Part shown: piece after piece, positions 1-64,000 of the stretch | How the letters are laid out: the number at the start of each line of letters is the position of its first letter | Numbering within the stretch: position 1 is the first letter of the stretch | Assembly: GCA_015178975.1 (NCBI GenBank) | Contig: WHVD01000208.1 | Span: 1-64,000, forward strand | Length of the DNA: 64,000 nt | Direction of reading: 5' to 3' | Origin: Hysterangium stoloniferum | Lineage: Eukaryota > Basidiomycota > Agaricomycetes > Hysterangiales > Hysterangiaceae | Notes under the pieces: generated by a model | The model's input: only the letters and a program-made list of their open reading frames with translations | Told to the model about the DNA's origin: nothing | The model's database searches: none | Translations under genes and position numbers: made by a program

Positions 1-2
1 CT

Positions 3-2029
3 ATTCTGTCGCATTGGAAACCGGACTTCCCGCTCATTGTTGAAACGGACGCCTCCGACTATGCACTTGGAGCTATTCTCTCTATCCAGGACTCCGACGG
101 AGAAGTTCACCCCGTGGCTTTTCTGTCCCAGACTTTTACCGGAGCAGAGCTCAACTACGACGTTCATGATAAAGAACTTCTGGCAATCTTTTCAGCTTTC
201 AAAGCATGGCGACACTATTTGGAAGGTTCAGGAGCTCCTATTGACGTTGTAACAGATCACAAAAACCTGGAATACTTTTCTACCACAAAACTCTTGACCC
301 GTCGGCAGGCCCGCTGGTCTGTATATCTCTCCGCCTTCAACATGATTATCCGTTTTCGACCCGGCCGTCTCGGCGGCAAACCCGACGCTTTAACTAGACG
401 ATGGGACGTCTATCCTAAAGAGGGGAGCAACGACTATGCAACGGTAAATCCGCACAACCTGAAACCTATCTTCACGAATCAACAACTTACCGCATCGGTC
501 CGCGCAACTTTCCTCGTCAATCCCATTGTCCGTGGAATTATCATTATGGATATCGAAAAATTACATCAAGATATTCTATCGGCAATTCCGCTAGACCCAG
601 TTACTAAAGCTCATCTGGACAATCCCGTGGACCCCGATCAACCTCGGTGGTCTCTTGATCAACATGGTTTCATTAGACTTGACGATCGTATCTATGTACC
701 GGACTCCGACGGCCTCCGCCTCAGGATCCTTCAATACAAACATGATCATCCACTCTCAGGACATTTCGGGTACAACAAGACTCTATCATTAATAAGAAGA
801 GAATATACTTGGCCCGGACTCCGTGGATTCATTAAGCACTATTGTAAATCTTGCACTACTTGTCCCCGCTCGAAATCTCAGCGACACAAGCCATACGGCC
901 TTTTGAAACAACTCCCGGTACCGGAACACCCGTGGAATTCTATATCTATGGATTTCATTGAACACCTACCGGATTCCGAAGGCTTTTCCGCTATCCTAGT
1001 CGTTGTTGACAGATTCTCAAAACAAGGTATATTCATCCCTACTTATGATACAATTACGTCCGTGCAGTTAGCGGAACTTTTTATTATCCACGTATTTTCC
1101 AAGCACGGAGTTCCGTCCCACGTGACTTCCGATCGAGAATCAGAGTTCATGTCTCACTTCTTTAGATCCCTCGGAAAATCCTTGGACATGACATTACATT
1201 TCACGTCCGGACATCACCCGGAAGGTGACGGACAAACCGAACGCGTCAACCAGACATTGGAACAATACCTCCACGTATATTGCAACTATCAACAGGACAA
1301 TTAGAAAACCTTGTTACCACTTGCAGAGTTTGCTTACAACAATGCACCCTCGGCCACTACTGGCGTTTCCCCGTTCTTTGCAAATAAAGGATATAATCCA
1401 AATATTACAGTACATCCAGAACGAAATCTCGCCTCTGTTCGTGCTCAAGAGTTCACCACAGACCTCCACGAGCTCCACGAGGAACTCCGGACTGCAATAT
1501 TGTCCGCCCAAGAGCAATACCAACATTCAGCGGACAAACACCGGATCCCGCCACCAAACTTCAAGATTGGCGACCGTGTTTATGTCAAAGCTCAATTCTT
1601 CCGGACTACCCGTCCATCAAAGAAGCTTGCTGAAAATATTTAGGTCCCTTTGAAATTATCGCACAAGTAGGTTCAGTTTCTTGGACTCTACGGCTTCCGG
1701 ATAGCATGCGCGCGGTACACCCGGTATTTCATGTCTCTATGCTAGAACCTTGTACTGCTAACACTATCCCGGATCGCGTGCAATCTCCGCCTCCTCCTGT
1801 CGTCATTGACGGAGAACCCAAGTTTGAAATCTCTCAGATTTTAGATTCAAAAATTGACAAGCGTCGACGCACTTGTAAACTGCTTTACTTGGTCAAGTGG
1901 GCGGGTTACGAGGGCACCGATGAAGAAACCTCATGGATTTTGGCCACGGAACTCGGTAATGCCACGGAAATTGTTACTGACTTTCATACAGCTTACCCAC
2001 TCAAACCTGGACCATTATCGTCTCTCTGA
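3..2029 (+). pseudogene. gypsy-1 pol 3' part: RNase H, integrase, chromodomain (broken)
   Basis: The frame starting at base 3 reads RNase H, including the first TDASDYALG motif and the later DHKNLEYF. Integrase follows, with an HHCC zinc finger (two His near 750-765; CKSC..C near 845-865) and a catalytic core: Asp in MDFIEHLP, Asp in SDRESEF, Glu in HPEGDGQTERVNQ. SDRESEF replaces the usual SDRGSEF, a G-to-A change beside the catalytic Asp. A TAG at 1302-1304 stands where relatives have Trp (DNWKTLL). A one-base loss in an A-run near 1636 moves the rest to another frame. The frame ending at 2029 carries the C-terminal GPF/Y-like region and a chromodomain (YLVKWAGYEG...TSWI). This marks the chromovirus clade, whose chromodomain targets integration to chromatin. 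Confidence 0.9.
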
Positions 2030-2232
2030 CCACACTCCGCAGACCCCGTGTTACGTTTGGACTCATTTTCATTTTTCCCTGTCGCCCTATGTCTCTCTTT
2101 GCTTTTACAGGTTCTAACATGTCTGGTCAAGTCTTCAAGCGGATCCTCCGCGGACTTTGGCTTTGACTTTTATTTTTTATGTTTTTCACGCTTTACTTTT
2201 ATGTTCAATTACTTTTATTTCTATATTACTTT

Positions 2233-3215
2233 TCAGTCTACATTTATGGGACTATGTTTTTTCCCCTCTGCCTCAGCTACCTCCTCAGGGAGCTCCGCGA
2301 CCTCCGCGGCAACCCCGTCCTCATCCGATCCGGCATCCTCGGAACTCCCGACTTGCGGCTCTTCAAAGACATAGCCGCCATACTCCGCCAGGAACTTCCA
2401 AAACTCCTCACGGAGTCCGGACAGCTCCTTTGCCACCACAATTTGGACTTTGTTGCTCTTCCGGAGCAACTCGTTTTGGGCCTCGATGCCCTCGGCGATC
2501 CATCCAAGGACCTCGTCCAACCCGGACAACCCGTCCGTCCCGCTTATGTCTCGCGCCCCGGATCCCGTGGCCTGCTCGTGCACAAGCGAGCACCTCGCCT
2601 TGAGGTGCGCGCATTGATAACATCCCGGCCCCCGGCCGGCCTTTCGGTCGCATTCCGTGTTCCGGTCGTTGCAACCGGAACACCTCGGCTCGTTCCGCGT
2701 CGGAAGACGGACTGGCGCCACCTTCCTTGCCTTCTGTTGAGTTGGTCAGTCTCCGCGGGTATTCCATGGACATGAGGCCTACCTTTTGGGGGCTCTCTGG
2801 CTCCCCCTCGGACTCCAACTCCACCTCTGTCGCTTTGCGCTGAAAATCACAAGTCAGTAAAAAATCGACAAGTGAATTTGGGACTTACTTTTCCCGCAAC
2901 AATGGCGGCCCTCTCCGCGGCCAACCGGGCTTTCTCCGCAGCCACACGGGCGTTCTCCGCGGCCACTCGCGCAGCCTCCTCCGCCTCACGTTCCCCCTCC
3001 TTTGCGGCCTCTTCCTCCGCGGCCAATGCTTCCTGGTACTCTTTGTCCAGGGCCTCCTCAGCCTCCCTCGCCTCTCTCTCTGCTGCTTCACGAAGCTGGC
3101 GCTGCTCTTCTCGCCGCGCCAACAATTGGGCCGCCGTCCACGGCGCCCGATACGGAGTGCCCGTGGAGGGCCCTGCTGTCGGCATTGGCTTGCGTGGTGT
3201 TGGTTTTGGTCCCAT
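2233..3215 (-). CDS. Antisense retroelement gene: Ala/Glu coiled coil plus Zn(II)2Cys6 cluster
   Basis: This gene lies inside gypsy-1, on the opposite strand, between the chromodomain and the 3' LTR. I derive three exons: 3215-2889, 2839-2783 and 2733-2233. The introns are 49 bp (GTAAGT...TTTCAG) and 49 bp (GTAGGC...CAACAG). The joined frame gives 294 aa. Residues 1-30 are Pro-rich, and about 40-109 are a heptad-like Ala/Glu/Arg stretch with repeated ARVAAEKARLAAE blocks, probably coiled coil. Residues 146-176 are C-x2-C-x6-C-x9-C-x2-C-x6-C, exactly the fungal Zn(II)2Cys6 spacing. An acidic C-terminus follows (about 240-294). I chose ATG 3215 because the in-frame upstream ATG adds only a Phe-rich run. 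The product may bind DNA or nucleic acid; function is inference. Two clean introns plus a frame with no stops argue for a real gene rather than a shadow. Confidence 0.66.
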
Positions 3216-3411
3216 AGTGACGAAGATGGGGGTAATAAAGAAGAAGAAATTTCTATTTTTCAATTTTTTATATAGGCTCGTCGCGTTTGAACCTTACCTT
3301 CCAGATCACATGACTCTTTGACACATACGTGTAACCGACATGACTTTTGACACATGCGCGTAGCCGACAAGAACCTTATTTAGGTCTAGAGCCTCTTTGG
3401 GACTTTGGCAT

Positions 3412-3424
3412 AAAGGGAGGATAC
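3412..3424 (+). promoter_or_regulatory. Polypurine tract of gypsy-1
   Basis: The purine run AAAGGGAGGATAC lies immediately before the TGTTACGACC start of the LTR, where plus-strand DNA synthesis is primed in LTR retroelements. Confidence 0.7.
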
Positions 3425-4243
3425 TGTTACGACCGGGCAAATCCCGCCGGACTCCGGGCACTAACTCGTACGCCCCCACGCGCTACAAGCACCAATCGTC
3501 TGTTTATAGGATTTCCCGCCCGGACTCCGTTACGTCAAGACTCGTTACGTTTGACCTCATTAAGACACATATCAGTCACTGGACTTCCCCCGGACCCCGT
3601 CTCTGTCTATGTCCGTCTTCGTCCCACGCATCAGTCACCGGACCCGCTTAGAATCCTGTCACCGCTCTAATCGAGCCCCGTTCCCGTTTTAGTCAAATGA
3701 CCTGTCACGATTTAGGACTCCGCTCCCGCTCCGTTTCCCGTTATGGGTTATGCTTTGTCACGATTCGGACTCCGCTCCGTTCCGTCCCGTTCCTAACACC
3801 AATTTGGTGTTTACTATTCCCGTTCTATGTTTTGCTCATTTTGTCTCATTATTACTGGATTCGGTATGTCATGCATTCCACGGTCTATATAAACTGGCAG
3901 ATGTTGTACATACAATCCAGTCAGAAAATTAGCTTAGATTCCCCCAGTAATCTAATACATTTTCCTCTCTAAAAACCCTACTCTTATCAGACCGCTCGCA
4001 CTAGTCGGAGCCCACGGGCTCCGGCGCATCTATCTCTCTCGACTATCTCGATTCATGACTCTCGACTCACGACCTACGACTCACGACCCACGAACCCCCG
4101 CCCGGACTCCCCGGGATTCCCGTCCGCCTGTCTGAAATTGGACAATACGATCTAGCGAGGGCGCAGCCTATAAGCTGAAGCCAAGTCCTACCGGATATCC
4201 CGCGGGTTTCTCCGGAAACCCGGCCTGAGTGTGTATCCTAACA
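3425..4243 (+). mobile_element. 3' LTR of gypsy-1 (819 bp)
   Basis: It begins TGTTACGACCGG and ends CCTAACA. A second copy at 25289-26104 is close to identical, which fixes both ends. It contains a TATA box and, near the 3' end (4161-4190), the motif GCGCAGCCTATAAGCTGAAG followed by CCAAGTCCT, which recurs in several other LTR families of this window. Confidence 0.93.
3884..3893 (+). promoter_or_regulatory. LTR TATA box
   Basis: TCTATATAAA lies in the middle of the LTR and is followed about 25 bp later by TTGTACATACAATCC, a plausible start site. The same arrangement is kept in the solo LTR at 25747-25756. Confidence 0.6.
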
Positions 4244-4596
4244 CAGACAGGCTTTAACTATCTACTCAATCAGAGTTTCAACCTGTACCAGTCGAAACTC
4301 CATCTATATCTCAATCTGTGCAGACTACATCCACGCTACTCTGTTATTTGACTCTCTCGTTACTCTCTTCTACACTCGAGCAGTCATTCAGAATTGTACT
4401 TAACAGTTGATTCTCCTTATTCGTTTTAGCTCTCTACTCTACTTTAGATAGCTATTTCACTCAACCGTATTGAACTAAGTAGTCAATACTCATTCAGTCT
4501 GTATTAGACTTAGATAGTCAATACATCTTCATGTCATACCTAAATGGTCGATATTCTTCATATATAGAACAGTTAGAACTTCCACCACTCTTCACA
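4244..4596 (+). mobile_element. LTR-C fragment (3' part) split by gypsy-1
   Basis: The sequence from CAGACAGGCTTTAACTA to CCACCACTCTTCACA matches the 3' part of the LTR-C copy at 48414-49042. Gypsy-1 cuts it off on the left. TTCACA marks its 3' end. Confidence 0.78.
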
Positions 4597-4601
4597 CACA
4601 G

Positions 4602-5085
4602 TGTTAAGTGAATGCACACAGCATTAAGGGAATGTGCATGGCATTAAGTGAATGTGTGAACACAACATCATGTGAATGACTGTCTGCATGACAAATGAGA
4701 CACACATGATAATAAAATAGAATTCAAACCTTAGAATTCAAACCTTAGAATTCAAACCTTAGTTTAGTTTTCCCTTTAGTATAAATACCTAAGATGTACA
4801 TAGTCAAACCCCAGTTTCAATCTCTTAGGAATTCCACTAAACCAGTGTGATATTCTCAAGTCATTAGAACCTTTATTCATTATCCCTTAATTCTTCTTGT
4901 GATTTGGTAGCCTTGTTAATGTTGCCCTAACACAACTCTTAGTAGTTTGGCTCACTGGTCAATTGAACTAAGTGTTGATCTTTGCTTTTATCATACTATC
5001 TGCTCTGTTTGAAATACCAGAGCACCCTAACAGTTCATATGAGGGTGCAACACATAAGTTGAAGCCAAGCTCCACTATGTTTATA
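4602..5085 (+). repeat. Degenerate LTR-like repeats
   Basis: 4602-4932 runs TGTTAAGTG...CCCTAACA. Its last ~150 bp (TTTCAATCTCTTAG..., GGTAGCCTTGTTA) match the right end of the element at 54042-54785, so it looks like an old solo LTR of that family, but I found no clean target duplication. A triplicated AATTCAAACCTTAG unit sits at about 4720-4760. 4933-5085 shares ATCTGCTCTGTTTGAAATAC and GAGGGTGCAACAC with 25010-25110, so it is another dispersed repeat. Confidence 0.5.
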
Positions 5086-5940
5086 GAGTCAGCCCCCCAA
5101 TTAGCTCATTTCATATCATCAGCCCCCTAACTTAGAGCCCTCCTCCCCATTTTTGCTTAGATCTTAACAGAACCCATTATTAAATTGGCTCTTAGGACCT
5201 CACACTACCATTAGTCAAAGTTCCAATCACCATCTTGACTATTCCTAACTTCATCATCCTGACCTTATCTCTCTTGCTCTTAGGACTTCACTATATGTAT
5301 ATAAACTACTAGGATTCCAAGGTTTACCTCAGAGTGGAAGATGAGATCTTACACATTTTATGAGTGCAAGCATAAATGCACTTTGGAGGCAAATTTGAGA
5401 CTCCACCATCAGTACTTGAAACAGCAATCTATTTCATTTTTGTGACCCACAGGGAGGTAATGGAGCACTGTCGAAGTAAGAATGTGAGTGAGAATCCTGA
5501 TAGTAGGTTGGCTTATTACTAGATGTATTGCGCCATCATCTTTCTGAGCATATAGAGATTGGCTATCAGGATCGATCCTATAATGCTCAGGAGAATAGCA
5601 GGCCAATATATAGTTGACTGTTCAGTGGCGACGGAATCTCAAACACTCAAACCTTTAGATACAGTATTTTACCGCCCCAGGCGGACGCACTGCAAAACAA
5701 ACCCATAGTATTTAGCAGGATGGAATATATTCCCTCAGCTACAAATTTTTCAACTCGAGGCTTATATTGAACGGTCCTTCTGGCTTGTGCATGCGATGTC
5801 GCCTACGAGTCGGATGTTGTGACTAAACGCTGCTTAGATAAGTCAAGAAAATGTGGCGACAATCACGTAATCACGAACGCGTTGGCTGACGCGTCGTTTT
5901 CTGACTTCAACTTCAACGTTAATCGTTATCTTTTTCAAAC
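5086..5940. other. Intergenic region upstream of RPT2
   Basis: No convincing gene. A 65-codon reverse frame at 5409-5606 has no recognisable domain. The last ~200 bp before the RPT2 start are probably its promoter and 5' leader. No TATA box is obvious, as is common for proteasome genes. Confidence 0.4.
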
Positions 5941-7534
<1,594 letters not shown>

Positions 7535-7690
7535 TTTGGGCTCTCTGTACATTAGGAATATATTGCAGTCATTTTTATTGTCAAAATTCCTGGCTTCATG
7601 TAATTTTATTATGTTGTGCGCTGTGGATCCAATGACATAGTCTACATACAAACGCGTCCACAACGCGCCCACAATTATATTGGTGTCACG

Positions 7691-8938
7691 ATGTCTTCCC
7701 GCTCTGTATCACCTCAAGTTGAAGAAAAAGCTCCTCCTCTAATACCTCCTTCACTCCCATCACCATTAACAGCTCTCTCAAGTTCATATACGTACCATTC
7801 GCCAAAACCAACGGCAGATGGTCCGTACATCCTCGGTGTAGATGAGGCAGGACGAGGTCCTGTCCTTGGACCTCTTGTATACGGTGTTGCATATTGTCCA
7901 GCAGCATATTCGGAAACATTGGGAGGGATGGGTTTTGCTGGTCCGTGTGATTGCTTCTCTGTGAATTCACTAACTAAATGTTGTTCGGCGACGATCACCA
8001 GACTCAAAAACATTAACGCACGATACACGAGCGCGGTTATTGGCTTCACTATCCTCCGATCCTGAAAATCTAGGATGGTCTGTTCGCATTATATCGTACG
8101 TTGCATTTTATTTGCATGTCATATCCCAAACTAAGAGCTGGCACGCGATGTCAAGTCCTCAAGATATCTCCCGTGGTATGCTCCACCACCCCCCCACGAA
8201 TCTCAATCAGCAATCACAAGACGCGACTATTCTTCTTATTAGGGAAGTGATGGATGCAGGCATTCCATTATCAGAAGTTAGCATCTCCGCATTCATCTTT
8301 TTGCTCGATCCTGAGATTCGATCGATTGCACAGGTGTATGTGGACGCCCTTGGCCCCTCAGTACCGTATCAGGCATACCTTTCTTCGCTTTTTCCCACTT
8401 TGTCCATAACTGTCACACCCAAGGCGGACTCGATATATACAATTGTTGGTGCGGCAAGTGTGGCGGCGAAGGTGACAAGAGATGCGTGGATCGAAGGGTG
8501 GATATATGAGGAAGCCAGGGACAACGCAGTGGGTGACCCACCTCTGCGAGGCGAGCATATTCCCCTTGGTAGTGGATATCCTAGTGGTGAACTTGAGTAT
8601 ACCGGTAACTATTGAATGTTCTGAAAATCCGTCTTTATTGCAGATCCGAAGACAAAGGCATGGTTGATATCAGCTCTCGAACCAACTTTTGGCTTTCCTT
8701 CGCTTACACGCTTTTCTTGGGCGACTGTTAAGATCATGTTGGATAAAGGTGCTCATAAAGTGGAATGGTGAGTTGGGCTGCTTTGAACATTCCAATGCCT
8801 CTTCTTTAAATGATGCTGGGTAGGTCGGATGAAACGCAAACGTCACTTATAAAAGCCTTTGAATCTGGATCTGGGGCGGACAAAGACCGTTGCTTCCTGG
8901 CCAAGGATCTTGGTATACACAATGTCAATCATTTATGA
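7691..8938 (+). CDS. RNH201: Ribonuclease H2 catalytic subunit A
   Basis: It removes ribonucleotides from DNA and degrades RNA in RNA:DNA hybrids, as the catalytic subunit of nuclear RNase H2. Exons are 7691-7940, 8002-8095, 8156-8276, 8334-8586, 8644-8767 and 8824-8938, giving 318 aa, close to the eukaryotic family length of 300-310. The active site is visible: D51-E52 in GVDEAGRG (with the GRG motif), D159 in VYVDALG and D187 in PKADSIY. The family motif [10 protein letters not shown] spans the first splice junction, and the substrate-sensing Tyr is in GSGYPSDPKTK. The N-terminal ~45 residues are Pro/Ser-rich and probably disordered. All introns are GT-AG, 56-61 bp. It follows RPT2 closely on the same strand; I see no sign of shared regulation. 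Confidence 0.96.
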
Positions 8939-9124
8939 ACCTAATGATAATATCGACCCTATCCATATACATGGCCATGTAATAATTAGGGCCCTTCTAT
9001 GTCGTGTACAATAATTCTCGATCTTCTGCCGCGTCATACATGTATCAAAAGAATGCAATGGGTATGAGGCGGAGTAAAGATGATGAAGAAGTCGCATGGT
9101 AACAAACAATAATGATGCAGGATG

Positions 9125-9860
9125 TTAATAATCGGGAACTGGGATGAGTCCAATGAGTCCAAAACATAGTGCGTAAAGGCCGCTGGCTAGTGTTATGGTC
9201 AATGTTTGAAATAATGTAATAGATTTTACATACCGCCTGCTAGACTCCAGATGGTGCCTAAAGTCGACCAAGTATACAGCGTGAAGACAAGGCTTGTCCA
9301 GCCAGCGACAATGGATCCTGTTAAAACCTAAGGCGGCAAGTATGATCAATAAACGCAGTCCATGAAGTTTAATGATATAACTAACGGGTATTATACTAGC
9401 CAATTCCGGGGAATCTCTCCAGTTAGCATACTGCAATGAGTGGTCAGTCCTTCGGTCGCATGCATTGCGTCTAGAACCACGCACATTTGGATTAGCACCT
9501 CGTATACGTGGTAGAATTACAAGATAGAGAAACAGCAAGATTGTGGTAATGCCCAATAGCACAGAAATGTAGGTGAAAATTCTGAGAAAATTAGGGCAAT
9601 CTTAATGATCATTAGAGAATAGTCAATTCCAGCACGACGACGAACCTTGCGGTGCCTGTTGCATCGTTAAGAAGCCCGTGTAATTGTGATAAAACCGCCG
9701 TGAACCATGTGATAGCGCCTCCTGTGATGACGTACTTGAGTTGCTTTCTCCTATGTTCTGAAACGACAGAATGTAGCATGCGAGCGTGATGTCGTAAGTG
9801 CGTCGGATTACTACTAGTGGTGCTCGAGCTCATAATGGGCTCTGAGGAAGACAGGGCCAT
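9125..9860 (-). CDS. Small multi-pass membrane protein, function unknown
   Basis: Exons on the reverse strand are 9860-9646, 9581-9485, 9430-9397, 9317-9234 and 9186-9125. The joined frame is 163 aa and ends VPDY. The first 45 residues are Ser/Thr- and Arg/Lys-rich and presumably cytosolic. Four hydrophobic stretches follow: KYVITGGAITWFTAVL, FTYISVLLGITTILLFLYL, SIVAGWTSLVFTLYTW and LYALCFGLIGLIPV. A charged loop PRIRGANPNYANWRDSPE joins segments 2 and 3. I do not recognise the family. An ER or other endomembrane protein is likely from size and topology. The alternative start at residue 10 (MSSST) is equally possible. The weakest junction is the donor at 9396 (GTATAA). Exon phases agree throughout, which supports the model. 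Confidence 0.68.
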
Positions 9861-10351
9861 TGTGGGAGCTCACTGTCGTCGCCTGCGTCTGCGACGACAA
9901 GAGAAAGAGCGTGTGTCAGAATCGGGGAGAGAACCTCTTCAATCAGAGGCTGAAGTAGTTGAAATGATCCACGGGACACAAAAACTCCGACAACAAGTAC
10001 AGGCGCCTAATTTTAGAAAACGTAGTGAAATTTGGAAATCTAATGCTCGGAATAGTGAGTACAAGTACCTTTGTTGAATTTAATATTATAATCACTCGAT
10101 TGTCTCAAAGGCTTATTGAGAAGAAAACCACTAGTGTAGATACCCTCCCAGTTTAGAATTCAAATCATACATGAACGGCTCCTTTTAATTCCAAGAGAAG
10201 AAAGAAGAAAAAAGCAACAGGGGAAACTTTTTGTATCATCTTCGTATAACTGACTTGGTTGTGGGTAAACCACTTTACCGTTGATCGTCTAGAATTTCTT
10301 CCGTGAAATGCATGTCGTGAGTCTAATGATTACCTCCTCCCAGCTTTGACA
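9861..10351. other. Intergenic region
   Basis: It contains the divergent upstream region of the membrane protein gene. A forward 86-codon frame (9817-10077, charged, Arg/Glu-rich) overlaps that gene's first exon antisense and has no recognisable domain. Nothing else is supported. Confidence 0.35.
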
Positions 10352-12730
10352 TGATTTAGCTGCTACGCTTCATAGTCAATCCTTGAGATATAATGCCGTC
10401 CCTGAATGGTGAGGAGACTATGTAGCCTACAGCACCCTCGAGAAGAATCTGAAAAATGAGAACGAGGCTAATGAGGAAATCCCCTATTGCACCATGATAC
10501 CCCTGCAACGGATCCCGTCTTCTAGCCCCTGTTCAACAGATGATTAGTCCAAGTCACTGCATTCTACGAAGAACAAGAACAAAAGATGTTTGAAGAATTG
10601 GCAACAATACTGCATGACGTGATTCACGTTGAGTCGCGAGGCTTGGATTCTTACAATGACCTCTTGCATGAAGATCGCGATCAAGATAGTGAGGGGGTAG
10701 CATGAACAATTTCTGGTTTGAGAGAACAGACCATCTGTCCGTGCATAGGGACTAGATTTTCCATCTTAACACCTATTTAATATATGCTTATTGTTTTAAT
10801 AGATGGGGGAGACGACAATGAAGTCGGGCAGCAAATTGGAGTTGATAATAAGCCTCATCTGACGATATTCCAGTGCAAGCACCAGCCTGAGCCAAACATC
10901 AACCCTACAAGAGTCAAATGTGTCAGATACTGCAAGGGAGCGACAGATGCCACACAACCGTCTCTCGTCATTACCAATAGCTCTATCTAGTCCCAATTGC
11001 CACGCTGAACACAAAAGAGTAAATTCATTCAACGTCCCTTCATGTCTTGGAGATGCCGTTAAGTTCTTGGAAAACCGGAATATATGTACACACGTGCTTA
11101 TAGCAATGAAACATTCTGGACCACTATGCATTTGATGTCCGTGCCGTGTTTAAACGCAGGCTGAAGATATTGTATCTGTCACTCACATCCCTTAAGTCAT
11201 CCATCGAGCTAAACTATATTTCATTCCAAAAAATATTGAAAAAGTAAGTTCTACATTTATTCCACCCCGTATGGCGAGTTTATATTCTCTAGATACGACA
11301 GGGTGACAAATAGCATTGCAAGTAATATGCCATGTGTGGTTCTCATACGACTGTCGGCTTACTCCTAGCTTCGACACCCCTATATCCAAGATTGTGGTTG
11401 ATCAAGCATACCCATTTCGGCATGACCCTCAGGTCAAGCCCAAAGCAGCTCTCATCGCCTTGTTTTTCTGTATGCCGAATGCATAAGTCAAGGTGTCCTG
11501 CCGAAGGGCAAAGATTTTGATCCACATGGAAGCCAATAATTATCTTGCAATTCTGATTCTTGTTATAATATTTTGGGCGACTGAGGTGCGTAAATGTAAC
11601 AGCTGAAATGTAGTCTTTTCATGAGTTATAGCTCTCCACAGGCTATCCCTTTATTTATTACATCTCTACTTGCACCTCTATTTTTGTGCTATTTCGCACT
11701 ATGCACAGAAGATATGCGACAATCATGGTTAGACACAAGGGAAGCTGCGAAGTTTGATAATTTTCTATTTCCTGGTGGTATTTGAACTTACCCTAACGAC
11801 TGTTAGGATAGTCTTCTTGTCTATGTTTTCACCCCTATGTTTTCACCCCATTATACTACTCATTAATGGCTTCACAATCACATCTGCACTGACTAAAAGC
11901 AAAATCAATCGAATTATCATTATTCGTGTTCTGGGTGTTGCCGATGAAAACCCTAGAGTCGTCATTCTCATAGTTATGGCAGCTACTTGCTTTGCCAGCA
12001 TGTGGATAAGCAGCGTTGCTTCCCTATCTCAATGCTATACACTGATCCAGGTAACATTGTGTTTTTTCCACTTGATTTGTAGCAATTGAAGTGTTCATTA
12101 TTTCAGCCGCTATTACGAATGCCTCCACGCAAAGTACCTTTTGCACGTTCTAATTTTATGGGCCTGGAAATTGCATGATATCTTGCAGATGGGTATTGCA
12201 CTTGCAGTGAACATTGGCAGACAAGTGTCATCAATAGCGTCCCCCCAGTTACCACTGGATCCCTCTGGAATGGCTGCACTGGTGCCTAGTGGCCATTCTT
12301 ATGTCAATTATTTTGGTGATCATGGCATGGGTTCTGCTCTTGGTGAGCTTCTAACCTGAGACCACAGATGGCGAGGAATTACGCATAATCAAATTTTGTA
12401 TGGTAAAAGAGTGTTTTTCACTCCAGCAGTGGTGTGTGGTTTTAGTTTGTGCGATCACCACTCTTCTGTGGTGCATGCAACATGAGCTCAAGAACATTGT
12501 GGAAGACATAGGTGGTATCATCAATATTCCAATCATGGCAACAGGAGTTTTGAAGAATGTGACACACCACATCTGATCATAAAGACTTATTCACATAGGA
12601 TGATTTTGACCAGTTTCCTTGGACAATTCTTTGTCAGTTAATTTTTGTTTTATGCTAACTGGCGGCGGAATTGTACTTGGCAAATGTGTGGGCCACTTTT
12701 TGTACTCGCGCGTCTTCTCTACTAATAATA
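10352..12730 (+). pseudogene. Decayed SPX/DASS phosphate transporter (tandem paralog)
   Basis: Segment by segment this repeats the order of the gene at 13636-17074. The SPX start at 10352-10460 reads YNAVPEW, then a TGA where the intact copy has its second Trp, then GDYVAYSTLEKNLK. 10543-10705 matches the SPX helix around FYESQEKE. 11135-11235 matches the second SPX block (FKRR...LYLSLTSL..ILKK). 11395-11430 keeps VVDQAYPF. 11650-12060 keeps AIPLF, FTITSALTKSKINR and FASMWISS. 12190-12250 keeps GIALAVNIG..SSIASPQ. 12400-12560 keeps QQWCVVLVC and GVLKN. 12670-12690 keeps GIVLGK. Frameshifts and stops lie throughout, and the exons after GKAV are gone. The membrane part is better preserved than the SPX part. 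It is an old tandem duplicate that has lost function. Confidence 0.86.
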
Positions 12731-13635
12731 CCATATAGATCCTTATTACAGTTGGCTAAGGGCTTATGGCTGGGTAAAGGTGATACTGTCATTTCTGAAA
12801 AAATCATGCGGCCTTTTGGGGTTCGATGTTCCATGCTTTACTTAATTAATGTTTATCACACGGTGAGCCTGATTTGGAGGCGGGATATTTACAAGGCACC
12901 TTTGGGAGTGGGCGCGCTTAGATCTGATCTTCTCAATGTTCTTGAAGAAGCACCGATCATGCTAGATGGCGACGACGACACAGTTGGTCCAATGGCAACT
13001 GCTTAATTGAGGTCGTGTGCCGTCAGGAAGCTATAGGATTTCTTATCAATTTATGGGAACACAGTTTACCCTAAGGTGTTGACAGTGGTTGAAATTTCGC
13101 CCAGTGACGATTTTCATTTTTACGGACCATTCACTCCTATGCATAATGACAAAGTACCGTTTAAAGGTTGTCCTCATGGCATGCTGCGATCCAGCTTATC
13201 AGTTGTCGAGTGATGTGCTAATATGGGTACGGAAGAAAGAGGAAAGTGCTGAAATTATCGGGGTTTACGGACCTAAATTGGAATCAGGGGTAGGCAGCTT
13301 GTAATATTAATATATAGTCATTCTTATAATTGCAGAATATTTATCTTCGTGTTGGATTAAATTTCACAATGAAGTAAACTTCTTAATTTAATAATATGAG
13401 TATCCCAATACAATGACTGATCTCTACAATTTATCGGAAAACCAGCGTTTGCTAAAATGGGCGTCTATAAGTTACTACGATCACACTCCGGTGTAGATCT
13501 TAATACGCTTATACTGCACTGGATATCAGACGTTGGTTCACTACCACGAGGAAGTTGTTGCCAACTGTTGGAACAACGACAACTTGCGACAATATACCAC
13601 TTGCCGCATTACCACCCAAAGTCGTTGATTTTGGT
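12731..13635. other. Spacer between the two transporter copies
   Basis: Short forward frames (12671-13006, 111 codons; 13089-13304; 13457-13639) show no domain I can name and do not align to the intact transporter. The last ~200 bp is the likely promoter and leader of the downstream gene. Confidence 0.35.
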
Positions 13636-16600
13636 ATGAAGTTCAGGTAAGGAAAGCCATTGTCACCTACGGCAGAATTCCGAATTCAAAATTATTGCTT
13701 GTTTTTCCTTCAGCCATTCCCTCAAGTTCAATGCTGTCTCAGATTGGTGGGACTACTACATTGCTTATGGATATCTGAAGAAGCAAATATATTATCTGGA
13801 GAAGCAGCAGAATCGTACTTCGACACCCCGTTACCGTGACGTCGACGTTGAGGAAGGTTCGGCCCTAATAGGACTTACCAGCTCGACTGATAGTCACTTC
13901 CGATCATTGTTGGATAAAGAATTGTTGAAGATCACCTCATTCTACGAGTCACAAGAAAAGGAGCTGTTTGACGAATTGGAAAAGCTTGACGAACTAGTGC
14001 TGAGCAAAGAGACTCAAGGTCTCCTTCCAGATGGAGCATACATTTATGACAGCGGCGACGAGGACGACGATGACCTCGACGAGATACTCTCATCGAGTGT
14101 TGACTTTTCAATGTCTGGCTCCCGAATTCGGTCCGGCTCTTCCAAGTCTCCACATAGGGGTAAAGAACTACTTTCCTTTCCATAAAGTTTCCTTATATTG
14201 CGTTTAGCGGCCGGAAAGCGACGCAATTCCCGCGCAGAGCGAAGATACAGTGTATCGTCCAGCGAGGATGCTGCCACCAGCATAGTTTCCGCTGATCTTA
14301 CACCCATTGAGGAGGATCGAGGTGAGAGTCTTAATGGTTTGGACCACCAGTATTTCATCGCTATTTACACGTAGCTCTCCCGCAAACATCTGGTACTGTG
14401 AGTTCTGGGGGACGTGTTGGACGGATCTTGAAGTCGATCGTGACGGATGGTCATGCACAAGATTCCATTTGGACGGCAAACACCTCGTATGCGTACGATA
14501 CCAGGGCATTGTTCAAAAGAAGGATCACAACCCTATATCTCTCGCTAACATCGTTGAGGTCGTATGTGGAACTCAACCATTCAGGCTTCAGGAAGATACT
14601 CAAGAAGTACTTTTGTTTATTTATTCATTATCTATCACAAGCCTTATAGCTATCCCTCAGATATGACAAGGTTACATATAGTGAAGTGAGTCACGAAGTA
14701 ATCCTAGTTGCACAGCTACGCTGACAATTGGTCCAGCTTAAGGACACATATCTCAACGATGTCGTCGACCAGGCGTATCCATTCTTGCTAACGACACGAG
14801 AGACACTCAAGGAAGCCATAACGCATGTAGTCATGTTGTATGCCAAGTGCGTGACGAGGGGGGACGTTTCCATCGCCAACAAGCAACTTCGCGTACATCA
14901 ACGAGAGCACATCGCGTGGGAGCGCGATACTGTTTGGCGACAAATGATCGGAAACGAACGACGTGTGGCTGACGATCCTAGTGACACAGAGCCTGGCCCT
15001 GATCTCCCTGGCTCGAAATCATCTAATTTTATAATCCGCACACGGTATGGCACCCTTAAATTTAAGAAGAAGAAGATTTTCGTTCCCATCGCGGCTGCCG
15101 TGTTTATCGCATTACTCCGTGGTAATGTGGTTGAAGGCGTCGAGGCGAACAATTGCTTTGCTATTCTGGTGTTTGCTACGTTGCTTTGGGCCACTGAGGT
15201 ATGTTCTTGCTGTTTAGTATTGATATTAGTCTGAGTAGAAAGGTCAGGCTATTCCGCTATTTGTGACGTCGCTGTTTGTACCACTACTACTGGTCACTTT
15301 GCGGACCGTACGCTCCAGCGATGAAAAGCCTGAACGCTTAAAGACCGCAGATGCTGCCAAGTGCGTATGTTATTATAATAGAGTGATAAATACCCATACG
15401 ACCGCGCCTAGATTTATATTTTCAGCCATGTTTGCGCCTACGATCATGTTACTGATTGGCGGCTTTACGATTGCTTCAGCCGTGAGCAAGACTAACATTG
15501 ACCGGGTGCTTATTACTCGTGTGCTCAGTTTGGCCGGGAAACGACCGAGTGTTGTTCTTCTTACTTTCATGGGTGTGGCTTGTTTTGCAAGTATGTGGAT
15601 AAGGTGCGTTTACATTTAATCGGGGCCAATGATATTGGCTAACATCGTCTGTTCAGTAATGTTGCAGCACCGACACTCTGCTTTAGCCTCATTCAAGTAA
15701 TACTATTTCCGATTGTGGGGGTCTATCATCAATTGATTATATGGTTTTAGCCGATTTTGCGAACATTACCACCCGGATCATCCTTTGCACCCGCTTTAAT
15801 TGTACGTCAGTACATACGTGTACAACGTTCTATGTTGATCCTTGTTTAGCTCGGTATCGCTTTGGCTGCTAACGTCGGGGGCCAAAGCTCTCCCATCTCC
15901 TCACCTCAGAATCTTATTGCTATCAGTTACATGAACCCTCCCATCAGCTGGCTGGAGTGGTTCGCTGTCGCTCTCCCTGTTTCGATCATCTCCTTGATTC
16001 TTATCTGGCTTTTGCTTGTGGTGAGCTATCGGCCTGGCATCACAGCTGACGGCGAGATGTTAGAAATCAGACCAATAAGGCCAACGAAAGAGAAGTTCAC
16101 ACTGAAACAATGGTGGGTGACACTGGTGTGCTTTACCACGATCGGACTATGGTGTATAGAACCCTCGATTGAGGATTATGTGGGAGATATGGGTGTTATT
16201 GCCATTTTACCGATTGTGGCATTCTTTTCGACAGGCGTGCTGAAGAAGGTATGGATTAAATTTCAACTGTCGAGGTTTTACATGTCTAGATATCACACTA
16301 GGATGATTTCGAGCAATTCTTGTGGTCGATTGTTTGTTAGTATATTCTAGCGGCTTGATGCGTTTGACTCCCCGCTAATACCAGTATTTCAGTTCTTGCG
16401 ATGGGTGGCATTGCGCTAGGCAAGGCCGTGGATTCCAGTGGACTTTTATCTATTGCGGACAACCTTGTTCGTGGAATGATCGATGGCCTATCATTATACC
16501 GCGTTGTACTGGTGTTGTCTGTAGTTGTTCTGGTCAGATTTGAACAGTATCTGTGTGTTGTTGAAATCTAACGCCCCGCTTGTAGATTGTGTCCACATTT

Positions 16601-17074
16601 ATAAGCCACACCATTGCGAGTGTCCTGCTCGTCCCAATCGCTGCAGAGTTTGGCAAACAATTCGACCCGCCACACCCTCAGCTTTTGATCTTCATTACCG
16701 GGCTCATTTGTTCTACTGGCATGGGCATGCCCGTATCTGGGTTCCCTAATCAGACTGCGTACGTGGGGAATATCTTCCATGCTTTGGAATGCTGACAGTG
16801 TCGTATTTGTGCTTCGTAGCGCTAACCAGGTTGATGAACTGGGCAAATTGTATCTCACTAACATCGATTTCCTCAAGAATGGTGTTCCCGCTAGTATTAT
16901 CGCAACCATGGTACGTCCAGTCTCCCGGGCCCATGTTTCACAGTGCATTGTGAGTGCTAATGTTGATACACAGGTCGTATCGACACTTGGGTATGTACTT
17001 ATGCGCGTAATTGGGTATGTATCTTTACTGGTGGATTGGTTTTTTCGACTAATGCGTTTATTGCTAGGTTGTAA
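13636..17074 (+). CDS. SPX-domain low-affinity phosphate transporter (Pho87/Pho90/Pho91 type)
   Basis: The family imports phosphate at the plasma membrane or exports it from the vacuole; which one cannot be told from sequence. I derive 17 exons: 13636-13646, 13714-14159, 14208-14321, 14375-14606, 14661-14685, 14737-15198, 15248-15360, 15412-15603, 15657-15696, 15751-15801, 15850-16248, 16302-16335, 16393-16532, 16586-16758, 16820-16910, 16974-17014 and 17068-17074. Together they give 856 aa; yeast members are about 880-920. The first exon (MKFS) joins to HSLKFNAVSDWW, the canonical SPX start. The second SPX block has FKRRITTLYLSLTSL and KILKKYDK, the basic inositol-polyphosphate surface. An acidic, Ser-rich linker separates the blocks. 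From about residue 380 come ~12 hydrophobic spans of the DASS/SLC13 permease fold, with the ANVGGQSSPISSPQN and GMGMPVSGFPNQ signatures. It ends Gly-Leu. Confidence 0.95.
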
Positions 17075-19194
17075 AGACATTACATGTTATTATGCATATT
17101 GTATATTGTGGGTGACCGCTAGTTATAGCAATATGCTTCCATAACTTGGAGTAGCTCCTATTACAATCATGGCGTGTATGGGATATCTGTCTGCGGAATT
17201 TAGCATGCATAAGTGAATATTGTCGAGATTAATAAGCTTTAGGAAAATGGTAAATTGCATATATGAGTGTGAGGTCTAAGTCTGTTCTCGGTCCGTAACC
17301 ATGCTAGCCGGCCAAGCCTACACAATCATGAGGGAGACCTCCATAAAAGCGCCACACCGAAAAGTGCCACTCATCGACAAGGGTTCACCGACACCCATTA
17401 TAATAGAGATATTTGGCCCCCTTGCATCTCCTGCTCCACTTAGATTCACGTACACCCTGTCGTCCGCGTCCGACTACTTTGATGCAGATCCTTCAGTCGT
17501 AGTTTTCCCTCGCCGCTAACTACTCGGCTACTCGGCTTATGAAGTGCAGATTTATGCGTGCTCTCCAGAATTAGTGAATGATGTGAAAAAGCAGCTATTA
17601 CGGCAGTCTGGGATAAATCTAGCAAGTCGATTCGTTGACTTGCCCCCGAGCGAAAAGCCCCCAACTTCGTTTTATAGTTTGCCTACTTCCGGGTAGCTGG
17701 CTGGAATAGACGCTTATCACACTTGGGGATGAGACATTGAATGCTGTCACAGGCTTTACTAGTGAAAATCCACTGCGGATAATGTTGATTGCTCATCAGT
17801 CTGCTGGTTCCACTGTCAAGTCGGGAAAAAGAGGTCTTTCGAAACGCCGTATCCTACCCGGGTCTCGGGTCCCAACCAACAAGCCTTTGTAGAACTACTG
17901 CCTTACATTCATCCGATTCTATGAGGTTCAGGAACTAGAGTCTCTCTCCTGGGAGAGCAATCAAGTATCAATATCTCACTGATCCCCCAGGTAATCAATC
18001 GCTACCCCCGGATCCTATTGACACCCTCTAATGTATGTTGTCCTTTTATTATCAACCTCGCAAATCCGTCTTGGAGCTCACGGTCTGGGGATTATCAACA
18101 GCTTCACTGTTTCTTTATCCAGCTCAAAATTCGTACTTCAATCCTCTTCACTTCGATGGCGTTCAAACAGCCACCACACGGATATGAGTCTGTGTTCCAG
18201 TTCGGTCTCCCGCAACTCAAAGCACTGCTCAACTAAAAGACTGGACGGGAAGCACTACTGACCGACTACGACAATGTGGAGCAAGGTGTTTGTCTATTAT
18301 CGCGGACCATTGTTGAAAATTCCCCTCTAAATTATACCCTTACATAGTACTGCTTTTCCAGCCGGACATGAACCGAATCGAGGGAGGGAGGGAACGGGAC
18401 GTATTCCCTAAGATCTCATAATGCTCTTGTAAGATTTGGTGTGTTCGGTAACGACTTCAATAGTAAAGACAAGTGTCCATAGGCATTGCCCCTGGATGGA
18501 TTCCCCGTGAGTACAATCTTTCTAACATTTATGGCACAGCTCATCTATCCCTCTGAATCGCTCGCCTACTTCCCATTATTGAACATTTACCGCGAATCGT
18601 TTAACCCTAAAAATGGTCTTCGCCGTGACCCCGAAGGTTAGGCATTTATACCGTGCTTCATTAGCAACAGGTGGCGCAATAGGGATCATTGTCTCAGCTT
18701 CGGTTCTCCCGCCGGCCCCCTTTTTTTGAGGGCAGAACCTCATGGACGGCGACGACTCAGTGACGAAAGTTCCAAAGCACTTGCCGACACGGTGATGGAC
18801 GCTGGATTGAAGCCTCTTATATCAAACGATCCACCGCTCGTTTCCTTGTATGTCTCGATCCGCTCCGCTCGTATGACATCCAATCCCACGTAGATTGTAT
18901 TCAAGGCTATTGTGACTGGCTATCCGCTGATAATGAAATGATCTACTCGTTCGGAATGCAAGGATGTGCTAGAGTAGCCTGTATTGGTGTAAGCTCTCAA
19001 CCGAACATTCTAAATTCTTCCCAGACACGGTTTAACGGCTGTTCCATCATTGGAAGATATTGATGCAAATACATATGCGCTTGGTCTGCGTAAAGCAAAA
19101 TGAAAGCATATGCATATTGTAAGAACCTCTAGGTGAATTATAAACACAGATGGGAAGCATGATAACCATCCAACAAGACTCCAACATGATTCGA
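17075..19194. other. Region without a recognisable gene
   Basis: Short open stretches are scattered in several frames. 17301-17519 reads FGPLASPAPLRFTYTLSSAS. 17528-17690 is an open frame through YEVQIYACSPELVNDVKK. 17740-17820 reads ENPLRIMLIAHQSAGS. 18613-18730 encodes MVFAVTPKVRHLYRASLATG. 18733-18890 reads RRRLSDESSKALADTVMDAG. Some look protein-like but they do not join into one model with plausible splice sites. The best reading is one or two decayed genes. I cannot name a family. Confidence 0.35.
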
Positions 19195-21041
19195 TTACAG
19201 TATCTCAGCTGTAATGTGACCGAAGCAAGAGTCCTCGACTCTATGTATATTTGTTACCTTCCAGCCAGCTTCGGCAAGGAGGGATACGATTTGACTAAGT
19301 GTTCGTTCTTGGCTATGGAACATCGTTTGCATCTGTGGAGGTATGTAACAAACTGAAAAAAAAAACAGGAGAACGATGAACACCCACAGTTAAATCAATC
19401 CAATATGCGACAGCGTTAGCCCGTCCAAAGTTGGCCAAGAGAGGTGATGGGGCCAATGTCTTTGCAGCCCCAGGCAAGTTGCTCGCATCTGTATTGTCCG
19501 CGCACGCATAAGGAATAATGTATTCTCCAAGGAGCAGCTTCGTGTAGGGTTGCGCCGCATCACGCAAAAGCTGAAGGATCTTTAGCGCAAACGCGTCGGG
19601 CCAGTCGTGACAGATAGCACGAAGTAAGAAGACCGAGGCATTCTTACAGGGCTGGGGTTCGAAAAAGTCGTGCGCTGTGTATATCTTAGATCAAGGTGGG
19701 TAGATATTATAGGCTCGAACGAACCTTGGAATTGAACGCGGCCAGAAGTCAGGGCGTCTGGTAGCTCCGCCTTCCAAAGCTTTGGAGACCCAAAAGATTT
19801 AGGACATGTTCAAAGCTCTGCAAACGCGAAACATACCCCTTCACCCAGTCCGATTACCTTTGGGCGATCCTGAATGATCATGCGAATATTTGGATGGGCC
19901 TTCGCTATCTGCAATGCCAAGGATCCAATACCTCCGCCAACATCGACCATCAGATTATTTCCCGGAAGAAGTGAAGCCCAGGGGAAACCTAACGCCGGTA
20001 AGCCGTGTAAAGATACCGGGATAAAGCTAGGTACCATGCAAAATGGCATCTGGTGCCTCCCATTGAGCAGTCCCTTTCATGGCGACACCAAAGCGCCTAA
20101 CCCTATTTGTGGACTCAAGCCATTGGAAAAACGGAAGATCAACGCTCAGAGCACGTCGGAAAGGTGCTTGAGAGGGCTCCGAAGAGTGCTTAGTTTTAGA
20201 ATCAGTGTAAGCTTCCGTCAAGTAGGCCGAGGCCTTGAACATTTCGTCGCCTCTGTATCATATTAGCATGTATGCGATGAGAAGTTACAGATGGGTCGCA
20301 CGCCATGTCAACGAATGCCGCCATTCCGTTGGTATTATCATACTTGGCTGCAGGGCTACACAGCGACGCTAAGTAAAGATTATGGGATGATGTATAAAAT
20401 AAAATGCTCACTCGGCCAAAATTTCCTCTACAGATTTTCCTGTATCGATGAAGGATGATATCCTGTTGTTGGCGAATATATTGGGCTTCACTTCCCGATA
20501 AATATGATGGGTAGCCAAAAGACGCAAGGCATGACCTACGGATCAGCGGGTGTTCCTTTATCAGCACTCGAAATCTCAAAAATGAAGGTAAGAGTGGGAT
20601 TGACTCATTTTGGGAGCATTCTGATCACTCTTTTTAGCGATCTCGTCGACATGCAAGCCTTCAGGACCAGCTACGCGAAGAATTTCAGTCACATGAGTCT
20701 GCTCCGCAAAGCGCAAGCACGCTGGGAGATGGTACTAAAAGAGGGTGAGCTCGAATTACGCGGGAGACATAATTGTAACCAACAGCCATGGACGCATCAA
20801 ACAAGGTAAACGATGGACGCTGCACGGTGACGGCCAGTTGTTCTGCGGCAGCCACAATCTTGTTCGTAGCATCCACACAATGCGCGACGGCACTTTCTGA
20901 CTCGCCTGGCGTAAATGATTTATCGAGAGAAGGCCAATCGAGGTTCCTTCCCTTAAAATGGACCTCGAGATGGTCTAAAGCATGACCGATGAGGGAATGC
21001 AATTGACGAAGAGTTTGAAAAGTGGACATAATGGGAGACAA
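19195..21041 (-). CDS. SAM-dependent O-methyltransferase (fungal COMT-like)
   Basis: It transfers methyl from S-adenosylmethionine to a hydroxyl, typically on an aromatic or polyketide metabolite; the substrate is unknown. Reverse-strand exons read: 21041-20784; 20734-20629 (EQTHVTEILRVAGPEGLHVDEIAKK); 20535-20412 (ALRLLATHHIYREVKPNIFA, ending EEILAD); 20355 to about 20310; about 20295-20035 (EMFKASAYLTEAYTD); 19988-19838; 19779-19725; 19674-19388; 19332-19195. The SAM motif I is LMVDVGGGIGS, followed by the acidic IIQDRP. HDFFEPQP and CHDWPD, which holds the presumed catalytic His, follow. The C-terminus has the family's FHSQERTLSQIVSLLAEAGW. I could not place one splice junction in frame (about 20295-20310), and the intron before exon 3 is unusually long (~93 bp). 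The gene may therefore be damaged there. Confidence 0.82.
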
Positions 21042-22452
21042 TGTGCATGGACTGCAACGACTCTAATTTATGTGGGGATGCGAACCAAATAGTTTAATTG
21101 TTATTTCCCTGAATTGCCATCATGCTACCTATTGCCCGGATTGTGACTGGCCTAAAAGGGTCAATTTCTATACTGACGCCAGGAACGAGGCCGCGAAAGA
21201 AACATAGAATTCAGTTCAGCACACGCGTAGCATGTCCAGTAATTTAAAGGTAAGTGACTTCCCGTCTATTATTTCCTCATAGGACCATTCGGAGCTGGCC
21301 CTCCGGGTTTTATAGCTTTATTGGTGCAGATGGACCGATGAAATCGGGATGACACAAGGCTCGGCCGTTTTTCAACACAGTAAGTATTTGTGTCACTCTT
21401 GATATATTTCTAAAAAAAATTCGAATGGCGGAAAAATGTACAAGGGGCGGAGAAACAAGCGAATAGATGCCTCATAGTGAAAGTTGACCGCAGTGTTCTG
21501 AGGAAAGAGAGGATGCCCCCAGGAACTTGGTGCCTTTGTACCAACGAGAGCTGCAACCAGAGCAAGGGTAATAGCTTAGGGTGAAATGACACTTACCAGG
21601 AGTGTGAAGAATCGAATAATCCAGTCAGGTTATAGCTCAGTTTAATGGATGATTTCGATTACACCTGACAGAAAGGCGTATTGTCCCACTGACCTTTGAG
21701 CCCACTAGCGAGTAACATCATAGCCCTAGATCAGTGACCGGTATGACTTTCGACAAGCCAATAAGAATTTAAACCCGAGCCTCGCGTTAGAATCGGTTAT
21801 AATTGTTATACATTAATAAATGGCACAGAAAGCGATCATGTATAAATAATAACTCTGGATTCTTACACTCACAAGCACAGTAACTAGCACAGATTTATGG
21901 AGTGGCACACTTGTAAATCGGAGACTTACTATGTGTATGACCAAAATATTTACGTATTCACATCAATTAACAATTCCACAAACCAACAACTTATTGACTG
22001 CTTAAAGCGGCTGTGGTCTGAAAGTGGTGTGGGGTTGGGTTCAAATATAGCCGAACTCCTTAGACTCCCGATTTAGTAATTGTCTTATCTCTTTAAAGTT
22101 TATTTATTGTAAGTAACCCCATTTTAATATTATTGACCCTGAATTCTATCTCCGACCTAATGTGCCCGTAAGTGGCTTCCATTCAAGGGTCCCATTCTTA
22201 TGAAAGCCTCGGCATCCACTCAATTTAGTTAATTAATACTTATATGACATTAGTGATAGCCAGACACCTGGCTTATGGCGTCGCTTAGTGGAACCATATA
22301 ATGCTCATTGAGCGGATCTTGCCTCTTTGTGTTACCCCACTATTATCGATATTCTGCATTTACACTTCGTGAGGTAGTGTATAGCTCTCTCTCTCTGTAC
22401 ACGGCAACCTGATTACACCTCCTTCACCGTAGAGTCTCAGACCATTATCGTC
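21042..22452. other. Divergent intergenic region
   Basis: It lies between two divergently transcribed genes. A possible tiny spliced frame begins at 21234 (MSSNLK, donor GTAAGTGA), but it ends quickly and is not supported. A short CT repeat (22384-22398) sits ~60 bp upstream of the next start codon; CT-rich leaders are common at fungal transcription starts. The rest is AT-rich with nothing identifiable. Confidence 0.4.
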
Positions 22453-22944
22453 ATGCCCGAGAATTCCACTTCGAGCTCCGGAAGTAGTGGCAGTGGTAGC
22501 AGCAGCAGCGGTGACGGTGGCTATCAAGTAACCAGCTCTGGGACGAACAGCCAGGTAGACCTCGTATTGCCTTAGTTACAAACATCCCAAACTAACTTTT
22601 AACTCTTCAAAGGGCAACCACTACTGTTCACGCGATTACGGTTCCTCTGCTAGCAACTCAAACAGCTATCATTATAGGTCTGTTTTAATATACAATTCTT
22701 CTCTGCTATTGTCTGACCGCATTCTTACTGTCCAGCAACCAAGATGGCTCTTATTACTACTCCAATCCTAATGGTTCCACCTGTACGTCCAGATCACCGT
22801 ATTCCCTTGCTGCTTTGCTCATCAAGTTTAATCCCTTGATAACTTCAATTCCTAGACTACAATTCTGGCTCTGGATACGCGAGCTACTCTGACGGAAATG
22901 GTGGTGGGTTCACACAGAGTGGTGAGCAAAAGAGCTCAAAGTAG
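22453..22944 (+). CDS. Small Ser/Gly/Tyr-rich protein (100 aa)
   Basis: Exons 22453-22554, 22613-22677, 22736-22782 and 22856-22944 join in frame to 100 aa. All introns are GT-AG, 58-73 bp. The N-terminus is a Ser/Gly run with a MPENSTSSSG start. The middle and C-terminal parts repeat a short pattern of Tyr-Ser-Asn/Gly: NSYHYSNQDGSYYYSNPNGS and TYYNSGSGYASYSDGNG. There is no signal peptide and no membrane segment; the composition is low-complexity and prion- or linker-like. Four small exons kept in frame make it a real gene. I recall similar short Tyr/Gly-rich proteins as widespread in Agaricomycetes, but I cannot give a function. Confidence 0.8.
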
Positions 22945-23479
22945 ACGTAGCGAGTCTGTGCCTTTTCAGTGATGCCAATGTACAAATATGATGAATAAAC
23001 AAATGATGCTGTTATTTCTAAGTAAATGGCTGTGTAATAAGGTATGTATTAATGAAGTTTTCCCTGATAAATATGGCACTAAGGTATACTGTATATTTCG
23101 CTTCAATAGGCTTGTCCTCAAATTTCTCTACGACCAAGAAATTTTAGAACCCGTCCAACATTTCCAATGGTTGGATCGTGACGTAGGATATCTGATCCCA
23201 TGTGTGCCAACGAATATCGACTGCTCCTGTGTCAGAGCCTGAGACCAGCCCGAGACTTCCTCCAAATTACCTGATTTCTTTTATCTTTCCGACTGACACA
23301 AATTATGTGTGGAACCTCAACATACCGCCTACAAGTTATTCTTGTCATGCCCTCGAGCTGGCCATAGTTTAGGGTGATGGGGTGTTTCCTTCGATCAGGG
23401 ACCTTCAAATTTACGAGTCTGAACACTATAGTAGAGACTATGTATTCAGTGGGCTGTTACATACTGGCTAGAGATTCTG
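22945..23479. other. Region without a supported gene
   Basis: An 84-codon forward frame (22988-23242) has no domain I can recognise. This is the boundary between the host gene island and the retroelement block. Confidence 0.3.
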
Positions 23480-23700
23480 TAAACTTCCTTCACTGCCCAG
23501 ACCCCTCCCCTGGGTTATCTATGACAGACAAACCAAGCATGCCAATCAAACATTGGAACAATACCTCCATGTATATTGTAATTATCAACAAGACAATTAA
23601 AAACCTCTTCTCCCACTTGCTGAATTTGCTTACAACAACACTCCCAGTGCCACCATCACCCTTCTTTGCTAACAAAGGTTATAATCCTAATATCACAGTT
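23480..23700 (+). pseudogene. gypsy-1/2 integrase fragment
   Basis: At nucleotide level it matches 1220-1420: the same stretch that encodes QTERVNQTLEQYLHVY and FANKGYNPNITV in gypsy-1. It has frameshifts, and an LTR starting at 23701 truncates it. Confidence 0.85.
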
Positions 23701-23941
23701 TGTGAAGAGTTGTAGAAGTTCTGACCACTCAATATACAAAGAATATTGACCCTCTAGGTATGATAGGATTATATTGACTATTGAAGTACAATGTAGGTAA
23801 GAAAAAGAGAATAATTATCATAAGTAGCCATAAGGGAGCTGGAGGTGATTATGATAATAAATGGAATTGACCCTTGGGGTACAATTTGATGGAACTAGTC
23901 CAATGAAATGGAGATGAGTGGGAGTAGTTTTGATAGGATCC
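23701..23941 (-). mobile_element. LTR-C fragment (inverted)
   Basis: TGTGAAGAGTTGTAGAAGTTC is the reverse complement of the LTR-C 3' end. The rest aligns with the first ~230 bp of 52757-53402. A second LTR-C (23942-24475) is inserted at its right edge. Confidence 0.75.
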
Positions 23942-24475
23942 TGTGAGGAGTATGCTTTTACCACAGTTTCATTGTGGTAAAGCACTCCTTTTATTTTATT
24001 TATATTTTACATATTCTATTCATATTTTTCTATCTTTCATATTCTTCGAATATTGCATATTTCATTAGTTGTGTAATACATAAAGAATATTTATTTAGTG
24101 TTTATGAGTTTTTTAATAAAAGAGGTTATTGTAAGCATTGTGTATACTTGTGGGTGCACTCAGCACCAATTAGAACTCAGACACACTTTAACCCAAGAAC
24201 CACCACTCGTAAGACACAAACTAGGTCTACTACGAGCGGTGATCAGGGTAACGTGTCAGCTACCACATAGGTAGCATTATCTGAACTACTGAATACTTCT
24301 GGCCTCGAACTGTAATAGTCGAGGCCTCCACTCGAACCATTGCACTTGTTGACTCCTTCGTCATCTTGTGCTCTTTCTCTCACTTTCTCTTATATTGCAC
24401 CGAATAGGTCAATATCCTCCTCTTCTACTCATTTCTTCGTATATAGAACGGTCTGAACTTTTACCACTCTTCACA
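23942..24475 (+). mobile_element. Solo LTR-C with target duplication GATCC
   Basis: It runs from TGTGAGGAGTATGCTTTTAC to CCACTCTTCACA, 534 bp. GATCC lies on both sides (23937-23941 and 24476-24480), which proves insertion followed by LTR-LTR recombination. Confidence 0.92.
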
Positions 24476-25108
24476 GATCCCATCATTTTCAGGCCTCCAC
24501 TTCTCATTATCAGAACCTCTGCCCACATCATTACCCCTTCCCACATCATTACCCCTTCCCACATCATTACCCCTTCCCACATCATTACCCCTTCCCACAT
24601 CATTACCCTTGTGGCACCCCCAATACTTGTTTATATTACAATATTACACTCCCATCCCATTCCATCTCCACTCCACCCATTCCTCTGTTTCTCTATGCAT
24701 ACTCTTATGTATTTGCCACCTAGTATCACCTCTTAAGTAATATACATTAGTTTTCTATATCTCCCCACCTCATCATCACTCTCTTGATCTGTTTCTATAC
24801 CTTGCTTCTTTGATTGGCTTTCCAATCACCCATCTTGATGTAGTATAAAGATCCTTTCATATACACTACAGTTATTTAGTTTGAATATTGACTTAGATTA
24901 GCCTCTCTTAGTTTCCCATCCTTTCTCTCACCATCATATCCCTCAAGAGTGGTTTTCAGCAAGCTGCAACCCTTTACATTTCTCTTGACTCTTAGTAATT
25001 CAGCCCTCCAGTTGATTAAGCTAAGTGTTGACCATTGTTCATATCATACTATCTGCTCTGTTTTGAAATACCAGAGCACCCTGACAGTTTGCGTGAGGGT
25101 GCAACACT
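24476..25108 (+). repeat. Unclassified dispersed repeat (possible LTR)
   Basis: A pyrimidine-rich, CpG-poor stretch with a TATA-like GTAGTATAAAGATCC near 24840. The end ACCAGAGCACCCTGACAG resembles 4990-5035. It may be the remains of another LTR family. No coding potential. Confidence 0.4.
24513..24610 (+). repeat. 18-bp minisatellite
   Basis: About five tandem copies of CCCACATCATTACCCCTT, nearly perfect. The 18-bp period makes repeated HIITPS in one forward frame, which is a by-product and not a gene. Confidence 0.92.
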
Positions 25109-25288
25109 GTTAAGGTGTATGCAGAGCTTAGCAGAGGGTTTCTGGAGAAACCCATGGATAATCCAGGAGGACTTGGCTTCAGCTTATAGGCTGCACCCTT
25201 GTAAGATCATGGCATCCAATTTCAGACAAACAGACGGGAATCCCAGGGAGTCTGGGAGTAGTTGGTGGATTGAGAGGTTGGAGGGTTG
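25109..25288 (-). mobile_element. gypsy LTR fragment (inverted), continued at 26110-26156
   Basis: The reverse complement matches the 3' part of the gypsy-1 type LTR, including the shared core GGCTTCAGCTTATAGGCTGC near 25171. A gypsy-1 solo LTR splits it, and the gypsy-2 LTR at 26157 then truncates it. Confidence 0.7.
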
Positions 25289-26104
25289 TGTTACGACCGG
25301 ACAATCCCGCCGGACTCCGGGCACTAACCCGTACGCCCCCACGCACTACAAGCACCAATCGTCTGTTTATAGGATTTCCCGCCCGGACTCCGTTACGTCA
25401 AGACTCATTACGTTCGACCTCATTACGACACATATCAGTCACCGGACTTCCCCCGGACTCCGTCTCGTCTATGTCCATCTTCGTCCCACGCATCAGTCAC
25501 TGGTCCCCACTTAGAATCCCGTCACCGCTCTAATCGAGCCCCGTTCCCATTTTAGTCAAATGACCTGTCACTATTTAGGACTCCGCTCCCGCTCCGTTTC
25601 CCATTACGGGTTATGCTTTGTCACGATTCGGACTCCGCTCTGTTCTGTTCCGTTCCTAACACCAATTTGGTGTTTACTATTCCCGTTTCATGTTTTGTTA
25701 GTTTCGTTTCATTATTACTGGATTTGGTATGTCATGCATTCCACGGTCTATATAAACTGGCAGATGTTGTACATACAATCCAGTCAGAAAATTAGCTTAG
25801 ATTCCCCCCAGTAATCTAATAACATTTTCCACTCTAAAAACCTTACTTGATTCACATCACTTGCAGTCGGAGCCCACGGGCTCCGGTGCATCTACCTCTC
25901 TCAACCAACTCGACTTACAACCCACGACCCCCGACTTACGACCTACGACCCACGAACCCCACCCGGACTCCCCGGGATCCCCGTCTGTCCGTTTGAAATT
26001 GGACAACACGATCTAGCGAGGGCGCAGCCTATAAGCTGAAGCCAAGTCCTACTGGATATCCCGTGGGCTTCTCCGGAAACCCGGCCTGTGTGTGTATCCT
26101 AACA
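25289..26104 (+). mobile_element. Solo LTR of gypsy-1 with target duplication GGTTG
   Basis: TGTTACGACCGG...TATCCTAACA, 816 bp. It is highly similar to the gypsy-1 3' LTR at 3425-4243. GGTTG flanks both ends (25284-25288, 26105-26109). CpG sites are largely kept, so the insertion is recent compared with its surroundings. Confidence 0.95.
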
Positions 26105-26156
26105 GGTTGATTGTGGGAATCCCATGGAGGTCGAGGGATTGGGTAGTGATGGGTGG

Positions 26157-27300
26157 TGTTACAACCCATGTGTTTGGCACACTGTCAGACCTGATCAGAC
26201 TTCACACAAAACTCCAACCACTTGCAAACTGATGGTACCCCAACTAACCCCATTTAGCACTTTCATTGTTCCTGATTGGTATTTCCATCTGCCCTTTCTA
26301 TACAACCAGTCTATGCCTTTTTCTGCCCCCATAGTAGTCTACATCCAGATTTGTAATATTCCATCTATTGGTTTCTGTCTTTGCATCACTCTATATGTAG
26401 TTCCATCTTCTCCATTAGTACTTTCCTTTGTTCTGTTTTCATTAGGATAAGTGTGAAGAGTGGCGGAAGTTCTGACCGTTCTATATATGAAGAAATGAGT
26501 AGAAAGGAGAATATTGACCTATTCGGTGCAATATAAGAGGAAGTGTGAGAGAGAGAGCACTAGATGATGAAGGAGTCAACGAGTGCGATGGATCGAGTGG
26601 TGGCCTCGACTGTTACAGTTCGAGGCCAGAAGTGTTCAGTAGTTCAGATAATGCTACCTAAGTGGTAGCTGACACGTTACCCTGATCACCGCTCGTAGTA
26701 GACCTAGTTTGTGTCTTACGAGTGGTGGTGCTTGGGTAGAAGTGTGTCTGAGTTTCATTAGGTGCCGAGTGCACCCACAAGTATACACAATGCTTTGAAC
26801 TAATGAAATATGCAATATTCGAAGAATATAAAAGATAAAAAAATATGAATAAAATGTGTAAAATATAAATGAAATAAAAGGAGTGTTTTACCACAATGAA
26901 ACTGTGGTAAAAGCATACTCCTCACAATAAGTGCCAGTTTTCTGTATATATGGTGCTCATGTATCATAGTATCAGGATAATCAGAATATTGACTAAGAAC
27001 ACTCCTAAACAACTCTCATAGTCTCACTCTAAATATCCCACTCTCTGCCTCTGCTTGCGTTCACTCACCCTCGGTCTCTAATTCTCAGTCCTCAACCCTA
27101 TGACCAACCCTTGACTTACTCTTCGGTTTCCGATCGGTGACTTACCAAGAGGAATATATGACAGGACTAGTTTTCTGCCCACCTGAAATTTAAGGACACC
27201 CGATGGTAACTTGCAAGGGTGCAGCATATAAGCTGAAGCCATGTCCTTCCATTCAGTCCCCATCACTCTACCAACATCAGTCAGTTTTCTGTTCTTAACA
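26157..27300 (+). mobile_element. 5' LTR of gypsy-2, interrupted by an LTR-C
   Basis: It begins TGTTACAACCCATG and ends TTCTTAACA; gag starts 36 bp later. Without the nested LTR-C and its target copy it is about 664 bp. The same LTR, inverted, is at 51258-52695. The shared LTR core (GTGCAGCATATAAGCTGAAG) lies at 27217-27248. Confidence 0.86.
26452..26926 (-). mobile_element. Solo LTR-C with target duplication ATAAG
   Basis: TGTGAAGAGTGG...ACTCCTCACA, 475 bp, inverted relative to the family's sense. ATAAG flanks both sides (26447-26451 and 26927-26931). It is nested in the gypsy-2 5' LTR. Confidence 0.94.
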
Positions 27301-27336
27301 GTATATTCTGATTTCACACTTGCATTTCTGTCAATC

Positions 27337-30300
27337 ATGGCTCCAAGGAAGAAAGATGTTAAGCCAAGCAGCAAAGCAGAATCTTCTACCCTCCAATCTC
27401 CATTCCTGTATACAGTCCGAGCCACTCCAAAAACCCCACAACCAGAACCCTCCAAAGAATCTGCTTTGTGGAAATTACTGGCATCACTGAGGAAGTAACT
27501 GAAGCCACTGAACCTGAAGCACCTGAAGAGGTTGTAACAATCAGTCAGCTCCAGGACCTGAACCCGAGGATAGTGATGGGTCTATACCTCAAGCCAGTGG
27601 TCCTACAAAGTCTGCAAAACAAAAGCTGGATTTTACTCCTGACAAAGCATGGGAATTGTTCTCAGGTACCTTGGGATCCCTTAATGACTTTTTAAAGAAC
27701 AATACCAATATGCAATGTCAATTCAACTTCTGGGATTGCCCAGCTGCCTTTGCAACAGATGACCAAAAGGTAAACTTTGCACTCTCTTACCTCAAGGATT
27801 CCACAGCAGCCTGGTTTGAACCTGCATTTTCTGGCCTCACTTCTGAAGATCCCGATTGGCTTCATAATTGGGATGCTTTCATTGAGGAACTCAAAACAAA
27901 CTTCAGCCCCTACAACCAAACTGGTGATGCTGAGGCTGCACTTTCTAATCTCAAGATGAAAGACACCCAACACATTACCGACTATATCGTCTAGTTCAAC
28001 AACCTTGCCGTAAGTTGCGACTGGGGCAATTTGGCCCTCCATTACCAGTTCTACTTCAGCCTTCCATTCCACCTCAAAGATGAAGTTTCCAAAGGAGAGA
28101 TGGGTAAGCTGAAGACTCCCACTCATGCATCTAAAAGCCCAAAATGTGGATGCCCGATATTGGGAATGACACTCGGAAATCAGTTGTGAAAACCCATTGG
28201 ATAAAAAATCATCAGACAACAAGAATGCCAACAAGCCTGGAAATCAAAATACCAGCAATACCGGCAACTCAAACTCCAGTAAGAAGTCTGACAACAAGAG
28301 TTCCAACAACAAAAGAGGCAAAGGCAAACAGTCGGGTAAGGCTCAAGACAAGGACAAACCTGACCTCACTGGCAAACTCGGCTCCAACGGCAAGCTCCTA
28401 CCACAGGAGAAGCAATGCCAAATGGACAACAACCTTTGTTTGTTGTGCGCAGATCCTGGACACTGAGTTGCCGCATGCCTGAAGGCTACAAAAGCCTGAT
28501 CAGCCAATACAGCTACAACTTCACAACTGGTGAAGCCAGCTGCCAAGTCAAAAAAAGATTAAGCAACTCTCTGGATTCCATGCAGTTGGAGAGTTGCATT
28601 GAATCTCCCTGCACATCGAAGAATTGTCATCTTAACATGTCCGCTCTTTATGATCCAAATTCCTTATTTGTAAATCTTATTTCAGAACCCCTCGGGAGCC
28701 TCAATTTTCGAGCTCTTGTAGATTCAGATTCAACTCATTGTTTCATAGATATAAGTTTTTCCCAAAAACATCAGTTAAAAACCTATGCAATAGATCCAAT
28801 TCCACTCCAACTTTTCGATAGTACCTCAAACTCTGTAATTTCACAAGCCTGTGAACTCCGACTTTGGTTCCCATGTGGAACTTTTCAGACAGTTACTTTT
28901 TTGTAACACAGTTGGACTTGAGCTGCTCTGTGGTTCTAGGACATAACTGGCTCACCCACTACAATCCATTGATTGATTGGGTATTGGGCAGTATCTATTT
29001 CTGAAACCCATCAGCACCTGATACGACTGGTCTGTCTCTGCCTGTTTTGGCAAATATGGCCTCTACGGCACCTCTGGCCCCCATGGCAAATCCAAGCTCT
29101 CTGCCTCCTGTCTCTCTAATAAACACCACAGCTTTTATGAGAGCCATCAAGTTGGAAGGTTCCCAAGCATTTACAGTCAACCTTAAAGTTGATGAAGCCA
29201 CTGGTTGTTTTGCAACCCCGGTGGCCAAACCCATTGCAGATTTGGAAGGTGTTCCAGAAAAATACCACAAATTTGCAGACATCTTCAGTAAACAAAAAGC
29301 TGATTGACTTGCCCCTCACAGGCCCTACAATTTGAAAATTGATATTTAAGAAGGTTCACATCCACCCTTAGGCCCAGTTTATCATCTCTCGCAGTCTGAA
29401 CTATCAGCTATCTGAGATTTCTTGGATGAACACTTGGCTATAGGATTTATCTGACCCTCAAAATCTCCTTATGGAGCCCCTGTTCTATTCGTTTGGAAAA
29501 AAGATGGTTCCCTATGGCTTTGCATTGACTTTCGAGGACTCAATGCGATCACTCAGAAAGATAAGCACCTGTTGCCACTAATCTCCAATTTACTTGATGC
29601 CCCTCAGAAGGCCCAAATCTATACAAAGATAGATCTTAAACACACCTATCATTTGGTTCAGATTGCTGGAGGCAATAAGTGGAAAACAGCTTTTCGCACT
29701 CGCTATGGCTCTTTCAAATGGTTAGTGATGCCTTTCAGTCTCACCAATGCTCTGTTGGTCTTTCAACATTTTATCAATGACGTCTTTTCTGACTTCCTTG
29801 ACATCTATGTCATTGTGTACTTAGCAACATCCTCATATTTTCCAAAGACCCCACACTTCACAATGAACATGTCTGTGAAGTTCTCTGAAGACTCTGAAAA
29901 CATGGTCTTTTTGTGAATGTAAAAAATGTTCTTTTGATGTCAACACGGTTGAATATTTAGGTTTCATGATGGGACCCAATGGTCTCTGCATGGATGACTC
30001 TAAAATTCAAGTCATTCAAGATTGGCCGGAACCCCGAAAGGTTAAGGACATTCAGTCCTTTTTAGGCTTCGCCAATTCTCATCATTGTTTCATTCACAAC
30101 TACTCAAAAATCACCATTCTGCTTACTCATCTTACTCATAAAAACACCCCATGGAATTTCTCTGAGGAATGCCGCATGGCATTCCAAGAATTGAAAAGTG
30201 CATTTACATCTGCCCCTATTTTGTCACACTTGGAAGCCCAATGTTCAACTCATTGTAGAAACTGACACCTTGGATTATGCATTTGCTGCAATATTGTCCA

Positions 30301-30610
30301 TTCTGGACACCGACAGTGAAGTCCACCCAGTAGCCTTCTTGTCTCACACCTTTTTGGCACCTGAACTTAACTACAATGTTCATGACAAAGAACTACTCAC
30401 GATATTTGAAGCTTTCAAGACATGGCAACACTATCTGGAAGGATCAGCATCTCTGATAGATATTATAACTGACCACAAGAATTTGGTTTACTTTTCAACC
30501 ACAAAACTACTCCCATTGGCAAGCCCAGTGGTCCGAATACCTCTCTGCCTTCCAATATGGTTATCTGCTTCCATCCCAGCCACCTTGGTGGAAAACCTGA
30601 TGCTATGACT
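27337..30610 (+). pseudogene. gypsy-2 gag-pol relic
   Basis: Gag starts MAPRKKDVKPSSK, and the capsid part (27656-27994) keeps NFALSYLKDSTAAWFEP. A TAG at 27992 stands where Gln fits (YIVQFNN). A zinc-knuckle remnant near 28430 (NNLCLLCADPGH) follows. The retropepsin at 28650-28910 reads ALVDSDSTHCF, losing the Gly of the catalytic DSG. In RT (29280-30200), TGA codons replace expected Arg before DFLDEHLA and before PSKSPYGAP, and a short deletion falls in the YLDD active-site box near 29820. RNase H at 30270-30490 keeps VHDKELLTIFEAFKTWQHY. Frameshifts are frequent. The 3' end is cut by the LTR-C at 30621. Domain order and sequence make it a close relative of gypsy-1. Confidence 0.9.
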
Positions 30611-30620
30611 AGACAATGGG

Positions 30621-31220
30621 TGTGAAGAGTGGTGGAAGTTCTAACCGTTCTATATACGAAGAATATCGACCGTTTAGGTATGACACGCAGTCTAAGTCTC
30701 ATACAGACTGAACAGGTATTGACTACTTAGTTCAATACGATTGAGTGAAGTAGCTATCTAAAGTAAAGTAGAGAGCTAAAACAAATAAAGGGAATCGACT
30801 GTTAAGTGCGATTCCGAATGACTGCTCAAGTGTAGAAAAGAGTAACGAGAGAGTTGAATAGTAGAGTAGCGTGGATGTAGTCCATGCGGATTAAGATATA
30901 GATGGAGTTTCGACTGGTACAGTTTGAAACTCTGATTGCGTGGATAGTTAAAGCCTGTCTGTAACAGTCAAGATGATACCCCAATCACAACTTACAGGAC
31001 ACTAACTGGGTGTCTGGGTAAGTCATGGTTGCGGGGTAAAAGGTTTCTGAGTTCTATTTGGTGCCGAGTGCACCCACAAGTATACACAAAGCTTCGAACT
31101 AATGAAATGGTGCAATATTCAAAGAATATAAAGGATAGAAAAATATGAATAGAATGTGTAAAATATAAATAAAATAGTGTTTTACCACAATAAAACTGTG
31201 GTAAAAGCATACTCCTCACA
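30621..31220 (-). mobile_element. LTR-C, long subtype, no target duplication
   Basis: TGTGAAGAGTGGTGGAAG...ACTCCTCACA, 600 bp. The left half resembles the 48414-49042 subtype and the right half the 26452 subtype. Flanks differ (ATGGG / CTCAC), so this is a recombinant or rearranged copy joining gypsy-2 to the minisatellite. Confidence 0.82.
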
Positions 31221-32440
31221 CTCACTGGCTGGAGGAAAGAGAGAGGAGGTCAGTCAGAGGAGGACAGAGGAAGAAGGAAATGGTACATGCACCGACTGGA
31301 GGAAAGAGAGAGGGCCGATCAGAGGAGGACAGTGGAAGGAAACAGTACACGCACTGGCTGGAGGGAAGAGAGAGGAGGCCGATCAGAGCAGGATGGAGAG
31401 AGAAGGAAAGGGTACACACACCTCCTGGAGGAAAGAGAGAGGAGGAAGAAGGAAATGGTACATGCACTGACTGGAGGAAAGAGAGAGGGCTGATCAGAGG
31501 AGGACCGAGAGAGAAGGAAAGGGTACATGCACCACCTGGAGCAAAGAGAGGGGCCAGAGGTGAGAGGAGGATGGAGAGGGAAGGAAATGGTACACACACT
31601 GACTGGAGGAATAGGAGATCAGAGGAGGATGAAGAGAGAAGGAAATGGTACACACACTCACTGGATGAAAGAGAGAGGAGGCTGATCAGAGGAGGACGGA
31701 AAAAGAAAGAAACACAGCATGCACTGGCTGGAGGAAAGAGAGGAGACCAATCAGCATAGGACAGAGGGAGAGGAAATGGTACACACACCAATGGGAGGAA
31801 AGAGAGAGGAGGCTGATCAGAGGAGGACAAAGAGAGGAGGAAAGGGTACATGCACCTCCTGGAGAAAAGAGAGAGGAGGACAATCAGAGAGAGAGAAGGA
31901 CAGGGTACACGCACCTCCTGGAGGAAACAAGCCGATTAGAGGAGGATGGAGAGAGAAGGAAACAGTACACGCACTGGCTGGAGGAAGGAGAGGAGGACAA
32001 AGAGAGAAAAAGGGGACACACATGACCTGGAGGAAAGAGAGGAGGATGCTCAGAGGAGGATGAAGAAAGAGGAAATGGCACATGCATGAAATGGTACCTG
32101 CACTCACTGGAGGAAAGAGGAGGCTGATCAGTGCAGGATGGAGGGAGAAGGAAAGAGTACACGCATCACCTGGAGGAAAGAGAGAGGAAGCTGATCAGAG
32201 CAGGATGAAGAGAGAAGGAAATGGTACATGCACTGGCTGGAGGGAAGAGAAGAGGAGGGCGAAGAGATAAGGAAACAGTACATGCACTGGCTGGAGGAAA
32301 GAGAGAGGGGATGATCAGTGCAGGATGAAGAGAGAAGGAAATGATACACACATGCAGTGGCTGGAGGAAAGAGAGAAGGAAACAATACACACATGCAGCA
32401 GTTGGAGGAAAGAGTGAGGCAGGTGGGTGAAGAGCATGCA
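31221..32440 (+). repeat. ~65-bp minisatellite, about 18 diverged copies
   Basis: The repeated pattern is CTGGAGGAAAGAGAGAGGAG, then (C)TGATCAGAGGAGGA, then AGAGAGAAGGAAATGGTACA and TGCA. Unit starts are 62-68 bp apart (31228, 31296, 31358, 31424). Strong purine/pyrimidine strand bias. Long frames on both strands (for example 230 codons at 31222-31914, reverse) arise from the repeat and show no domain. Confidence 0.93.
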
Positions 32441-33078
32441 CTGGCACCTTCCCATGAATGAAGAAAAGCCCCCACGGCATTGAAAAAGCTCCCAAACAGC
32501 TCCCACAGCATCAAAAAGGTTCTGAAAAGCTCCCGTGGCAGCCAAAATGCTCCTGTGCTGACTAATAACAGGGTTCGGGTGCTCCGTGCCCTCACACAGT
32601 GCCTAAAAGTGCCCACAGACCCACCATGCTACTTTAACTTATTGGATGACAAGCCTGGGAACCCTTGCTATGGTGTGGGGTGGTTGCTTTGCAACCTGCC
32701 CCACAACTCTTAAGTATTTCTGAGACTCATTGTCATAAAACATGGAAATTGCATCAGAATGGAAATTGTTGCTGAATGGAAAGTGTTGCTGAATGGAAAG
32801 TGTGGCTGAATGGAAAACGTTGCTGAATGGAAAGTGTCACTGAATGGAAAGTGTCACCAAACAGAAATCTCTTAGAACAGACACCCCTTTAAAGAAGAAA
32901 GTAAACAATGGGAAGTGTTATTACAAAAGGAAACAATGCACACAAAAGAAAACCACAGTTACAAAGGAAACAATGGTTACAAAGTAAACAACAGTTAGAA
33001 AGGAAACAACAGTAATACAGGAACAGTTACAAAAGGAACAATGGTCACAAACAGAATAATGGTCACAAACAGAACAAT
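32441..33078 (+). repeat. Low-complexity spacer with 17-bp tandem repeats
   Basis: At 32755-32865 there are six or so copies of TGAATGGAAAGTGTTGC. From 32900 to 33075 comes irregular reiteration of ACAATGGTTACAAA-type units. A 77-codon frame at 32480-32713 shows nothing recognisable. Confidence 0.75.
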
Positions 33079-33439
33079 TGTAAGCCTGGCCACCTTACCA
33101 CATACATCATCATTGAGTTACATAGCACCCTTGTGCCTTATGATGTGGTTATCATCACCAACCTATCTCAGCAACCACTCATTATTCTGTCACTTGATTG
33201 GTAAGTAGTGCCCCTGTGCCTGATCATTTGGTTCTTTGTTTTCCCACCACATTCACTTTGACTCTATATAAAACCCCATATCCTATAGTGATAGCATATC
33301 TTCTCTTTGACCATTAATCCTTTCCCCACTCTTCCCTAGGGAACCTTGCATTCACCTTGTATCCTACTGATATGTAAAAATAAAGAAAACTTAGTCCTGT
33401 CTGTGTTGACCGAGTGAGGCTGATACCAACAGCCTTACA
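33079..33439 (+). mobile_element. Solo LTR, separate family, target duplication ACAAT
   Basis: TGTAAGCCTGGCC...CAGCCTTACA, 361 bp. ACAAT is on both sides (33074-33078, 33440-33444). A TATA box (CTATATAAAACCCC, ~33266) and AATAAA (~33379) are in the expected order, giving the orientation. Repeats at 33060-33075 continue directly at 33445, confirming that the LTR was inserted into the repeat tract. Confidence 0.9.
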
Positions 33440-33444
33440 ACAAT

Positions 33445-33960
33445 GGTCACAAACAGAACAATGGTTACCAAAGGAAGAACAGTTCCAATGGTTGAATTCA
33501 CTGTCAACTGCAAGTAATTACTGTGGTCACCTGATTTATTTATTTTGATTTGCTTTATTTCATTTTGATTCATTGTATTTTAATTCCTGTATTTAATTCT
33601 GATTTACTGTATTTTATTTTGATTTAAAGATTTCATTTTGATTTACTATATTTTATTTGGATTTATTGAATTTTAGTTTATTTTATTTTATTTTATTTTT
33701 AATTGTTATTTTTTCTTCTCCATTTAACACATTTTATTTTTATTTATTCTATAAGGAGGGAAGAGAAAATGCTGCAAAGAAACAACCTCAGTTTAAGCTG
33801 CATTGTACACAGAATGGTGGCAAGTTTCAGGATTGCTCTCAGTGAATGGCCACCAATCCTGAGAAAAAACAATACCTTATATTGGGAGTGTTGTGTTGGT
33901 TATAGGCAGGAAGCAAAGCCATCAAGAATATATCACAAAATGGTTGTGAAGGGATGAGAT
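33445..33960. repeat. AT-rich low-complexity DNA
   Basis: Reiterated TTTTATTTTGATTTA-like units at 33530-33720, then unique AT-rich DNA. No supported gene. Confidence 0.6.
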
Positions 33961-34320
33961 TGAGTTATGGTGGACAGAAAGGCAAAGGACACACATACTA
34001 TAGAGGAGGAAGAAAAGAGAAAGACAGGGTACATGCACCACCTGGAGGAAAGAGACAGGAGGCTGATCAGAGGGGGGTGGAGAGACAAGGAAATGGTACA
34101 CACATTACCTGGAGGAAAGAAAGGAGGCCAATCAGAAGAGGACAAAGGAAGAAGGAAACAATACATGCACTGGCTGGAGGAGAGGGAGAGGAGGCCAATG
34201 AGAGGAGGACAAAGAGAGAAGGAAATGGTACACACACCATGTGGAGGAAAGAGAGGGCAAATCAGAGCAGTACAGAGAGAAGGACACACCACCAGCTGGA
34301 GGAAAGAGAGAGGAGGCCCT
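33961..34320 (+). repeat. Second block of the ~65-bp minisatellite
   Basis: Same unit and orientation as 31221-32440 (ACATGCACCACCTGGAGGAA, AGGCTGATCAGAGG), about five copies. The two blocks probably formed one array before the spacer expanded or was inserted. Confidence 0.88.
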
Positions 34321-34395
34321 ATACTGGAGTATCCACTGGGGGGATCCCTTTTGTGATAAATGATGGTCAAATCCTCCTTCATAAGCCAACACACC
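34321..34395 (-). pseudogene. gypsy-3 fragment at the retropepsin upstream region
   Basis: Its reverse frame MKEDLTIIYHKRDPPSGYSS matches MKEDSTIIYCRRDPLGGYSS at 40274, the start of the gypsy-3 pol frame. The homology stops abruptly where the minisatellite begins. Confidence 0.8.
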
Positions 34396-34810
34396 TACAT
34401 GGCCTACAAAGGGATTGTTGGTGTAAGGCTGCCATCAGTTGCAGCTTCACTAAGTCTCAGCCCAAGTGGTGATAAGACTCAAGTATATTCATCAATGAAC
34501 AGAGACGGCAGAGGAAGCGGATACTAAATATTACGTGGTGAGGCTTGTAAGCTTCACCAGGCTTACAGTTGGCGGGTAGGCAAGCCCCTGTTTTGCTACC
34601 AATGTGCCTGTTCATAGCAAAGGAGTATCTATTTTATTGGATTCATGGGAACACCAAGGACAGGATAGAAAGTAATGTAATTAAAAGGCACACCCTGCAC
34701 AATCACCTTCCGCTGGTCATCATAGCGTGCATCCTGGTGTCGTGGCGTAGTTACTTTGGTTCAGATGTTGGTCATATCGCTACCGACGGTGCTCCTTCAG
34801 GGCGTGTTTC
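34396..34810. other. Unassigned spacer
   Basis: A 99-codon forward frame (34569-34868) overlaps the 3' end of the reverse-strand HNH-like relic. I regard it as a shadow. Nothing else is seen. Confidence 0.35.
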
Positions 34811-36140
34811 TCACAAAGAAATACAAAGGATGACCGACTTTTCTGCCATTTTCTGCCTTATGAGGTAAGCATGGACATGTGAACCTAGCGGGGTCGACCA
34901 TCTTGGATTACCAGTATCTATCTCGCCATCGTAAATGCCAAGTTATTCCATGAAATTCTCGATCTCCTGATCTCGGTAATCTTCCGTGACGTCGCCACGG
35001 CAGACACTGACAGTAAGGCATTCTTGGAAATGCAGACGGAGAAACCGGTCGCTAGGTCGATAGGGCCCATCGACAAGAATCATATGGCTTTTCAACGGTA
35101 CACCACTGTTTAAGCTTTCCGACCCCTCGAATAAGATGATGCGATAATCGTCCTGTATGTCATGGATACCACAGCTAACTATTTGAAAGGGAGAATACGC
35201 ACTTCAACGTCAACGCCGAGTTTGTTTTCCCAAAAGAGGGTGACAATGTCCTTACGACCTGATACGACATTTTCGACCACCATCAAGTCGCTTAGATCGC
35301 ATGCATTGGGATCTCGATAGTACTTGTTCTCTAGCCATGGGTCATCTGACAGCTTATTAGGGATAATAAGGATCCCGGAAAATATCAACATAGATGCGAT
35401 GGTTCGAAATGTTACACACTTGCCTTATAGCCCATGAATGAGGGAAATACCCATGTTGCTACCAGCGCATCAGAGCCACAGCTTGGCACGACACCAAAAA
35501 AAATGCATTGACGATCTCTATCGAGAGCTTGTTGAATGATAGGGGCAGTCAAGGACGCCTGTTAAGCATCAGAGAGATTAAAGCACATTCCACGACACAA
35601 CGGGGTACCTTGGCGGAGAGCAACGGGCTATTTTCTTCCACTACTTTCTCCATACTCGAAAATGGGTGAACTGGATGGAAGAAAAAGTAAAGTGAGGGGT
35701 CTCCTGTGTTAAGGTCATGTAGCCTGAAGTGGTACACGAAATGGTATTCTTGCCTATAGCATATAACCCATAGTCTCCAGGAACAATCATGTCTTGAGAT
35801 TCTCGGGACAAGGCAGCGCCATTTTTGTGGACAGAATACGTCAACACATCATTAGGTCGAACCTCGACCGGGAAGAGAGTATACGTCTCGGCTTCCTCCC
35901 AAGGACGATACCGATCTTGACTGAAAACAGCATCAGTTATCCAGCGATATGCTGTCGAAACAGTAATGGGTGAGTTGTTATCAACACGCCAGCCTAAATA
36001 TGAGTTTGAGGACGATTTTGGAGATTGAACGTCAAAAAAACTTTCCTAAGGCCAGGCGGCGCGAATCAGTGCACCAAATGAAGACGTTGCGGTGTTGTCG
36101 AGTGGATTTTCTGGACAATACGTGAACAGGTTCGTACATA
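34811..36140 (-). pseudogene. HNH-nuclease-like fungal protein, damaged
   Basis: Reverse-strand exons read: ~36140-35755 (CPENPLDNTATSS, WRVDNNSPITVSTAYRWITD, WEEAETYTLFPVEVRPND); ~35755-35609 (YHFRLHDLNTGDPSLYFF); 35558-35424 (RDRQCIFFGVV...VATWVFPSFMGY); 35352-35203 (LSDDPWLENKYYRDPN, DLSDLMVVENVV, NKLGVDVE); 35152-34811 (DDYRIILFEG, PSDRFLRLHFQECL, LGIYDGEID, PRWSTPLGS). Junctions after 35609, 35203 and possibly a GC-AG intron at 35423 keep frame. Damage: a TAG near 36058, a one-base shift near 35755, and a TAA at 34943-34945 inside the conserved tail. The RDxxC..(F)..G, AT/HWV..P and NLM blocks resemble the degenerate HNH domain of a family I recall as expanded in Rhizoctonia. The assignment is tentative. 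Confidence 0.5.
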
Positions 36141-36260
36141 GCCGTGTGACTCGTGCGTGAGGAATGCAAGATAGATACAAAAGTTACAAATATAACAAAA
36201 CAGTGTCAAACAAGAGTACATCTACAACGCCACCTCGATTGATCTCTGCTTCGTCTTTCA

Positions 36261-36565
36261 TGTTGGAATATTAGTGCGACGCGTCTGTGTCACATGACGG
36301 TGTTTAGGTCCACTACGGTCCACAACTGCTGGATGGGTATGCGATGTCAAAGGTTCTATATACTATACTTCTGAGTTAGAAAAGTTTTCCCTCAGTGCTC
36401 ATTTACTATGAGACTGAGGTCAGTAGATATTCTAGATAATGATGTTCTATAACTGATACTGATTTATTATTAGTACATTTGTTATAGGTTAGCAATCATA
36501 GAATACAGTATAGTGCTCGTTTACTACAAGACTGAGTACATTTGTTATAGCTTTGTATTACAACA
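36261..36565 (+). mobile_element. 5' LTR of the copia element (305 bp)
   Basis: It runs from TGTTGGAATATTAG to TTGTATTACAACA, with TGTTG/CAACA inverted ends. GGTTATAGGGCCC follows at once and is a plausible tRNA primer site. The gag ATG comes 41 bp after the LTR. Two ~26-bp direct repeats (GTGCTC..TTTACTA..AGACTGAG at ~36396 and ~36514) lie inside. Confidence 0.75.
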
Positions 36566-36580
36566 GGTTATAGGGCCCCC
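36566..36580 (+). promoter_or_regulatory. Putative primer binding site of the copia element
   Basis: GGTTATAGGGCCCCC directly abuts the LTR end, in the position where reverse transcription is primed. The matching tRNA is not identified. Confidence 0.5.
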
Positions 36581-36605
36581 ATAGCACACTCACTGCAAAA
36601 CTACA

Positions 36606-39600
36606 ATGTCCAATCCCCAAAGCACCACTGAGAAAGCTTCTTCTCGACTCTACGATATTCCCTATCTAGATGACACCGGATCGAATTTCCAGTCATGGAA
36701 ATATCACACTCAAACGGTTCTCGAAGTTCGTGGATTGTCAAAAGCCCTCAAAGGCACTGAAACAGATCAGTCAAAAATCAGGGAAGCTAGAGCCCAGATT
36801 GTACTGACTCTGAAAGATGAACCATTAAATGGTGTCATTGGCCTCGATTCTGCTAAGGAGGTGTGGGAGAAGTTATGTGCTCGATATGAGGGAAAAGGGA
36901 CACAAAAAGTAGCTTACCTTATTGGTGAACTATTTCGAAGCAGCCTTGTGGACTCAGAAGCACTCAAACTGCAGATGAATAAAATGCGGACTACTGCCCA
37001 ATTGCTCAGAGCTCTTGGAAATGAAATAAAAGACAACCTTATTGCCATTGCAATCATCCTATCACTTCCCCCTTCCTACTCAACTCTTCAGACCATCCTC
37101 ATGTCACTCGAAGATCAGAAGACTGAAGATGTCATTGCAAAAATCCTTGCTGAAGAATCCCATCAAAAAGAATCAGCTACACAAGCTGCATTTCTAGCGA
37201 AGTTCCGGATCAATGCAGGAAAACCTAAAGATACATCAGCTTCTGGGAAAGAGAAGAAGAAGAAGAAAGAATACAAGAAATGTGATAATTGTGGAAAGAA
37301 GCATCCTGGTGAATGTCGAAAGCCCAAAAACGATTCAAAGGATGATAAGTCTGATAAGCCCAAAGCACCAGAAGCCACAGCAAAAATGGCACAAGCTGCA
37401 GCATCCACAAGCCAGCCAATCCAACTCTTCATGGCTAGTGAGCAATCCCGAAATCACAATATCCCACAGAAATGGATAGTCGACTCTGGAGCATCAGCTG
37501 CCATGAGCTCACATCGTGAATGGTTTGCCACTTACCACAAACTCAAAGAACCTATGAAGGTTTGGCTGGGTGATAATTGTTACATACTTGCTGTAGGAGA
37601 AGGTTCAGTAAAACTTGAGCTATCCGTTGGAAATCAGAAAATCACTGGCATTGTTCAAAAAGTGCTACATGTACCTGATTTGCATGGAAATCTTCTATCC
37701 GTCTCCAACCTGACACAAAATGGACTTTGAGTGGCTTTTGAAGCTGATGGAATGTGTTGCATCTATAATGATCAGGACATGCTTGTAGGAGAAGCTCATC
37801 TGGAAGGAAATATATACATCCTCCATGCCGACATTATGCTATCTGAACAAATTAACATCAGCAAAATTATTCCAGGATCCGAGATGGAGCCACAAACACT
37901 TACTGCAGTTGCTACAAAGTTGAAGGGTGGTGTGAAGTTATGGCACCGTCGCCTAGGACACATCAGTGTAAAGTCGGTTCTTCAAATGGTCAAGAAAGGC
38001 ATGGTAAAGGGAATGTCAATCACGAAATGCAAAACAACTGACAATTCACCTTGCGAACCCTGCCTACATGGAAAGCAAGCCCGGGTACCCATTCCAAAAT
38101 TGACGGAAGATTGGAAAACTACAATTCTCACACATATACATTCAGATATATGTGGGAAAATGGAAACTGAATCACATACTGGCTACAAATACTTCATAAC
38201 TTTCATTGATGATGCAAGTCAGATGGTTGATATTGCCTTCTTGAAGCAGAAATCTGAAGCATTAAGCTATTTTTCGGCTTTTGTGGCCAGGGTTGAGGTC
38301 GAGACTGGAGCACGGGTCATTAGACTTAGGTCTGATGGTGGTAGGGAATATATTTCAAAGGAATTCAAGACTTACCTCCAGTCCAAAGGTATCAAGCACG
38401 AGAAAACAAATGCATACACTCCCCAAGAAAATGGCGTCTCTGAAAGAATGAACTGAACACTAGTTGAAAGTGCTCGTTCAATGCTTAAAGATGCCATATT
38501 GCCTGATTCGTATTGGGCAGATGCAGTGGAATATGCAGGTCACATTCGGAATGTAGTCCCTACTCGAGCATTATCAAATTCAACACCACATGAAGCCTGG
38601 TTTGGAAACCTACCTGATATCAGCCAATTTCATATTTTTGGCTGTACGGCATACGTACTCATCCCTGAAAACAAGTGTCAGAAACTTGATGGGAAAACCA
38701 TCAAGTGCACATTCATTGGGTATGTCAAAGACAAGAAAGCTTACTGATGTATTGATCGCACCACTGGCCGAGTGTATGAAAGTTGTGATGTAGTTTTTGT
38801 TGAAGATATGGCAGAAGATCCAGAATGAGTAATAGTGGAATTACCCTCTACCTCAATGGAAACAGAAATTGCTCGTACCACCACACCAGTCGAATCAATT
38901 GGGGATGATAGCTACCTCCCTGGTCTGCTAGAAGTTGAAGACTCAGATGATGAGGATGATGACAGGCCACACAACAGTTATTTTGGAGAATCAGATGACA
39001 GTGATGATGAAAATGATAGTCTCTTACCCCCATCACAGTCTGAATCACCACCTACTCCATCAGTAATCCCACCACCTCCTGCAACAGATAATGATACTCG
39101 CCCAAGCCATGTCCACAAAGCTCCAACTTGAGATGATGATGACCGTTACTTTGTATCCTCATATGGATCAAGAAATAAGGCTGAAGCGGGTGATGATCAA
39201 GCCAAGATTGCATACTCAGAGTTGAAAGAACCAGAAACTTACAAAGAAGCAATGAAAAGGCCGGATGCTCCACTCTGGAAGGCTGCATGTGCCAAAGAAC
39301 TTCTGTCATTTGTAAAGACAGAGTTGTATGACGAAGTAGAGTGGCCAAAGGGACATCGAGTTGTCGACTGCAAATGGGTGTTCAAGCTAAAGCGTGGCCC
39401 AGATGGTGAAATTCTTTGGTACAAAGCTAGACTTGTGGTAAAAGGATTTACTCAAGTTGAAGGCATCAACTATAATGAAACTTTTGCACCAGTAGCAAAA
39501 TTCGCATCCATTCGAGCCCTCCTAGCCTTGGTAGCTGAACTTGACCTAGAATTGCACCAAATGGACGTCAAAACAGCTTTTCTCAATGGGGATCTCGAAG

Positions 39601-40147
39601 AAGAAATAGTCATGCACTTACCTCCTGGTTTTTGCAAGCCAAATACAGTCTGGAGGCTAAAAAAGGGCTTGTATGGATTAAAGCAAGCCAGCCATGAATG
39701 GTACAAAAGGCTTTGTACTGAATTTGAGGCCCTGGGTTTCATCCGTTGCCATTTGGATCATGGGGTTTTCACCAAACGCAATGGTGATGTTCTTGTGATC
39801 ATTGCTGTATATGTGGATGATCTATTGTTACTGTCAAATTCAACGAGTGCAGTTGAAAAGGTCAAAAGAGAACTTAACAAGAAGTTTGAAATGACTGACC
39901 TGGGAGAGGCCCATTGGATTCTCGGGATGGAGATAACTCGAGATCGAAAAGGGCATACACTGTCTGTATCCCAGCATCGTTACATCCTTGATGTTCTTGA
40001 TCGGTTTGGAATGTCAGACTGCAAAGCTGCCATAACACCTATGGAACCAAATATCACATTAGCCAAGTTGAATACCCCAGAAATTGAAGCAAAAACTTAC
40101 CAAAGCACTGTGGGATCCTTCATGTATGCCATGATTGGCACTAGGCA
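36606..40147 (+). pseudogene. Ty1/copia gag-pol, one frame with five TGA codons, 3' truncated
   Basis: A single frame runs through Gag (MSNPQSTTEKASSRLYDIPY), a shortened zinc knuckle CDNCGKKHPGEC (Cx2Cx3Hx3C), and protease (WIVDSGASAAMSS). GAG-pre-integrase (LWHRRLGHIS...CEPCLHGKQ) and the integrase core follow, with D in DICGKME, D in LRSDGGREY and E in PQENGVSERMN. RT has TAFLNGDLEEEI and the active site VYVDDLLLLS. It is interrupted only by TGA at 37728, 38454, 38745, 38826 and 39129; at least three of these stand where Arg is expected. There are no frameshifts. The frame breaks off in the RT connection (SFMYAMIGTRQ), before RNase H and the 3' LTR, where gypsy-3 begins. Confidence 0.94.
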
Positions 40148-40273
40148 GACGACTCTATTTCGAACGCCACTCCCAAGGTACCTAATGCTAGACGTATCAG
40201 GAGGAACGTCAAACTAGCTGCAAGAAAAGAAAGCAAAAGACCTAGAGTTCAATACCCCCGATCCAGTCGACTT

Positions 40274-43200
40274 ATGAAAGAGGATTCGACTATTATCTAT
40301 TGCAGAAGGGACCCTCTGGGTGGGTATTCCAGTATTGGGATTTCAGCATTACATGTCTATGGATGCGTAGGGAATTCAGAAGCCTCAAATCCTATTAAAA
40401 TCAGGCTGGACGCTGGGGCTGACCTCTCCTTAATCTCGGAGGATTTCTATAAGGAACTAGAGGACCACCCTAAACTCAAGCAAGGACTCAAGCTGCGCCT
40501 CGTACAACTTACCGGTAATGCCAAAGTATTAGGATACGTCAACGTCCCCATTTATCTCGAGGACGACACCGGTATACTCCTTAAATTTACCGCCGAAACG
40601 TACATTGTCCGAGGTATGACCGTCCCGATCCTTCTTGGAGAAGACTTTCACGTGAATTATGAGATCGGGACACTGCGAGACCAACTGCTGGGTTCCAGAT
40701 TGATTTTGCCTGGGAGAGCAGGATCTATCCCAGCCAGTTCTTCCAAGGAGCCACAGCCTTTAACCTTTTCGATTAGCAAGATCCCCTTTGAGGAATTAGC
40801 CAATGACTCGCCTGAATTGACTTCCAAACCAGACAAAGGAGTGCGTACTGAAAGAGTCGCATGGGCCTTACAAGATTGTACTATAGAACCGGAATCGGCT
40901 CGATTAGTACCAATCTTTGTAGGAGATCTTATTGGTGACCAATGGATAGTCGAGGGAGTTGTCTTGCAGAACGACGATGGGAGTATACTAGCTGCTCCCA
41001 CCACCGCCATCTCTAGGGAACGTGCCGCAATACCTCTTGCTAATCCCTCTCTGATGCCAAGAATCATCAGACGAGGGGAAACCGTTGGATTAATTCACAA
41101 CACGAACAAATGGGCCCAGACTCCTAGATCTTTGACTGAGAAAGCATCAATGCAGTCAACGGCAACCAAGATTGCCCATCTCGTCGAGAGTCTATCAAAA
41201 ATAGAAGAGGAGCGTGTCCTTAATCCTCAATCCTCCGGACTGCCCCCAGAACGGGAACTCCTAGACAATTTCGACCCGGCAGGTCCTAAAACGTCAGAGG
41301 TTGCCACCACGGAAATGTTTCGTGCGGAAGATCTGCATAAGCTGGTTAACTTAGGACCTGACATCCCTACTGATGTCTCCTCCCACTTGGAGTCGGTATT
41401 AACTAAGAATGTCCTAGCCTTCGGAGTAGATGGGCGACTGGGACAAGTGGATGTCAAGGTCAATGTCCCACTGAAAGAGGGCGCGCAACCTATTTCAATG
41501 TCAATGTTCCCAACCTCCCTAGCTAATAGGAAGGTCATTGATGAACAAATGGATACTTGGTTCCAACAGGGAGTAATCGAACTGTCCAAGAGTCCTTGGG
41601 GGGTGCCAGCCTTTGTCGTCTATCACAACGGGAAACCACGAGTAGTGATCGACTATAGAAAGTTGAACAGTCTAACAGTTCCCGACGAATTCCCACTGCC
41701 ACGCCAGTCGGAAATCATGCAAGCGCTTTCGGGCTCCAACATCTTATCTTCCTTCGATGCACTAGCCGGTTTTACCCAACTTGAAATGTTAGAGGAAGAC
41801 AAGCCGAAGACCGCCTTCAGATCCCATCGAGGACTGTGGCAATTCAGGAGAATGCCCTTTGGACTTCATAATGGACCTTCTATATTCCAAAGGGTTATGC
41901 AAACCGTACTTGCACCTTACTTATGGATATTCTGCCTGGTTTATATCGACGACATTGTGATCTTTTCTGAGACATGGGATGATCATCTAGAACATTTAGA
42001 TCAGGTTTTACAAGCCATAATTGCTGCGGGAATCACTCTCTCGCCCAAAAAGTGCTATGTGGGGTATAATTCAATTCTACTACTAGGACATAAGGTGTCT
42101 AGACTCGGCTTTTCGACCCATCAAGAAAAGGTCGCCGCTATATTAGAATTGGCTACGCCTTCTAAGATAGCAGATCTTCAACGTTTTCTAGGAATGGTTC
42201 TGTACTTCTCCGCGTACATACCATTTTACTCCTGGACGGTCGCTCCACTTTTCAACCTCTTGAAGAAAGGAGTTCATTGGAATTGGGATTCTGAACACGC
42301 CCGAGCTTTTGAGGACATCAAGGTTGCATTGAGCTCAGCTCCAGTACTCGGACACCCCGCGAGCGGTATGCCTTATCGGTTAAACACAGACGCTTCGGAC
42401 TTTGCACTAGGATGTTGTCTCCAACAAATACAGAAAATGACGCTTAAAGACCTTAAGGATACGAAAATTTATGCCCAAGCACGAGCAGCCTTCGATCAAT
42501 CACGAGACGTGCCCATCTTCGTTACTCGTTATAAAACCAAGGAGCCGGAATTCACCTGGATGGATTCCTGGGCCGCAGATTTTGACGACACCAGTGTCAC
42601 GGTCGAACGTGTTATTGCCTATTGGAGCCGTACGCTCAAGAAAGTAGAATGTAACTATTCAGCCACAGAGCGAGAAGCATTAGCCGCTAAAGAAGGATTA
42701 GTCCATTTCCAGCCCTTTATCGAAGGCGAACCAGCGGAAAAGGCCGTCTTTCTCACTCATCACGAGTTAGTTGAACCTGTCAGAACCGTCAAAGAGGTCC
42801 CCCAAACGAAATGGGACTTGCACAACCTTCCCAGAAACGATGAGACTGACGAGGCGGATTTTACTCTCTCGAATCCACAATTGCTTATAGAGATCGATGA
42901 AAACTACGCTAAGGAACTTCGCGATGGATACCAGAAGGATCCCGCCTTCAGAAATCATTATGCCACCGATCCCATTTCTCCAAACATGGTAACTACTCCT
43001 TCGCATTATTTCATTGGCAAGAGTAAGTTATTGTTCTTTCGAGATTTGGACTGGAAAAGTTGAATCTGCATTCCTAGCAGCATGACGACAACCATACTCA
43101 AGCTGATACATGATAATCCCTTCGAAGGAGCTCATGCAGGCGGCCACAGGCTCTTTAATCTGATGAAAGACCGTTTCTTCTGGCCGAGGATGTTGCATGA

Positions 43201-44221
43201 CTGCGTGGCGTACACTCGCAGCTGCGACATATGCCAGAAAACTAAAATTGATCATTCCGCTCGACAAGGAGCTCTTTGACCCATGGATGTACCCCTAAGG
43301 CCGTTTGAGGTTGTCTCGATGGACCTGATTACCGGATTGCCTCCTTCTACAGAGGGTGCTTATTCCACCATCTTCATCGCCGTGGATAAACTCACACGTT
43401 TCGTAATCTGTCAACCCACCACTTCAGATCTATCCACAGAAGGATTCGTGTGAATCTTCGTGAATAAAGTAGCCACTCCTTTCGGCCTGCCTTCAAGGAT
43501 AATCTGTGATCGAGACAAGAGGTGGACCTGTAGGTTCTGGAGAGAAGTCTGCAAAGTATACGGAAGTGCCCTTGCAGTATCCTCGTCCCACCATCCTCAG
43601 ACTGATGGTCAAATGGAGAACGCTAATGCTATTGTGGAGCAAATGCTCAGAGCGTACTGCGCCTCTTCGAAGGAGGAATGGTCTAAATGGACTCAAGTAG
43701 TGGCTCATACCTACAATTCGACAGTTCAAAGCTCAACAAGCTATGTGCCAGCCTTTTTGCTGATGGGCTACTTACCAAGAGGAATGTCTAGCTGTCTGGG
43801 AGGGGACGACCCTGTGGTTCCCAGAGAATTATTGGATAGCCCTGTAGCCGACCAATGGATCTTAGAATTGGAGAATCACCGACAAGTGGCACGGGATTCG
43901 ATTGCACAAGCACAAGAAACCCAAGCTCGCAGTTACAACAAGAGACAGAGATTGGTAGATATCTCAGAGGGAGATTATGTTCTGATTAATCCCCATTCTC
44001 TCGAGCTCGTTGAAGCCAAGGGACCCGGAAGGAAACTTATGCAAAGACGGATAGGGCCGTTTGAGGTCTTGGAAAAGATCAATCCTCAAGTCTTCCGACT
44101 TTGCATTCCCTCGGAATATCAATTACATCCAGTAATTAATCGAGACCATCTTAAAAAGTACCACCTCTCCCCTAAGGAGGATGGTCACACTTTATTGAAT
44201 ATACAAAATTTTACTGAATAA
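40274..44221 (+). pseudogene. gypsy-3 pol: retropepsin, RT, RNase H, integrase; three TGA stops
   Basis: One uninterrupted frame except for TGA at 43061, 43277 and 43451. The first lies between WKS and ICIPSSM, the others after QGAL and EGFV; Arg fits each site. Retropepsin is IRLDAGADLSLIS, with DAG instead of DSG/DTG. RT has DYRKLN, FDALAGFTQ and the YIDDIVIFS active site. RNase H begins LNTDASDFALG and keeps EREALAAKEG, but the stretch that should carry the last catalytic Asp is replaced by a short FLTHHELVEPVRTVKE linker, suggesting an internal in-frame loss. Integrase has H..H...CDICQKT, D in VSMDLITGLP, D in ICDRDKRW and E in HPQTDGQMENAN. The frame ends after PVINRDHLKKYHLSP. Confidence 0.93.
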
Positions 44222-44759
44222 TCCTCATATTTTCCAAGTGTGTCTATTCCTTCTGGCCATGACAACTTATTCTATGAGTTTATATTTAATTACCTGAAAT
44301 TTCATCTTTAAAATATGCATGCCTTTTTAAAATACACACAAATGACGTAGTTACACAAGATTATTTGGGTTAACCTAGATCATTTGGGTTAAACAAGATC
44401 ATTTGGGTTAAACAAGATTATTTGGGTTATGACTTAATCTTTGGGTTATGATGTATTCTGTTGTATACAAGCAAACTTTCAAATATATTTCATATAGTTT
44501 AAATTTAGTTGGTTTAGAGAGTTAACCAGAACTATCTGGGGTACCAATCCCCATTGTGCAATTTATTCCAAAAGAATAATCTACAGATGATTGTTTGACT
44601 AAATTTTGTCAGATATAGGATAAATATTAATATTTTTGCATTGTTTAGAGTGATACCTAATCAACTGAATTTGATTAAATATTAATTTTACAACAAACAA
44701 TATAAATATATATACTTTAGTGGATAAATAACTTTTAAAGTTTTGGGTTATCCTCCTAA
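44222..44759. repeat. AT-rich spacer with ~19-bp tandem repeats
   Basis: It is about 75% AT. At 44355-44445 there are four or five imperfect copies of ACAAGATCATTTGGGTTAA. The right part (44640-44760) reappears inverted at 55230-55370, so the spacer belongs to the element. No open frame. Confidence 0.7.
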
Positions 44760-44984
44760 GGAATCAGATCCAGGGAGCTACTCGAGAACCCTCGAGAACT
44801 CAATCGTAACGACGAGGAGTACAAAGTAGAAGCTATAGTAGGGCCCAAAAAGCATCGAAATTGACTCCTTTTCCAGGTTCGATGGAAAGGATATGGACCG
44901 GAGGAGGACACTTGGTTAAACGGCAACGACCTTTGTAATGCTCCCACTCTTCTTAGAGCTTACAAGACTATTTATCGAATTTAA
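44760..44984 (+). pseudogene. gypsy-3 chromodomain with one TGA
   Basis: The frame reads EEYKVEAIVGPKKHRN, then TGA (44862-44864), then LLFQVRWKGYGPEEDTWL and NAPTLLRAYKTIYRI, and stops at TAA 44982-44984. This has the chromodomain core: E/V strand, (F)VRWKGY, a second aromatic Trp, and a C-terminal helix. The TGA again fits a CGA (Arg). It is separated from integrase by ~540 bp of AT-rich DNA, unlike the direct fusion in gypsy-1. Confidence 0.85.
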
Positions 44985-45178
44985 TGATCATTTCACATCC
45001 TTACGATGACATCACTGTTTATCTACTTCTAGCCCTACCCCCCACTTTCTTCTCCCTCGGCCTTTCACTTCAATAACCGAGCGGAGCTTGAAATTAATAT
45101 AAAATACGTAAATTCGCTAAAGAAAATTTTATTCCCCCTATCTCTTCCCTCCACGTCAACCTCTCTAGTCAGTACACT

Positions 45179-47634
45179 ATGTCGCAGGAGCAACAACCCA
45201 AACCCAAGTTCCCCAACTTCAAAAGAATACCGCGACCTCAACCTATTAATACCTCTACCATGCCATCTCGTACTGAACAAGTCGAGCACTCCACGAGTAA
45301 TTCTGGAACGCGTTTGCCAATACCCTCCGCTGCGCAGGGCGACATCGCGGGAACATCCACCAACTCGGGGAACGGAACCGCCTTCACTCCATATGCTCCT
45401 CTTCCCAGACCCCGATTTCCCAATTTTAAAAGAATACCTCGACCTCAAACCACAGTTCCTTCTGCCCCATCACCTCGAACAGAAACTGTCGAGCACGTGG
45501 AGGAGACCTCATCATCCACGAATCCTACGTGGACGGACTCTGTTCCAAAAGCTGCACCATGGTCCTCTAATACTTGGGGGGCTCCCTCAGGAACATGGAG
45601 TAAAACCCCACCACCTTCTCGTAGTATTTTCCCTTCTACCGAAGAGGAGATCAAAAAGAAACAGCAGTCTGAGGCTTTCTCTGTGCAGGTTCAGGAGGAA
45701 TTGAAAACGCTTAAACGGAAGAGGAGAGAGGAGTACTTGGAAGGACAGCGGAGGATGGGGGCTAGGGATAATGTCCCTTCAAGGCAGACACGGCAGGAAT
45801 GGAGGAGAATGGAAAGGCACGATAATCCTTCAATCATCGCTCCCCCTTTGGGTCATAAATGGACAGATTTCGCTGAAACGGATTGCAGCGATGGGGGCAC
45901 GCCATGTGTTCGGAGTGTAGGAAAAAAAAGTAGGAAAGGAAAAGATGGGGTCACCTTCTACGATTGGGACAAAGTACGAAGGATCAAATTACAAAGCATT
46001 GCATTGCGATGAGGAGATGGAGTTGCACTACCTCCCAGACCCCCTTCACAATGTGGACCTCAGGAACGGACCTACCGGATGGGGCCCGGTGATCTTTCAT
46101 CTGACTCGGAGGACGACCAATCTCACTACCCCACCTACGACAGCAAGTACCTCGGTGCTGACTGCCATGAAGGTTTCCTACTCCCTGACAACATTCACTT
46201 CTTCATGAGTGATCCTAACCAACAACGAAAGCTACCAACTTCCATCAGAGTTTGGAGAGGGTATCATCCAGCAGACTCTGTGACCCCATCCAGTTCCTCT
46301 CATCTCCCTCCACCTCTGCCGGTCTCTTCCATACCCACATTACAGCGCTTTACACCCTTTTCTGAGTTACCGGGAAGTCTTGTACCATCTGCCGAGCTGC
46401 CTTCTCTTCCCTCTATACCACTACCCCTCCCCTTCGCAGGACATTCCCTTATATCACTGTCCTCATCCATACCCAAGCCTTCTCCAGCACCGCAGCCAAT
46501 CTCACCCCTCCGCACGTCACCTGACCCTCTCGTCGCCTCCCACTCTACTCCGACGCCTTTGGTCCCTGCGGTGTCTAACATTCCCCTCACTTCCTTGACA
46601 ATGCGAAGTCCACCACCTGCCTCTCCCTACTCCCCTTGCGTTTCTCTGGGAAGCCCCATTCAGCATCCTAATGATACATTAATGGATATTGATCACCCTA
46701 TCCCGGACGTTCTCGCAACGCCTATGGAGGAAGTCCTCGAGGTGCCTCTCTCAGCCACAGACGTCTCCAAGGAACCCCCCCCCAGCAATGGAAGTCTTCG
46801 AGGAGCCTCCCCCCTTAAGCGAAAAAGCAAAAGGGAAACGAAGAACCAATACTCAGGCCGACGAGCCCCTTGTCATTGACCCCCCCCCAGCCCACCCCAT
46901 TCGCAGCCCCCCACCGCAGCTGTCCTCTCCCCTCCACTTTGAGGATACGGCTGGCCCCTCCCGTCCCTTCCAGTCAAGTTGGATGTGTGTGTCCATTAAT
47001 TACCCCTCCGACATCTTCACCATGGGACGCACATTAACGCGACTGGGACCAACCCTGCGGCACCCCCTTCTTAAAGGGCATATCCAAGGGTATAGCGGGT
47101 CTCTCACGTTGTCGGACCGCATGAGTGCATTTTTTCTATGTGTCAACGACCCTGAGGAACAGCTGCGTTTAGCGGAGGATATTGAACGGGTGGAACTCTC
47201 CATGTTTCGGTCCTTACTTGTCAACTCTTCTTGTGTTCTTCCTGACCACACGCTAACCCACTCTGCAGTGGACCTCGTTGACTTGTTGGAGCAACTGTTG
47301 CTGGATTCAGACACCTCGAGAGGAATCCCCCCTGGAGGAGACATGAGCTCCACACTGCTCATCACTCCTACCCCACCATCACTACACCTTCGACCCCCTC
47401 TCATTGCCCGTATTACTGACACTTCCGCTGATCGCGTTTGCACCATAATTCGAACACGCCAGAAGGCCTACGGTCATTGGGTCTCGTCGATCCAAAAACT
47501 GGATGGGTTGACATCCGCCAATGACACTTCGAGGCGGGAGGACATCGCTCTTTCCTTTCGTGCCAAGCGTCTTGCCTGGGGCAACGCTATCCTACACCTT
47601 GGGGGTTCATCGCAGGATGCATGGGGAGGAGTTC
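45179..47634 (+). pseudogene. gypsy-3 extra reading frame (Pro/Ser-rich, env position), frameshifted
   Basis: Not a recognised family. The first frame (45179-46012) starts MSQEQQPKPKFPNFKRIPRP. It carries an internal duplication of PxFPNFKRIPRPQ about 78 residues apart, then a charged region (EEEIKKKQQSEAFSVQ, LKRKRREEYLEGQRR). After a shift, 46079-46879 holds an acidic segment (SSDSEDDQSHYPTYDSKYL, HEGFLLPDNIHFF) and a long Pro/Ser-rich part. A frame change in a C-run near 46775 leads to the frame ending at 47654, with a conserved C-terminal domain: LGPTLRHPLLKGHIQGYSGS, LVDLLEQLLLDSD, RTRQKAYGHWVSSIQKLDG. A gypsy-2 solo LTR interrupts the very end at 47634. No signal peptide or membrane segment. 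A second, inverted copy at 53403-55205 shows it belongs to the element. Confidence 0.7.
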
Positions 47635-48357
47635 TGTTAAGAACTAGAAACTGACTAATGTCGGTGGCCGACGGGGACCGATCGGAAGGACTTGGCTTCA
47701 GCTTATATGCTGCGCCCTCGCAAATATCCGTAGGTTGTCCTTAAATTTCGGACAGGCGAAGACTAAATCCTAAGAAGAACTTTTCGGCAAGACACCGATC
47801 GGAACCGAAGGAAAAGTCAGGTGTCGGGCCAAGGGGTCGGGGCCGAGAGTGGGCGAGCGCACGCGAAGGCGGAAGAGAGATTCTCCTAGTATGAGACTGC
47901 TACAGACGTATGAGGGTATTCTGAGTCGATATTCTGATTGCCTAGTAACTACAATTACAGCGAGTTCATATACAAGTAACAGGCGTCTAGAAAGTACTAA
48001 TGGGGAGGAGGGCGGAAAACGGCATTAACAATAAGCTTGACTAGGAACAGGAAGTTTATGATTAGTTCGGAGGCCGATGATAACCGAGAATGGAAATTAC
48101 GATAAAAGGAAATAGTTCGAGGACTACAAATATAGTTAGACATATGTGGAACATAAGATGAGACGGATCAACATGATGAAAGGGACATATCAAAACATAA
48201 CCAGACAGAAAGGCGTAGTCGGGTTTGATTGACCGGAGAGCATACGTCAGCGTCGGGGGTCCGACGGCTTCCGAGGTGTTGTATTGTCGGAGACGTATAA
48301 CGAGGGTATTCCGTCGGGGGCCGTCGGTTTGCGAAGGGTTACGACACAGTCGTAACA
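47635..48357 (-). mobile_element. Solo LTR of gypsy-2 type with target duplication AGTTC
   Basis: TGTTAAGAACTAG...CAGTCGTAACA, 723 bp, inverted. AGTTC on both sides (47630-47634, 48358-48362). It contains the LTR core GGACTTGGCTTCAGCTTATA (~47688). It is CpG-rich, unlike older copies. Confidence 0.92.
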
Positions 48358-48400
48358 AGTTCCAAGCGTCCTTCGACATCTTCTTTGACATAGCTCTTCG

Positions 48401-48413
48401 ACCTGGGGGGCAC
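48401..48413 (+). promoter_or_regulatory. Polypurine tract of gypsy-3
   Basis: ACCTGGGGGGCAC abuts the TGTGAG start of LTR-C. The same string, inverted, abuts the LTR-C at 53402, which ties LTR-C to gypsy-3. Confidence 0.8.
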
Positions 48414-49042
48414 TGTGAGAGGTATGGCGAAATACACTCAGGAAATATAGTCGGATGAGCTCTTACTATATCTCCTTTATTATTTCTATTTTCTCTCTTT
48501 TATTATATCTATAATTAGTTCGACGACCTATGTATGCGGTGCATCGACTCTTGTGGGCGCACACATGCCAGACTTATGTATTCTAGCGCCTGTAGTTTAG
48601 AACTCAGACACTTTTACACCGCAACCACGACTTACCCAGACACCTGTTAGTGTCCTGTAAGTTGTGATTGGTGTATCGTCTCGACCATCACAGACGGGCT
48701 TTAGCTACTCATTCAATCTGAGTTTCAAACTGTACCAGTTGAAACTCAATCCTTATCCCAACCCGCATGGACTACATCCACGCTACTCTATTATTCGACT
48801 CTCTAACTACTCTACTTGCACTCGAGCAGTCGTCCAGAATCGCACTTAACAGTCGATTCTACCTATTCATTCTAGCTATCTACCTTACTTTAGATAGCTA
48901 CTTCTCTCTACCGTATTGAACTATGTAGTCAATACGTGTTCGGTTTGTATTAGACTTAGACAGTCAATACATCGTGGTATCGTACCTAAACGGTCGATAT
49001 TCTTCGTATATAGAACGGTTAGAACTTCTACCACTCTTCACA
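48414..49042 (+). mobile_element. 3' LTR of gypsy-3 (LTR-C, 629 bp)
   Basis: It runs TGTGAGAGGTATGG...CCACTCTTCACA and directly follows the polypurine tract. It is the reference copy for the shorter LTR-C variants in the window. Confidence 0.9.
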
Positions 49043-51232
49043 GTCTGGGATGTTCCACATGGAAACTGGATAGACATGTCACAGGCTTTTTGCTGTGTTT
49101 CTAGTGCCATCAAACAGATGCAAAGAAATTGCAAGAATAGAACAGAGTTTCAGATTATGTTTTGTGGCAAAGGTGGTATTTACAAAACAGTGTGTGAAGC
49201 TGGAATCTATCAGAGCTTGGAACACTGAATTTCCAAGAAGGTCAGAAACAAGTTTTACAAATAATGAGTCAGGGTTAGAGGGAGCAGACATGTTGAGACA
49301 GATAATCTCAGAAACACAGAGAGTCAATGCAACCCTCTGTCCATACAGATTCTGGAGGGTTGTTTCCTCTTTTTTCAACTCTGTGGCAGGTTTTTCTTTG
49401 GATGTTTTAGTCATAGTGGAGGTTGCCATGTGAGCCTTGGAAGAGTTAGACTTAATGGTGCAATTGGAAACCTTGTATCCACCTTTCCCACAGAAAAGAC
49501 AGAGATCATTATCCATGTGTTGTTGTTTCTCCTTTGGGGTGAGTTTACTGTTGGAACCCAACAGGTGAGAAATGTGTTTATTGGAAGTTGACTGTTTTTC
49601 CTTGTTGGATTTTTTGTCTTTCTTCTGATCAGAATTTGATTTGCTGGTATTAGTGCCAGAGTTGCCAGAGTTATTACCAGAGTTATTGCCAGAAGACTTG
49701 CTAGTTGATGCCTTATTGCCTTGAGAATGTTCCATCAGATTTTCTTGGGAAATTTCCACTTTTGATTCCCAATAGTGGGCATTGGATGTCTGAGCTTTCA
49801 TCTGCATGAGTTGTAGAGTTTTCAGCTTTCCATCTTTGCAGATGTTGTCTTTTAGGCATGATGGAAGACCCATATAGAAATGGTGTTTGAGGGCAGAATT
49901 GTCCCAGCCACAACATGTAGTGAGAGTATTGAACTTGACAAGATAATCAGAAACTCATTGATTGTCCTTCATCTTAAGCATCATTAGTTCATTTTCTGCT
50001 TTGCCAGATTGATCGTAAGTGTGAAGAGTGGTGGATTCTGACCGCTCAATATACAAAGAATAGTGTTTATTCAACTACTATTAGAGAGTATTGACCGTCA
50101 GTACAATACTATAGATTACTAGACTGTTAGTACTAGTATAAGAACACACTGCACGCCTCAAGAGCAACTGTATAGTTGCTCGTGATGGCTTAGAACAGTA
50201 AGATAATGAGTTGACCTTTTACGGTACAACTAGTAGTTAGAAATAAGTAAGATACTCAGCTAAAGACTGAGTATCTAGGATAGAGTAATAGTAGCGCGAG
50301 TCGACTACAGTGTCGACGAGCGCAAAGTCTTGAAAGCGGAACTCGACCTTAGCAGTTCGAGTCCAAAAGGCTATTAGTAGACTAGAGAATGCTACCCTTA
50401 TGGTAGCTGAGATACTACCCTTGACACCTCTCGCTATTCGACATCTGAGTCGTTACGAGGTGGTGTCTGCAGGGTAAAAAGTTGTCTATCGTTTGGCGCC
50501 GAGGGCGCCCATATGTATACACAAAGCTTCGAACTACAAATCAAGGTATGCTCGAAATATAGAAAGAATATAAAGAAAGAAAATAAAAGGTAAATAATAA
50601 AGTACTATAATCCAGTTATTATTCCTTAGTCCAGGTATGCATATATGCATACCCTTTACAGTAAGGTCCAAAATTAGTTTCCAGTTCTTTAACAAATTTG
50701 TCCCAGTCATCAAGCCATATGGGTGTCTCATCAGATATTCCAGAAAGTCCAGGTTTGAACCAATCCCGAGTGGTATCCTTAAGATAAGAGAGTGCAAAGT
50801 TGACTTTTCGACTGTCAGACTTGAATGCAGCAGGTTGATCATGGAAACTGAAACAGCATTGAGAAGGAAATTCTTCAACTTTTTCAGATCCTTGCTGGTA
50901 AATGGTTCAGGTTCTTTGACTCTGGTGTGGGATGATTCTTTGCTTTCCTCAGCAGATTTCAGATAGTCAGCAAATTTCACAATGGAGTTGATAAACATCA
51001 TTTCAGTTGGTTCATTAGAAGATTTCTTTTTCAATTTGTCTGGTTGTTCTTCTATGTCATCACCAGAAACTTCAGGAGCATCAGGATCTTTCACTACCTC
51101 AGTAAATTCTTCAATGGAAGCTAATGCTATTGGCTGAGCTGGGGTTTCAGGTTGAGTGGTATAAAGTTGCAATGGGGATTGAAGTTGGGATGGTCCTTCA
51201 GCAGCTTTGTGTTTGGGACCCATGATGAGCAA
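49043..51232 (-). pseudogene. gypsy-2 gag and retropepsin (inverted), split by an LTR-C
   Basis: On the reverse strand gag starts near 51223 (MGPKHKAAEGPSQLQSPLQL), then the capsid region, interrupted by the LTR-C at 50022-50660. It continues with the second capsid part, a Ser/Asn/Lys-rich linker (SSGNNSGNNSGNSGTNTSKS), a zinc-knuckle-like CLFCGKGGYKVSNC, and retropepsin QALIDSSFTHCFVNTTF. The catalytic DSG is DSS, so this copy too has lost the Gly. A TGA lies in KMKDNQ*VSDYL. The gag pieces align with those of 27337-28910. RT and beyond are absent because LTR-C 48414-49042 ends the homology. Confidence 0.86.
50022..50660 (-). mobile_element. Solo LTR-C with target duplication GTAAG
   Basis: TGTGAAGAGTGGTGG...ATACCCTTTACA, 639 bp, inside gypsy-2 gag. 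GTAAG flanks both ends (50017-50021, 50661-50665). Confidence 0.93.
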
Positions 51233-51257
51233 GTTGCAGAGTTGAGATCTGATATAC

Positions 51258-52695
51258 TGTTAAGTGCCATGTTGGGAACTTATTCCAGAACTATCCAGAA
51301 AGTGACCAGAAACTCAGAAACTTCCAAATAGGGTCAGGATGTTGGCTTCAGCTTATGTGCTGCACCTCTATGCAAATGCTCAGAAGTCCTTAATTTCAAG
51401 ATGGGGCTTATGCTGGAGGATATGGATAATTGGAGTTCCAAAGAGTTCTGAATATTGAGTGTACAGAGAGAAGGGAAAAATAAGAAACTAAGTTGATATC
51501 AGATCTAATGTAAAGTACAAATTCACAGAAACTAATATAAGTTCTCTCATTATTGTACTACAAACTGAGATCACAATAAGGAATTGGTAGTATTCCGAAA
51601 TGGGAATACAATAAGACAGACAAAGGAAAGTATTCCGAAACAGAAATACAATAAGCAAAATGAGTGAATACTTGTCAATCAACAAGTTACCAAATGTGGA
51701 ACAAGGATGAGATCTGGAAGTGTTAGGGTACGTACACGGCGGGTTTCCAGAGAAACTTGTGGGAAATCTGGTAGGACTTGGCTTCAGCTTATAGGCTGCG
51801 CCCTCGTGAGATCATGTTGTCCAATTTCAGACAGGCAGATGGGAATCCTGGGGAGTCTGGGTGGGGTTCATGGGTTGAGGGGTCATAGGTCGGAGGTCAT
51901 GGGTTGAGAGGTCAGGGAGTCAAGATAAATAAGTTGGAGGTTGAGAGATAGATGCATTGGAGCCTGTGGGCTCCAACTTGCGAGAGCAGTGTAATTCAAG
52001 GAGGAGTTTAGAGCGGAAAATGTATTAGATTACTGGGGGGAATCTAAGCCGATTTTCTGACTGGATTGTATGTACAACATCTGCCAGGCTATATAGACTG
52101 TGGAATGAATAATATACCAAATCCAGTAATAATGAAACGAAACTAGCAAAACATAAAATGGGATAAGTAAACACCAAATTTGGTGTTAGGAATGGGACAG
52201 AATGGAGCGGAGTCTGTCGTGACAAATTATAAACCATAATGGGAAATGGAGCGGGAGTGGAGTCCAAAACGTGACAGGTCATTTGACTAAAATGGGAATG
52301 GGGCTCAGTTAGAGGGATGATGGGTTTTCTGAGCAGGGTCTGGTGACTGATGCATGGGACAGAGTTGGACATGGACAGGGACGGAGTCCAGTGGGTATTC
52401 CGGTGACTGATACACGACATAATGAGGTCAAATGTGGACAAGTCTGACGTACGGAGTCCAATGGGAATTCCGGTAAACTGACAATCAGTGCATATAGGGT
52501 GTGGGTGTGTATAAGTTAATGCCCATCGTCTGGTGGGAATTCTGGTCGTAACAGGAAGTATGGGAACTATGAATGTTCCATAGTCAGAAGTTGGGATCAG
52601 ATATTGAGATGGGAAGTCAGATCAGAGACTTGGGGTGGAGGTCAGATGTTTTGGATAATATCAGATGTTGAAGTATCCAGGAATGGGTTGTAACA
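51258..52695 (-). mobile_element. 5' LTR of the inverted gypsy-2, interrupted by a gypsy-1-type LTR
   Basis: It reads TGTTAAGTGCC...GGGTTGTAACA; gag begins ~35 bp from its TTAACA end. Without the nested LTR and target copy it is about 600 bp, like 26157-27300. Confidence 0.86.
51721..52553 (-). mobile_element. Solo LTR of gypsy-1 type with target duplication GGAAG
   Basis: TGTTAGGGTACGTACACGG...CTGGTCGTAACA, 833 bp. GGAAG on both sides (51716-51720, 52554-52558). More CpG-depleted than 25289-26104, so older. Confidence 0.93.
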
Positions 52696-52756
52696 TAGAT
52701 AGGATGGGTTGATAAAAAGGGAAAGCTATAGTGAAACAGGTGTCCGGGTGCCATGG

Positions 52757-53402
52757 TGTGAAGAGTCATAGAAATTCTAACCATTTGATATATGAAGATA
52801 TTGACCCTCCAGGTATAATACCACTGTATTGACTATTGAAGTACAATGCAGGTATAAAAAGGGATTAGTCACTGTAAGTAACTGTGAGGTAGCTAGAGGT
52901 GATTAAGACAGGGAAATAGAATCCACCTTTATGGTGCAATTCTGAATGGAATAAGTCCAATGAAGTGGGATGAAGATAAGGATGGTTCACAGAAAAGAAT
53001 AGAAATGTGTGAGGAGATACTGGTAGCACTGAGCAAGTTTGAGTGATAAGGTCTGAGCTTTGACTGTAAAGTGTGAAGCTGAGAGTAATTTGTGAAGTTT
53101 TAACTTGTAACTGTTTGAGATGGCTGAGATGATACCCCAATCACAGCTTGCAGGACACTTCAGAAGGGTATCTTGGGCAAGTTGTGGTTACAGGGTAAAA
53201 GTGTCTGAGTACACAAGACCATGGTATGTACATATGTGTCCACAAGAGTCAAATATACCCACAGGTGTACATAGATCTTTGAACTAATACAGATGAATAT
53301 AAATGGAGAATAATATAGTTAGAAAATAGTAGAAAGATAAGCAAATATAAGAAATATAGTACAATGAAATGACTATCTTTCCTAGAGATAGGTACCCTCA
53401 CA
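52757..53402 (-). mobile_element. 3' LTR (LTR-C) of the inverted gypsy-3 copy
   Basis: TGTGAAGAGTCATAG...GGTACCCTCACA, 646 bp. It is followed on the element side by the inverted polypurine tract GTGCCCCCCAG. Confidence 0.86.
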
Positions 53403-55205
53403 GTGCCCCCCAGTTCAAAGAGCTACATATGTCAGATGAAATTCTGAAGAACATTGGGAACTCCTCCCCAAGCCTCTTGGAAGGAACCTCCTAGTTATAG
53501 GATAGCTTGGGCCCAATTTGCACATTTGCTCTGGAATGATGTTATGATGTCCTCTAGGTTTGCACCATGGTGGCTGTGCAATGATTCCTCAATCTTGTGT
53601 ATGGCAGAGACCCAACATCCATAAGCCTTTTGTTTTGTCCAAATGATAGGTCTGATTTGTTCAGCTGGGGTTGCCACAATCCAAGTGATAAGGGGAGGTC
53701 GAGATGATGGCAGTGTTGTTGTGTGGGATGAGGAGGCTAATGGTGGCTGATTCTCTGTGGATGATTGCCACAAATTCATGATAACACTGGTATAGTGGGA
53801 TCCTGGAATCTCTGATTCTGATAAAAGCTTCTTGAGTAGATTTACAAGGTCCCCAGCTGGGAGTATGTCTGCATATCCCAGGGGAATGTGAGATTGATCC
53901 ACCAATAGTCATCAAAAGTTTGAAAGTTTGATTTTCTCAATCCCCTCAGTCAATCTTTCCCTTTCCATTGTGTTGTCAATGTGCAAGTAGAAGTCCTCTA
54001 TGTGAACTGCTGGCATGAGTGGCCTGCTATAACTCTGTATATGTCAGGGCAATATATATAATATATATTTTTGCCATTTATTTTTGATTTTAGTTTATTT
54101 TAATTATAGCTACATGTAGCAGTGCAGGCACAACGTGAGAACAGTTATGTAATCGCGCTGCCACCACTGCCGTTGAAAGTGGTTGCACTGTCGCAACACA
54201 TGCGCGCATTGCACACTCGTAATGTGCGTGCACAGCGCGGTAGCACGGCCAAGTGACGGTGCCGACATAACAACAATGGGTGTCGCCTATGTCCCGAATA
54301 CGGCTGCGCAGTGATAACAACGTGATGTAGCATCGGTACAGTGCAAATGACAGTGCCGACATAAGGCCAACGGCGCTGCCTACACCCTGACGGACACACA
54401 GTGCTTGCACTGTGTGTCTATGGAGGCCTCCTTGTGTGCCGGCACCGCAACCATAGTTGGAGCCTACGCAAGCGCCGGCGTGCCGTGCAGACCTACACAG
54501 TGCCGGGCAGGATTATATAAGCACCAAAGTGCAACTATACAATGTAGGGTGCATATATGCCATTTTTAGTATTCTTCTCAGGTTTTTCATAAATAAAAAA
54601 TACTAAATAAATACTAAATAAATAGTATAAATAGGGGGCATGTACATAGCTAGTCTTTAGTTTCAATCTCTTAGAAATCCCACTAAAACAAGTGTGATCT
54701 CCCCTGTCATTGAGCTGTCCCCTCTTCCCTTCATATTTCTGTGTTTTGTCTTGTGTTTGGTAGCCTTGTTAGTGTTGCCCTAACAGTATACTTCCCTTGA
54801 GCAATGGCTGTTGCATTATTTGTCCTAACACCTTCCCTACTGTGAATTGCACAGAAGGGTAATTAATTGATATGTGCATCAAACTGGTCAGAGTGGAATG
54901 GTTAACAGTAGCTGCTGCCTTGGAAATTGAGAGAGTCAGTCGGGGAGGTAATTCAAGAGTGGGGTTGTGGATAGGGTAGTGGGAGAGGGATCTATGGCAA
55001 GTGGCTCAGTCTCTTGAGTCACAGCCCTCATCTTTCCTTTCACTTTCTCACTCATTTGGGTGGGTTCTCTAACCAGATACTTGTTAGGAATATTGACTTC
55101 CATCAGTTCCTCACTGGGCAGGTGAATGGAGCTACTGAGGGACATGTAAGGGGAAGAGGTGGATTCCAGTGAAGCAATTGGGCATGGGATAGGCCAATGC
55201 AGCAT
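53403..55205 (-). pseudogene. Second copy of the gypsy-3 extra reading frame (inverted, interrupted)
   Basis: The reverse frame 53905-53495 (QKAYGCWVSAIHKIEE, LVNLLKKLLSESE, ITSFQSKCANWAQAIL) aligns with the C-terminal domain at 47250-47600. The frame 55205-54936 (MSEKVKGKMRAVTQETEPLA) aligns with SEKAKGKRRTNTQADEPL near 46800. An LTR-like element (54042-54785) is inserted between. The N-terminal part and chromodomain are deleted: sequence like 44640-44760 follows directly at 55230-55370. Confidence 0.78.
54042..54785. mobile_element. LTR-like element with target duplication GTATA and a GC-rich core
   Basis: TGTCAGGGCAATATATA...GTTGCCCTAACA, 744 bp, flanked by GTATA (54037-54041, 54786-54790). 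The ends form an imperfect inverted repeat (CAGGGCAA / TTGCCCTA). The core 54115-54540 is GC- and CpG-rich with many short palindromes, unlike its surroundings. A relative of its right end is at 4780-4932. Confidence 0.78.
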
Positions 55206-55210
55206 TTTGA

Positions 55211-55788
55211 GGTTTCTAGGAGGTTCCAGTAAGGAGGATAACCCAAAAATTTAAAGGTTATTTGTCCACTAAGGTATATATATTTATATTGTTTGTTGTA
55301 GAATTAATATTTAATCAAATTCAGTCTATCAGGTGATACTCTGGAGAATAAGGAAATATTAATATTAATCTTGTATCTGACAAAAGTAAAAGACTTTAAG
55401 CATGATAACCTGTAATGAGACAGTTATACTCAGTTGTGCACAAATAGTATGCAAATGTCTGTATCAATTACCTGTAATGAGACAGTTACACTATGTTGCA
55501 TAAGTACAAGTAGATAAGTAAGAAACCATTAACTCACCTCAGTCATGCACAAATAGTATGCAAATGTCTGAGGTGATGTGTACCTAGCTCAAAGACTAAA
55601 TACAAAATGTAGTCTTTTCACATACAAATAAGTAGATCAATAATAAATGCATTGTTGAAAACACTATATGAAACAAGGTTAGTGTGATGAGACACTAAAC
55701 AAAAGGAGTTGGATGAATTTATATAACAATTGTGTCATTTTGAAACAATTGGAAACAAAAGGTCAATAGACTGTGTGCACTTGAATTT
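55211..55788. other. gypsy-3 spacer remnant and AT-rich repeats
   Basis: 55230-55370 is the inverted counterpart of 44640-44760. At 55400-55570 two blocks repeat ACCTGTAATGAGACAGTTA and CACAAATAGTATGCAAATGT. No gene. Confidence 0.6.
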
Positions 55789-56640
55789 TCAACACTCCCC
55801 CTCAAGTTGAGTGTCAGCAGTGAAATGTTTGACTTTTGGTGAAGGCAAAGCTTTGGTTAGGGTGTCAGCAACCATGTTGGCTGTGGGACAATAGATAAGG
55901 CACAGTTTACCATTTTCAATGACCCAACAAATGAAGTGAAAATGTATGTCTATATGTTTCATGTGAGTGTGATATTGATGACCTTTTGCAAGTGCAATAG
56001 CAGATTGGTTATCAGAAAAGAGAGTTGTTGGCCCAGAGATAGGTGTGAAAAGTTTGCCCAATAAGAGTATGGAGCCACAGTGCCTTTCACAGCATGTGTT
56101 GCAGTGACATACTCATTCTCTGTTGTCGAAAGTAAAACAATTCCTTGACACTTTGAGGACCATGATATGGCTCCACCATCAATGAGAAATGCATATCCTG
56201 ATATCACTCGTCGATCTTCACCTGTACTTCCATCTGCATCTGCATAATCAGTCAGCACTTTCTCAGCTCCCCCATAGGTAATTTCAGATCTTTTGAGCCT
56301 AATAGATAATGATAGATACATCAAACAGCATCCCAGTGCATTGGTCCAGGGTTGCTTGAGAAATGTGATATGGTGGTTACAGCATAAGAGATGTCAGGAT
56401 GTATGCCAAGAGAGGCATATGTACATTAGTGAGCCTACCACTTCACAATAAGGGACATGACACATTATTGCATATTCTTCACCAGTCTCTTCACCAGTCA
56501 AAGGGGCTTGCCCAGAATGGAGGCGAACATTCGGCTCTATCAGAGTGGATACAAGCTTAAGTTCTGTGAAACCAAAACAACATAGAATGGAGTCAATGTA
56601 GGATGCTTGGGATAGGAGTTGTCCATAATCATTATAATAT
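55789..56640 (-). pseudogene. Copia relic: RT end and RNase H (inverted)
   Basis: The reverse frames read QASYIDSILCCFGFTELK and VGSLMYICL (RT connection), SEITYGG...DYADADGSTGEDRRVISGYA (RNase H, first Asp), CQGIVLLSTTENEYV (Glu) and LFSDNQSAIALAKGHQYHTH (Asp), then HIDIHFHF and VADTLTKALPSPK. This is the standard Ty1/copia 3' end of pol. It has several stops and frameshifts and belongs to a lineage different from the 36606 element. Confidence 0.9.
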
Positions 56641-56892
56641 CAGATGTTTACTGGTAAAATTTATATTTCTACAAAACTCCATCTTTAAATAGTGATATAT
56701 CCTCTGAGACTATTATATTTTTAACCACCAACCATAAGAAACAATTCTCCATATTACATCCTAAACAATTCAGAGTCAATTAATAGAACCTATTGTATAT
56801 GGTTTTCCAAGTTATGTAAATACTTGCTAATACTTTTGTTGTTAATTTGTTTTTTAAAAGCTAAACTGTAGTTATTTCCTAGTAAAATATTT
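56641..56892. other. AT-rich spacer
   Basis: No gene, about 72% AT. A similar AT-rich stretch (61290-61665) also separates a copia pol relic from an LTR-C. Confidence 0.4.
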
Positions 56893-57080
56893 CAATTATG
56901 AGTGACTACTCGAGTGTTTAAGGAAATAACGAGAGAGTCGACTAAACAGAGTAATGCAGATATAGTCCGCGTGGATCGAGATAACGGTTCGAGTTTCGAC
57001 TAGTGTAGTTCAAAACTATGATTGTGCTGGTAGTTAAAGCCTGTCTGTGATGGTCAAGACGATACCCCAACCACAACTTG

Positions 57081-58382
57081 TGTTAGGGTATGTACACGGC
57101 AGGTTTCCAGAGAAACCCGCAGAATATCTGGTAGGACTTGGCTTGTGAGGAGTATGCTTTTACCACAGTATCATTGTGGTAAAACACTCCTTTTATTTCA
57201 TTTATATTTTACATATTTTATTCATATTTTTCTATCTTTATATTCTTCGAAACTTGCATATTTCATTAGTTCGAAGCATTGTGTATACTTGTGGGTGCAC
57301 TCAGCACCAATTAGAACTCAGACACACTTTAACCCAAGAACCACCACTCGAAAGACACAAACTAGGTCTACTACGAGCGGTGATCAGGGTAACGTGTCAG
57401 CTACTACATAAGTAGCAATATCTGAACTACTAAACACTTCTGGCCTTGAACTGTAATAGTTGAGGCCTCCACTCGAACCATTGCACTCGTTGACTCATTC
57501 GTCATCTCGTGCTCCTTCTCTCACTTTCTCTTATATTGCACCGAATAGGTCAATATCCTTCCTTTCTACTCATTTCTTCGTATATAGAACGGTCTGAACT
57601 TCCACCACTCTTCACATGGCTTCAGCTTATAGGCTGCACCCTCGTGAGATCGTGTTGTCCAATTTCTGACAGGCGGATGGGAATCCCAGGGAGTCCGGGC
57701 AGGGTTCATGGGTCGAGGGGTTGTAGGTTGGAGGTCATGGGTCGAGAGGTTGGGAGTTGAGATAAATAAGAGAGATAGATGTGTTGGAGCCCGTGGGCTC
57801 TGACTAGTGTGAGCAGTGTAATTCAAGTAGGAGTTTAGAGTGGAAAATGTATTAAATTACTGGGGGAAATCTAAGCCGATTTTCTGACTGAATTGTATGT
57901 ACAACATCTGCCAGACTATATAGACCGTGGAATGAATGACATACCAAATCCAGTAATGATGAAATGAAACTAGCAAAACATAAAACGAGAATAGTAAACA
58001 CCAAATGTGGTGTTAGGAATGGGATGGAATGGAGTGGAGTCTGAATCATGACAAATCATAAACCATAATGGGAAACAGAGTGGGAGTGGAGTCCGAATCA
58101 TGACAGGTCATTTGACTAAAATGGGAATGGGGCTCTGTTAGAGGGATGATGGGTTTTCTGAGCAGGGTCTGGTGACTGACACGTGGGACGAGGTTGGACA
58201 TAGACAGGGACAGAGTCCAGTGGGTATTCTGGTGACTGATACACAACATAACAAAGTCAAACGTAGACAAGTCTGACGTACGGAGTCTGGCGGGAATTCC
58301 AGTAAACTGACAATTGGTGCGTATAGGGCACGGGTGTGTATAAGTTAGTGCCTGGAGTCCAGTGGGAATTCCGGTTGTAACA
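57081..58382 (-). mobile_element. Solo LTR of gypsy-1 type with target duplication ACTTG, itself interrupted
   Basis: TGTTAGGGTATG...CCGGTTGTAACA. ACTTG on both sides (57076-57080, 58383-58387). Without the nested LTR-C it is about 824 bp, as expected. Confidence 0.93.
57144..57616 (+). mobile_element. Solo LTR-C with target duplication TGGCT
   Basis: TGTGAGGAGTATGC...CCACTCTTCACA, 473 bp. TGGCT flanks (57139-57143, 57617-57621). It is the innermost layer of a three-deep nest. Confidence 0.95.
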
Positions 58383-58647
58383 ACTTGCAGGACACTAAGT
58401 GGGTGTCTGGGCAAGTCATGGTTATGGGGTAAAAAGTGTCTAAGTTCTAACTATTGGCACTAGAATACATAGGTCTGGCACATAGGTCTGGCACATATGC
58501 GCCCACAAGAGTCAATGTACTGAATGCATAGGTCATCAAACTAAATATATGCATATAATAAAATAGAGAGAAAATAGAAATAATAATGGAAATATAGTAT
58601 GGGCTCATCCAGACTATATTTCAGAATATATTTCACCATACCTCTCA

Positions 58648-58836
58648 CAGAGGGTCAACTGTGGGAATCCTGCGGAGGTCAGAGGGTCAGGCAGTGATGG
58701 GTTGGAGGTTGAGTGATAGATTGGTTGGAGCCCATGGGCTCTGATGAGATAATTAGCAGTGTGTTTCAAAGAGTGGAGAATGTGCTGAGATTACTGGGGG
58801 GAATCTAAGCTGATTTTCTGACTGGATTGTATGTAG
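58648..58836 (-). mobile_element. gypsy-1-type LTR fragment (inverted)
   Basis: GGTTGGAGCCCATGGGCTC, TTACTGGGGGGAATCTAAGC and GATTTTCTGACTGGATTGTA match the inner part of the inverted LTRs at 51721 and 57081. Both ends are truncated. Confidence 0.75.
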
Positions 58837-59023
58837 TAATACCAATACCACTACACCTGCATCTGAACCATCTGCAAAGTGTATTCAAAAACCTAGTCAA
58901 TGCATCCTGGACATTATAAATGGCACTGGGAGAAACACTCACTGGTCTAGTGAACCTACAATCCTACATGGCATCCAACTTCCTCCACAAGCTGAGAATG
59001 TTAATTTTGAGGAAGAAGGATTA

Positions 59024-59453
59024 TGTCACAACCGTCACATGTCACATATTGTCACAAACATTCAAAGGTAACTTTCAACAACTCTTCGACCTATCGAATT
59101 CGACTCGACAAAACTGAACATTATTCGACACCATTGAATCTCTTTCGACATGTCTCATTTCAATGTCATATATGATTTCATAATTAGTTCATAACATAGT
59201 CATAACGATACGATGAAAAGCATAAAAGGGCTACGAAAGGAGCGAGGGAAGTCAGTTGAAATATCTGTATATTAGTGATATTAGTAATCTATCTTGTCGT
59301 AACTTCTTCGACAAATACTTCCGTGAGTTCTCGTGACTGGTAATAGCCTCTTACTTCATCAACAGGGCAAATATATACTTCATCGAACGAGGCTTTCGAG
59401 TTCGGTTAATAGAATATTATTCAACTTTATTGAAGAATAATCGATTCGTGACA
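59024..59453. mobile_element. Solo LTR, separate CpG-rich family, target duplication GATTA
   Basis: TGTCACAACCGTCACATG...GATTCGTGACA, 430 bp, with TGTCAC/GTGACA inverted ends. GATTA on both sides (59019-59023, 59454-59458). Many TCGA sites remain, so it is probably young. Confidence 0.9.
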
Positions 59454-59598
59454 GATTAGCAGAACAAATGATGCTTGCAATGGAGATAAATGATGTAATT
59501 GCAGAAGCTGAAGCATGAGAACCTAGTTCTCTAGCAGAAGCAAAGTGTCATCCAGACTGGCCACAATGGGAGCAAGGTATCCATGAAGAGTTGGCTAC

Positions 59599-60586
59599 TG
59601 TTACAACTGGAAAACCCGCCAGACTCCAGGAATTACCCTTTATGCACCAGTTATCAGTTTACTGGAATACCCACTGGAAACCTGGACATCAGACCTGTCA
59701 TGCTCAACCTCCATTATCTCATGTACCAGTCACTGGAATACCTGCCCAGGACCCATGCACATTGTACCTGTCTATCTCCAACCCTGTCCCACACATCAGT
59801 CACCAGACTCCACCTGGCAAACCCATCCATGCTCTAACTGAGCCCTGTTCCCATTATGGTCAAATGACCTGTCACATTTTGGACTCTGCCTCTGCTCCAT
59901 TCCATTCCTAACACCAAATTTGGTGTTTACTTATCTCATTTTATGATTACTTGTTTGGATCTCATTATTACCAGATTTGGTATTGCATACATTCTAGTCT
60001 ATATAACCTAGCTAATGTTGTACATACAATCTGGTCAGAAAATCAACTAAGTTTTCAGACTAAATCCTTTCCCAGTTACTTTACATACCCACTCCATCTC
60101 CATCTCACAATGCTCAAGCTCATCAGAGCCTGCAGGCTTTCTGACTGGTCCTTTAACATCATGTCTGCTGGGTAAAAAGTGTCTTATCACTTGATGCCGA
60201 GAGCGCCCATAGATATACACAAGGCTTCAAACTAAGAAATAAGGGTATGCTCAAAAGATATAGAGAATTAGAGAAAAGAAATAAAAACTAGATAATAAAG
60301 TACTATAATACGTCTATTATTTCACAGTCCAATCATGATATATGCATACCCTTCACATCGAGGGATAATCTTCGGGAAGCTGGACATGACCAACTCCTTC
60401 TTCCACACCAGGGTACACCCAGATGACATACATCTCACAGCAGTGCACACCCCTTGGGGGCTCTACAAGTGGACAGTAATCCCCTATAAGCTGAAGCCAA
60501 GTCCTACTGGAATATCCACGGGTTTCTCCAGAATATCTGCAGGTTTCTCTGGAAACCCTCCACTAAGCTTTGCACAACCCTTAACG
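59599..60586 (+). mobile_element. gypsy-type LTR with target duplication GCTAC, internally disrupted
   Basis: TGTTACAACTGG...CACAACCCTTAACG. GCTAC on both sides (59594-59598, 60587-60591). 59599-60160 and 60481-60586 are LTR sequence, including the core CCCTATAAGCTGAAGCCAAG. Between them lie an LTR-C fragment (60165-60356) and a gypsy RT fragment. Confidence 0.85.
60357..60480 (+). pseudogene. Ty3/gypsy RT fragment
   Basis: The frame reads IIFGKLDMTNSFFHTRVHPD, then DIHLTAVHTPWGLYKWTVIP. This is the RT block around the first catalytic Asp (KLD) of a gypsy lineage not otherwise seen here. Confidence 0.8.
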
Positions 60587-61295
60587 GCTACATTGGAAGC
60601 TGCTGGTACCTGGGAGCTGACCGACTTACCTTCTGGAGCAATCTGGTAGAATCAAAGTGGGGTTTTTTGTGGCAAGAAAGATGCTGCTGGCCATATTGTA
60701 TGCCATAAAGCACATCTTGTAGCTCAAGGTTTCTTACAGGTCCCTGGTGTTGATTATTTTGACACCTATGCCCCAGTTGCCAACCTGTCCTCCATATGAA
60801 CTGTCCTAGCTCTATCAGCTCATCTCAACCTCAAACTTCATCATATCAACATCAAAGGTGCTTATCTGAATGGTACCCTCACTGAAGATGAGGTCCTCTA
60901 CATGTGTCAACCACCAGGTTTCAAATTGTCCAAACACCCCAAAGAGGTCTGTCAATTATGTAAAACACTGTATGGCCTGAACAAAGTGGGAGATGTTGGT
61001 ATCAGAGGCTAGTAGAAATTCTAGTCGATGAACTCAAATTTGTACAGTGCAATGTTGACCAAGCCATATTTTTTCGATGTGGAGACTTATGTAGGCAAGC
61101 ACACAATTGTGGTGGTACATGTGGATGATTGCACTATAGCTGCAAAATCCCTCGATCATGTTGTTTCCCTCAAGTTGCAAATTGGCAAGTATGTTGAGAT
61201 TACTGATTTGGGTGAACTCCATTGGTTGCTAGGCATTGAGATCACAAGAAATCGAGACACATGCACTATCTCCCTGTGGAGGATATCTGAAAACT

Positions 61296-61665
61296 ATTAA
61301 GTATACCAAATTCTAATATACTCTAAAGGCCATTTAAATATCTGGGATGTAATTCAAACATAATTTGGTTTTTAAAACTTTTTGAAAGTTTTAAACTCTC
61401 TCGTACATTACAAACTAAAGAATCTTTCCAGACACGAGTAGACAATAAAAAAAATTAGTAGTTTGAAACACTAATACTTTTAAAAAATAGATACCTTTAG
61501 ATACTCCATTCCATACATATGTATATTATTGGCACCTCTAAATACATATATATTACTTCAGAATGGATCTGTCAACCTGAACAGATTTCTACTTGATTCA
61601 ACATACCCAGAATATAGGTGATTTCACCCAACTAAGAAAGCCACAGGACAAAAAATTTTCAATTA
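61296..61665. other. AT-rich spacer
   Basis: No gene, over 70% AT, with short homopolymer runs. Position analogous to 56641-56892. Confidence 0.4.
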
Positions 61666-61858
61666 TGTCAATTCTCTTTTATTCACCTTAGCTATCTATT
61701 CTAATTAGGATAGCTAATCCTCTTAACCGTATTGAACTAAATAGTCAATATGCGTTTGGCCTGTATTAGACTTAGATAGTCAATACATTGTTGTGTCGTA
61801 CCTAAATGGTCAATATTCTTTGTACATAGAATGGTTAGAACTTCCACCACTCTTCACA
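61666..61858 (+). mobile_element. LTR-C 3' part (5' LTR of a gypsy-3-like element)
   Basis: It matches the last ~190 bp of 48414-49042 (CCGTATTGAACTAAATAGTC, CCACCACTCTTCACA). It is followed directly by a putative primer site, so it is a 5' LTR remnant. Confidence 0.8.
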
Positions 61859-61876
61859 GTGGTGATCTGGGCTGGA
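61859..61876 (+). promoter_or_regulatory. Putative primer binding site of gypsy-3
   Basis: GTGGTGATCTGGGCTGGA follows the LTR end TTCACA, in the position of a tRNA primer site. Confidence 0.5.
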
Positions 61877-62340
61877 CCATTCTTTCCCTATGAAGAAAAG
61901 GTTACTCTACAACTATTAATTTCTAAGCACACAAATGACCATGGGCAAGAACCAAACACTGAGATCTTCAACAACCCCAAGTAGTTCAACACCTCATCAA
62001 AGACCTGCTAGTCTGGAACCACCCCATAATGTCACCATGAGGAAGTCTTTATTGACTTTTCAAAGATCAGCCCCTCCTGAGGGTTCCCCCAGAGTAGCAG
62101 CTGGACCATAAATGGATACTCTCCCCGATCCACCTGAGGAATGTTCATCAATTGGGCAGTTGAGCACCCCTGGAGCTAATGTCGAGCTTACCCAAGCACT
62201 TGAGCCTGTCCTCGTGTTCCCACCAAGGCAGGTTCTCCTTAAGCAGTTTCTTGGAGGTCATATGGTTTATGTAATGTATTATTACTATTTAGTGTACTTG
62301 TAAACTCTTTTACTTGAGTTAAGTAGCGTAGCTTGAGAAA
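61877..62340 (+). pseudogene. gypsy-3-like leader and gag start (fragment)
   Basis: The frame MGKNQTLRSSTTPSSSTPHQ continues through APPEGSPRVAAGP, a TAA and MDTLPDPPEECSSIG. It is a Ser/Pro-rich gag N-terminus by position; no conserved domain is visible. Then the homology is lost. Confidence 0.45.
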
Positions 62341-62703
62341 GGAGATTCAAATTCAAATTAATCTGTATGTAGGAGCTTTGTCAATTAAATCAGTATCCAC
62401 TTTTATTCAACTATGTGCCCATGTCCCTTTTCTGAGGAGAAAGCTCAACTCAAGGAAACAAGACGGTCAACAGATTGGCAAGGAGAGTACTCAACTTAAG
62501 CACAATGTGTGGACCTAGTAGGCAAGTGTAGCTAAATGAGCAAGTGATGTGATATTGAATGATAATAAATACATGATTTGGGCCTGTATTTATACTAGTC
62601 CAGGATCCTGCTTACTAAGTAATGTGACTAGGAGAATGAGTCAGTATTTCCCATACTTGACTCATAAGTGTATTTCAGAGTCATCCAACCAGCTATGACT
62701 ATG
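62341..62703. other. Spacer before the Tc1/mariner element
   Basis: No gene, repeat or RNA recognised. Confidence 0.35.
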
Positions 62704-64000
62704 TACAGTAGGCAACAAAACCCTTACAATGTTTTGTACTTTTTGAAAGACAATGGCTATTCCTCCAGAAATAAATTCTGTAAATTGCTGAAAATATTAT
62801 GTAATATACTTCAACATCATACCTTCCAGAAATGCACAGCCACAAGGCACCATGTCCTTATTTGGTAAGTCCACATCACACACAAACCAATAGTTCATTG
62901 TAAGGGTTTTGTTGCACACTATTTTGAGACTATTATTACAAGAAATTAGTAGTTAGTATGGCCCCCCTTTGCTCTAATCACTGCTGCAAGTCTTCTAGGC
63001 ATACTCTCAATAAGCTTCTGACACTCCTCCTTTGGAATCTCTTCCCACACCTTCTGCACCCTCTCCCACAGTTCATGAACACTATTTGCAGGCTGTTCAT
63101 ACTCCCCCAGCTTCTTTTTGACATGATTCCACAGATGTTCAATAGGATTCATGTCAGGAGATTGTGCAGGCCACTTGAGGACTGTAACATCATGGTCAGT
63201 GAACCATTTCTGGGCCTTTTTGTTGGTGTGTTTGAGGTCATTGTCTTGTTGAAACACAATGTCAGCCACTGTTTTGTTGTAATATTTGAGGGTTTGCTGG
63301 AGTTCATCATCCAGGATCTCCACATAAAGCTCAGCATCCATCCTCCCATCAATTTTGGTTGCAAACCCAACCCCATCCCAGCCCACGCATTCCCACATCA
63401 TCACGTTTCCTCCTCCAAACTTGACTGTTCCCTCTACTAACCTATCATTTAACCCCTCACCCACATTTTTCCACACATATTTCCTTCCATCTGATCCCAG
63501 CCTATTAATATTAGTCTCATCAGACCATATGACCCTCTTCCAGTCCTCCAGGGTCCATTCCAAATGTCTTTCTGCAAACTCCAATCGAGATTTCTGATGA
63601 TGAGGTTTGAGAAGTGGCCTTTTTCTCTTTACCACAGTCGTCATGCCTATGGTTTTGAGGTGGCGATGCACTGTTTGTGAAGTAATAGGAGTGTTGATGA
63701 TGTCTATAAGTTTCTTGGTTGCCTGTGTGGCATTATCAACCTTCCCCATGCAAATTATTCTTCTAGCATAGGCAACATGGCTGTGGTAAGCTTTGTAGGA
63801 TGGCCACCAGAGCATTTGGGGAGGTCAGGGCAATGCTCAGAGTGAATACGACTGATGGTGGCACTGCTGAGATGAGTTTGGTAACATATTTGAGCTCCAG
63901 AAATGCCAGAGTCAAGTAGAGTAAGAACATGTTGGATTTGGCTGGAGGAGAGCTTTTTCATTGTGAGTAGGGTGATTGTGGGATTCCAACTGGTTGCTTT
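62704..64000 (-). mobile_element. Tc1/mariner element, right end beyond the window
   Basis: The left boundary is TA followed by CAGTAGGCAACAAAACCC. A 20-bp perfect inverted match of GCAACAAAACCCTTACAATG (62712-62731) lies at 62896-62915, giving a subterminal inverted pair. The transposase follows in reverse orientation. The opposite terminal repeat is not in the window. Confidence 0.8.
62946..63961 (-). pseudogene. Tc1-type DD34E transposase with one frameshift
   Basis: The N-terminal frame (63961-63755) starts MKKLSSSQIQHVLTLLDSGI, an HTH region (AQICYQTHLSSATISRIHSE) ending GGHPTKLTTA. The main frame (to 62946) reads RRIICMGKVDNATQATKKL, a second HTH (TSQTVHRHLKTIGM) and the catalytic triad: D in IWSDETNINRLGSDG, D in VFQQDNDLKHT, and E in PAQSPDMNPIEHLWN, which is the 34-residue spacing of Tc1. 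It ends near AAVIRAKGGHTNY. The two frames overlap near 63770-63790; a single missing base between LTTA and VAYARR explains the break. Otherwise no stops, so the copy is young. Confidence 0.92.

Follow-up and report, generated by a model that had tools for sequence, protein, structure and literature searches.

Why would a retrotransposon carry, on the strand opposite its pol gene, a spliced gene for a protein with a zinc-cluster-like array of cysteines? The question arises from a window of 64,000 nucleotides (the whole stretch of DNA that we analyzed) from the false truffle Hysterangium stoloniferum, whose genome is reported in PMC7550596. Descriptions of antisense genes in LTR retrotransposons go back to the 1990s, and a review from 2020 still gave their function as unknown (PMC7264820). 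In this case, a target can be predicted from the domain of the antisense gene, and this target occurs densely in the element itself, coding sequence included. Because of this combination, the function of the gene is directly testable in vitro.

The window begins within pol, in the RNase H region, at base 1 of its contig (C122), and the 5' part of this copy of the element is absent. The 3' part of pol (3..2029, forward strand) was delimited from open reading frames, Pfam matches, and tblastn frames. It encodes RNase H, the H2C2 motif, the integrase core, and a chromodomain, and the Pfam models RT_RNaseH, Integrase_H2C2, rve, and Chromo all scored above their cutoffs. The chromodomain (PF00385; 1823..1987, forward strand) covers residues 40–94 of the 1706–2029 frame and scored 32.7 bits against a cutoff of 25.1. 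Downstream, a polypurine tract that we identified by eye (3411..3424, forward strand) precedes the 3' LTR (3425..4243, forward strand), which is 819 bp long and runs from TG to CA. This order of RNase H, integrase, and chromodomain, along with the TG..CA LTR and the polypurine tract, marks the element as a Ty3/gypsy chromovirus. The 5' LTR of this copy falls outside the contig; other copies have both LTRs.

Between pol and the 3' LTR, on the minus strand, the element carries a gene of 294 codons plus a stop codon in three exons (327, 57, and 501 nt, all in phase 0). Exon 1 (2889..3215) is rich in alanine, glutamate, and arginine and is probably helical, and the exon is retained in diverged copies. 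Exon 2 (2783..2839) is acidic and contains KRK, which is followed by KKARK across the next junction. Exon 3 (2233..2733) contains the Cys cluster, a possibly helical stretch, and an acidic tail that ends in SPINVD. The cluster itself (2590..2682, minus strand; Cx2Cx6Cx9Cx2Cx6C) places six cysteines within residues 146–176. Both introns are 49 nt long: intron 1 (2840..2888, minus strand) has the form GTAAGT..CTGAC..CAG and intron 2 (2734..2782, minus strand) has the form GTAGGC..CTGAC..CAG.

A preliminary description of this locus had proposed just such a gene, with two GT-AG introns and matched phases, and its model was exact to the coordinate. It also had the cysteine spacing exactly right and had correctly placed the gene between the end of the chromodomain frame, at 2029, and the 3' LTR (3425–4243). 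We saw again what it had remarked on in this copy, namely a broken pol beside an intact antisense frame: pol has an in-frame stop codon at 1302–1304 and a frame break near 1620–1658. An uninterrupted pol frame of 1304 codons is present in 7 of 11 other, longer copies that we examined.

The gene has many copies. When we searched the 111-Mb genome with P0001, one of the H. stoloniferum proteins discussed below, there were 4245 candidates, of which the best 150 were scored. For a closer look at recent copies, we scored the 40 of 730 candidates that were closest to the window; all are at least 97% identical, and the window is one of the 40. We aligned these 40 genes, 20 of which had long flanks where the contig allowed, and a diverged copy (L029). 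The spliced frame is intact in 35 of the 41 aligned copies, a share that comes from a biased sample, since the copies were picked by their similarity to the window.

Both introns retain GT..AG in all 41 copies. The length of intron 1 is not 49 nt in eight of them (48, 48, 50, 50, 51, 52, 58, and 60 nt), and six of these eight length changes are not multiples of 3. The length of the coding sequence is altered in just four copies: by +9, by -12, by +1 (a broken frame), and by -4 in a copy that lies 64 bases from a contig end. We also compared 16 genes, comprising the window's and others at 72–97% identity. In this set, GT is kept in all introns, and AG is found in 16/16 second introns and in 15/16 first introns. 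A branch site resembling CTGAC or CTAAC can be made out by eye, and the middles of the introns are variable. The coding length is a multiple of 3 in 13 of the 16 genes; the frame is shifted in L058, L062, and L064, and stop codons occur in several of the other genes. Across 54 aligned genes, the six-cysteine pattern is present in all except L062 (53/54). The preliminary description had suggested looking for the Cys pattern and the introns in other copies, and both are conserved there. The introns would survive retrotransposition because the gene is antisense to the genomic RNA.

To check for selection on the antisense frame, we compared 39 copies (leaving out L029 and L047). The pooled Nei-Gojobori pN/pS was 0.25 in this frame and above 1 in the other frames listed, of which the reverse frames amount to one frame. 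As CpG transitions predominate among the changes (94 of the 136 are at CpG), we redistributed each change over the sites with the same base and CpG context. The 136 changes comprise 64 silent changes, 69 replacements, and 3 stops, while the expected numbers are 47.7, 85.0, and 3.4. The corrected N/S is 0.61 for all changes (P 0.0015), 0.40 for changes found in two or more copies (P 0.002), 0.28 for changes found in five or more copies (P 0.01), and 0.77 for singletons (P 0.10). This profile matches constraint while the element spreads and drift once a copy has inserted. For pol, in 18 copies, the corresponding values are 0.48 (all), 0.38 (two or more copies), 0.06 (five or more), and 0.53 (singletons). 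Variants that are common to several copies show purifying selection on the antisense gene that resembles the selection on pol.

When the frames are compared exon by exon, the antisense frame of exon 3 is constrained (N/S 0.53, P 0.004). The mirror sense frame has a ratio of 0.61 (P 0.02) but contains three stop codons. Exon 1 by itself does not separate the strands (0.74 for antisense and 0.77 for sense, neither significant). The preliminary description had read selection or recent loss from the intactness of the window's copy and had proposed a dN/dS comparison among copies. Selection is borne out by the variants of many copies rather than by the intactness of that one.

The 40 copies had been retrieved with the antisense gene itself. 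From the side of pol, we searched the genome for the integrase H2C2 region (best 150 of 2662 candidates scored). At least 38 of these best 150 integrase matches have a match to the antisense gene 1.4–1.8 kb downstream, and in 38 of 38 pairs it is on the opposite strand. One more match to the antisense gene (on contig C42) is upstream of the integrase and on the same strand. All 38 pairs are inside a block of 68 similar integrase matches. Among the matches listed, the other 30 of this block and all 82 matches outside it (112/150) are without an antisense match.

A second family, which we call family A (L067), has a pol that is 77% identical in protein and 73% identical in DNA. Its antisense gene has the same three-exon plan, with an exon 1 of 303 nt and an exon 2 of 81 nt. 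With TGATAG as the end of the second intron, the gene has 298 codons; a nearer AG would lead straight into a stop. The Cys cluster of family A has x10 in the middle, as do those of two further relatives (L069 and L070), instead of the x9 in the window. The antisense proteins of the window and of family A are just 31% identical over the 89 residues that we aligned around the cluster, which is far below the identity of pol. When we searched the genome with the protein from family A, the best 150 of 648 candidates were scored, at 53–100% identity. In family B (L068; pol 39% identical), all antisense frames 3' of pol fall short of 100 codons, and we recognized no cluster in the three frames that we inspected. 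The flank of family C has minus-strand frames of 108–155 codons that lack a Cys cluster by eye. These comparisons of sequence indicate that the antisense gene is carried by the element and has been kept in related families. As a side note, the first 330 bases of L069 contain a gag-like fragment directly before the tail of antisense exon 1, on the same strand and in another frame; by eye, this looks like a rearranged derivative.

What kind of protein does the gene encode? In the PF00172 family of Zn(II)2Cys6 proteins, the spacing of the cysteines ranges over CX2CX6CX5-12CX2CX6-8C. The x9 cluster of the window and the x10 clusters of L067, L069, and L070 all fit this range. No Pfam family reaches its cutoff with the antisense protein. 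Zn_clus scored 15.4 bits at best, against a cutoff of 21, with the window's cluster cut out by itself, and the whole window protein had no match to Zn_clus at E values up to 1. The cluster from family A scored 12.0 bits. All six members of an alignment of the protein (A1) matched Zn_clus weakly, with a best E value of 0.012, and one of the six had a weak match to DUF5539 (E 0.0044). The first Cys arm of a Gal4-type cluster usually carries a number of basic residues. These are mostly missing from the first arm in the window (CSGCNDRNTEC), and the arm of L069 (CNRCTKRGRTC) is nearer to the basic type. The binuclear zinc cluster of the preliminary description is upheld in its cysteine spacing but not by the Pfam score or by the residues of the first arm. 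We consider zinc binding and DNA binding to be plausible properties of a zinc-cluster-like domain.

The accompanying coiled coil for dimerization fared similarly. Exon 1 does encode a helix-like segment rich in alanine and glutamate, but it is N-terminal to the Cys cluster, while in Gal4-type factors the dimerization coiled coil comes after the cluster. A helical stretch C-terminal to the cluster appears only in a low-confidence model (exon 3 folded alone gave a poor model, with a pLDDT of 49.5). Dimerization via these helical segments is probable. The basic residues KRK..KKARK across exons 2 and 3 resemble, by eye, a bipartite nuclear localization signal, and the C-terminal SPINVD resembles a SUMO-interacting motif, again by eye. 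SPINVD is retained in 6/6 rows of alignment A1 and has no counterpart in family A.

The search for relatives in fungal proteomes that the preliminary description had proposed turned up nothing beyond this species. Among 5.8 billion proteins, the antisense protein matched only proteins of H. stoloniferum, in a type of search that requires shared short words and may miss distant relatives. The matched proteins (P0001–P0003) are annotated as hypothetical and align only in part. Over residues 65–201, P0001 matches contig C334 of the genome at 99%, which points to H. stoloniferum or a very close species as the host. A search of the sequences in the PDB gave nothing relevant to the antisense protein.

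The region upstream of the antisense gene is the best conserved among the segments that we compared. In 12 diverged copies, the divergence of the ~200 bp between the ATG and the LTR is 0.083 (0.059 without CpG), while it is 0.157 and 0.276 for the two introns and 0.217, 0.119, and 0.185 for the three exons. This stretch includes the polypurine tract of the sense strand, so part of its conservation may serve reverse transcription. A TATA-like sequence, TATATAAA (3267..3274, minus strand), lies 52–59 nt before the ATG and is a putative core promoter of the antisense gene. By eye, it is present in the 20 aligned upstream rows, and it is kept in family A (L067) and in L070 as well. The upstream region also contains a nearly invariant block and a 29-bp tandem repeat (3308..3369, minus strand), of which family A has one related copy by eye.

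Inverted repeats of CGG are the usual targets of fungal Zn(II)2Cys6 factors, and the element is full of them. The 9-mer CGGACTCCG, which has the form CGG-N3-CCG, occurs 10 times in the window versus 0.13 expected; six of these occurrences are in this element and four are in a related solo LTR. Within pol, CGGACTCCG is found at 700..708, and other CGG-N3-CCG sites start at 710, 815, 970, 1542, and 1691. The antisense gene has sites at 2411, 2559, 2626, and 3141. In the 3' LTR, CGGACTCCG is found at 3448..3456, with other sites at 3521, 3591, 3766, and 4015. In the stretches that we examined, the density of CGG-N3-CCG is 3.03 per kb in the window's own family, 3.54 per kb in family A, and 0.00 per kb in family B. 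Outside of the own-family DNA, the window has eight sites, of which five are in a solo LTR that matches the LTR of family A at 99%, with one more in a piece of an A-like LTR. Once DNA similar to either family is masked, the rest of the window has two sites in 52.4 kb, or 0.04 per kb.

We used synonymous-codon shuffles to quantify the excess in pol, with copy L014 representing the window's own family. With whole-pol shuffles, inverted CGG pairs with a spacing (x) of 3 occur 9 times versus 1.64 expected, and those with x=5 occur 10 times versus 1.67 (P 0.001 for each, which is the floor of the test). These are the only inverted spacings from 0 to 20 with P below 0.01. Everted pairs with x=9 (6 versus 1.63) and direct pairs with x=4, 6, 7, and 8 are also raised. 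In the pol of family A, x=3 occurs 12 times versus 1.58, and it is the only inverted spacing of CGG from 0 to 12 with P below 0.006. The excess at x=3 persists when codons are shuffled within blocks of 60 (9 versus 2.45, P 0.002, in the own family; 12 versus 2.64, P 0.001, in family A). At x=5, the block shuffles gave 10 versus 2.83 (P 0.001) for the own family and 3 versus 1.42 (P 0.15) for family A. The control gypsy pols had no CGG-N3-CCG sites (0 versus 0.57 for family B and 0 versus 0.08 for family C, 60-codon blocks), and the 1122 nt of the own gag that we tested had one (versus 0.09, P 0.09). The link between gene and motif comes from two related families that have both. Of the two controls for it, family B has no recognizable gene, and family C may or may not have one.

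The sites have turned over between the families: within the aligned stretch, the 10 sites of the own family and the 13 of family A share only three alignment columns. The LTR of L014 contains 6 sites, versus 0.85 expected under a second-order Markov model. Among 11 diverged LTRs, the GACTC core of the LTR sites differs at 16/318 non-CpG cells (5.0%), as compared to 672/6404 (10.5%) for the rest. The CpGs within the motif are not significantly less decayed (3.9% versus 4.8% per site, P 0.11). Among eight control triplets, none has an excess common to both families. An excess in one family was seen for GGA-Nx-TCC in the own family, at x=11 and also at x=1, which coincides with the CGG-N3-CCG site, and for CGA-Nx-TCG in family A, at x=0. 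Two features complicate the picture. CGG and CCG alone are about four times denser in the own family and in family A than in family B or the rest of the window, which makes it difficult to separate the motif from base composition. And because of the N5 excess in the own family, and the excess of some direct and everted pairs, the site is not cleanly one motif. RNA hairpins are an unlikely cause of the CGG pairs: hairpins with a 4-nt spacing have stable loops, and this spacing is not raised (1 versus 1.20). Codon pairs are unlikely as well, as the palindromes in pol occupy all three codon phases.

We think it somewhat better than even, at roughly 55%, that the product of the antisense gene is a zinc-cluster-like protein that works as a dimer in the nucleus and binds the element encoding it. 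The element would produce a small protein from a spliced transcript of the antisense strand, using its own promoter beside the 3' LTR. This protein, in which a zinc-cluster-like domain is combined with a probable nuclear localization signal and with helical segments that probably dimerize, would act in the nucleus on the DNA of the element. It would recognize inverted CGG half-sites, above all CGG-N3-CCG, that each copy has at many points along its LTR and pol. As for the effect of binding, we lean weakly towards a positive or protective role rather than repression.

One version of this reading has the protein as a trans-acting repressor that works through the LTR and pol and limits the number of copies or the damage to the host. 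A repressor would be served by LTR sites, of which L014 has six, and by those upstream of the putative antisense promoter (3448 and 3521), but the families are large and their copies are very similar, and we consider this version unlikely. A slightly less doubtful proposal is that this lineage evolved a means of self-recognition, independently of the VANC proteins of plants. The antisense protein would coat the LTRs and pol by way of the palindromes, selection on the DNA, extending across protein-coding sequence, would keep the palindromes dense, and the coat would counter silencing by the host. Two observations make such a shield appealing: the motif occurs throughout the element rather than at a promoter alone, and the copies decay in the manner of methylated DNA, by CpG transitions. 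The one indirect check, the decay of CpGs at motif sites, shows no significant protection. If this is true, it would be a further and unrelated case of transposons that mark themselves by the density of a motif, in fungi and in a retroelement.

The alternative that we take most seriously, although we would not bet on it, is that the protein has some other job, such as bringing the pre-integration complex into the nucleus, binding RNA, or serving the particle or integration. The CGG pairs would then be a by-product of composition or sites for host factors. The weakly basic first Cys arm, which is atypical for a Gal4-type protein, fits this alternative, as does the raised density of CGG and CCG overall. 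Nuclear accessory roles have been proposed for the antisense ORFs of plant elements as well (PMC7264820). What argues against a by-product is that the excess is specific to certain spacings, still stands when synonymous codons are shuffled in blocks of 60, and appears again in family A at mostly different positions, while no control triplet of the eight behaves this way. We give little weight to the idea that the antisense RNA is a brake, acting through double-stranded RNA and silencing, with a protein of little importance. In its favor, a transcript of the antisense gene would be complementary to the sense RNA at its 3' end, conservation of the upstream region is strong, and brakes of this kind have been discussed for other elements (PMC7264820). 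But purifying selection acts at the level of the protein in one frame, and a brake is not needed to explain it; also, the splice signals are conserved while the length of intron 1 drifts, and the Cys pattern is retained in a far diverged family. Finally, it is barely credible that the gene is a chance frame opposite a sense gene or a fragment of a host gene that was caught by one copy. The stretch is GC-rich with long frames on both strands, and in exon 1 the sense frame mirrors the signal. We rejected a chance or sense-coding frame because of the 35/41 intact frames and the frame-specific selection, which in exon 3 favors the antisense frame over a sense mirror with three stops. We rejected a single captured host gene, as an account of one copy only, because the gene is found in several families; the protein searches, with matches to H. 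stoloniferum alone, also count against it.

How does the gene compare to known systems? Antisense ORFs between pol and the 3' LTR are a known kind, with examples in Grande, RIRE2, Retand, and Boty. By position (antisense to gag-pol and between pol and the 3' LTR), the gene is an aORF-3R. The described cases of this type include gene23 of Grande, RIRE2, ORF4/TRP28 of Retand, and PvRetro13 (PMC7264820; PMC11963269); the first of these sources names plant cases and Boty. Nuclear location for Grande is on record, as is predicted DNA binding for TRP28 of Retand (PMC11963269). The gene resembles these in its position, its strand, its presence in many copies and families, and its suspected nuclear or DNA-binding role. 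Grande has a promoter of its own for its antisense gene; here, the conserved TATA and upstream region make one a fair candidate. What sets the gene apart from the aORF-3R cases is its protein, which has a six-Cys cluster and is neither TRP28 nor SMC, along with a pair of conserved introns, a fungal chromovirus as its carrier, and dispersed CGG palindromes. It resembles PF00172 factors in its cysteine spacing and departs from them in its sub-threshold profile score, its weakly basic first arm, and its long N-terminal helix-like exon. We recognized no antisense retrotransposon gene with a zinc cluster and introns in the literature that we surveyed, which covered few subscription papers.

Among fungal elements, a parallel is brtn of Boty, which was reportedly described by Zhao in 2011. 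The passages of PMC8365987 on Boty / BcGypsy1 from Botrytis cinerea mention brtn as an additional antisense gene. It too is an extra antisense gene of a fungal LTR retrotransposon, and we liken the two by description alone, not by sequence. Another parallel is the antisense gene of HTLV-type retroviruses, which is known as HBZ. That retroviruses of this type have antisense genes is noted in both PMC7264820 and PMC11963269. The likeness, again by description, is that of antisense genes near the 3' LTR that encode nuclear regulators, in another virus and another host.

In VANDAL transposons, VANC proteins recognize a short motif that is dense in their own element and rare elsewhere, and the motifs turn over between families (PMC5735166). 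The parallel here is a motif that is dense in its own element (3.03 and 3.54 per kb) as compared to 0.04 per kb elsewhere, where elsewhere is the rest of this window. VANDALs are DNA transposons, the VANC protein is not known to be related, and its motif is mainly in tandem arrays in non-coding DNA. Unlike the VANC motif, the palindromes sit in the coding sequence of pol as well.

The rest of the window contains other retroelement sequences and some probable host genes. LTRs of related families are found at 25290–26104 (forward strand; ~91% identical to the element's LTR), 51721–52554 (reverse strand; 79–80%), and 57614–58382 (reverse strand; 81–82%), and the family A-like LTR with five CGG-N3-CCG sites (99% identical) is at 47634–48357 on the reverse strand. 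A decayed gag-pol relic on the forward strand (27647–30620) is 86% identical to family A over 28346–30620. The pol of family C, from another gypsy clade, is at 41444–44140 (forward strand; 28% identity, 3 stops) and is the control that lacks CGG-N3-CCG. By eye, a frame of 374 amino acids at 36606–37730 (forward strand) resembles the gag of copia-type elements and includes a Cys-rich knuckle. Degenerate, purine-rich repeats resembling GGAGGAAAGAGAGAGG occupy long parts of 31200–34300, by eye. Frames at 6143–8615 (forward strand) resemble an AAA subunit of the 26S proteasome and the large subunit of RNase H2, and by eye these are host genes. Lastly, a short block resembling GAGGGCGCAGCCTATAAGCTGAAGCC recurs near the LTR ends of otherwise different families, at 4157–4185, 5041–5069, 25136–25256, 27210–27250, and 47683–47758.
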